Of a stretch of DNA of 36,463 bases, positions 1 through 36,463 are shown piece after piece. The notes under the pieces were generated by a model, which searched no databases, was not told where the DNA came from, and saw only the letters and a list, made by a program, of their open reading frames with translations. Source of the DNA: Candidatus Cacconaster merdequi (GTDB lineage Bacteria; Bacteroidota; Bacteroidia; Bacteroidales; UBA932); assembly GCA_018064345.1 (NCBI GenBank), contig JAGHVK010000108.1, positions 1-36,463 on the forward strand. Reading direction: 5' to 3'. Made by a program: the position numbers and the translations under genes. How positions within the stretch are numbered: position 1 is the first letter of the stretch; every line of letters starts with the position of its first letter.

Positions 1-29
1 AGTAGAGCGAACTCTATTGCGGATTGGAG

Positions 30-100
30 AGGTGCCTAGCGGAATTGAACCGCTCTAACTGGTTTTGCAGACCAGTGCCTAACCTCCCGGCCCAAGCACC
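30..100 (-). tRNA. tRNA-Cys (anticodon GCA)
   Basis: The reverse complement folds as a 71-nt cloverleaf. The 7-bp acceptor stem (GGTGCTT with AGGCACC, one U-G pair) is followed by discriminator U73, the cysteine identity base. The anticodon stem CTGGT/ACCAG encloses a loop carrying GCA, complementary to positions 66-68. The T arm contains GGTTCAATTCC. The 3' CCA is not encoded. A good promoter lies just upstream on the same strand, so it appears to be transcribed independently of the pyr operon. Confidence 0.95.
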
Positions 101-109
101 AATGTTTTA

Positions 110-139
110 CAAAGGTAAGTCTTTATTTTGAATTTCAAA
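110..139 (-). promoter_or_regulatory. Promoter of tRNA-Cys
   Basis: On the minus strand, TTTG (139 to 136), 18 nt, then TACCTTTG (117 to 110) match the Bacteroidetes -33/-7 consensus (TTTG and TAnnTTTG). The -7 box ends 9 nt before the tRNA 5' end, which suits a short tRNA leader. The same -7 octamer is used upstream of pyrC. Confidence 0.7.
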
Positions 140-150
140 AATATTTTGAA
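134..150. repeat. Perfect AT-rich palindrome
   Basis: TTCAAAA-ATA-TTTTGAA is a perfect 7-bp inverted repeat with a 3-nt centre. It overlaps the -33 region of the tRNA-Cys promoter. It could be a protein site or a relic of the TTTTGAAATG-type repeats next to it. Function unknown. Confidence 0.5.
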
Positions 151-160
151 GGATAAGCAT

Positions 161-208
161 CATTTCAAACAAGGTTCTAAGTCCCATTTCAAAACGGGTC
201 CTTAGAAC
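161..208 (-). repeat. Two copies of a dispersed intergenic motif within a hairpin
   Basis: On the minus strand, positions 180-161 and 204-184 carry two diverged copies of a motif whose best copy in this window, at 26832-26852, is TAAGAACCTGTTTTGAAATG. The two copies sit inside an inverted repeat, GTTCTAAG (174-181) with CTTAGAAC (201-208), extended by CCC/GGG nearer the loop. It lies between the pyr operon terminator and the tRNA-Cys promoter, where no gene is visible. Function unknown. Confidence 0.5.
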
Positions 209-284
209 TGCGGCCCTCAGTTTTCTTTTTCTGCGTTGTGATTTCTGCTGACGTTCAGATATGTACCTTGTTGTGAGAGTGCAA

Positions 285-323
285 CAGCCCCCGGCAGTTC
301 AATATGTAACTGTCGGGGGGCTG
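285..323 (-). terminator. Probable terminator of the pyr operon
   Basis: A strong GC-rich inverted repeat (285-299 with 308-323, loop of about 8 nt, one mismatch and one bulged G) lies about 22 nt after the pyrB stop codon. On the minus strand there is no clean T-run after it, so it may stabilise the 3' end or terminate weakly. Confidence 0.6.
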
Positions 324-345
324 CCATACAACAGGGTAGGGAATA

Positions 346-1434
346 CTACTTGTTTTCCGTTACTATTGCGTCGCAATATACGCAACGGCGTACTCCTGAG
401 TCGGTGATGTGAATCAGTGTCTTCAGCTTCTCGTGGTTGCTGATGCACTTGGAGTTGTGGCATCTGTACCTGTTGTCTTCAATGTACTGCGGATGCTCCG
501 GCATTGGGTGGGACGGGTCGTTTTTCCACTTTATTAAGCTGGTTATCAGGGCCATCCTTACGAATTTGCCATTCTCCACCTGACGGAAGTAGGCTGCCCG
601 TGGGTCATCGTCCACTTCAGGGAGGATTTCGTTCACGCGTGGAAGCGGGTGCAGTATTGCCATCTTTGCCTTTGCTCCTTTCATCTTTTCTGCATCAAGG
701 ACGAAACAGTCCTTCACTCTCTCGAATTCTTCCTCGTCGAGGAAACGCTCTTTCTGCACTCTTGTCATATAGAGCACGTCAAGTTCGCCGATCACTTCTT
801 CGATGGTCTTGACTTCGCGATAGCAGATTCCCTGTTTGTCGCACACGTCCTGCTTGATGTAGCTCGGCAGGCGCAGTTCGTCCGGAGCGATGAGTATGAC
901 CTTCACGTTCTCGTAACGGGAAAGGGCCTTTATCAAAGAGTGTACGGTGCGTCCGAACTTGAGGTCGCCGCAGAATCCGATGGTAATGCCATCGATATGG
1001 CCCAATTCGCGCTTGATGGTGAGAAGGTCGGTAAGAGTCTGGGTAGGGTGGGCGTGTGAGCCGTCACCTGCGTTGATGATTGGAACCTTCGAATATTGTG
1101 ATGCAACGAAAGGCGCTCCTTCCAAAGGATGGCGCATCGCTATTACATCGACGAAGTTGCCTACTACGCGGACAGTATCTTCCACGGTTTCACCTTTGCT
1201 TACGGAAGAACTGTTGGCGTCGGAGAATCCGAGCACGTTTCCACCGAGTTCCATCATTGCGGAGGTGAAACTGAGCCTTGTACGTGTGGATGGTTCGTAG
1301 AAGAGTGTGGCGAGTTTGTGGTATCGGCGCTCGTCGCGGTATTTCTCGCGGTTGGCGATGATGTTTTCAGCGAGGGCGACTATCTCATCGGTCTCCTGCT
1401 TGGTGAGGTCCGTAGGGTCAATAAGGTGTTTCAT
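346..1434 (-). CDS. pyrB: Aspartate carbamoyltransferase with fused PyrI-type zinc domain
   Basis: Catalyses carbamoyl phosphate + aspartate to carbamoyl aspartate, the second step of UMP synthesis in the cytoplasm. Residues 1-305 are a full catalytic chain: carbamoyl-phosphate loop STRTR at 49-53, HPTQTLTDL at 129-137 and HPLPR at 262-266. Residues 306-362 are extra for a bacterial PyrB (usually about 310 aa). They carry Cys325, Cys330, Cys351 and Cys354 (C-x4-C-x20-C-x2-C), and the CHNSKCISNHE stretch closely resembles the zinc-binding C-terminal domain of the regulatory chain PyrI. The N-terminal nucleotide-binding domain of PyrI is absent, so the protein should lack CTP/ATP allostery of the E. 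coli kind. Last gene of the pyr operon, starting 6 nt after pyrE. The catalytic assignment is secure; the zinc-domain origin is inferred from the motif. Confidence 0.95.
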   Translation of the reverse strand: MKHLIDPTDLTKQETDEIVALAENIIANREKYRDERRYHKLATLFYEPSTRTRLSFTSAMMELGGNVLGFSDANSSSVSKGETVEDTVRVVGNFVDVIAMRHPLEGAPFVASQYSKVPIINAGDGSHAHPTQTLTDLLTIKRELGHIDGITIGFCGDLKFGRTVHSLIKALSRYENVKVILIAPDELRLPSYIKQDVCDKQGICYREVKTIEEVIGELDVLYMTRVQKERFLDEEEFERVKDCFVLDAEKMKGAKAKMAILHPLPRVNEILPEVDDDPRAAYFRQVENGKFVRMALITSLIKWKNDPSHPMPEHPQYIEDNRYRCHNSKCISNHEKLKTLIHITDSGVRRCVYCDAIVTENK

Positions 1435-1440
1435 CGGATG

Positions 1441-2070
1441 TCATTTGATCCAACTTTCGTCGGACGGATTGTTTCTGAAAGATATGATTCTCTCTTTCCA
1501 CTCCGGAGCGATGTAGTTCATTTCCGCTGCAACTTCCACGAGAGTGTCAAGATTCGACAAAGAGTAATTGACCGTACCGGCTGCTGCTATACGGTCCAGA
1601 CCTTTCTTCATTCCGTATGTGAAGATGCTTACTATGCCGAGGACTTCGGCTCCTGCCTCGCGGAGTGCATCGACGACATCGATTGCGCTGCCGCCTGTAG
1701 ATATAAGGTCTTCGATTACGACTACCTTGGTACCCGGTTCCATCTTGCCCTCAATCTTGTTGTTGCGTCCGTGGGTCTTGGCTTCTGAGCGTACATATCC
1801 CATCGGGAGTCCAAGGATTGTCGCAGCTATGGCAGCGTGGGCGATACCGGCTGTCGAAGTTCCCATAAGCATCTGTGCTTCAGGGAATTTATCCTTTACT
1901 TTCTCGGCAATGGCCTTTTCAACCACCTCGCGGGCGGCCGGGGCTGAAAGTATGAGCCGGTTGTCGCAATAGATCGGGCTCTTGATTCCGCTGGCCCAAG
2001 TGAACGGCTCTTCAGGACGCAGGAATACTGCGCCTATGGTAAGCAGTTGTTTTGCAATGGTTCTTTCCAT
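1441..2070 (-). CDS. pyrE: Orotate phosphoribosyltransferase
   Basis: Joins orotate to PRPP to make OMP. The 209-aa product is of normal length. The PRPP-binding loop (VVVIEDLISTGGSA, residues 116-129) has the acidic pair and the STGGS turn of type I phosphoribosyltransferases. The orotate-side segment near residues 20-40 (FTWASGIKSPIYCDNR) is typical of PyrE. It follows pyrF after 67 nt, the longest gap in the operon, with no clear promoter or terminator there, and is 6 nt from pyrB, so pyrE and pyrB are probably translated together. Confidence 0.95.
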   Translation of the reverse strand: MERTIAKQLLTIGAVFLRPEEPFTWASGIKSPIYCDNRLILSAPAAREVVEKAIAEKVKDKFPEAQMLMGTSTAGIAHAAIAATILGLPMGYVRSEAKTHGRNNKIEGKMEPGTKVVVIEDLISTGGSAIDVVDALREAGAEVLGIVSIFTYGMKKGLDRIAAAGTVNYSLSNLDTLVEVAAEMNYIAPEWKERIISFRNNPSDESWIK

Positions 2071-2137
2071 ATATCGTCTGTGTTTTGTTTTCGGTAAGAT
2101 TGTTTGAATGGATATTCCGCTCAGCCACTCCGGTCTA

Positions 2138-2839
2138 TTAGCCCAGGAACTCGCTTACGCATCTGTTGTAAGCGGCGACAGGGTCAGCTGCGGCTGTGAT
2201 AGGGCGTCCCACCACGATGTAGTCTGAACCTATTTCGCGTGCCCGTGCCGGTGTGGTGATGCGTACCTGATCGTCCGCTGTGGAATCAGCGAACCGTATC
2301 CCGGGAGTGACTGCGTAAAATTCACTTGAGCAGCGCTTCTTTACAATCGATGCTTCAAGAGGGGAGCAAACCACTCCGTCAAGGCCTGCACATTTTGCGT
2401 TGAAGGCATACTGTGAGATTGTATCTTCAATCGTTGCTCCGATCAGGAGCTCGTTCTGCATCCTTTCCTGGGAGGTGGATGTGAGCTGTGTCACAGCGAC
2501 AAGGACCGGACGGCTGCCGTCAGGGCGGGTAAGTCCTTCAAGCGCAGCCTTCATCATATCGATGGTGCCGGCGGCGTGGACGTTGGTCATATCGATGTCA
2601 AGTGCCGAAAGCACCTGCATTGTCTTGCGGACGGTGTTTGGAATGTCGTGCAGCTTGAGGTCGAGGAAAATCTTGTGTCCGCGGCTCTTGATCTGGCGGA
2701 CTATCTCCGGACCGGCCCCGTAGAAGAGTTCCATCCCTATCTTTACGAAAGGCTTAGTTCCCTGAGGAAACTTGTCGAGAAAATCAAGTGTAGATTGTGC
2801 GTTGCTGAAATCGCAGGCAATAATTACGTCTTTAGCCAT
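2138..2839 (-). CDS. pyrF: Orotidine-5'-phosphate decarboxylase
   Basis: Decarboxylates OMP to UMP, the last step of the pathway. The 233-aa length fits the bacterial group I enzyme. The catalytic tetrad segment FLDLKLHDIPNT contains Asp60, Lys62 and Asp65; Asp10 near the N-terminus (IIACDFS) is the other conserved acid. The phosphate-binding end (YIVVGRPITAAADP) is present. The start codon lies 1 nt after the pyrD stop, indicating translational coupling. Confidence 0.96.
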   Translation of the reverse strand: MAKDVIIACDFSNAQSTLDFLDKFPQGTKPFVKIGMELFYGAGPEIVRQIKSRGHKIFLDLKLHDIPNTVRKTMQVLSALDIDMTNVHAAGTIDMMKAALEGLTRPDGSRPVLVAVTQLTSTSQERMQNELLIGATIEDTISQYAFNAKCAGLDGVVCSPLEASIVKKRCSSEFYAVTPGIRFADSTADDQVRITTPARAREIGSDYIVVGRPITAAADPVAAYNRCVSEFLG

Positions 2840-2840
2840 A

Positions 2841-3761
2841 TTATTCCACTATTCCGATAATGTCAGTTAATTTTTCTATTCCAAGCTCTTTCATCCTTGC
2901 AGGAAGAGCTTCTATGATCTGAGGGCAGGCATAAGGGTTGCGCAGATTCTCAGCCCCAACCTGTACGGCTGTGGCTCCGGCCATCATCATCTCGATTACG
3001 TCATCAGTCGTAGCGACACCTCCGCATCCCATCACGGGGATGTGGCAGGCGTGACTCACCTGATATACCATCCTGACTGCAACCGGGAATACCGCCCTTC
3101 CGGAGAAGCCGCCCATCTTGTTGGCTATCACCGGAGTCCTTCTGCGGATGTCAATCCTCATACCGAGCAGTGTGTTTATCAGGGTTATGCCGTCAGCTCC
3201 GGCATCTTCGCAGGCTCTAGCTATGGAAACTATGTCCGTCACGTTAGGGCTCAGCTTGATGAATACCGGCTTGTCTCCGCATACCTTCTTCACGGATGAA
3301 GTGACCTTTGCCGCCGACTCCGCACAAGTTCCGAAGGCCATTCCTCCGTTGTGTACGTTCGGGCAGGATACATTCACCTCGATTATGTCCGTTTCCGGGG
3401 CTTCGGCGGCTCTGCCGCAGCATTTTACGTATTCTTCTACGGAAAAGCCGCTTATGTTGGCGATAATCGCTCCCTTGTATATCTTTCTCAGTGACGGGAG
3501 CCTTTCTCCCACCAGAACGTCGATGCCGGGATTCTGGAGACCGACGGAATTGATCATTCCTCCGGTACACTCTGCAATCCTCGGTGTCGGGTTCCCGTAG
3601 CGGGCTTCGAAGGTGGTTCCCTTCAAGGATATTCCTCCGAGGACATTGATGTCGAATTCTCCGGCCATCTCAAGTCCGAAGCCGAAAGTGCCGCTTGCCG
3701 GAATCACAGGATTTGAGAGGGAAACTCCGCAAAGATTCACTCCGAGAACATCGTTTACCAT
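2841..3761 (-). CDS. pyrD: Dihydroorotate dehydrogenase, catalytic subunit (class 1B)
   Basis: Oxidises dihydroorotate to orotate with FMN, passing electrons to PyrK and then NAD+. The start is placed at the ATG of MVNDVLGVNL because a strong AGGAGGAG lies just upstream and the homologous fold begins here; the reading frame stays open farther upstream but that part is not family-like. It gives 306 aa. Cys133 in NVSCPNVHNGG is the active-site base of class 1 enzymes (class 2 enzymes use Ser). The C-terminal FMN phosphate site (GCGGV...GATAVQVGAE) is present. It overlaps the end of pyrK by 7 bp, the usual arrangement for the 1B heterotetramer. Confidence 0.96.
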   Translation of the reverse strand: MVNDVLGVNLCGVSLSNPVIPASGTFGFGLEMAGEFDINVLGGISLKGTTFEARYGNPTPRIAECTGGMINSVGLQNPGIDVLVGERLPSLRKIYKGAIIANISGFSVEEYVKCCGRAAEAPETDIIEVNVSCPNVHNGGMAFGTCAESAAKVTSSVKKVCGDKPVFIKLSPNVTDIVSIARACEDAGADGITLINTLLGMRIDIRRRTPVIANKMGGFSGRAVFPVAVRMVYQVSHACHIPVMGCGGVATTDDVIEMMMAGATAVQVGAENLRNPYACPQIIEALPARMKELGIEKLTDIIGIVE

Positions 3762-4489
3762 ATTATCTCCTCCTTTTTGAATACCGGGCCGTCCTTGCAT
3801 ACTCTTCTGGTACCGGAAGATGTGTTGCAGGTGCATCCGTAGCAGATTCCGAAGCCGCATCCCATCCTCTCTTCCATACTCAGTTCACCGGGAACGGTAA
3901 CTTTCCGGCAAAGAGCCTTCATCATCACTTTAGGGCCGCAGGTGTAAAGATAGTCATATCCGCCCACGTTCCCCAGGGGATCTGTGACGAATCCTTTCAC
4001 GCCAACTGAACCGTCTGCGGTTGTGACAGTCACTTCGGCTCCTAGTGACTTGAACTCTTCTTCAAGCATCACTTCGTCCTTGCAGTTGAATCCGAGGATC
4101 ACCGTCACCTCTTTTCCTTTGGAGCGGAGTTCGCGGGCGAGCCTGTAAAGAGGGGCGGTACCTACGCCTCCGCCTACAAGAAGAGCCTTTCCTTTGCACT
4201 TGTCAGCATCGAATCCGTGCCCGAGGCCTGTCAGAATCGTAAGAGTCTCTCCTTCCGCCATCCTGCTCATCAGGGCAGTGCCTTCGCCAACCACCTTGTA
4301 GATGAGGGTGAGACTTCCTGCATCGTAGTCACAGACTGAAATCGGACGTCTAAGGAACTTTCCGGGCAATTCGATTTGAACGAACTGTCCGCTTCCGCTG
4401 ATGGCCGAGGTGTCGCCTTCAAGAATCATCCTGAAGGTGTTCAAGGCAATCTTCCCATTGGACTTGATTGTGAATGAAGACTCCTGCAT
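3755..4489 (-). CDS. pyrK: Dihydroorotate dehydrogenase electron-transfer subunit
   Basis: FAD and [2Fe-2S] protein that moves electrons from PyrD to NAD+. The 244-aa product has a ferredoxin-reductase-type FAD motif (RRPISVCDYD, residues 47-56), a nucleotide-binding GGGVGTAPL segment, and a C-terminal iron-sulphur motif with Cys211, Cys216, Cys219 and Cys231 (C-x4-C-x2-C-x11-C) ending in VCKDGPVF, all diagnostic for PyrK. It sits between carB (12-nt gap) and pyrD (7-bp overlap). Confidence 0.95.
   Translation of the reverse strand: MQESSFTIKSNGKIALNTFRMILEGDTSAISGSGQFVQIELPGKFLRRPISVCDYDAGSLTLIYKVVGEGTALMSRMAEGETLTILTGLGHGFDADKCKGKALLVGGGVGTAPLYRLARELRSKGKEVTVILGFNCKDEVMLEEEFKSLGAEVTVTTADGSVGVKGFVTDPLGNVGGYDYLYTCGPKVMMKALCRKVTVPGELSMEERMGCGFGICYGCTCNTSSGTRRVCKDGPVFKKEEIIW
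3767..3774 (-). promoter_or_regulatory. Strong Shine-Dalgarno for pyrD
   Basis: The minus strand reads AGGAGGAG a few nt before the pyrD ATG, inside the last codons of pyrK (Lys-Lys-Glu-Glu). It fixes the pyrD start. Full SD sequences are rare in Bacteroidetes and in most other genes of this window. Confidence 0.7.
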
Positions 4490-4501
4490 AAGCTGTTGTG
4501 T

Positions 4502-7500
4502 CTATTGATGTTTGTACTCTTCGTCTATCGTTGAGATTCCGAAGGTTATCTCTTCAAGGACGTCAAGCAGCACTTTCACTGTCTCCAGGGCTGTGAATAT
4601 CGTCACGTTGTTCTCCACTGCGGTGCGGCGTATCTCGTAGCCGTCAAGGTGTGTTGAGCGCTGATTTACGTCAATGGTGTTGATTACGTAGGTCACGTGG
4701 CCCTTGCGGAGTGAAGTGCAGATGTCGTCGCTTCCTTCGCTGAGCTTCTTCAGGCAGCGTGTGCGGATGCCTCTACTCTTGAGGAATTGTGCTGTGCCCT
4801 TGGTAGCTTCGATGTTGAAACCGAGGTCATAGAATCTTTTGACAAGAGGGAGCGCCTCTTCCTTGTCCTTGTCTGCGAGTGTCACGAGTATAGTGCCGTA
4901 GTTCTCGACCGACATTCCGGATGCCCTGAGCGATTTGTACACAGCGCGGTTGAGGGTCGTGTCGTATCCGATGGCTTCTCCCGTGGATTTCATTTCAGGT
5001 GAAAGATATGTGTCGATTCCTTTTATCTTGTTGAACGAGAATGCAGGTGTCTTCACATAATAGCGCTTTCTTTCAGGAAGATAAGTTTCGGTGTAGCCCT
5101 GCTCCCTGAGAGATTTGCCGAGCATAACCATAGTGGCTATCTTGGCCATAGGCACGCCGGTCGATTTGGAGAGGAACGGAACCGTGCGTGAGGAGCGCGG
5201 ATTGACCTCGATTACATATACTTCGTCGTTCTTGTCCACGATGTACTGGATGTTGAAGAGGCCCACTATGCCGATCTCCTTGCCGAGACGTACGGTGTAG
5301 TCGATTATCTTTTCCTTGACAGCCTTGCTGAGCGTGAAGGAAGGATATACGCTGATGGAGTCTCCCGAGTGGATGCCCGTCTTTTCGACGTGTTCCATAA
5401 TGCCGGGAATCAGGACGTTCTCACCGTCGCAGATTGCATCCACCTCAGTTTCGCGTCCCATAATGTACTTGTCCACGAGGACAGGGGAGTTCTCGTTGAT
5501 TTCCACAGCGTTGTGAAGATAATGACGGAGAGTTGCCTCGTTGCCGACAATCATCATGGCACGTCCTCCGAGAACGAAGCTCGGCCTTACAAGTACAGGA
5601 TATCCGATCTCTTCCGCTGCTTTCACACCCTCTTCTACGTCAGTGACGGCCTTGGCTTTCGGCTGAGGTATTCCTGTTTTGCGCATAATGGCCTCGAAGA
5701 GCTTGCGGTCCTCAGCATTGTCGATTGCGTCAATCTGTGTGCCGATGATAGGCACTCCGAGTTCGGCAAGAGGTCCGGCAAGATTGATGGCGGTCTGGCC
5801 TCCGAGAGTGACGATGACTCCTTCCGGCTTCTCGTGCTCGATGACGTTCATTACGTCCTCCACTGTGAGCGGCTCGAAGTAGAGCTTGTCGGAAATGGTG
5901 TAGTCGGTGGATACTGTCTCAGGATTGTTGTTGATGATGATTGCTTCATATCCGGCTTCCCGTATCGCCCAGATGGCGTGTACGGTTGAGTAGTCGAACT
6001 CGACTCCCTGGCCGATTCGGATCGGGCCAGCGCCAAGGACAACTATCTTCTTGCGGTTGCTTGAGATGCTCTCGTTCTCCTGCTCGTAAGTTGAGTAGAA
6101 GTAAGGGACGTATGTTTCAAATTCGGCTGCACAGCTGTCTATGAATTTATATACCGGCTTGATTCCAAGTGATTTCCTGAAATCAAGCATCTCCTTGAGC
6201 GTCAGTCCCCACAAAGTCTTGATATATTCGTCGCAGAAGCCCATTCTCTTTGCCTGGAGAAGGGTGTCCCTGTCTTTCGGGGCGGCCTTCAGCCTCTCTT
6301 CCATCGCCACGATGTTCACTATCTTGTCAAGGAAGAGCATATCTATCTTGGTCTGGTCGTATATCAGCCTTGTGTCCACGCCGTTACGTATGAGCTGCGC
6401 GATTGCGAAGAGATGGTCGTCAGGGAACTTGACGATATACTTCATCAGCTCTTCGTTGGTCATATTGACGAATTTAGGCTTGAAGAGGTGCTTCACTCCA
6501 ATCTCAAGTGAGCGTATGGCCTTGAGCAGGCTCTCCTCCACCGTGCGCCCGATGCTCATCACCTCTCCTGTTGCCTTCATCTGGGTTCCGAGTTCGTTGA
6601 TGGCCTCACTGAACTTGTCGAACGGGAAGCGGGCAATCTTTGTGACCACGTAGTCGATTGAAGGTTCGCAGCAGGCTGGTGCACCAGCTATTGTAATCTC
6701 GTCAAGAGTGAGCCCTGCGGCAATCTTCGCAGTCACGCGGGCGATAGGGAAGCCGCTTGCCTTCGAGGCAAGAGCAGACGAACGTGACACGCGCGGATTC
6801 ACCTCGATGATGTAGTAGTTGAACGAGAGAGGGTCAAGCGCAAACTGCACATTGCAGCCTCCTTCAATCTTCAGGGCACGGATGAGTTTGAGCGCGCTGT
6901 TGCGCAGCATCTCGTATTCCTTGTCGGCAAGAGTCTGGACTGGAGCCACTACGATGGAGTCTCCGGTATGGATTCCCACCGGGTCCACGTTCTCCATCGA
7001 ACAGATGGTGATTGCAGTGTCCTTGCTGTCGCGCATCACTTCAAATTCAATCTCCTTGTAGCCTTTCACACTCTTCTCCACAAGTACTTGGTGTACAGGT
7101 GAAAGAGCGAGGGCGTTGCGCATCATGTCGCGGAGTTCCTCTTCGTCTCCCGCGAATCCTCCGCCTGTTCCACCGAGGGTGAAGGCCGGACGAAGTACCA
7201 CCGGATAACCGATCTCAGCGGCAATTCTTACACCGTCTTCGATGGAATAGCAGATTTCTGACGGTATGACCGGCTCGCCCAGACTGATGCAGAGTTCCTT
7301 GAAGAGCTCACGGTCCTCAGCCTGCTCGATGCTTTCGAAAGAGGTGCCGAGAATCTCCACCTGACATTCGTCGAGGACTCCTTTCTTTGCAAGTTTCACC
7401 GCAAGATTGAGACCTGTCTGGCCGCCGAGCCCCGGGACTATGGCGTCCGGACGCTCATAACGTATGATCTTGGCGACGTATTCCAGGTCAAGAGGCTCCA

Positions 7501-7696
7501 TATAGACCTTGTCGGCTATGTGTGTGTCTGTCATTATGGTGGCAGGATTGGAGTTTACGAGCACCACCTCATAACCCTCTTCCTTGAGGGCAAGGCAGGC
7601 CTGTGTCCCTGCGTAGTCGAATTCTGCGGCCTGGCCGATGACGATAGGGCCGGAACCGATCACCATTACTTTCTTTATGTCTGTTCTTCTTGGCAT
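4502..7696 (-). CDS. carB: Carbamoyl-phosphate synthase, large (synthetase) subunit
   Basis: Makes carbamoyl phosphate from bicarbonate, two ATP and ammonia. The 1064-aa length and the two repeated ATP-grasp halves (starting [20 protein letters not shown] near residue 10 and [19 protein letters not shown] near 550) are complete, with the ATP-site segments [18 protein letters not shown] and [18 protein letters not shown]. The C-terminal ~130 residues form the MGS-like allosteric domain. In the usual enzyme ammonia comes through a tunnel from CarA; here the adjacent CarA seems unable to hydrolyse glutamine, so external ammonia may be the nitrogen donor. The start is supported by AGGAGG 8 nt upstream. 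Confidence 0.97.
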
Positions 7697-7704
7697 AATG
7701 TATT

Positions 7705-7710
7705 CCTCCT
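7705..7710 (-). promoter_or_regulatory. Strong Shine-Dalgarno for carB
   Basis: AGGAGG on the minus strand overlaps the end of carA and sits 8 nt before the carB ATG. With the pyrD site it is one of two full SD sequences noticed in this window. Confidence 0.65.
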
Positions 7711-8785
7711 ATCTGTTTTTCATCCAATCAACGAAAGTGTCAAGCACGAGCTCTTCCTTCGGACCCGGGGCTCCTTCAGGATAGAACTGGCTGGAAATGA
7801 CCTTGTCTCGGTTGCAAACAATTCCTTCGATACTATGGTCCACCACATCTTCGTAAAGAATCTCCACATCCTTGTCGCAGACGCAGGAAAGGTCCACGGT
7901 GAAGTTGTGGTTGTGCTCAACTGTAACTATTCTCTCTTCCTTCACGAGCCTTACAGGCCTTCCTCCGTGATGTCCTGCTTTCATCCTCTGGATTTCAGCA
8001 CCGTAGGTCAGCGCGAGAATCTGATGTCCGAGCGCTATCCCGCAAAGAGGGTACTTCCCCTTCAGCTCACCTGCCGCCGCCACCAGCTCTGGAAGCCTGC
8101 GTGGGTCGCCCGGGCCGCTTGAAATAACGATGCCGTCAGGCTGGAATCTTTCAATCTCCTCCTTTGTGGTGTTGAAAGGAACCACAGTCACATTGCAGCC
8201 TCTCGCTATCAGGGCGTCAATCAGGCTGTACTTCAGGCCGCAGTCAATCACGACGACGTCGAACTTGTGCTGTGGGGTGCGCCTGAACCACCTTTTGCTG
8301 CAACTTGCCTTGGCAACAGGACTTTCAGGACCTGAGGCCGCGGATGAAGATATGAGCTTGAGAGCATCTTCCACACTCGTGTCACCGTCTACTATCGCCG
8401 CTTTCATGCATCCCTTGTCGCGTATGGTACGTGTCAGCATGCGTGTGTCGATTTCGCTAAGTCCGGTCACCCCGTGTTCTGACATCTCTTCCGAAAGAGT
8501 CTTGGTGTATCTGAAATTCGAAGGCGTGTCGCAATATTCGCGAACTACGAGACCGGCGATTGCCGGAAACCTCGATTCAGAATCCTCGTCAGTGATTCCA
8601 TATTGTCCCATAGGGGGATAAGTCATCACAACAATCTGACCGGCGTATGCCGGATCCGAGATTATCTCCTGATAGCCCACCATAGAGGTGTTGAAGACAA
8701 TCTCCCCGGAAACGCTTCCCTGGGCACCGAATCCGATGCCATCGAAAACTTCACCGCTTTCAAGAACAAGTCGTTTGCTTTTCAT
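7709..8785 (-). CDS. carA: CarA-like subunit with a degenerate glutaminase site
   Basis: By family this is the small subunit of carbamoyl-phosphate synthase, which hydrolyses glutamine and feeds ammonia to CarB. The 358-aa length and the N-terminal CPSase domain (FNTSMVGYQEIISDPAYAGQ) are normal. In the class I amidotransferase domain, however, the nucleophile elbow reads CGIALGHQ instead of GICLGHQ: Ala251 (codon GCG, complement of 8033-8035) replaces the catalytic Cys. The His of the usual HPE motif is Tyr335 (codon TAT, 7781-7783) in QFYPEGAPGP, while Glu337 remains. The frame is intact and GHHGG is conserved, so it looks like a folded but catalytically dead subunit rather than a decaying gene. 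It overlaps pyrC by 26 bp and precedes carB by 12 nt. Likely a structural partner of an ammonia-dependent CarB. Confidence 0.93.
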   Translation of the reverse strand: MKSKRLVLESGEVFDGIGFGAQGSVSGEIVFNTSMVGYQEIISDPAYAGQIVVMTYPPMGQYGITDEDSESRFPAIAGLVVREYCDTPSNFRYTKTLSEEMSEHGVTGLSEIDTRMLTRTIRDKGCMKAAIVDGDTSVEDALKLISSSAASGPESPVAKASCSKRWFRRTPQHKFDVVVIDCGLKYSLIDALIARGCNVTVVPFNTTKEEIERFQPDGIVISSGPGDPRRLPELVAAAGELKGKYPLCGIALGHQILALTYGAEIQRMKAGHHGGRPVRLVKEERIVTVEHNHNFTVDLSCVCDKDVEILYEDVVDHSIEGIVCNRDKVISSQFYPEGAPGPKEELVLDTFVDWMKNR

Positions 8786-10043
8786 ATATGGTTTTTCCTT
8801 TGAATATTGTCATTATGCATTCTCCACTGACCTCCATACCGTCGAACGGCGTGGATTTTCCTTTGGAGAGAAATTTACTTGAATCAATCCTCCCGGAAGA
8901 TGAGAGGTCGAACACAGCAATGTCTGCGCTCTGCCCTTCGGCAAGGCCGCCTCCCAGCCGGAAGCGTCTGCGCGGAGCCGTACACATCAATTCGAACAGC
9001 TTTTCCAGGGAGATGACGCCTCCCTTCACAAGGGTGGTGTAAAGAACCGGAAATGCCGTTTCAAGCCCCGTGATGCCCATTGCGCTCTTTTCCAGACCTT
9101 TTGACTTCTCCTCTGCTGAATGTGGAGCGTGGTCTGTCGCAATCATATCGATGGTACCGTCCAACAGCCCTTCGACAAGGGCCTTGCGGTCTTCCTTGTC
9201 GCGGAGCGGGGGATTCATCTTGAAACGTCCGTCCTCCTGGAGGTCGTCCTGAGTAAGGACGAGATAGTGAGGGGCGGTCTCGCAGGTTACATCCACACCT
9301 TCAGCCTTGGCCCTGCGTATGAGTTCGACGCTCTCCTTAGTGGAAATGTGGCATACGTGGTAGGCGCACCCTGATTCCTTGGCAAGACGCAGGTCACGCG
9401 CTATCTGTCCCCATTCGCTTTCAGAGCAAATTCCACGGTGTGAGTGCTTTGCAGCGTAGCTGCCATCGTGGATGTATCCGCCGTGGAGAAGTGAGTTGTC
9501 CTCGCAGTGGGCCGCAATTATCACATTCTCCCGGGCAGCCACGGTCATGGCCTTGAGCATCGTCTCTTCATCCTGGATTCCGCTGCCGTCATCGGAGAAG
9601 GCTGCGCAGAGCGCCTTCATCGAGGCGAAATCAACTGTCTCTTTCCCCAGCCTGCCGATGGTGATGGTGGCATACGGCCGGACGTCAATCACAGCGTCCC
9701 TGCGGATTATATCAAGCTCCTTCCCGAGATTATCAGGAGAGTCCGGGGCGGGGCTGAGATTCGGCATCGGGCACACGCAGGTATAGCCTCCACGTGCTGC
9801 CGCCGCCGAGCCTGTGGCGATTGTCTCTTTGTAAGCATATCCCGGCTCGCGGAAATGCACGTGAACGTCGGCAAGTCCGTATGATACAGTCTTTCCTGAA
9901 GCATCAACGACTTTGACTCCTTCCTCAGGGACTATGTCGCGGGCGATGCTGGAAATTACGCCTTCCTCTATCAGGATGTCGCTCTGGACAAGCCCTTCGG
10001 GAAGTACAAGTGTTCCGCCTTTTATCAGCATTGCGTCTTTCAT
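8760..10043 (-). CDS. pyrC: Dihydroorotase
   Basis: Cyclises carbamoyl aspartate to dihydroorotate. Amidohydrolase-fold metalloenzyme with metal ligands visible as HVHFREPG, HCEDNSLL, HVCHIST and the late Asp in IATDHAPHS; the length (427 aa from the chosen start) fits the class I enzyme. The ATG at 10043 (MKDAMLIKGG) is preferred. The reading frame continues upstream through a terminator hairpin and T-tract to a TTG, which would add a non-homologous, regulatory-looking stretch. A second candidate is the ATG at 10031. First structural gene of the pyr operon; it overlaps carA by 26 bp. Probably controlled by the leader attenuator upstream. Confidence 0.94.
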   Translation of the reverse strand: MKDAMLIKGGTLVLPEGLVQSDILIEEGVISSIARDIVPEEGVKVVDASGKTVSYGLADVHVHFREPGYAYKETIATGSAAAARGGYTCVCPMPNLSPAPDSPDNLGKELDIIRRDAVIDVRPYATITIGRLGKETVDFASMKALCAAFSDDGSGIQDEETMLKAMTVAARENVIIAAHCEDNSLLHGGYIHDGSYAAKHSHRGICSESEWGQIARDLRLAKESGCAYHVCHISTKESVELIRRAKAEGVDVTCETAPHYLVLTQDDLQEDGRFKMNPPLRDKEDRKALVEGLLDGTIDMIATDHAPHSAEEKSKGLEKSAMGITGLETAFPVLYTTLVKGGVISLEKLFELMCTAPRRRFRLGGGLAEGQSADIAVFDLSSSGRIDSSKFLSKGKSTPFDGMEVSGECIMTIFKGKTIYEKQTTCS

Positions 10044-10053
10044 ACGGCCATAC

Positions 10054-10082
10054 AAAAAAAATGACGGCTTCAAATGCCGTCA
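10054..10082 (-). terminator. Intrinsic terminator in the pyr leader (attenuator)
   Basis: The minus strand forms TGACGGC (10082 to 10076), loop ATTTGAA, GCCGTCA (10068 to 10062), followed directly by eight T (10061 to 10054). It lies between the pyr promoter and the pyrC start, 11 nt before the ATG, so it must be bypassed for operon expression. The plus strand has no T-run, so it does not terminate the purine operon. Confidence 0.85.
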
Positions 10083-10160
10083 ATCAACAAAAATAGAAAC
10101 GAAACACCCAAGTGAAATTGCCGCAGAGCGGCCGTCAGTCAGCCAAAGGGTAGGTTTCAT
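10080..10160 (-). CDS. Putative pyr operon leader peptide (26 aa)
   Basis: An ATG about 10 nt downstream of the predicted transcription start opens a 26-codon frame beginning MKPTLWLTDGRSA and ending FVD. Its TGA stop is the first three bases of the terminator stem. It is in the same frame as pyrC but separated by that stop. The last codons are U-rich (Cys, Phe, Val, Ser, Ile, Phe, Val). There is no run of one amino acid, so amino-acid-type attenuation is unlikely; the layout instead matches nucleotide-sensing attenuation with coupled translation, as at E. coli pyrBI. No SD is visible, as usual for the phylum. Translation is inferred, not shown. Confidence 0.6.
   Translation of the reverse strand: MKPTLWLTDGRSAAISLGCFVSIFVD
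10120..10132 (-). promoter_or_regulatory. Possible RNA-polymerase pause hairpin with downstream U-rich tract
   Basis: Within the leader-peptide frame the minus strand reads GCCGC-TCT-GCGGC, a perfect 5-bp hairpin with a 3-nt loop. The next 37 nt (10119 to 10083), up to the terminator stem, contain 21 U. A hairpin followed by a U-rich stretch is where polymerase would slow when UTP is low. The overlapping TGACGGC (10137 to 10131) duplicates the 5' arm of the terminator and could compete for its 3' arm. Confidence 0.5.
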
Positions 10161-10175
10161 CCGTTCTAATTTTTG

Positions 10176-10206
10176 CAAAGGTACAGTTTTTTGACAGATT
10201 GACAAA
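10176..10206 (-). promoter_or_regulatory. Promoter of the pyr operon
   Basis: On the minus strand TTTG (10206 to 10203), exactly 19 nt, then TACCTTTG (10183 to 10176): a full match to the Bacteroidetes -33/-7 consensus. It predicts a start near 10170 and a leader of about 130 nt before pyrC, which contains the leader peptide and attenuator. Confidence 0.8.
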
Positions 10207-10269
10207 AAGAGTTGTGATTTTTCACCAATAAAAGTTATACACATGTTTATGTTGAAAATTACAGAGTAC

Positions 10270-10286
10270 CGATACTTCAAATATCG
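10270..10286. promoter_or_regulatory. Inverted repeat at the -33 position of the purine promoter
   Basis: CGATA-CTTCAAA-TATCG is a perfect 5-bp inverted repeat. It covers the place where the purC1 promoter should have its -33 box, which is poor there (TTCA). It may be an operator or activator site; the repeat is short and could be chance. Confidence 0.35.
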
Positions 10287-10298
10287 TCTCCAATAGTG

Positions 10299-10306
10299 TA
10301 TTTTTG
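10299..10306 (+). promoter_or_regulatory. -7 box of the purine operon promoter
   Basis: TATTTTTG matches TAnnTTTG exactly. The predicted start is near 10312, giving a leader of only about 20 nt before the purC1 ATG, which leaves no room for a purine riboswitch. The -33 box is weak. Confidence 0.6.
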
Positions 10307-10333
10307 CGCTTTATCATTTTCAACAATCAGTTT

Positions 10334-11014
10334 ATGGAACTCGTATATACAGGTAAGACCAAGAACGTATACGCTCTTGAGAATGGCAACTATCTTCTTA
10401 AGTTCAAGGACGACTGCACCGGCAAGGACGGTGTCTTCGATCCCGGTGAAAATTCAGTAGGCCTGACCATTGAAGGTGTCGGTGACGTCAATCTCCGTAT
10501 GTCTGTATATTTCTTTGAAAAGATAAACGCTGCGGGTATCCGGACACATTACGTGAGTGCTGACCTTAAAGAGACTACGATGGAGGTGCTTCCTGCAAAG
10601 GTGTTCGGCAAAGGGCTTGAAGTCATCTGCCGCCACAAGGCGGTGGGAAGCTTCTACCGCCGCTACAGCGATTACGTGGAAGAGGGGGCTGACCTTGCCG
10701 AGTATGTTGAGACTACCTTCAAGAATGATGAGAAAGGTGATCCTCTCGTTACCAAGGATGCTCTTGTGATGCTCGGTGTGATGAGTTCCCAGCAGTATGA
10801 AGATATCAAGGCTATGGCACAGAAGATAACCCGCATCGTGGCGGATGACCTTCTGTCGAAGGGCCTCGTCCTGTATGACATCAAGTTCGAGTTCGGATAC
10901 GACAAGGATGGAAACGTGATGCTCATCGATGAGATTGCCTCCGGCAATATGCGTGTCTATAAGGACGGCAGGTACGTCGATCCTATGACTCTTTCAAAAC
11001 TCTTCTTCGCGTGA
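10334..11014 (+). CDS. purC: SAICAR synthase paralogue 1 (Clostridia-type)
   Basis: SAICAR synthase joins aspartate to CAIR with ATP. The 226-aa product starts [13 protein letters not shown], the N-terminal nucleotide-binding signature of PurC, and has [18 protein letters not shown] where typical PurC has VRNIAAGS. The family signature DEISPDT is changed to [17 protein letters not shown]. This resembles the divergent short PurC seen in Clostridia. The ATG at 10334 is used; a TTG farther up is in frame but falls within the promoter. First gene of the purine operon; its stop lies 5 nt before the purE ATG. A second, canonical PurC lies 4 kb downstream, so the division of labour is unclear. Confidence 0.88.
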
Positions 11015-11019
11015 CGGTT

Positions 11020-11487
11020 ATGAAGGTCGGGATAGTTATGGGGTCCACGAGTGACCTCGAAGTGATGTCCGCCGCGTTCAGGACTCTTGACGAATTCGGT
11101 GTAGAGTACGAAAAAAGGGTAATCAGCGCACACAGGGCTCCCAAACTCCTTTTCGACTGGGCTTCCGGCGCAAAGGAACGGGGTCTCGGAGTTATTATCG
11201 CCGGCGCAGGCGGTGCGGCCCATCTTCCCGGAGTCACCGCTGCGATGACCACAATCCCTGTCGTGGGGGTTCCTATTTCGGGCAAGGCATTCGGAGGACT
11301 GGACTCACTTCTTTCGATGGTGCAGATGCCTTCCGGGATACCGGTGGCGACTGTTGCTGTGAACGGAGCGAAGAATGCTGCTCTTCTTGCCGTCTCGATT
11401 CTTTCACTCAACGATGCGACCCTTGCTGAAAAGCTCTCTGAGTTCCGGCAGAAACAGACTGAAGCGATAGAAAACACACAGATATAG
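11020..11487 (+). CDS. purE: N5-carboxyaminoimidazole ribonucleotide mutase
   Basis: Moves the carboxylate of N5-CAIR to give CAIR. The 155-aa product has the class I PurE signatures: GSTSDLEVM near the N-terminus, [10 protein letters not shown], and [11 protein letters not shown]. The [10 protein letters not shown] end is the form usual in Firmicutes. Class I enzymes normally need PurK, which is not in this window and must be elsewhere. The ATG at 11020 is favoured over an in-frame GTG at 11011 that would overlap the purC1 stop, because [10 protein letters not shown] is the usual N-terminus. Confidence 0.94.
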
Positions 11488-11490
11488 AAT

Positions 11491-14400
11491 ATGGACAGCA
11501 TCCGGATTTTCGTAGAAAAGTATTCGGGATTTCAGGTGGAGGCACAGAGCCTCCTGAGCGAACTGAACGAAAACCTTTCTCTGGGTCTCCGTTCCCTGAG
11601 GCTTCTCAATGTATATGACCTGAGCGGCTTCAGCCGTGAACTCTTCGACAAGTGCAGATATTCGGTTTTCGGAGAGGTTGTCACTGATAACGTGATGGAG
11701 GAATTTCCTCTTGAAGGGAAGAAGTACCTTGCCGTGGAATATATTCCCGGGCAGTTCGACCAGAGAGCCTCTTCTGCCGTGGACTGCGTGCATCTGATCG
11801 ACCCGAAGGCTGACGTGCAGATCCGCTCGTCCCGTCTCCTCGTCTTTGACGACGACATTTCCGACGAGACTCTCTCAACCGTGCGTCACTACTACATCAA
11901 TGCCGTGGAATCGAGGGAGAAAGATCTTTCCCGTCTCGATTTCAACACCAAGGCCGATGTACGTCCTCTTGAAGAGCTTGACGGCTTCACAGATATGCAG
12001 GAGAGCGATCTCCAACAGTTCTGCTCTGCCAAGGGGCTTGCAATGAATGCCGACGATCTCCGTGAGGTTGTCCTGTACTTCAGGAAGGAACGCCGCAACC
12101 CGACGGAAACCGAACTTCGGATACTCGACACTTATTGGAGCGACCACTGCCGCCATACCACGTTCACCACCGACCTTACTGAGATAAAGGTGGACGATTC
12201 CTTCATCAGGGACGAGATTGAATCTTCGCTCGGTATGCTGCACGATATGCGCAGTGAACTTGGAAGGGAAGGAAAGAGCCTCTGCCTTATGGAGATTGCC
12301 ACCATAGGCGGACGATATCTGCTCAAAAAGGGACTTCTTGACGATATGGAGCGCAGCGAGGAGAACAACGCGTGCAGTATCTTCATTGATGTGGATGTCG
12401 ATGGTCAGAAAGAGAAATGGCTTCTCCAGTTCAAGAATGAGACACACAACCATCCTACCGAAATAGAACCTTTCGGAGGTGCGGCCACCTGTCTTGGAGG
12501 AGCGATACGTGATCCGCTCTCTGGCAGGTCATACGTGTATCAGGCGATGCGCGTGACGGGAGCCGGCGACATATACAAACCTGTGTCAGAGACTATTCCA
12601 GGTAAGCTGCCGCAAAAGGTGATAAGCCGCAAGGCTGCTGCCGGATATTCAAGCTACGGTAACCAGATCGGACTTGCCACCACTCACGTCCGTGAGATAT
12701 ATCACGAAGGATATACTGCCAAGCGCCTTGAGGTAGGTGCGGTTGTAGGTGCGGTGAAGGTATCGGACGTGCGGCGCGAAAGCCCTGTTCCGGGTGATGT
12801 CATCCTCCTTCTCGGAGGCAGGACCGGGCGTGACGGGATAGGTGGCGCGACAGGCTCTTCTAAGGAACATACCGAAAGTTCCCTTGAAACCTGCGGCAGT
12901 GAGGTGCAGAAGGGTAACGCTCCTGAAGAGAGAAAGCTTCAGCGGCTTTTCCGCCGTCCGGAAGTGACCCGCCTGATAAAGAAATCCAACGATTTCGGGG
13001 CAGGAGGTGTAAGCGTTGCCATAGGTGAGCTTGCCGACGGTCTTGACATATACCTTGACAGAGTTCCTGTCAAATACAGCGGTCTCAATCCTATGGAACT
13101 CTCCATCAGTGAGTCGCAGGAAAGGATGGCCGTCGTTGTCGAGGCTGGGTCGAGACAGGAGTTTGAATCCTACTGTTCGAGTGAGAACATTGAGGTGACA
13201 TACGTTGCCGATGTCACTGACACCGGAAGGATGCGACTTTTCTACAATAAAGATGCAGTCGCTGACCTTTCACGTGAATTTATCGACAGCGCCGGAGCGA
13301 AGCATTACTCCAAGGCTGAGATTCAGCCTGTCGAGGACAAGGACATCTTCCACCAGGAGGTTGATGGCGATACGCTTGAGGACAAGATGTGCGCGATGCT
13401 CTCCTCTTCCAATGTCACTTCGCAGAAAGGACTCATAGAAATGTTCGACTCCACTATCGGACGCTCGACTGTCCTGATGCCTTTCGGCGGCCGCTACCAG
13501 AACACTGAAACTCAGGTTTCCGTGGAGAAAATACCTGCTGATGGATACACCGATACGGCAAGTATGATGGCGTTCGGCTTCAATCCTTACTTATCAAGCT
13601 GGAGTCCGTACCACGGAGCAGCTTATGCAATGATTGAGGCCTGCACGAAGATTGTAGCTGCCGGTGGTGACTGGTCCTCCATCAGATTCTCCTGCCAGGA
13701 ATATTTCGAAAGGATGACTGACGATCCTCACAGCTGGGGCAAGCCTCTGGCCGCTCTTCTCGGCTCCCTGAAGATGCAGGCTCTCCTCGGCCTTCCTTCA
13801 ATCGGCGGGAAAGATTCAATGAGCGGCACCTTCGAGCACTTGAACGTACCTCCGACATTGATAGCCTTCGGAATCACTGCCGTGGATGCAAATGTGGTAA
13901 TCTCGCCTGAGTTCAAGAAGCCGGGCAACAGGATATATCTTGTCAGACATACCCCTCTTGATAATAAGATGCCTGACACCCGGCAACTTAAGCGTAATTG
14001 GGATTTTGTCCGTGAACAGATTCTCTCAAAGAATATAGTTTCCGCTTATTCTCTCGGTTTCGGAGGCATAGCGGAGGCTCTTGCCAAATGCTCTTTCGGA
14101 AACGCACTCGGTTTCGACGTCAATCTCGGAGATGATTTCCTCTTCGACTACAAGTACGGTTCAATCCTTGTCGAGTCCGAAGTGGAGCTTGATTATGAGA
14201 ATGCCGCACTTCTCGGTGAGGTGACTGCTGCCGTGAACGGAATGAGCCGCATCAATGGAGAAGACATCCGCAATGCAAGGCTCCTCGAAGAGTGCTGTGG
14301 AAGATTCTCCAGGATTTACCCTGCGACAGCCGAGCCTTCGCACAAAAACGTTATTCCAGACGGAGTGGGCGAGCCTTCTGAGACGGAACCTGAAAAATAC

Positions 14401-15222
14401 AAGGGTGAACCTGTGGAGACTCCTGTCGTCTACATTCCTGTATTCCCGGGGTCCAATTGTGATTACGATACCGCAAAGGCTTTCCGCACTGCAGGAGCTC
14501 AGGTGAACTTGGGTGTATTCCGCAATCTTGACGGTGATGATGTACTCGAATCCATCCGGAGAATGAAGGAAGATATTTCCAATTGCCATATACTTGCTCT
14601 TTGCGGTGGTTTCTCACTCGGTGATGAGCCTGACGGAAGCGCGAAGTTCATTGCAAGCGTGCTCAACACTCCTGACATTGCTGAGGAAATAGGAAGACTC
14701 ATTGCAAGAGGCGGTTTGATACTGGGTATCTGCAATGGTTTCCAGGCACTTGTAAAGAGCGGTCTGCTGCCTTACGGAAAACTCGGATGCGTCACGAAGG
14801 AATCTCCTACGCTCTTCCGCAACGACATAAACCGCCACATATCACAGATTGTGACCACGAGGGTGGCATCGACCCGTTCGCCCTGGCTGGCAGGATTCTC
14901 AAAAGGGGACACATTCAGCATAGCGGTCAGCCACGGTGAGGGAAAGTTTGTGGTTTCGGAAAGTCTTGCCCGCACTCTGTTCGAGAACGGACAGGTGGCA
15001 TTCCAGTACGCAGACCCTGCTACGGGCCAGGCCACGATGGAGTCACCATACAATCCTAACGGCTCATATTACGCCATTGAGGGAATCATCAGCCCGGATG
15101 GCAGGACTCTCGGAAAGATGGGCCATAGCGAGCGCTATGAGAACAACGTCTTCAAGAATATCGAGGGCGAACTTCTACAGCCTCTGTTTGCAAACGCAGT
15201 GAATTATTTTCGTAAAAAATAG
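11491..15222 (+). CDS. purL: Phosphoribosylformylglycinamidine synthase, single-chain
   Basis: Converts FGAR to FGAM with ATP and glutamine. The 1243-aa protein is the long form, with synthetase and glutaminase in one chain, as in many Clostridia and Bacteroidetes. Visible are the PurL linker motif SDHCRH (about residue 214), KNETHNHPTEIEPFGGAAT (about 316-334) and a C-terminal class I amidotransferase domain. That domain keeps its triad: Cys1081 in LGICNGFQAL, His1212 and Glu1214 in MGHSER. It therefore uses glutamine normally, in contrast to CarA and PurF in the same region. It begins 3 nt after purE and ends 8 nt before purC2. Confidence 0.96.
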   Translation: MDSIRIFVEKYSGFQVEAQSLLSELNENLSLGLRSLRLLNVYDLSGFSRELFDKCRYSVFGEVVTDNVMEEFPLEGKKYLAVEYIPGQFDQRASSAVDCVHLIDPKADVQIRSSRLLVFDDDISDETLSTVRHYYINAVESREKDLSRLDFNTKADVRPLEELDGFTDMQESDLQQFCSAKGLAMNADDLREVVLYFRKERRNPTETELRILDTYWSDHCRHTTFTTDLTEIKVDDSFIRDEIESSLGMLHDMRSELGREGKSLCLMEIATIGGRYLLKKGLLDDMERSEENNACSIFIDVDVDGQKEKWLLQFKNETHNHPTEIEPFGGAATCLGGAIRDPLSGRSYVYQAMRVTGAGDIYKPVSETIPGKLPQKVISRKAAAGYSSYGNQIGLATTHVREIYHEGYTAKRLEVGAVVGAVKVSDVRRESPVPGDVILLLGGRTGRDGIGGATGSSKEHTESSLETCGSEVQKGNAPEERKLQRLFRRPEVTRLIKKSNDFGAGGVSVAIGELADGLDIYLDRVPVKYSGLNPMELSISESQERMAVVVEAGSRQEFESYCSSENIEVTYVADVTDTGRMRLFYNKDAVADLSREFIDSAGAKHYSKAEIQPVEDKDIFHQEVDGDTLEDKMCAMLSSSNVTSQKGLIEMFDSTIGRSTVLMPFGGRYQNTETQVSVEKIPADGYTDTASMMAFGFNPYLSSWSPYHGAAYAMIEACTKIVAAGGDWSSIRFSCQEYFERMTDDPHSWGKPLAALLGSLKMQALLGLPSIGGKDSMSGTFEHLNVPPTLIAFGITAVDANVVISPEFKKPGNRIYLVRHTPLDNKMPDTRQLKRNWDFVREQILSKNIVSAYSLGFGGIAEALAKCSFGNALGFDVNLGDDFLFDYKYGSILVESEVELDYENAALLGEVTAAVNGMSRINGEDIRNARLLEECCGRFSRIYPATAEPSHKNVIPDGVGEPSETEPEKYKGEPVETPVVYIPVFPGSNCDYDTAKAFRTAGAQVNLGVFRNLDGDDVLESIRRMKEDISNCHILALCGGFSLGDEPDGSAKFIASVLNTPDIAEEIGRLIARGGLILGICNGFQALVKSGLLPYGKLGCVTKESPTLFRNDINRHISQIVTTRVASTRSPWLAGFSKGDTFSIAVSHGEGKFVVSESLARTLFENGQVAFQYADPATGQATMESPYNPNGSYYAIEGIISPDGRTLGKMGHSERYENNVFKNIEGELLQPLFANAVNYFRKK

Positions 15223-15230
15223 ATATCCGG

Positions 15231-15944
15231 ATGTCCACTCAGAAACTGATATACGACGGAAAGGAGAAACAGGTTTTCGAGACTGCCGCCCCCGGTGAGG
15301 TCCTCATCCATTTCAAGGATGACATCACGGCATACGATGGAATCAAGAAAGCAGAGTTCCCCGGAAAAGGAGCGTTGAACTGCGAGATATCTTCCCTCAT
15401 CTTCGAAGTTCTCTCAAAAGAGGGAATCAGGACACATTTCATCAGGAAGGCCGGTGAACGTGACATTCTTTGCCGCAAGGTGAAGATGATCCCTGTGTTT
15501 TTCATAGTGCGCAACTACATTGCCGGAACGACCGCTGCAATGCTCGGTCTGGAAGATGGATTCAAGTCGCAGAATGTGGTGTATGAGCTGAAGTATGACA
15601 ATGAAGGTCTCGGAAATCCTCTTCTTAACCGTCATCACGCTGTGGCTCTCGGACTGTTGACTTATGAAGAACTTGATGCAACGCTCGCTGAGGTATCACG
15701 TTTGAACGAGGTGCTTGTGGAACTTTTCACAAGAGCCGGCATCAAGCTGATAGACTACCGTATCGAGATGGGCAGGGCAGATGACGGAAGTATAATCGTG
15801 GCTGATGAAATCAGCCCTGATACCAGCCGTATGTGGGATGCTGCCACCGACGAGAAACTGGACAAGGACCGTTTCCGTTTCGATCTCGGTTTCATTTGTG
15901 ACAATTACCGGAAGATTCTGGACCGTTTGAAAAGTGTAATCTGA
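15231..15944 (+). CDS. purC: SAICAR synthase paralogue 2 (canonical)
   Basis: The 237-aa protein is a canonical bacterial PurC: YDGKEKQVFE at the N-terminus, FFIVRNYIAGT, NPLLNRHHAVALGL, IDYRIEMGR and the signature DEISPDTSRMWD. It catalyses CAIR + aspartate + ATP to SAICAR. It lies between purL (8-nt gap) and purF (2-nt gap). Of the two PurC proteins in this operon, this one retains all the usual signatures and is the more certain SAICAR synthase. Confidence 0.95.
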   Translation: MSTQKLIYDGKEKQVFETAAPGEVLIHFKDDITAYDGIKKAEFPGKGALNCEISSLIFEVLSKEGIRTHFIRKAGERDILCRKVKMIPVFFIVRNYIAGTTAAMLGLEDGFKSQNVVYELKYDNEGLGNPLLNRHHAVALGLLTYEELDATLAEVSRLNEVLVELFTRAGIKLIDYRIEMGRADDGSIIVADEISPDTSRMWDAATDEKLDKDRFRFDLGFICDNYRKILDRLKSVI

Positions 15945-15946
15945 TT

Positions 15947-17293
15947 ATGGGTGTTTTCGGAGTATATGGTGTCAAGGATGCTTCATCCATCCTTTATTAT
16001 GGGCTCCATTCCTTGCAGCACAGAGGACAGGAAGGTGCAGGCATTGTCACTTTCGACAGTGACGGCGAGGCACACCGTTTCCGCGGGCTCGGCCTTGTGA
16101 ATGAAGTGTTCAACCAGGAACGGCTCAGTTCATTGAGCGGTGAAATGGGAATCGGGAATGTGCGTTATGCCAACGTGAACAAAGGTGGCAGCGACAATCT
16201 CCAGCCTTTCTTCTTCCATCATCATTCCGGCAATTTCGCGATAGCCGATGAAGGCGCTCTTGTGAATGCACCTCAGATAGTGAGCTATCTTGAGAATAGA
16301 GGAAGTCTTTTCCAGAGCGCGATGGACAGCGAGATTCTCGGCCATCTTATCAAGAAGGACAGCAACAAGCCACGTATCTTTCAGATATCTGATGCGCTCA
16401 ATATGATGGAGGGCAGTTTTGCATTCCTTGTGATGACGAGGAACAGGATATATGCCGCTCGTGACAAGTACGGTTTCAAGCCGCTGTCAATCGGCCGTCT
16501 CGGTGACGGCTATGTCGTCAGCAGCGAGACCTGTGCTTTCGACATAGTTGGTGCAACTTTCCTCCGTGACGTGGAACCGGGTGAGATAGTGACGATAGAC
16601 CATCACGGAATCAGGAGCCACCGTTTCTCACAGTTCCAGCGTCATAAGATGTGTTCGATGGATTACATTTACCTTGCCCGTCCGGACAGCGACATTGACG
16701 GCTGCAACGTCCACGCTTACCGCAAGGAGAGCGGAAGACGCCTTTTCCGCGAGTGTCCGTGCGATGCCGACATAGTGATTGGTGTCCCTGATTCAAGCCT
16801 GAGTGCTGCAATGGGGTATGCCCAGGAAAGCGGCATACCGTATGAGATAGGTCTTGTCAAGAGCAAGTATGTCGGACGTACATTCATACAGCCTACTCAG
16901 GCGATGCGCGAGAAGGGTGTGAAGATGAAACTTTCAGCCGTCCGCAGCATCGTTTCCGGCAAGAGGGTGGTGATGGTCGATGACTCGATAGTGCGCGGCA
17001 CCACATCCCTGAAGATTGTGAAACTGCTGCGCGAAGCCGGAGCCACTGAGGTACACGTGAGAATAGCCAGTCCTCGTATGACTCACCCTTGTTTCTATGG
17101 GGTCGATACCTCCACGGAAGCGGAACTCCTGTGTTCTCACCGGAATACCGAAGAGGCTTGCCGGATGATAGAGGCCGATTCTCTCGGGTTCCTGTCCCCT
17201 GAATCGACGATAGCATCTTCGGGCCGCTCTGATATGTGTCTGGCCTGCTTCACGGGAGAGTATCCTACCATACTGTACAATAAGAACCTGTGA
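15947..17293 (+). CDS. purF: Amidophosphoribosyltransferase lacking the N-terminal catalytic Cys
   Basis: By family, PurF makes phosphoribosylamine from PRPP and glutamine, the first step of purine synthesis. The 448-aa protein is of the B. subtilis [4Fe-4S] type, with Cys236, Cys382, Cys431 and Cys434 present, and the PRPP loop VVMVDDSIVRGTTS (341-354) is intact. In the family an N-terminal Cys, often uncovered from a short propeptide, precedes GVFG and is the glutaminase nucleophile. Here the protein starts MGVFGVYG, with no Cys at that place, and the in-frame bases upstream (Lys-Cys-Asn-Leu-Ile) do not supply one next to Gly. The oxyanion segment HNGN is changed to DEGA (101-104). Arg73 and Asp127 remain. 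The transferase half should work with free ammonia. Start 2 nt after purC2. Confidence 0.94.
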   Translation: MGVFGVYGVKDASSILYYGLHSLQHRGQEGAGIVTFDSDGEAHRFRGLGLVNEVFNQERLSSLSGEMGIGNVRYANVNKGGSDNLQPFFFHHHSGNFAIADEGALVNAPQIVSYLENRGSLFQSAMDSEILGHLIKKDSNKPRIFQISDALNMMEGSFAFLVMTRNRIYAARDKYGFKPLSIGRLGDGYVVSSETCAFDIVGATFLRDVEPGEIVTIDHHGIRSHRFSQFQRHKMCSMDYIYLARPDSDIDGCNVHAYRKESGRRLFRECPCDADIVIGVPDSSLSAAMGYAQESGIPYEIGLVKSKYVGRTFIQPTQAMREKGVKMKLSAVRSIVSGKRVVMVDDSIVRGTTSLKIVKLLREAGATEVHVRIASPRMTHPCFYGVDTSTEAELLCSHRNTEEACRMIEADSLGFLSPESTIASSGRSDMCLACFTGEYPTILYNKNL

Positions 17294-17348
17294 AATGGTT
17301 GGAATCAATTCTTATTCAAAACAAGCTCAAATGAAAAACTGAAATGAT

Positions 17349-18383
17349 ATGGCAAAATCTTACGAAAACGCAGGAGTGAATCTGGAAGCAGGATACGAGG
17401 TTGTGCGCCGGATCAAACAGCACGTCGCTTCCACTGCCCGCCTCGGTACGATGGGCAACATAGGAGCATTCGGCGGGATGTTCGACCTTTCGCAGCTCGG
17501 TGTGAAGGAACCGGTCCTTGTCAGCGGTACTGACGGTGTGGGTACCAAGTTGAAGATTGCATTCGCTATGGACAAGCACGACACTATCGGTATAGATGCC
17601 GTGGCAATGTGCGTGAACGATGTGCTTGCCCAGGGTGCTGAACCGCTCTTCTTCCTGGATTACGTCGCGCTCGGGCACAATATCCCGACGAAGGTTGAGG
17701 CGATAGTCGCAGGTGTGGCTGAAGGATGCCGTCAGGCAGGATGCGCTCTTGTCGGCGGTGAGACAGCGGAGATGCCGGGGATGTATGCTGACGGAGAATA
17801 TGACATTGCCGGATATACGACAGGTGTGGTCGAGAAGTCGAAGCTCATAGACGGATCCAAGGTCAAGGCTGGTGACGTGCTGGTCGGAATAGCCTCTTCA
17901 GGAGTCCACTCCAATGGCTTCAGTCTCGTCAGAAAGATAATAGCTGACAATAAATTGAGCTATTTCGACAATGCCGTTGAGCTTGGCGGCCGCAAGATAG
18001 GTGAAGTGCTTCTCACACCTACGAAGATATATGTCAAACAAGTGCTTGACGTCATATGTAACTGCGACGTACACGGAATCTGCCATATCACCGGAGGTGG
18101 CTTTGACGAGAATATTCCGCGTGTGCTCCGCGAAGGACAGGGCCTTGAGATATATGAAGGCACCTGGGAGATACTTCCTGTATTCAAGGCCTTGGAGAAA
18201 TGGGGCGGAGTTCCTCACCGTGAGATGTTCAACATCTTCAATATGGGTATAGGAATGGTGATAGTTCTTGACGAGTCTGAAGCGCCGAAGGCAATCGGAA
18301 TCCTTGAGAAGCACGGAGAGAAAGCTTCTGTGATTGGAAAGGTCACTGAGAAAGAGGGTATTGTTGATATTTTGCCGTTTTGA
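17349..18383 (+). CDS. purM: Phosphoribosylformylglycinamidine cyclo-ligase (AIR synthetase)
   Basis: Closes the imidazole ring: FGAM + ATP to AIR. The 344-aa length is normal. Signatures include [14 protein letters not shown], the nucleotide site [16 protein letters not shown] and [11 protein letters not shown]. It follows purF after 55 nt without a convincing promoter, and is followed by purN after 1 nt. The start ATG is preceded by an A-rich stretch rather than an SD. Confidence 0.96.
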
Positions 18384-18384
18384 T

Positions 18385-18963
18385 ATGAAACGTCGTCTGG
18401 CAGTATTCGCAAGCGGGTCAGGAACCAATTTCGAGGCAATAGCGTCGGCATGCCGGGACGGTGTCCTCGACGCAGAGGTTGTACTTATGGTATGCGACAA
18501 TCCTGAGGCGAGGGTGATGGAAAGGGCGGCAAAGTTCGGTGTGCCTGCGTTTTCTTTCCGCGCCAAGTCGTATCGCTCCAAGGCGGAATACGAAAGGGTG
18601 ATTGTCGAAAGATTGGATCAGGCCTCAGTGGAGCTGGTATGCCTTGCCGGATATATGAGGATAGTCGGGCCGGAGTTGCTGTCGGCTTATGGCGGACGGA
18701 TAATAAATATCCATCCTGCACTTCTCCCTTCATTCAAGGGAGCACACGCCATCCGGGACGAATTCGAGTTCGGAGTGAAGGTCTTTGGAGTTACGATTCA
18801 CTATGTGGACGAGACTCTTGACGGAGGAAAGATAATCTCGCAGAGAGGATTTGAATATTATGGCGACGATTTCGATGAAGTCGAGGCCAGGACACACGAA
18901 ATAGAACATGAACTGTATGTCGAGACAATCGGCAGACTGCTTGGATGTTCCAGAACATTATAA
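18385..18963 (+). CDS. purN: Phosphoribosylglycinamide formyltransferase
   Basis: Transfers the formyl group of 10-formyl-tetrahydrofolate to GAR. The 192-aa product has the N-terminal VFASGSGTNFEAI phosphate site, and the catalytic Asn and His in INIHPALLPSFKG with the Asp in IHYVDETLDGG. The start at 18385 (MKRRLAVFAS) is chosen over an upstream in-frame ATG that lies inside purM. The 1-nt spacing to purM suggests coupled translation. Its cofactor can come from FolD at the end of the operon. Confidence 0.95.
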   Translation: MKRRLAVFASGSGTNFEAIASACRDGVLDAEVVLMVCDNPEARVMERAAKFGVPAFSFRAKSYRSKAEYERVIVERLDQASVELVCLAGYMRIVGPELLSAYGGRIINIHPALLPSFKGAHAIRDEFEFGVKVFGVTIHYVDETLDGGKIISQRGFEYYGDDFDEVEARTHEIEHELYVETIGRLLGCSRTL

Positions 18964-18981
18964 TACTTATTACTATACGAT

Positions 18982-20511
18982 ATGAGAGCATTGATCAGCG
19001 TAAGCGACAAGAGCGGCCTTGTGGATTTCGTCAAAGGCCTTGAGTCATCAGGATGGGAGATAATCGCGACGGGAGGAACACAGAAACTGCTGGAATCGAA
19101 TGGAGTGAAGACCACCGGCATCAGCGAAGTCACCGGTTTCCCGGAGATATGCGACGGAAGGGTGAAGACGCTCCATCCGAAGGTGCACGGAGGCCTCCTT
19201 GCACGCAGGGATGATCCTAATCATCTTAAGGCATTGAAGGATAATGATATAGATTTTATCGACCTGGTATGCGTGAACCTTTATCCTTTCCGCAGGACAA
19301 TATCCAATCCTGATGTGACTATGGAAGATGCGATTGAGAATATCGATATCGGAGGCCCGAGCATGCTCCGCAGCGCAGCCAAGAATTACAAGGATGTCAC
19401 TGTTGTATGTGACCCTTCCGACTACGGCCGTGTGCTTGATGAAATACGTGAGAACGGGAACACTCTTCTTCAGACCCGTCTTGAACTTTCGGCAAAGGCA
19501 TATACACACACTGCTGAATATGACACCTGCATTGCAACCTTCATGAGGGAGAAAGCCTCTCTTCCTGAAAAACTCTTCCTTGAGTACGACATAAAGCAAT
19601 CGTTGCGCTATGGCGAGAATCCTCATCAGGGTGCGAAGTTCTTCGCTTCTGACAAGAAGGTGGGGTATTCGCTTGCCTCTGCACGTCAGATTCAGGGGAA
19701 AGAGTTGTCTTACAATAATATACAGGATGCAAACGCGGCACTCAATATCGTGCGTGATTTCAAGGAACCGTTCTGTGTAGGGCTGAAGCATATGAATCCT
19801 TGCGGAGCTGCTGTCGGCACTACGGTTGAAGAGGCCTGGCAGAAAGCATACGAGTCCGACAAGGTCAGCATCTATGGTGGGATTGTCGCTGTGAACCGTG
19901 AGGTGACAGCTGAACTTGCTGCGGCCTGGAAGCCGATATTCCTTGAGATAGTGATGGCTCCATCATATACCCCTGAGGCCTTGGAAATCCTTTCAAGCAA
20001 GAAGAATCTTCGTGTGATGGAGGTTGAGATGCCTGATTGCGTCGAGCCTTCGATGCAGTATGTAAGCGTCAATGGGGGAATGCTGGTACAGGAACTTGAT
20101 TCTGATATCGTGAAGCTGACCCCGGAGATGTGCGTGACAAAAGTGAAGCCTTGCAGCAGTATCTTCTCTGATATGGAATTTGGATGGAAAATTGTCAAAC
20201 ACGTGAAATCCAATGCGATAGTTGTGGTCAAGGATGGACATACACTCGGCGTCGGCGCCGGACAGATGAATCGTGTGGGCTCGGCTGAGATTGCTCTGAA
20301 AGAGGCTCAGGCAGCAGGATTCACTAAAGATATCATTCTTGCTTCAGACGGATTCCTGCCTTTCGATGACACTGTAACTCTTGCTGCAGGATATGGAGTG
20401 ACAGCGATAGTGCAGCCTGGAGGAAGCATACGTGACAATGACTGCATAGCCAAGGCTGATGAACTCGGCATTGCTATGCTCCTGACTGGTGAACGCCATT
20501 TCAAACATTGA
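18982..20511 (+). CDS. purH: Bifunctional AICAR formyltransferase / IMP cyclohydrolase
   Basis: Carries out the last two steps to IMP. The 509-aa length is normal. The N-terminal MGS-like cyclohydrolase domain (MRALISVSDKSGLVDF, then GRVKTLHPKVHGGLLARR) is followed by the AICAR transformylase domain with Lys269-His270 in GLKHMNPCG and the late GAGQMNRVGS motif. It begins 18 nt after purN. It shares the 10-formyl-folate requirement of PurN. Confidence 0.96.
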   Translation: MRALISVSDKSGLVDFVKGLESSGWEIIATGGTQKLLESNGVKTTGISEVTGFPEICDGRVKTLHPKVHGGLLARRDDPNHLKALKDNDIDFIDLVCVNLYPFRRTISNPDVTMEDAIENIDIGGPSMLRSAAKNYKDVTVVCDPSDYGRVLDEIRENGNTLLQTRLELSAKAYTHTAEYDTCIATFMREKASLPEKLFLEYDIKQSLRYGENPHQGAKFFASDKKVGYSLASARQIQGKELSYNNIQDANAALNIVRDFKEPFCVGLKHMNPCGAAVGTTVEEAWQKAYESDKVSIYGGIVAVNREVTAELAAAWKPIFLEIVMAPSYTPEALEILSSKKNLRVMEVEMPDCVEPSMQYVSVNGGMLVQELDSDIVKLTPEMCVTKVKPCSSIFSDMEFGWKIVKHVKSNAIVVVKDGHTLGVGAGQMNRVGSAEIALKEAQAAGFTKDIILASDGFLPFDDTVTLAAGYGVTAIVQPGGSIRDNDCIAKADELGIAMLLTGERHFKH

Positions 20512-20523
20512 TTTTTCTGAAAG

Positions 20524-21795
20524 ATGAAAGACAAGAAAGTACTTGTAGTGGGCGGAGGCGGCCGTGAACATGCGATTGTAGATGCACTTTCGCGTTCGCC
20601 GCAGGTCGCAAAGATATTCTGTGCTCCCGGCAATGCCGGAATAAGTTCCCAGGCTGAGTGTATCGCAATAAAGGATACTGATATCGAGGCACTCAAACTT
20701 TTCGCTCTTGCCAACGGCATAGATTTGACTGTAGTGGGGCCGGAAGCATCCTTGGCAAGAGGTATCGTTGATACTTTCCGTGAGGCCGGCCTGAAGATTT
20801 TCGGCCATACGTGTGATGCATCCCGTATTGAGACAAGCAAGGAGTTCGCAAAGCGGATAATGCTCAAATACGGAGTTCCGACTGCTGCTTACCGTACTTT
20901 CACGGATTATTCAGAGGCATTGGAATATGTAGGCGGCCGTCCGTTCCCCACTGTCCTGAAATACGACGGTCTGGCGGCCGGAAAGGGAGTTGTAGTTGCC
21001 CTCAATATGGATGAGGCCGATGCAGCCTTGAAGGATATGCTCCTCGATTCCCGTTTCGGAGAGGGCAAGGTGGTTGTCGAGGATTATATGACAGGCCCGG
21101 AATTTTCCTTCATGTGCTTCGTGTCAGGTAAGAATGTGTATCCAATGCCGCTGTCACAGGACCACAAACGTGCCTTCGATGGTGACAATGGCCCCAATAC
21201 AGGAGGTATGGGCGCATATACGTCCCTGCCGTTCATCACTGAAGATGACTGGAAATTCGCTTTCGAAGAGATAATCTGCCGTACTGCTGCAGGAATGGAG
21301 GCTGAAGGCTGTCCTCTTTCCGGTGTACTTTATGGCGGATTGATGAAGACTCCTCAAGGAATTAAGGTCGTGGAATTCAACGCCCGGTTCGGAGACCCTG
21401 AGACCGAAGTTGTGCTGCCTTTGCTCAAGAGCGACATATATGACGTCTTCCTGGCCGTTGCCGCCGGTTGTGAACTGACTGAAGAACCTCAATGGGATGA
21501 TGCGGTGACAATAGGAGTCGTATTGGCCTCTGACGGCTATCCCGGCTCTTATGAGAAAGGTTTTGAAATAACAGGCTGTGATCAGGTGGACGGCATCCTC
21601 TACCATATGGGTACACGGAAGGATGGAGAGAAGCTCCTGACTGCCGGAGGCCGTGTGATGATGTGTGTGGTCAAAGGCAATGACCTCTCTGAGGCAAGGG
21701 ACAAGGTTTATAATGAGGTTGCGAGGATTTCCTGCCCGAACCTCTTCTATCGGAAAGATATAGCGCATATAGCATTTCAAGCAGATTCTAAATAG
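20524..21795 (+). CDS. purD: Phosphoribosylamine-glycine ligase (GAR synthetase)
   Basis: Ligates phosphoribosylamine, the PurF product, to glycine with ATP. The 423-aa ATP-grasp protein has the N-terminal VVGGGGREHAIVDAL, the GPEASLARGIVD segment, the ATP-grasp core LKYDGLAAGKGVVVA, and GGMGAYT and EFNARFGDPETEVVLP at the active site. It follows purH by 12 nt and precedes folD by 9 nt. Confidence 0.96.
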   Translation: MKDKKVLVVGGGGREHAIVDALSRSPQVAKIFCAPGNAGISSQAECIAIKDTDIEALKLFALANGIDLTVVGPEASLARGIVDTFREAGLKIFGHTCDASRIETSKEFAKRIMLKYGVPTAAYRTFTDYSEALEYVGGRPFPTVLKYDGLAAGKGVVVALNMDEADAALKDMLLDSRFGEGKVVVEDYMTGPEFSFMCFVSGKNVYPMPLSQDHKRAFDGDNGPNTGGMGAYTSLPFITEDDWKFAFEEIICRTAAGMEAEGCPLSGVLYGGLMKTPQGIKVVEFNARFGDPETEVVLPLLKSDIYDVFLAVAAGCELTEEPQWDDAVTIGVVLASDGYPGSYEKGFEITGCDQVDGILYHMGTRKDGEKLLTAGGRVMMCVVKGNDLSEARDKVYNEVARISCPNLFYRKDIAHIAFQADSK

Positions 21796-21804
21796 GCAAA
21801 GGAT

Positions 21805-22665
21805 ATGAGTGCAGTTATAATTGACGGAAAACAGATTTCGGCCTCATTCAAGGAAAAGATGAGGGAAAGGATTGTGGAACTTGAAGCGAAGTACGGACGT
21901 AAGCCGTGTCTGGCTGTGATTATTGTGGGGGAGGATCCTGCGAGCCAGTCGTATGTCCGCGGGAAGATCAAGGCCGCCGCATTCGTCGGTATGGACAGCC
22001 GGCTCATAGAGCTGCCTGCAACGATTTCCGAAGAAGAGTTGCTCGGACACATAGCGGACTTGAACGCGGACGGGGGAGTGGACGGTATTCTCGTACAGCT
22101 GCCATTGCCAAGACATATCAATTCCGACAAGGTGATTGAGGCGATAGTCCCGATGAAGGATGTGGACGGATTCCATCCGATGAACGTTGCCAACCTCTGG
22201 CTCGGCCTCGAATCGATGGTTCCCTGCACGCCGAAGGGCATAATGAAACTGTTGGAGACGACAGGTATCAATCCTGACGGAAAGATTGCCGTCATTGTAG
22301 GCAGAAGCAACATCGTCGGTAAGCCAGTGGCGAAACTGCTGCTTGATGCCAATGCCACGGTAATAATTGCCCATACACATACCGCTGACCTCAAGAAGAT
22401 CACTCTTCAGGCCGACATACTCGTGGTTGCTGCGGGAAAGATTGGACTGCTGAAGGGCGATATGGTCAAGCCGGGAGCAGTGGTGATAGATGTCGGAATC
22501 GGACGTAACTCCGAAGGGAAACTCGCAGGGGATGTCGATTTCCAATCAGTATCACAGAGTGCCGGATATCTTACACCTGTCCCTGGTGGTGTCGGCCCGA
22601 TGACAATCACGATGCTGATGGAGAATACCATAGAGTGCTTCATAAACAGAATGAACGCTGTATAG
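21805..22665 (+). CDS. folD: Methylene-THF dehydrogenase / methenyl-THF cyclohydrolase
   Basis: Interconverts 5,10-methylene- and 10-formyl-tetrahydrofolate with NADP. The 286-aa protein has Tyr50 and Lys54 in SYVRGKIKAAAFVG (the catalytic Tyr-x3-Lys), GILVQLPLPRHI, the Rossmann segment VGRSNIVGKPVAKLL, and PVPGGVGPMTITMLMENT at the C-terminus. As last gene of the purine operon it makes the formyl donor for PurN and PurH. No clear intrinsic terminator follows it. Confidence 0.96.
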   Translation: MSAVIIDGKQISASFKEKMRERIVELEAKYGRKPCLAVIIVGEDPASQSYVRGKIKAAAFVGMDSRLIELPATISEEELLGHIADLNADGGVDGILVQLPLPRHINSDKVIEAIVPMKDVDGFHPMNVANLWLGLESMVPCTPKGIMKLLETTGINPDGKIAVIVGRSNIVGKPVAKLLLDANATVIIAHTHTADLKKITLQADILVVAAGKIGLLKGDMVKPGAVVIDVGIGRNSEGKLAGDVDFQSVSQSAGYLTPVPGGVGPMTITMLMENTIECFINRMNAV

Positions 22666-22677
22666 CGCTCTTCTGCT

Positions 22678-22698
22678 TAAGAACCATTTCAAAACAGG
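22678..22698. repeat. Dispersed motif copy between convergent genes
   Basis: TAAGAACC followed by ATTTCAAAACAGG carries both halves of the motif seen at 26832-26852, but with the second half inverted. It lies in the 43-bp gap between the ends of folD and the permease gene. Function unknown. Confidence 0.4.
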
Positions 22699-22708
22699 AT
22701 ATCAGCTT

Positions 22709-24475
22709 TTACAGCGGAAACAGCCTCGTAGTGATGAAGAGGTTAGCCGCCAGGATGATTATGTTCATAGGCAGGCCGATCTTGATGAAATCGATGAAAC
22801 GGTAATTGCCCGGACCATATACCAGCATATGGGTTGGTGAGCCTATCGGGGTTGCAAAACTTGATGATATAGCCAGCATCAGTCCTATGCAGAATGTCAT
22901 AGGATTGGCTCCGAGGGCGATTGCTGATTTATATGCGATAGGGAAGAATATGGCCGCACAGGCTGTGTTGCTTATGAATTCCGTGATAAAAGTACCTAAC
23001 GTACAAATCAGTGCAAGCACGAGGAAAGGTCGTGGCCCGCATACATCGAGGATTCCGTTCGAAAGGAACTGGGCAATGCCAGTCTTGGTAATTGACGTGC
23101 CCAAAGCGATGGAGGCAGCGAAAATCATAAGAATGCTCCAGTCTATGCTTTTTCGCGCCTGCTCGAACGAACAGCAGTGAGTGGCTATCATTGCAAAGCA
23201 GGATATAAGGCAGGCCTGCATCAGCGAGAGACAGTTCAGTGCGGTGAGAATGACCAATGCTCCCATTATCAGGGAAGATATGACTGTCTTTGAGCTGTAT
23301 CCGGCACTGTCATCGGAATTGAAGAAGTGCAGTTTTCTGCTGAGCTTCTCCATATCGCAGTGTCTCCCCGCCTTGATCAGCAGAGTGTCTCCGGCTTCGA
23401 GGATGAGGTTGTGTGGACTCTGCCTAAGGACTTCTCCTTTCCTGGTCACGGCCACAAGTACGAAATTATTCCTGCTTTCAAGGTCTGTGTCCGACATTCT
23501 TCTGCCAATCAGTTCACTGCGGAAAGGGATATAGGCCGTAAGGTTGCGTCCCTTTTCTTCACTGTCGTAATGGAACAGATGCCCTGTCGCAGTTGCGAGC
23601 CTGTACTTTTCCTTGAATTCTAACAGTTTGTCGATGTTACCGGATAGAATGAGCCTGTCGCCTCCGAAGATGAATTCATCGGACTGGACAGGTGATACTT
23701 CCATTTGGTCGAATCGTATTATTTCGATAAGATGTCCGTATTCCATATTGTCGAGACCCGCTTCCTCTATGCTTTTTCCTACCAGTGGATTGTCTGTCGG
23801 AACAAGGAATTCCACCGTGTATTCTGAAACATCTTCAAGTTCGCTGTCTGAAGATTTGCGGTCAGGAAGAAGCCGTCGCAGCAATATTGTTGCCGTGATT
23901 CCTACTGCAAGGCAGAAGAGCCCTGGCAGCGTTGTGGAGAAGAATCCCATCTGGGGACCCCCGCTTTGCTTGAGCAGTTCGGAGATGATGAGGTTGGGCG
24001 GAGTACCTATCAAAGTGCAGACACCTCCCATTCCAGCGGCATAACTCAAAGGAATCAGGAGCTTGGACGGTGTGATGCCGAGCTTTTTGCTCCACATCTT
24101 CACAACGTTCACGAACAGAGCCACAACGACCGTATTGTTGAGGAATGCGCTGAGGCTCGCTGTGATAGCCATTATCTTGGCAATGGCTCTTGAATGGGTC
24201 TTCGGATTGCCGAGCGCGTGGTCCACAATCCATTTGAGCACACCTGTATGGATGAGTCCGGCGACCACGATGAACAGAAAGCCGATGGAGATGACGGTTT
24301 CAGAGCAGAAGCCCGAGAAGGCTTCACCTGCATCAAGCACACCGGTGAAGAACAGTACCGATATTCCACCGAGAAATACGAAATCAGCCGGCAGCTTCGT
24401 AACGAGAAGGAGGGTGAATATCGTGAGTATCGTGGCAATTGTTATCCACGCCTGTACGGATAACCCGAGAAACAT
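22709..24475 (-). CDS. SLC13/DASS-type permease with two TrkA-C domains
   Basis: A 588-aa inner-membrane carrier. The N-terminal half has membrane segments and the conserved LNNTVVVALF and CTLIGTPPNLII motifs. A soluble middle (about 205-385) contains two TrkA-C (RCK_C)-like segments, seen as VPTDNPLVGKSIEEAGL and IPFRSELIGRRMSDTDL, each ending in a GGDRLILSG- or AGDTLLIKAG-type turn. The C-terminal half repeats the pattern with ISNTACAAIFFPIA and TPIGSPTHMLVYGPG. This layout matches sodium/dicarboxylate-sulphate type transporters with regulatory insertions; the substrate cannot be told. It starts 3 nt after the lipoprotein gene, so the two are probably co-transcribed. Confidence 0.85.
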   Translation of the reverse strand: MFLGLSVQAWITIATILTIFTLLLVTKLPADFVFLGGISVLFFTGVLDAGEAFSGFCSETVISIGFLFIVVAGLIHTGVLKWIVDHALGNPKTHSRAIAKIMAITASLSAFLNNTVVVALFVNVVKMWSKKLGITPSKLLIPLSYAAGMGGVCTLIGTPPNLIISELLKQSGGPQMGFFSTTLPGLFCLAVGITATILLRRLLPDRKSSDSELEDVSEYTVEFLVPTDNPLVGKSIEEAGLDNMEYGHLIEIIRFDQMEVSPVQSDEFIFGGDRLILSGNIDKLLEFKEKYRLATATGHLFHYDSEEKGRNLTAYIPFRSELIGRRMSDTDLESRNNFVLVAVTRKGEVLRQSPHNLILEAGDTLLIKAGRHCDMEKLSRKLHFFNSDDSAGYSSKTVISSLIMGALVILTALNCLSLMQACLISCFAMIATHCCSFEQARKSIDWSILMIFAASIALGTSITKTGIAQFLSNGILDVCGPRPFLVLALICTLGTFITEFISNTACAAIFFPIAYKSAIALGANPMTFCIGLMLAISSSFATPIGSPTHMLVYGPGNYRFIDFIKIGLPMNIIILAANLFITTRLFPL

Positions 24476-24478
24476 AAG

Positions 24479-25201
24479 CTACTGTTTGCGGCTTATGTAA
24501 TCCAGCTGGCAGGATGCGGTCTTTCCACTGAAATCCTTCCACTCGATTGTTACTTTCTTCGGAGTGTTTCCTGTATCCGGAAGCTCTTTGAGTGGGAAGC
24601 AGAACAGGTATGCGTTGAGGAACGGGTAGATGGTTTCACCGTTGCTTATTCCTAACTTGTGGTGTACCACGAGCTTGTATGGGTCTGACGGGTCGGATCC
24701 TTTCACCACGTTGATTGTATGGTTCATCAAATCAGCGTCAAATACCTGGAACACAAGGTTGAGGTATCCGTCCTCTATGGAAGTGGACGGGAATACCTTG
24801 TCTCCGCATATTACCTCGACAGGTTCGTTTCCATATTCTTCATCATCGTCCTGAACGCTTTCTGCAAGCTGCTTCTGATGAAGCAAAGAGCAGGAAACCA
24901 AATCAACGTACCACACTTCAGTGATGTCAGGGTAAGGGAAAGAGGTGGTATTCTCTGTCTTGACAAGATAGTAATGTATGTATGCTCTCTCTTCGTCACC
25001 GGAATAAGAGAACTGCCCCGGTGTGTTCACCACAACGGCTGTATGTTCGTCCTGCTGGAAGAAACAGTCGAACTGTGAGCCTTTGAGAGGCTTTATCGTT
25101 ACAGTGGCATCATAGAATCCAAGATATTGAGTTCCTTTGTCACATGATGAAAGCGATGATATCGCAAGAATAATTGCACTGGCTAATAATAATCTTTTCA
25201 T
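24479..25201 (-). CDS. NigD-like lipoprotein
   Basis: A 240-aa protein with a lipoprotein signal (MKRLLLASAIILAISSLSSC, lipobox LSSC, Cys20), so probably anchored in the outer membrane. The remainder is beta-rich with a C-terminal KKVTIEWKDFSGKTASCQL segment. I assign it to the NigD-like family of Bacteroidetes (OB-like N-terminal and beta-sandwich C-terminal domains) from length and overall pattern, not from a decisive motif. The biochemical role of the family is unknown. First gene of a two-gene operon with the SLC13-type permease. Confidence 0.7.
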   Translation of the reverse strand: MKRLLLASAIILAISSLSSCDKGTQYLGFYDATVTIKPLKGSQFDCFFQQDEHTAVVVNTPGQFSYSGDEERAYIHYYLVKTENTTSFPYPDITEVWYVDLVSCSLLHQKQLAESVQDDDEEYGNEPVEVICGDKVFPSTSIEDGYLNLVFQVFDADLMNHTINVVKGSDPSDPYKLVVHHKLGISNGETIYPFLNAYLFCFPLKELPDTGNTPKKVTIEWKDFSGKTASCQLDYISRKQ

Positions 25202-25232
25202 TCTACTCTTATCTTTATGCTTGTTATCGGCG

Positions 25233-25240
25233 CAAATATA
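25233..25240 (-). promoter_or_regulatory. -7 box for the lipoprotein-permease operon
   Basis: TATATTTG on the minus strand matches TAnnTTTG exactly, about 31 nt before the lipoprotein ATG. No good -33 box is seen at 18-20 nt. Confidence 0.55.
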
Positions 25241-25262
25241 TGTATTATCTTTCTATTTTGTG

Positions 25263-25270
25263 TAAGTTTG
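25263..25270 (+). promoter_or_regulatory. -7 box for the GntP-type permease gene
   Basis: TAAGTTTG matches TAnnTTTG exactly, 31 nt before the ATG at 25302. It lies only 22 bp from the divergent -7 box, so the two promoters overlap and may be used alternately. Confidence 0.55.
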
Positions 25271-25301
25271 CGGAACAAATAATTTTTAAGACTGTTTTGA
25301 A

Positions 25302-26678
25302 ATGACCGGAATAGCCCTTATCGTCACTTTCCTTCTGTCAATCGTGCTGATGATTGTCGCCATTTCCAAATGGAAGATCCATCCATTCCTTTCCATAATC
25401 GGAGTGTCGCTCCTGCTTGCAATAGTGGCAGGAATACCGCTTGATTCAATACCTTCTACACTTGGAAAAGGGTTTTCGAGCATCTTCACGAGCATTGGGA
25501 TAGTAATCATACTCGGCTCTCTGATAGGCTCGGTGCTTGAAAGGACAGGGGCTGCGGTACGTCTTGCCGACTCGGTGCTGAAAGTCGTCGGACCGCGTCA
25601 TCCGCAGCTCGCAATGATGATCATCGGCTGGGTCGTTTCAATCCCGGTATTCTGCGACAGTGGTTTCATCATCGTGAACCCTGTACGCAAGAACCTCGCA
25701 AAGCGGACGAGAGTATCATCCCTGACACTCACTCTCGCCCTTTCCGCAGGCCTGTTCGCCTCGCACGTCTTCATCCCGCCTACACCCGGCCCGATAGCTG
25801 CTGCCGGTATGCTCGGACTTGACGGTGACCTGCTGCTCGTGATAGGTATGGGGGCCCTGGTTTCTGTGTTCGCTCTTGCCGCAGCATACGCTTTCATTTC
25901 TTTCATAGGAAAACGGGTGAAGTCCTCTGAGGATGTCTCATTGCAGGAGACTGAGAAAGATTATGAAAAGCTGGTGGCGTCATACGGTAAGCTGCCTTCC
26001 ACTTTCCTTTCCGTACTGCCTATCCTTCTGCCGATTGTACTGATGGGCGCCGGTTCCGTGGCTTCGGTGGTTGCCTTGCCTCAAAGTGTCAGAACCGTAG
26101 TCATCTTCCTCGGAAAGCCTGTGATATCGCTGATGGCCGGATTCCTCTGCTCACTTCCTCTGCTGAAGGTGAGCGGCAATATGTCAAAACTCTACGACAT
26201 TACACAGGATACTCTCAAGACTGCGGGACCGATTATCTTCATTACCGCTGCCGGAAGCGTGCTCGGACAAGTGATAGTAGAAGCCGGGTTCATCCAGTAC
26301 ATTCAGGGGAATGCGGCGGTACTTTCATCGGTAGGTATCTTCTTCCCGTTCCTTGTTGCAGCTATTCTGAAATCAGCACAAGGCTCTTCAACAGTGGCAA
26401 TAACCACAACCGCCGCCATTATGGGAATGTATGGCAGCAGTACTTCGATGATGTACGCTCTCGGTATGACCACCCCGGTGTCCGCCGCTTTGGCAGTGAT
26501 GGCGATAGGAGCCGGAGCTATGACTGTTTCACACGCGAACGACAGCTATTTCTGGGTAGTAACGAATTTTGGAGGAATCTCCCCTCAGGACGGATACAGA
26601 ACTCAGACAGCTATGACCCTATGTATGGGCATCGCCTCAATCCTGGGCATCTTCCTGCTGTCACTCATTATGGCTTGA
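25302..26678 (+). CDS. GntP-family permease
   Basis: A 458-aa, very hydrophobic inner-membrane carrier with about 12 predicted membrane segments. Family signatures are PVFCDSGFIIVNP (about 113-125), HVFIPPTPGPIAAA, KSAQGSSTVAITTT and SHANDSYFWVV, shared by gluconate/glycerate:H+ symporters. Candidate substrates are sugar acids such as gluconate or glycerate; no catabolic gene is adjacent, so the substrate stays open. The start is set by the ATG after TTTTGAA. It is a single-gene unit facing the RluA-type gene. Confidence 0.88.
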   Translation: MTGIALIVTFLLSIVLMIVAISKWKIHPFLSIIGVSLLLAIVAGIPLDSIPSTLGKGFSSIFTSIGIVIILGSLIGSVLERTGAAVRLADSVLKVVGPRHPQLAMMIIGWVVSIPVFCDSGFIIVNPVRKNLAKRTRVSSLTLTLALSAGLFASHVFIPPTPGPIAAAGMLGLDGDLLLVIGMGALVSVFALAAAYAFISFIGKRVKSSEDVSLQETEKDYEKLVASYGKLPSTFLSVLPILLPIVLMGAGSVASVVALPQSVRTVVIFLGKPVISLMAGFLCSLPLLKVSGNMSKLYDITQDTLKTAGPIIFITAAGSVLGQVIVEAGFIQYIQGNAAVLSSVGIFFPFLVAAILKSAQGSSTVAITTTAAIMGMYGSSTSMMYALGMTTPVSAALAVMAIGAGAMTVSHANDSYFWVVTNFGGISPQDGYRTQTAMTLCMGIASILGIFLLSLIMA

Positions 26679-26831
26679 CGGATTCTTCCATTTTTGAAAC
26701 AATTCAGATAATATGAAGGCCTGTATAGCCTTGTCAAGATAAAGCCCTTGACTTCGCTATGCGCGCCTCCTTGACACGGGATTATGGTAAGCATTGGCGC
26801 ATCGGAGCCCTTGCCAATATCGGCCTGTGCA

Positions 26832-26852
26832 ATAAGAACCTGTTTTGAAATG
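26832..26852 (+). repeat. Best copy of the dispersed intergenic motif
   Basis: TAAGAACCTGTTTTGAAATG lies in the 220-bp gap 26679-26898 between the convergent permease and pseudouridine synthase genes. Related copies occur at 161-204 and 22678-22698, and shorter ones at gene starts (25290-25304, 31662-31677). The rest of this gap shows no gene and no strong terminator. Confidence 0.45.
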
Positions 26853-26898
26853 AAGCCGATTAATAATATACAGCTTCAGAGATTGGATTTGATGATTT

Positions 26899-28206
26899 CT
26901 ATATTCCTGAATCGAAGGTCATCCGTGAGAAATCCGCAGGGTGACGGAATGAGAGGTGGGCGGCGTGAAGCATCAGCCTTGAAGATGCTCCGTTTCCAGT
27001 ATTCCCGCCATAAAGACGGTCTCCGCATATCGGGTGTCCGAGTCCGAACTGATGGGCTGCGTGGACACGCAGCTGGTGAGTCCTGCCTGTGTGCGGTATG
27101 AAGAGTACCTCAATTGTACCGTCATCGAAGACTTTCCTGACGGAGTATCGGGTTACGGCCATCCTGCCGTTTTCGAAATCAACCATCTGCCGCGGACGGT
27201 CGTAGTAGTCTGGATATAGTGGAAGACATATCTTGCCGTTGTCCCCCTCTGAAAGTATACGCCCGTCAGCAGCAGGGCACAGTCTGGCAAGATAACTCTT
27301 CCGGACACTGCGTTCTTCGAACTGCCGTTGCAGTGATGCCAGGGCTTCCGCACTCTTTGCGAAGACCATAAGCCCTGAGGTGTCCATATCAAGCCTGTGG
27401 CAGGCCGTCACTGGGCTTCCGCACTGTTCCGCGAGCCATTCCTGAAGCGACTTGCGCCTGCTTCTCCCCGGAACCGCCAGTATTCCGGATGGCTTTTCAA
27501 CTACCACTATATCAGTGTCTTCATACCTTATGACCGGGTTTCCAAGTTCCCATAATGTGTCCGATTCAAGAGGGTCAGGATCCACTTCAAGCCCTTGCAT
27601 CATATATCTGAGCAGAGGGCCGCACTTACCTGTGCAGGATGGGTAGAAGCATCCTTGCCGGCGTACCTCCTTTTCCGGTGATTTCCCATACCAGAACTCA
27701 CCCATTGCGAGAGGCTTCAATCCATTGCGGTAAGCGTACTCCATCATTTTGGGAGCGGCGCAGTCCCCGGTCCCTCCCGGAGGAACGAGCCCCCAGTCTG
27801 CAAAGATTTCAAGGATGGAGCGGCTCTCTCCACGGTAGTTATGGACAATATACTTGCTGAAGAGCCAGTTTTGAAGATGCCTCGACTCATCGGCGCTTGA
27901 TGAGTCGATATCCGCTGCGGCAGTGTCGAATATCGGCGGGACGAATCCTTCGACTATGCTCTTTCCACCTGCAAGACCGGAGAAACCGTGGAGGAAAGAT
28001 ATCCGGCCGGTGGAAGTGTCCTGCACCATAAGTACTCCGAGCATCTTCCCGCTTTTGAAGAGACTGCTCAGGACAAGGGACGAAGAAATGCTGTCCATAA
28101 GCCTCCTGGACTCCTCAACTATCAGAGGATGAGGAGTATGGCAGAACGGCCAGGTGAATCTTGCCGGAATGTCGGCGATGCCGCCGATGGAACTGTCATT
28201 CGACAT
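26899..28206 (-). CDS. RluA-type pseudouridine synthase with N-terminal extension
   Basis: Isomerises uridines in rRNA or tRNA to pseudouridine. The catalytic C-terminal half (about 225-435) has HRLDMDTSGLMVFAKS with the catalytic Asp273, RKSYLARL, and the late HTGRTHQLRVHAAH and GHPICGDRLYGG motifs. The first ~220 residues are an extension with GDCAAPKMMEYAYRNGLKPLAMGEFWYGK and a Cys pair in FYPSCTGKC, known from a long-form subgroup of RluA proteins; its role is unknown. The start overlaps the RlmI-like gene by 11 bp, so both are in one operon. The exact target site is not deducible. Confidence 0.88.
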   Translation of the reverse strand: MSNDSSIGGIADIPARFTWPFCHTPHPLIVEESRRLMDSISSSLVLSSLFKSGKMLGVLMVQDTSTGRISFLHGFSGLAGGKSIVEGFVPPIFDTAAADIDSSSADESRHLQNWLFSKYIVHNYRGESRSILEIFADWGLVPPGGTGDCAAPKMMEYAYRNGLKPLAMGEFWYGKSPEKEVRRQGCFYPSCTGKCGPLLRYMMQGLEVDPDPLESDTLWELGNPVIRYEDTDIVVVEKPSGILAVPGRSRRKSLQEWLAEQCGSPVTACHRLDMDTSGLMVFAKSAEALASLQRQFEERSVRKSYLARLCPAADGRILSEGDNGKICLPLYPDYYDRPRQMVDFENGRMAVTRYSVRKVFDDGTIEVLFIPHTGRTHQLRVHAAHQFGLGHPICGDRLYGGNTGNGASSRLMLHAAHLSFRHPADFSRMTFDSGI

Positions 28207-29395
28207 AGAGCATCAGCCCTTTGAGATATTCCCCTTCCGGATGGAAGATATTGACGGAGTGGTCCGCGGGCTGGCACAGACGGTCCAGGATTCTGACGTG
28301 GCGTCCGACCTGTGCCGCAGCACTGAACACTGCAAGGGCGAATGCCTGCTTGTCCACAACTTGAGAGCAGCTGAAGGTGAAGACCAGTCCACCCTTCGCC
28401 ACCTTCTCTATGGCGGCTGCATTGAGTCTTTGGTATGCTCTTAAAGCATTGTGAAGCGCGCCACGGTGTTTCGCGAATGCCGGCGGATCCACTATGATAA
28501 GGTCGTATCTGCCTTCTTGTGAGTTCTTGACGAAATCAATGGCGTCTTCGCAGAATGAATGATGCCTGTGAGAGAATCCGTTGAGCTCTATGTTCCTGTC
28601 CACCAGTTCGATTGCTTTTGAAGAACTGTCCACCGAATCCACGCTCAGGGCTCCTGCTGCGAGTGCATAGACAGAAAAACCTCCCGTGTAGCAGAAAAGG
28701 TTGAGAACATTGCGCCCTGAAGCATATCTTTCCACAAGAGCACGGTTCTCACGCTGGTCAAGAAAGAATCCGGTTTTCTGTCCGTTCTCCCAATCCACAA
28801 TGAATCTGTGCCCGTTTTCCAGCACATAACCCGAATCCGTATCTGCGGCCTTGACGCTACGGAACAGATATCCGTCGCACAGGTCCAGTCCCGCCTTGAA
28901 AGGGGCTGTTCCTGAACTCTTGTCATATACTGCTGACAATCCTTCACCGTATATTGTTTTCAAAGCTTCTGTTATCCTGCTGCGGGAGATGAACATCCCG
29001 ACAGAGTGAGCCTGAAGTACGCAGGTTCCTGCATAATAGTCCACAATAAGCCCCGGCAGTCCGTCGCCTTCGCCGTGGACAAGCCGGTAACAATTCGTTC
29101 TGCCGTTGTTTGAGGCAAGTCCGAGTGCCTTTCTCATACGCAGGCAGGCTCCAAGTTTCTCTTCCCAGAAATTGTCCGGAAGAGTTTCAGTCCCGAAAGA
29201 AAGAAGCCTTACGGATATTGACCCGATCTGCCAGTGTCCGCATCCGAGAATCTCTCCGTTTGAGGAATATACCGCTACTACATCACCTTCTGACGGTTCA
29301 CCTTCCACGGATGCGACTGCTCCTGAAAATATCCACGGATGGAATCTTCTTACCGAATCCTCACGTCCTTTCTTCAAAATTATCCTGCTCATCAT
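28196..29395 (-). CDS. RlmI-like class I rRNA methyltransferase
   Basis: A 399-aa SAM-dependent RNA methyltransferase. The N-terminal PUA-like RNA-binding region (KKGREDSVRRFHPWIFSGAV) is followed by a Rossmann methyltransferase domain: SAM motif VLNLFCYTGGFSVYALAAGA (about 230-250), DLIIVDPPAFAKHR and FTFSCSQVVD with a Cys suited to m5C chemistry. This is the RlmI/YccW family, which makes 5-methylcytosine in 23S rRNA. It starts 4 nt after the exonuclease gene and overlaps the pseudouridine synthase gene, forming an RNA-processing group. Confidence 0.88.
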   Translation of the reverse strand: MMSRIILKKGREDSVRRFHPWIFSGAVASVEGEPSEGDVVAVYSSNGEILGCGHWQIGSISVRLLSFGTETLPDNFWEEKLGACLRMRKALGLASNNGRTNCYRLVHGEGDGLPGLIVDYYAGTCVLQAHSVGMFISRSRITEALKTIYGEGLSAVYDKSSGTAPFKAGLDLCDGYLFRSVKAADTDSGYVLENGHRFIVDWENGQKTGFFLDQRENRALVERYASGRNVLNLFCYTGGFSVYALAAGALSVDSVDSSSKAIELVDRNIELNGFSHRHHSFCEDAIDFVKNSQEGRYDLIIVDPPAFAKHRGALHNALRAYQRLNAAAIEKVAKGGLVFTFSCSQVVDKQAFALAVFSAAAQVGRHVRILDRLCQPADHSVNIFHPEGEYLKGLMLYVE

Positions 29396-29399
29396 CTGC

Positions 29400-30077
29400 T
29401 TATTCGTTCTTTAACTCCTGTTTGCCGACTCTTTCTGATGCAAGGAGCGCCTTGTACATCCTCAGGCAAATCCATGCGTCCGTGGCAGCGTACTGCTGCT
29501 GTGCATCAGACAGTTCCCCGGCTTCCCAGTTGGAACATTGCTGTGCCTTGGACACTTTCAGCCCGAGGATTATGGCTGACATCTTCCTGACACTCTTGTC
29601 CTGGATGCCATACTCTTCGCCAAGCCTCTGCAGGTCCATGAAACGTTGTGCCTCGAATCTGTTGTAGTACTGCAAGCCTCTGATGTCATCACCGACAGCT
29701 GCACCTATCTTCGTGATGTAAGGGTCAGCCATTATTGCAGCAAGGTCATCCGGCAGGCCGAGGTCGTGAAGGCGGAAAAGGAACGCCTCGCTTTCGCTTG
29801 AAAGTTGAAGGAGAGCCGTGTGCGGCCTTGGCATATGCGGTTGGAAAGTCGGTTTCGTCTCGGTGTCAAATCCTATGAAGCGCTGCTCTTTAAGATGTTT
29901 TATCGCGTGCTTGTAGTCTCTTCCTTCTTTAGTTATGACCTTTATCTTTCCCGGGAATACGGCAAGTTCCATCGGCTCTATATCTTCCGGCAGTATCGAT
30001 GGCTTGTATTTCCTTATGGATGGAATCTGCACGACGGCGGTCTGTTGATTAGAGGCGAAGGGGTTGAAGAATGACAT
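29400..30077 (-). CDS. DEDDy 3'-5' exonuclease domain protein
   Basis: A 225-aa protein with an RNase D-like exonuclease fold. Catalytic residues are visible as Asp71 and Glu73 (FIGFDTETKP), Asp130/Asp131 (GAAVGDDIRGL) and Tyr196-x3-Asp200 (YAATDAW), the DEDDy pattern. The N-terminal 60 residues are linker-like. It lacks the HRDC domains of full RNase D, as is common for this small form in Bacteroidetes. It begins 1 nt after the racemase-like gene. The substrate (RNA or DNA) is not determined by sequence; its rRNA-modification neighbours favour RNA. Confidence 0.87.
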   Translation of the reverse strand: MSFFNPFASNQQTAVVQIPSIRKYKPSILPEDIEPMELAVFPGKIKVITKEGRDYKHAIKHLKEQRFIGFDTETKPTFQPHMPRPHTALLQLSSESEAFLFRLHDLGLPDDLAAIMADPYITKIGAAVGDDIRGLQYYNRFEAQRFMDLQRLGEEYGIQDKSVRKMSAIILGLKVSKAQQCSNWEAGELSDAQQQYAATDAWICLRMYKALLASERVGKQELKNE

Positions 30078-30078
30078 A

Positions 30079-31590
30079 TTATTGCTCTTTGTTGAAAGAT
30101 GGTGCTATAAGTGTGTAGGTATATGGAAGCAGACGCTTGATCCTCGACAGATTCTCCTTGTCGATGTTTTTGTCGGAAAATGGAACGGCTTTGGTGGACA
30201 CATCTTCAGTACCGCTCTCACGTCCATATTTGAATTCATAGGTAAGATGTCCTTCGGAGGTCAGGCAGGCATCGCTCAATTTGCTGCTCGGAACCGAAAT
30301 GTATCCGTCAAGTTTCTCTTTGCCTATGCTGAATGCAAGGTTGCCGTCCGAACGGAGTGTCCTGTAACATTCAATTGCAGTGTAAACGGCCGGGTCTATG
30401 AAGATTATATCATCAGCAAGCAGTTCCTTGTAAGGGAAGGACCCGTCTCTTTCACGGTATTCCCTAAGTTCCTCGACTGCATCCTGAAGTGTGCTGAGTA
30501 CGAATGGATAGTGTGTGCAGCCGAGTATTATTGCCTTGATCTTCGCTTTGCTGCCGCTGAGGTAGTGTCTGTTCACCAGCGACACTATGCTGAGCCTTGC
30601 GTAATTATCGGGGTCATTCAACTGCATTGAGGTGTAGGTGCCCCACGCGTTTTTACGGACGAGCATCTTGTTGTCGCTGAAATCGAAATTGTATGCTTTC
30701 AGGAGTTGAAGGTCGATGCATCCGTCTTCAGTTCCGATTTGTGGACCCCTGTATTCGCTCCGTGGTTCGGATGCGCTGCGGTTTACGAAGTCAGGCTCGT
30801 TATCCACAGCTTCGGCAAGGCCGTAACTTCCTTGGCTGACGACCGTTATGTCAGCTTTTGACTCTGTTTTGCCAAGCTCTTCCCGTATTGTTCTTTCGTA
30901 TGCTCCGGAGGATATTGTCCCTGGAGTGGCAAGCACTCCGACAGCGACGGGTTCTTCAGCTGAATCAAGATCCAACTGGTCCAGCGCAGCTCTTACTCCG
31001 GCATTTATCACTCCGATCACCTTCACACCGCTTCCGCTTTGCGAAAGCATTGATTCTATGGTCTTCAATCCGTAAGCCGTAGCTGTGTTGCAGGCCACCA
31101 CGATAATCTTGACGCGCGGCTTCTCACCTGAAGGCTTGTCTTCATACGGGTTGATGTAATATTTGTCCGAAAGGAGGAAAACTGCATCCTTGACGGCAAG
31201 CTCTTCAAGATAATCTCCTTTTCCTTCTGAAGCGTAGGTTCCATACGGCATATTCGCCTGGTCGGCAAGATATATGAAACGTTCTCCTGCAAAGTCGAGT
31301 ATCTCGTCGCTGCCCTGCGCACCTGTGATATTATCAAAACAATCGAGGCTGAGAATCCTCTCAACCACCGTCAGCCCTCCTGTACCGGAGTCGAACACTC
31401 CGATAGGCAGCGACTTCATCTCTTCAGGGTAAGACTCGAAGTCCGCATAGAAATTTGACGAAGTGTCGGAAAGAGCCTTGTTGACTATTGCAGTATTCTG
31501 GTTCCCTGCGGTTTCGCTCCTTCCGCACCCTGCAATGGCGAGCAAAAGGAACAGGATGGAAAGCTCTGATGTAACGGTACGCATCTTCAT
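30079..31590 (-). CDS. Glutamate-racemase-like lipoprotein
   Basis: The 503-aa product begins with a lipoprotein signal (hydrophobic 11-20, lipobox IAGC, Cys22). The mature part has the MurI framework: IGVFDSGTGGLTVV (63-76), YLADQANMPYG (107-117), VVACNTATAYG with Cys167, and ILGCTHYPFV with Cys358. Both catalytic cysteines of glutamate racemase are therefore present. Standard MurI is a cytoplasmic protein of about 270 aa; this one has extra segments (about 90-102, 145-160 and 260-340) and about 130 extra C-terminal residues. It would sit outside the cytoplasm, where its substrate might be free or peptide-bound Glu/Asp. First gene of a four-gene operon and divergent from a D-Ala-D-Ala carboxypeptidase gene, which fits a cell-wall role. 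Racemase activity is inferred. Confidence 0.83.
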   Translation of the reverse strand: MKMRTVTSELSILFLLLAIAGCGRSETAGNQNTAIVNKALSDTSSNFYADFESYPEEMKSLPIGVFDSGTGGLTVVERILSLDCFDNITGAQGSDEILDFAGERFIYLADQANMPYGTYASEGKGDYLEELAVKDAVFLLSDKYYINPYEDKPSGEKPRVKIIVVACNTATAYGLKTIESMLSQSGSGVKVIGVINAGVRAALDQLDLDSAEEPVAVGVLATPGTISSGAYERTIREELGKTESKADITVVSQGSYGLAEAVDNEPDFVNRSASEPRSEYRGPQIGTEDGCIDLQLLKAYNFDFSDNKMLVRKNAWGTYTSMQLNDPDNYARLSIVSLVNRHYLSGSKAKIKAIILGCTHYPFVLSTLQDAVEELREYRERDGSFPYKELLADDIIFIDPAVYTAIECYRTLRSDGNLAFSIGKEKLDGYISVPSSKLSDACLTSEGHLTYEFKYGRESGTEDVSTKAVPFSDKNIDKENLSRIKRLLPYTYTLIAPSFNKEQ

Positions 31591-31624
31591 ATTCGAACTC
31601 TCTTTTTGATAAGGTATCAGTCTG

Positions 31625-31632
31625 CAAATTTA
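31625..31632 (-). promoter_or_regulatory. -7 box for the racemase-like operon
   Basis: TAAATTTG on the minus strand matches TAnnTTTG exactly, about 34 nt before the ATG. The -33 region is A-rich without TTTG. Confidence 0.55.
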
Positions 31633-31644
31633 CCTTTTTTTTGC

Positions 31645-31652
31645 TAATTTTG
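31645..31652 (+). promoter_or_regulatory. -7 box for the carboxypeptidase gene
   Basis: TAATTTTG matches TAnnTTTG exactly, 22 nt before the ATG at 31675. It is back-to-back with the divergent box at 31625-31632. Confidence 0.55.
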
Positions 31653-31674
31653 TGTGGTTGAATCTGATTTTGAA

Positions 31675-33171
31675 ATGAAACGAATACTGTTATCCGCATT
31701 GCTGCTTTTGTCAGCTGTATGCTTCGGACAGAACAAAGTCCAGTCCTACATTGATTCTCAAATGAAAAACGACCCGCATCTTCAGAACGCCGTTGTCGGA
31801 ATCATAGCCGTGGATGCTGCCGGAAAAACCATTGCAGAGTGGAATCCGGATATGCCCCTTCTTACGGCATCCACTATGAAGACCATAACCACAGGCCTTG
31901 GCTATGAGGTACTCGGCCCTGATTACAGGTTCTCCACCAGGGTGGCATACGATGGCAGGATAAAGGACGGAGTCCTTAACGGAAACCTCTACATCGTAGG
32001 AGGCGGTGACCCTACTCTCGCTTCGCGCGATACCATCGCCTTTCCGATAGATTCTATTTTCGGAATATGGGCCCAGGCTGTCAAAGATGCGGGAATACGC
32101 CGTATCAACGGTCGTGTGGTCGGGGATGACCGTGTGTTCGACAATGAGAACATCCCTGACGGCTGGTCGTATGGAAACATCGGATATGATTACGGAAGCG
32201 GAACCACCGGTCTGAATTTCTGTGAGAACCTTTCATATTTCGAAGTTGCCCCCGGAGCCCTGACAGGCGACCCTGTATCGGTCAGCGGCGTTTATGGAAT
32301 AAGCCCGAGAATGGAGTTCGATGTGAGTGAAGTCGTTACCGGTGAACCGAAAAGCGGTGACAACACTGCATACTATGCGTCACAGCTCCATCCTGTAGGC
32401 AAGTTCGTTGGCTCGTATGCTGTTGACAGACGTACCGATACGCTTGTCTTTTCCAATAAGTATGCTCCTGAAACCTGTGCATACGAGTTCAGCAAGTTTC
32501 TTTCCCAGTGCAACGTTCCGAACAAGGGATGCACTTGCGTGGAGGAACTTGAAGAGAGTTCAGCCGTCCCTTTCCAGGATGAACTGACATATATTGCAGA
32601 AACTTTCTCTCCGCAGTTGAGGAGAATCGTCAAGGTTACAAATACCATAAGCAACAATTTCTTCGCCGAGACGATATACAAGACCGTCGGAAGGGAACTC
32701 CTTTCACGCAAGGAGGGGAAACCTGTATATGGAGTGAGCTATTGGCGTGCCAATGAAGCAATCAGGGAATATCTTGAGAGCAGGGGAGTGTCGCTCATCG
32801 GCTATACCCAGGATGACGGCAGCGGACTGTCGCGTCAGAACTACATCTCACCACGTTTCTTCACACGCTTCTACGGTATGATGATGGAAAGCCCGTACTT
32901 TGATGAATATATGCACACTTTTCCCGGCCCGGGAAGGCCTGGAACACTGAAGAGCGTACTTTACAAGGCACCTGAATCTATCAAGAAGACCATTTATGCA
33001 AAGAGCGGCTCGCTTTCAAGCGTACGCTGCTATGCCGGCTTCGTGGAGTCAAGACGAGGAATGCTGCGTTTCGCGATACTTGTGAACAACTATGCCTGTT
33101 CAACAAGCAAGGTGCAACCAAAGATTGAGGGCTTTATGCAGACTCTTGCGGAATACGGCGCAAAGAGGTAA
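31675..33171 (+). CDS. dacB: PBP4-type D-Ala-D-Ala carboxypeptidase/endopeptidase
   Basis: Secreted S13-family serine peptidase acting on peptidoglycan peptides. The start at 31675 gives a signal peptide (MKRILLSALLLLSAVCFGQ); the frame is open seven codons farther up, but that would disrupt it. The 498-aa protein has the three penicillin-binding motifs: SxxK at Ser66-Lys69 (STMK), SxN at Ser326-Asn328 (SNN) and KSG at 443-445. The large insertion between the first two motifs is usual for class C PBP4. It is a single-gene unit sharing a divergent promoter region with the racemase-like lipoprotein. Confidence 0.92.
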   Translation: MKRILLSALLLLSAVCFGQNKVQSYIDSQMKNDPHLQNAVVGIIAVDAAGKTIAEWNPDMPLLTASTMKTITTGLGYEVLGPDYRFSTRVAYDGRIKDGVLNGNLYIVGGGDPTLASRDTIAFPIDSIFGIWAQAVKDAGIRRINGRVVGDDRVFDNENIPDGWSYGNIGYDYGSGTTGLNFCENLSYFEVAPGALTGDPVSVSGVYGISPRMEFDVSEVVTGEPKSGDNTAYYASQLHPVGKFVGSYAVDRRTDTLVFSNKYAPETCAYEFSKFLSQCNVPNKGCTCVEELEESSAVPFQDELTYIAETFSPQLRRIVKVTNTISNNFFAETIYKTVGRELLSRKEGKPVYGVSYWRANEAIREYLESRGVSLIGYTQDDGSGLSRQNYISPRFFTRFYGMMMESPYFDEYMHTFPGPGRPGTLKSVLYKAPESIKKTIYAKSGSLSSVRCYAGFVESRRGMLRFAILVNNYACSTSKVQPKIEGFMQTLAEYGAKR

Positions 33172-33196
33172 CGGACCTTTAGAACAAGTTTCAGCG

Positions 33197-34057
33197 TCAC
33201 TTGGAACTCCACTCCCTGAGAAGAGCGAAAGTTTCCGTAGTGGCGCTGTCTGGTATCACCTTTCCGCTTTCAACCTCCATTCCCAGCTGTCGGATGGCTA
33301 TGTACGGCAGGATGAGCCTTTTGGCACCTTCAGGGTCATCTGTACCCATATAATGCTTAACGAAACATTTCCAGAAGGTTACAATCTGCTCCGGTGTGCA
33401 GTGGTAGAGTGAACAGGTGTATTTGGAATCAAGGGACGCAAGAACTGTGATTTCTGCCAACATTGCGAGGTCGAAGTAAGGGTCTCCGTAGCAGAAGTTC
33501 CCCAAATCTATGAAATAACTCTTTCCGTCCGCCTTTATCACATTACCGAAGTGGAAGTCACCGTGAAGGCAGGTGTCCCTGTCCGGAATACTGTCTATAA
33601 GGTTGAGGGCTCCCTGCTTGATCTGTTCGTCGTGAAGGTTGTTCCTCAATATGAGGTTGCGGTACAATACCTTGACGTTGGGGATGGTGGAAGTGTCGCA
33701 CCTGGTGGAGTGGAGTTGCTTTGCGAGTGCAGCCATTTCAGCGGCTGTCTGGTCTATCTTCTCCGGATAGCTGCCAATCATCCTGGCATAGGATATCTTG
33801 TTGTATATGCGCTTGAACATCATCCCATACCGCTTTCCGTCGGTGACCATCTCACTCGGTTCCGGAGAAGGTATTCCCATTTCAAATACTTTGCGGGATA
33901 TGGATATCTCACGCTGGATGTCCTCAAGCGTGTTCGTGGCATTGTTGAACTTGACAATCATTGAAGGGTCACTCTTATGGAAGTAAGTGACACCCAATGC
34001 TCCTCCTCCGCTCTCAACCCATTCGTCAAGGTTGATTCTTGTGATATTTCCATCCAT
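33197..34057 (-). CDS. Aminoglycoside-phosphotransferase-fold kinase (TIGR02172-like)
   Basis: A 286-aa cytoplasmic small-molecule kinase-like protein. The catalytic segment is HGDFHFGNVIKADGKSYFIDLGNF: the His-Gly-Asp-x-His-x2-Asn loop and the metal-binding Asp of IDLG. An N-terminal lysine in MIVKFNN can serve as the ATP lysine. The closest family I can name is the TIGR02172 group common in Bacteroidetes and Fibrobacter; the natural substrate is unknown and antibiotic resistance should not be assumed. The frame is open up to a GTG at 34267, but a -7 box at 34109-34116 and the family N-terminus favour ATG 34057. Confidence 0.82.
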   Translation of the reverse strand: MDGNITRINLDEWVESGGGALGVTYFHKSDPSMIVKFNNATNTLEDIQREISISRKVFEMGIPSPEPSEMVTDGKRYGMMFKRIYNKISYARMIGSYPEKIDQTAAEMAALAKQLHSTRCDTSTIPNVKVLYRNLILRNNLHDEQIKQGALNLIDSIPDRDTCLHGDFHFGNVIKADGKSYFIDLGNFCYGDPYFDLAMLAEITVLASLDSKYTCSLYHCTPEQIVTFWKCFVKHYMGTDDPEGAKRLILPYIAIRQLGMEVESGKVIPDSATTETFALLREWSSK

Positions 34058-34108
34058 AGCTGCTTGATATTGTTTACAGGAACTGTTTTCAACAATCATA
34101 CCTGACTG

Positions 34109-34116
34109 CAAAGTTA
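34109..34116 (-). promoter_or_regulatory. -7 box for the kinase-like gene
   Basis: TAACTTTG on the minus strand matches TAnnTTTG exactly. It predicts a start near 34103 and a leader of about 45 nt to ATG 34057. It rules against the long upstream extension of this frame. Confidence 0.55.
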
Positions 34117-34263
34117 GAAAGATTTCGATAAAATGTACCGGATTTGTCCGAGAACCTGCCTTGAACAGGACTCTCTGGCCGGTGCCGGTGTGATTTTGCG
34201 TCGTATGGGAGAACAGCAGCATTATCGCCATCGACCAGTTCGGACAGGAATTCCTGGACACCG

Positions 34264-36000
34264 TCACATACTTCTTACGAATATCTCAAGAATCCTTGCC
34301 TTGAGTTCTTTCCATTTGCCGGAAACCATTGTGAAGAAGGAATCGTTGTAAGTGTTGAGCAACTGAGCAGCCTCTTCATCCTTGCCGTCCTTGATGAGCC
34401 GGACAGCCTCCTGCTCAATCACCTTGTTCTCCATCATCATCAGTTTCTCAAAATTGTTCTGCCAAGGCTCAATCAACTTGCGGGTCTTGTCCCAGTATAT
34501 GGTTGCAAGCCTGTTTGTCTCACGGAACGCCCATACTGCGGCCTCCGGTCTGTATTCGTTCTGTCCGCAGTGCATCATATTGTGCGGAAGTGTTGTCTGT
34601 CCGGCATAGATAGGGAACCTAGGGCTTTGAGCGGCATTGTCGTATGCAAAGTAAACGATTCCGCCGACTGCATCAGGCAACCACTCACGACACTGTGCCA
34701 CCCATGAGTACGAACACTGTATTACAGCAACTGTCCTGCGGTTCTTCACTATTGGAGTGAACTCTATCTTCTGACCTTTCTTCAGGTTCTTCCTGTCTGT
34801 TATCATTGCTTCAGCCTCCTCCTTGAGCACGAACTTGTTGAGCATCGCGCGTACATCAGCGCTCATGAACGGAGAAATAGGAACCACCTCCTCGTCATAC
34901 TCATTGTATTTGCAGAAAGGATAAGGATCACTGTCTTGAATCTTATCCTTCCGATGAACCTTTATCTTGAGATTTTCGGTAACGTCATAGCGTCCTGTCC
35001 CCTCGAATGTCATTCTGTAGAAAGAGAACATCTGCTCGGGACTCACCTTCTTCTCAGGCACAATGGAGAACGGAAATTCGTCCCAGTTCTTTGGAAGACC
35101 ATCTGCATCAAGTTCCATATTCTCGAACTGCTTTGGAGCCAGTTCCTTGAAAATCAGATATTCCCTAATACCGAAAGGACGTCCGTCGCCAACAAGTTTC
35201 CAGAATATGAGAGGACCCTTGCCGTCCCAAACCTTGTACTGCTTCGCCTTCTCCTTCACGTTCTTGCTCCACATGAAGTTTGCAGGGTCATTAAAGTCAA
35301 TTGCACCTATTCTTGCAATATTGGCTGAAATACCCACGTGATTGTCAGGAATCCTCTGCGCAGCCTAGATTGCTCCAGGTTCGCCTTCACCAGGACCGTT
35401 GATTTCAAACTGCCATACTTCGTTCTTGTCAGCAACCGTGAGGCACTCTCCCCAGTCACAATAGCCGTATTCCTCGGCAACCCTGCCCATTATTTCAATT
35501 GCCTCGCGTGCGGTGGATGCATATTCCAGACCTATTCTCTGAAGTTCCTCAATCCAGAAGATTCCCTTCCTGTTGATAAGTTCGAGCCTTCCATCAAATG
35601 TGGTTTCGCCTATAACAACCTGCTTCTCGTTCATGCAAGGATACGCTGTGTTGAGGAATCTGTATGTATCCTGCTTTGGAGGAACAATAGATCCGGTTAC
35701 TGTAGCAATCCTGTTGTCCCAAGGCTCCTCCCTGCGGAAAGCATAATAATAGACGTCTTCCTTCTGACCAGGCTCGAAATGCTTGCGTGGCTCCATTGTA
35801 ACATACGTCCTGTAATATGAGTCACATGCATGCGCTGTCATTACAGAGCCGTCGGTTGAGGCTTTCTTGCCAACCATAACGGATGTGCAGCTTCCTGCAA
35901 ACGAAGGATCGTCGTCGTATGAATAATAATCGGTCTGCGCATTCGCACCAAGGCAGCACATCATTGCCACCACTATGCTCAAGAATCTTAATGTTTTCAT
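34264..36000 (-). pseudogene. C69-family dipeptidase interrupted by one in-frame TAG
   Basis: The reading frame from ATG 36000 to TGA 34264 would be 578 residues, typical for secreted Bacteroidetes C69 (PepD-like) dipeptidases. It has a signal peptide (MKTLRFLSIVVAMMCCLGANA) and the Ntn nucleophile Cys38 in AGSCTSVMVG, followed by STDGSVMTAHACD. At 35365-35367 the same frame contains TAG after GPGEGEPGAI; the family has Trp here, and TGG to TAG is a single change. The frame then continues as AAQRIPDNHVGISANIARIGAID without a shift, and the downstream half shows no decay. A GTG at 35337 could start the second half, but that part alone lacks the nucleophile. Options are a recent nonsense mutation, an assembly error, or a suppressed codon; several other genes here end in TAG, so TAG is a real stop. 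Confidence 0.85.
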
Positions 36001-36042
36001 ATTAAGGATGTTAAAATATTACAATAACAAAGCGTACAATCC

Positions 36043-36086
36043 TCAAACCTTAGATTTGCAGAGTAGTTTATTGCACTAAGGTTTGA
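36043..36086 (-). promoter_or_regulatory. 11-bp perfect inverted repeat upstream of the dipeptidase
   Basis: TCAAACCTTAG (36043-36053) and CTAAGGTTTGA (36076-36086) are exact reverse complements, 22 bp apart. If the -7 box at 36091-36098 is used, the repeat would form a hairpin at the 5' end of the transcript. It may instead be an operator. No T-run follows on either strand, so it is not a normal terminator. Confidence 0.5.
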
Positions 36087-36090
36087 ACAG

Positions 36091-36098
36091 CAAATTTA
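36091..36098 (-). promoter_or_regulatory. -7 box for the dipeptidase gene
   Basis: TAAATTTG on the minus strand matches TAnnTTTG exactly. No good -33 box is visible. It gives a leader of about 85 nt. Confidence 0.4.
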
Positions 36099-36293
36099 AT
36101 ATATTTACGGAAGGACCACGGTAAATTTCCATTATTCGATTTCAAACGGTCGATATAACGTAATCGGATATCGGAATGATAAAGCATACATTTCTGATTC
36201 ATCCGTATGTACCATTAAGTTAGACGCGCTACTAAATGTAAAGCGCTGTAATACAATGGGTTTACTGGCAGCTTGTGTCGGCGCAGATTTTGA
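36099..36293. other. Intergenic stretch without visible gene
   Basis: This AT-richer part of the 346-bp gap 36001-36346 shows no convincing coding frame, RNA gene or repeat array on either strand. A short ATTTCAAAC resembles the dispersed motif described elsewhere. Confidence 0.5.
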
Positions 36294-36327
36294 AAAGGCC
36301 GAGACATCATCATATGCCCCGGCCTTT
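36294..36327 (-). terminator. Terminator hairpin after the partial gene
   Basis: AAAGGCCG (36294-36301) pairs perfectly with CGGCCTTT (36320-36327) around an 18-nt loop. On the minus strand the stem ends in TTTT, about 20 nt after the stop of the partial gene to the right. The A/T edges would also let it work on the plus strand. Confidence 0.7.
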
Positions 36328-36346
36328 ATATGTCCCGAATGTCAGA

Positions 36347-36463
36347 TTACTTTGCAAACAAATCATCCATCACGATTACATTCCGGATGTTCCCGGAATA
36401 AGTATTCTTCTGTAAGCCATAGGTGGTTACCAGTACGGGCATTACGGCACACTTGGTGTTTGA
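36347..36463 (-). CDS. C-terminal end of a probable ATP-binding protein (partial)
   Basis: The last 38 codons of a minus-strand frame enter from the right edge and end in TAA. The residues include AVMPVLVTTYGLQKN, then YSGN and VIVMDDLFAK. I associate this tail with the C-terminus of AAA-type ATP-binding proteins common in Bacteroidales, but this rests on a short stretch and is tentative. A terminator hairpin follows the stop, supporting a real gene end. Confidence 0.55.
   Translation of the reverse strand, partial: SNTKCAVMPVLVTTYGLQKNTYSGNIRNVIVMDDLFAK

Follow-up and report, generated by a model that had tools for sequence, protein, structure and literature searches.

Loss of glutaminase sites in CarA and PurF of a gut Bacteroidales lineage and a probable shift of nucleotide synthesis to free ammonia

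A divergent pyr/pur gene block with altered CarA and PurF

Analysis of the window, i.e., the whole 36,463-nucleotide stretch of DNA from Candidatus Cacconaster merdequi, revealed a pyrimidine operon and a purine operon in opposite orientations (Table 1). The genome containing the window (G000) is a draft MAG (84% complete, 6% contamination). No extra gene that might encode a candidate glutaminase was found within the two operons of the window.

Table 1. Genes and residues of the pyr/pur block in the window
Feature	Position	Strand	Evidence
pyrB, pyrE, pyrF, pyrD, pyrK (remaining genes of the pyrimidine operon)	346..4489	-	NCBIfam matches
carB, carbamoyl-phosphate synthetase large subunit, whole	4502..7696	-	TIGR01369, 1451 bits (cut-off 1027)
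carA, small subunit; CPSase and GATase domains recognisable, catalytic Cys and His lost	7709..8785	-	TIGR01368, 369 bits (cut-off 307); PF00988, PF00117
CarA residue 335, TAT (Tyr) at the catalytic His site	7781..7783	-	Alignment
CarA residue 251, GCG (Ala) at the Cys nucleophile site	8033..8035	-	Alignment
pyrC (dihydroorotase), heading the pyr operon	8760..10073	-	
purC-like paralogue, heading the pur operon	10304..11014	+	TIGR00081, 122 bits (below cut-off 189.9)
purL, long form; glutaminase C1081/H1212/E1214 intact	11491..15222	+	TIGR01857, 1717 bits
Second purC	15231..15944	+	TIGR00081, 188.3 bits (slightly below cut-off 189.9)
purF without Cys1, glutamine loop altered, PRPP loop kept	15947..17293	+	TIGR01134, 474.5 bits (cut-off 350)
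purM, purN, purH, purD, folD (remaining genes of the pur operon)	17349..22665	+	NCBIfam matches

Glutamine-dependent CarA proteins are class I amidotransferases with a Cys-His-Glu triad, which is incomplete in the window CarA. Residue 251 (GIALGHQ) aligns with the Cys nucleophile of solved CarA chains, which we take to be E. coli position 269. Residue 335 (QFYPEG) aligns with the catalytic His, presumably position 353 of the reference CarA. The Glu two residues after Tyr335 is kept, and the triad therefore reads Ala, Tyr, Glu. Both domains are present (PF00988, 168.5 bits; PF00117, 125.4 bits).

Glutamine-dependent PurF (class II, Ntn) carries an N-terminal Cys, which is replaced by Met in the window PurF. 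Residue 2 of this protein pairs with residue 2 of PurF 1ao0, which we take to be the B. subtilis enzyme, and the initiator Met thus occupies the place of Cys1. The glutamine loop is also changed, with AHNGN replaced by ADEGA and GHVRY by GNVRY. An error in the start site was considered and rejected; the closest in-frame upstream Cys codon lies four codons 5' of the purF ATG, where purC has not yet ended, and choosing another start would therefore not restore Cys1. The phosphoribosyltransferase (PRTase) domain is present, and its PRPP-binding loop, VVMVDDSIVRGTTS, is kept in the window and in 80 of 80 loci (the best 80 of 115 confirmed stretches). Four Cys residues of the window PurF presumably stand at the places of iron-sulphur ligands.

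These results bear out a first-pass annotation of this DNA, which had described CarA and PurF as two disarmed amidotransferases out of the three in the block. It had also reported that PurL, encoded in the same block, keeps Cys1081, His1212, and Glu1214; all three residues are present.

Distribution of the losses in the family

The organism probably belongs to the gut Bacteroidales family UBA932. These are uncultured gut bacteria of plant-eating mammals, represented by separate assemblies from horse and ruminants. A panel of 13 genomes was picked for the broken block, with G041 as a contrast, and panel frequencies are therefore not family frequencies.

The same CarA Ala/Tyr pair and a PurF without Cys1 are found in Candidatus Cacconaster equi (L085), a separate assembly whose PurF is 88% identical to that of the window, which makes a sequencing error unlikely. 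In a tree based on PRTase columns only, the Cys-less PurF sequences (43 of 95 rows) group in a single clade (support 99/95) requiring one change. This tree included 14 of the 19 available family relatives; the five omitted (L015, L016, L017, L021, and L024) all have the Cys. The PurF Cys loss is a single old event common to many species, and the extent of the clade rejects a loss private to the window's genome.

The CarA losses are several separate events, with eight changes on the tree compared to six for GuaA. In all 10 available window-type CarA proteins, either the Cys or the His (or both) is missing, the triads being AYE, NYE, CYE, and GHE (two each), GQE, and GIE. In L093 and L096, carA is absent from the operon, with 18 to 19 bases between the pyrC and carB ends in the alignment. 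Only broken CarA was found in 15 of the 125 family genomes with a known CarA state (149 sampled); G137, with an 84-amino-acid CarA fragment, was dropped from the counts, and G084 was scored as intact on account of its second copy.

The GuaA protein of the window's genome (contig C113) consists of the synthetase only, with no GATase domain. Across the family, 11 of the 14 genomes whose CarA copies are all broken have lost the GuaA glutaminase, compared with 1 of 97 whose CarA is intact (n = 111; 14 of the 125 were omitted because the GuaA match was absent or cut by a contig end, and the GuaA class of G031 and G049 was set by length alone [443 amino acids]). The association is strong when kinship is ignored (Fisher, 9e-12); tree-independent pairs gave two to four in the same direction and none in the opposite direction, which is not significant. 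GuaA is full in G096, G021, and G128, which have only broken CarA, and in G031, the GuaA glutaminase is lost and CarA is kept. Ten family genomes contain a short GuaA alongside a full one, so a bare synthetase need not signify loss.

PurF could be typed in 11 of the 15 genomes with only broken CarA. Ten have only Cys-less PurF among the matches listed, and one (G096) has the Cys type. For distant relatives, synteny of carA with a 600-amino-acid Cys-type PurF was tried as a typing shortcut and discarded, as it was found in 1 of 23 carA regions (G001); G004, G011, G031, and G049 were thus left without a PurF type. All three changes (CarA broken, PurF without Cys1, and GuaA without its glutaminase) occur together in G080 and G155. 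In contrast, G057, G071, G095, and G138 have only Cys-less PurF among the matches listed, yet their CarA is intact and their GuaA is kept. The expectation that the losses co-occur is thus borne out, though with exceptions. The earlier reading is corrected in that PurF lost its Cys in one old event, CarA was affected several times, and GuaA is also involved.

NadE of the window's genome is a 284-amino-acid frame, by length the short ammonia type lacking a nitrilase domain. NadE type was rejected as a tracker of the losses because the short form also occurs both within the panel (G114, G150, and G152) and beyond it (G014 and G034), and because G027 has a 669-amino-acid glutamine-type NadE although its CarA, PurF, and GuaA are all broken.

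The first-pass annotation had suggested checking other amidotransferases and glutamine synthetase. Searches of the window's genome with PF00117 and PF13522 revealed no GuaA, PyrG, TrpG, or PabA glutaminase, no GlmS, and no AsnB. CTP synthase (PyrG) and GlmS are likewise missing from the matches in G041, where PurF, CarA, and GuaA are intact; their absence is therefore not specific and was rejected as part of the same event. A glutamine synthetase homologue was found in all 13 panel genomes, which indicates that the cell still makes glutamine.

Free ammonia as the probable nitrogen source

We consider it likely, from the sequence evidence, that CarA and PurF are working subunits without glutaminase sites, that free ammonia feeds both, and that, PurL aside, most amidations in nucleotide and NAD synthesis are ammonia fed. 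CarB, with CarA as a scaffold, would form carbamoyl phosphate from HCO3-, NH3, and 2 ATP, and the PRTase domain of PurF would form phosphoribosylamine from PRPP and NH3. GMP synthetase without its glutaminase domain and the short NadE would be ammonia fed likewise; these two features in the same lineage are the reason for extending the proposal beyond CarA and PurF. The lineage still has a glutamine synthetase and PurL, as well as HisH in the window's genome. We infer that free ammonia is the cellular substrate, and high ammonia in herbivore guts may relax the need for glutamine. The earlier reading of ammonia-fed nucleotide synthesis is thus supported, and the pattern in the family is best read as a repeated and partly coordinated shift from glutamine to free ammonia. 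With less confidence, though still on balance, we favor a broader proposal that the whole lineage swapped glutamine for free ammonia in most amidations of nucleotide and NAD synthesis (those yielding carbamoyl phosphate, phosphoribosylamine, GMP, and NAD), with convergence among several branches of a single gut family, through stages from single-residue to double-residue changes, domain deletion, and gene deletion (carA removed, carB kept).

Glutamine could still be the source if a separate glutaminase, such as HisH or another amidohydrolase, supplied ammonia in trans. The window's genome encodes a protein (L002) with an intact triad (GICVGMQ and FHPEKSG), which reads as HisH-like, and a class I-like protein of 305 amino acids (L003), presumably a C26-type peptidase by its motifs. 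However, the window's operons offer no such gene, and in G080 and G155, where CarA, PurF, and GuaA are all affected, the PF00117 match is the broken CarA only, which makes supply in trans improbable.

It is similarly improbable that the block is auxiliary, with the work done by intact carA and purF copies located in the 16% of the genome that is not assembled. Four panel relatives do have intact CarA alongside broken CarA or PurF: G084, G114, and G151 carry intact versions of both proteins in addition to broken ones, and in G150 the intact protein is CarA. However, one CarA and one PurF (the latter among the matches listed) were found in the window's genome, and no intact extra copy was found there or, for PurF among the matches listed, in the comparison genome G080, which is 96% complete. 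None was found in G149, G153, G154, and G155 using PF00117 and TIGR01135, the latter being the GlmS model, which could miss distant PurF kinds. GuaA is also glutaminase free in those relatives.

General decay, in which the pathway fails, the cell salvages bases, and CarA and PurF become pseudogenes, is very unlikely. The CarA GATase part is relaxed: at an N-domain divergence of 0.3 to 0.4, GATase divergence is 0.54 in window-type CarA (25 pairs) versus 0.275 in the other CarA lineage (199 pairs). The purC copies vary, and carA is missing in the two loci mentioned above. However, the frames are open, and the pyr and pur genes looked for in the window (all but purB, purE, and purK) make full sets. 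The synthetase parts are conserved, and selection is purifying, with dN/dS values of about 0.02 to 0.12 in the one unsaturated pair, G080-G155 (PurF GATase, 0.060, and PRTase, 0.049; CarA N domain, 0.029, and GATase, 0.118); the comparison of the window with L085 is unusable where dS is saturated. These low values argue against pseudogenes. The PRPP loop is conserved, and the PurL Cys, His, and Glu are kept in 73 of 78 sequences (the others being four cut-short frames and one Cys-to-Gly change), so the earlier argument from PurL integrity against general decay stands. An artefact of assembly, frame, or start choice can practically be dismissed, even for a draft MAG and although wrong PurF starts do occur (a passage of PMC3261824 gives 3 among 58 archaeal cases), since separate horse and ruminant assemblies again show Cys-less PurF and broken CarA and the DNA upstream of the window purF was read.

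Precedents in known enzymes and ammonia channelling

The individual steps of the proposed ammonia use have precedents in animal CPS1, crenarchaeal PurF', and short NadE. The window CarA matches both CPS1 structures (Protein Data Bank entries 5dot and 6uel), in which the glutaminase domain is likewise retained and the nucleophile Cys replaced; human CPS1 has Ser294 at this site according to a passage of PMC4655335. Unlike CPS1, the window enzyme is a bacterial two-subunit enzyme encoded in a pyrimidine operon, and its Cys/His substitutions differ between species.

Like the window PurF, crenarchaeal PurF' is a PurF homologue without Cys1. In the passages of PMC3261824 concerned, PurF' is proposed to be ammonia dependent, a predicted activity; every crenarchaeon studied has a Cys-type PurF as well, and E. 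coli PurF lacking Cys1 still uses ammonia. The two types also occur side by side in G084, G114, and G151, whereas the Cys-less PurF is the only copy found among the matches listed in the window's genome and G080.

The NadE of the window's genome resembles ammonia-type NAD synthetase, a single-domain synthetase without glutaminase, which is reported to take free ammonia (passage in PMC3376133); this type is itself common and old. In its Table 1, that source gives 0 glutaminase-less cases for guaA (730 genomes) and 0 for carAB (600 genomes). In the archaeal two-subunit GMP synthetase, as described in part of PMC10526850, the synthetase is a separate protein, as in the window's genome, but no partner glutaminase was found in G080 and G155 with PF00117. 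No description of a combined ammonia switch in bacteria was found in the titles, abstracts, and passages of the open-licence PMC papers searched.

Ammonia channelling is classically illustrated by the glutamine amidotransferases. Section 3 of PMC3376133 explains channelling by the low concentration of free ammonia in the cell. A gut family that dropped the channelled source repeatedly, enzyme by enzyme, would offer a natural experiment on the reason for channelling. Such a family opens a test of whether outside ammonia sets the cost and of why PurL resists. If ammonia is used as proposed, the ammonia of the rumen and hindgut would be expected to limit nucleotide synthesis in these bacteria directly.

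Catalytic residues of the window enzymes and PurF among relatives

Inspection of the window proteins confirmed the first-pass annotation, which had described CarA and PurF as disarmed and PurL as intact. CarA scored above the cut-off of the small-subunit models and carries GIALGHQ at the nucleophile-cysteine site and QFYPEG at the catalytic-histidine site. The alignment of PurF (474.5 bits with the PurF model) with PurF 1ao0 begins at residue 2, so that the initiator methionine occupies the place of Cys1; a search of the DNA upstream of purF revealed no usable cysteine. The PurF glutamine loop reads ADEGA instead of AHNGN. The phosphoribosyltransferase loop VVMVDDSIVRGTTS is retained, as are four cysteines at places that we take to match the iron-sulphur ligands in B. 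subtilis PurF. PurL retains Cys1081, His1212 and Glu1214. At locus L155, from a presumed termite-gut MAG judging by the isolate name, the PurL nucleophile is replaced by glycine (GIGNGFQ) and PurF Arg73 by leucine.

Scanning one genome per species with the window PurF yielded 115 confirmed stretches, and the best 80 of these entered the analysis. Among these 80, horses or ruminants were the source by title for 51, and the closest match (88%) was Candidatus Cacconaster equi. Cacconaster is assigned to family UBA932 in PMC8957277, and the window's family (f1) is probably UBA932. In the set of 95 PurF sequences (window, 80 loci and 14 relatives), Cys1 was present in 52 and absent from 43. In a tree built on the phosphoribosyltransferase columns only, all 43 formed a single clade (support 99/95), made up of 26 Cacconaster-like sequences (our label), the window's among them, plus 17 that bear the name Alistipes or Rikenellaceae. 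One change suffices to account for this cysteine loss, which together with the single clade indicates an old, inherited state. Loci L101, L103, L110 and 14 others from Alistipes/Rikenellaceae MAGs have lost Cys1 and Arg73 and retain an NNG or HNG glutamine loop. Arg73 is replaced by leucine with Cys1 retained in 12 other loci, which may represent an earlier stage in another part of the tree.

A second, widespread kind of PurF begins with MGG(L/F)FG or MSGFFG and lacks Cys1, with the PRPP loop present (L025-L034, L298-L300). This kind (MGGLFG or MGGFFG) was the sole PurF among the matches listed (E 0.001) in five genomes, G125, G135, G145, G086 and G140, the motif itself being read in two of them (L033, L034). 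Its occurrence there with broken CarA, that is, CarA without the catalytic Cys and/or His, suggests a second, separate case.

CarA and GuaA in the panel and the family

The 13-genome panel, chosen for the broken block and searched for further amidotransferases, comprised the window's genome (G000), G080, G084, G114, G027 and, as contrast, G041, together with G149-G155, reached through loci. GMP synthetase (GuaA) was a bare synthetase (frames of 321-376 aa) in seven genomes (G000, G080, G027, G149, G153, G154 and G155) and full-length in the other six. In all seven, the CarA found was broken and the PurF found lacked Cys1; PurF was sought in the locus-reached genomes solely with the GlmS model TIGR01135. 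PurF, CarA and GuaA were all intact in G041. Cys-less PurF was accompanied by intact CarA and intact PurF in G084, G114 and G151, and was the only PurF found beside intact CarA in G150. Only broken CarA and Cys-less PurF were found in G152, which has full-length GuaA.

The search with PF00117 returned one protein each in G080 and G155, the broken CarA, and hence no HisH; G000, G149 and G154 do have HisH-like proteins, whose motifs are intact. NadE was short in the bare-GuaA genomes other than G027 and in G114, G150 and G152, and long in G027, G041, G084 and G151. CTP synthase was present in 4 of 13 genomes, with no match over the cut-off in nine, including G041 (given as 100% complete), and full-length GlmS over the cut-off in two. 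As both are also absent from G041, their absences are no evidence for this event. A glutamine synthetase homologue was present in all 13, in 12 of the long kind (726-1001-aa frames), which we take to be probably type III; G154 has only one of 483 aa.

All ten CarA at hand of the window's lineage are broken, in differing ways (Cys/His/Glu states AYE, NYE, CYE and GHE twice each, GQE and GIE once). Among 136 further CarA readings (sampled family genomes having one outside the window lineage, plus seven panel genomes not in the sample), 112 were intact, 23 broken and one a fragment; 15 of 125 genomes had solely broken CarA. The changes in these 15 included Gly/Ala (G027), Gly (G004), His to Tyr with Glu deleted (G011, G049), His to Asn (G086), Gln (G140) or Asp (G117, G021), and His to Phe or Tyr (G125, G135, G145). 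Divergence of the CarA glutaminase part (GATase) was 0.54 in window-type pairs versus 0.275 in the other lineage, at N-domain divergence of 0.3-0.4 in both. The gene is absent from the locus in L093 (17288-21331) and L096 (452-4881), where pyrC and carB, by the ends of their alignments, are separated by 18-19 bases. In L088 and L099, pyrK adjoins pyrC with no carAB at the locus. CarA of G084 (contig C3; L169/L072) lies within a 1488-aa open frame continuing into CarB sequence, with a Cys-type purF nearby.

GuaA was present in 135 of 149 sampled family genomes. Its glutaminase domain is wholly gone in several (G059, G023, G036, G117) and a remnant without the nucleophile elbow in others (G125, G145, G004, G011, G140, G086, G106); ten carry a short GuaA (330-340 aa) alongside a full one. 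Both states were known for 111 genomes: of the 14 whose CarA is solely broken, 11 have lost the GuaA glutaminase, versus 1 of the 97 in which CarA is intact (Fisher 9e-12, without tree correction). The tree requires eight changes for CarA and six for GuaA, with 2-4 independent pairs in the same direction and none opposite, too few for significance. Exceptions were G021, G128 and G096 (only broken CarA, full GuaA) and G031 (GuaA glutaminase lost, CarA kept). Losses of CarA and of the GuaA glutaminase thus tend to co-occur in relatives. G057, G071, G095 and G138 speak against a strict link with PurF: they have solely the second kind of PurF among the matches listed (read in G057) and retain CarA and GuaA, so PurF loss may come first.

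Function and precedent

Between G080 and G155, dN/dS for PurF was 0.060 in the GATase domain and 0.049 in the phosphoribosyltransferase domain; for CarA it was 0.029 in the N part and 0.118 in the GATase part. All parts examined in this pair are under strong purifying selection, which makes it probable that the proteins are used by the cell. The simplest mechanism would be direct use of free ammonia, and an ammonia-rich herbivore gut may have been the setting for the losses. E. coli PurF that lacks Cys1 remains able to use ammonia (PMC3261824), human CPS1 is functional with serine at the nucleophile (PMC4655335), and ammonia serves GMP synthetases as a substrate in vitro (PMC10526850). There is precedent for each single element. 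Table 1 of PMC3376133 gives no glutaminase-less guaA in 730 genomes and none for carAB in 600. The combination of losses, their repetition and a glutaminase-free bacterial GuaA were not found in the open-licence PMC papers searched.

Gene order of the block

The window (36.5 kb) corresponds to contig C76 of a 1.90-Mb draft genome that comprises 120 contigs, with 84% completeness and 6% contamination. The point of divergence between its two operons is at about 10.1-10.3 kb of the window.

Operons and purC paralogues of the window
Feature	Position	Strand	Remarks
pyr operon		-	pyrC, carA, carB, pyrK, pyrD, pyrF, pyrE, pyrB
pur operon		+	purC-like, purL, purC, purF, purM, purN, purH, purD, folD
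purC paralogue 1	10304-11014	+	same operon as paralogue 2
purC paralogue 2	15231-15944	+	same operon as paralogue 1

The first purC paralogue is well conserved (78-92% across the 17 loci having it); the second is more weakly conserved (42-77% in relatives, or absent). The same pur gene order was found on Mycoplasmatota/Bacilli contigs (L158-L161, L163), three of which also carry pyr genes. Their PurF is of the Cys type and 58-60% identical, which, with the shared order, suggests an old transfer of the block.
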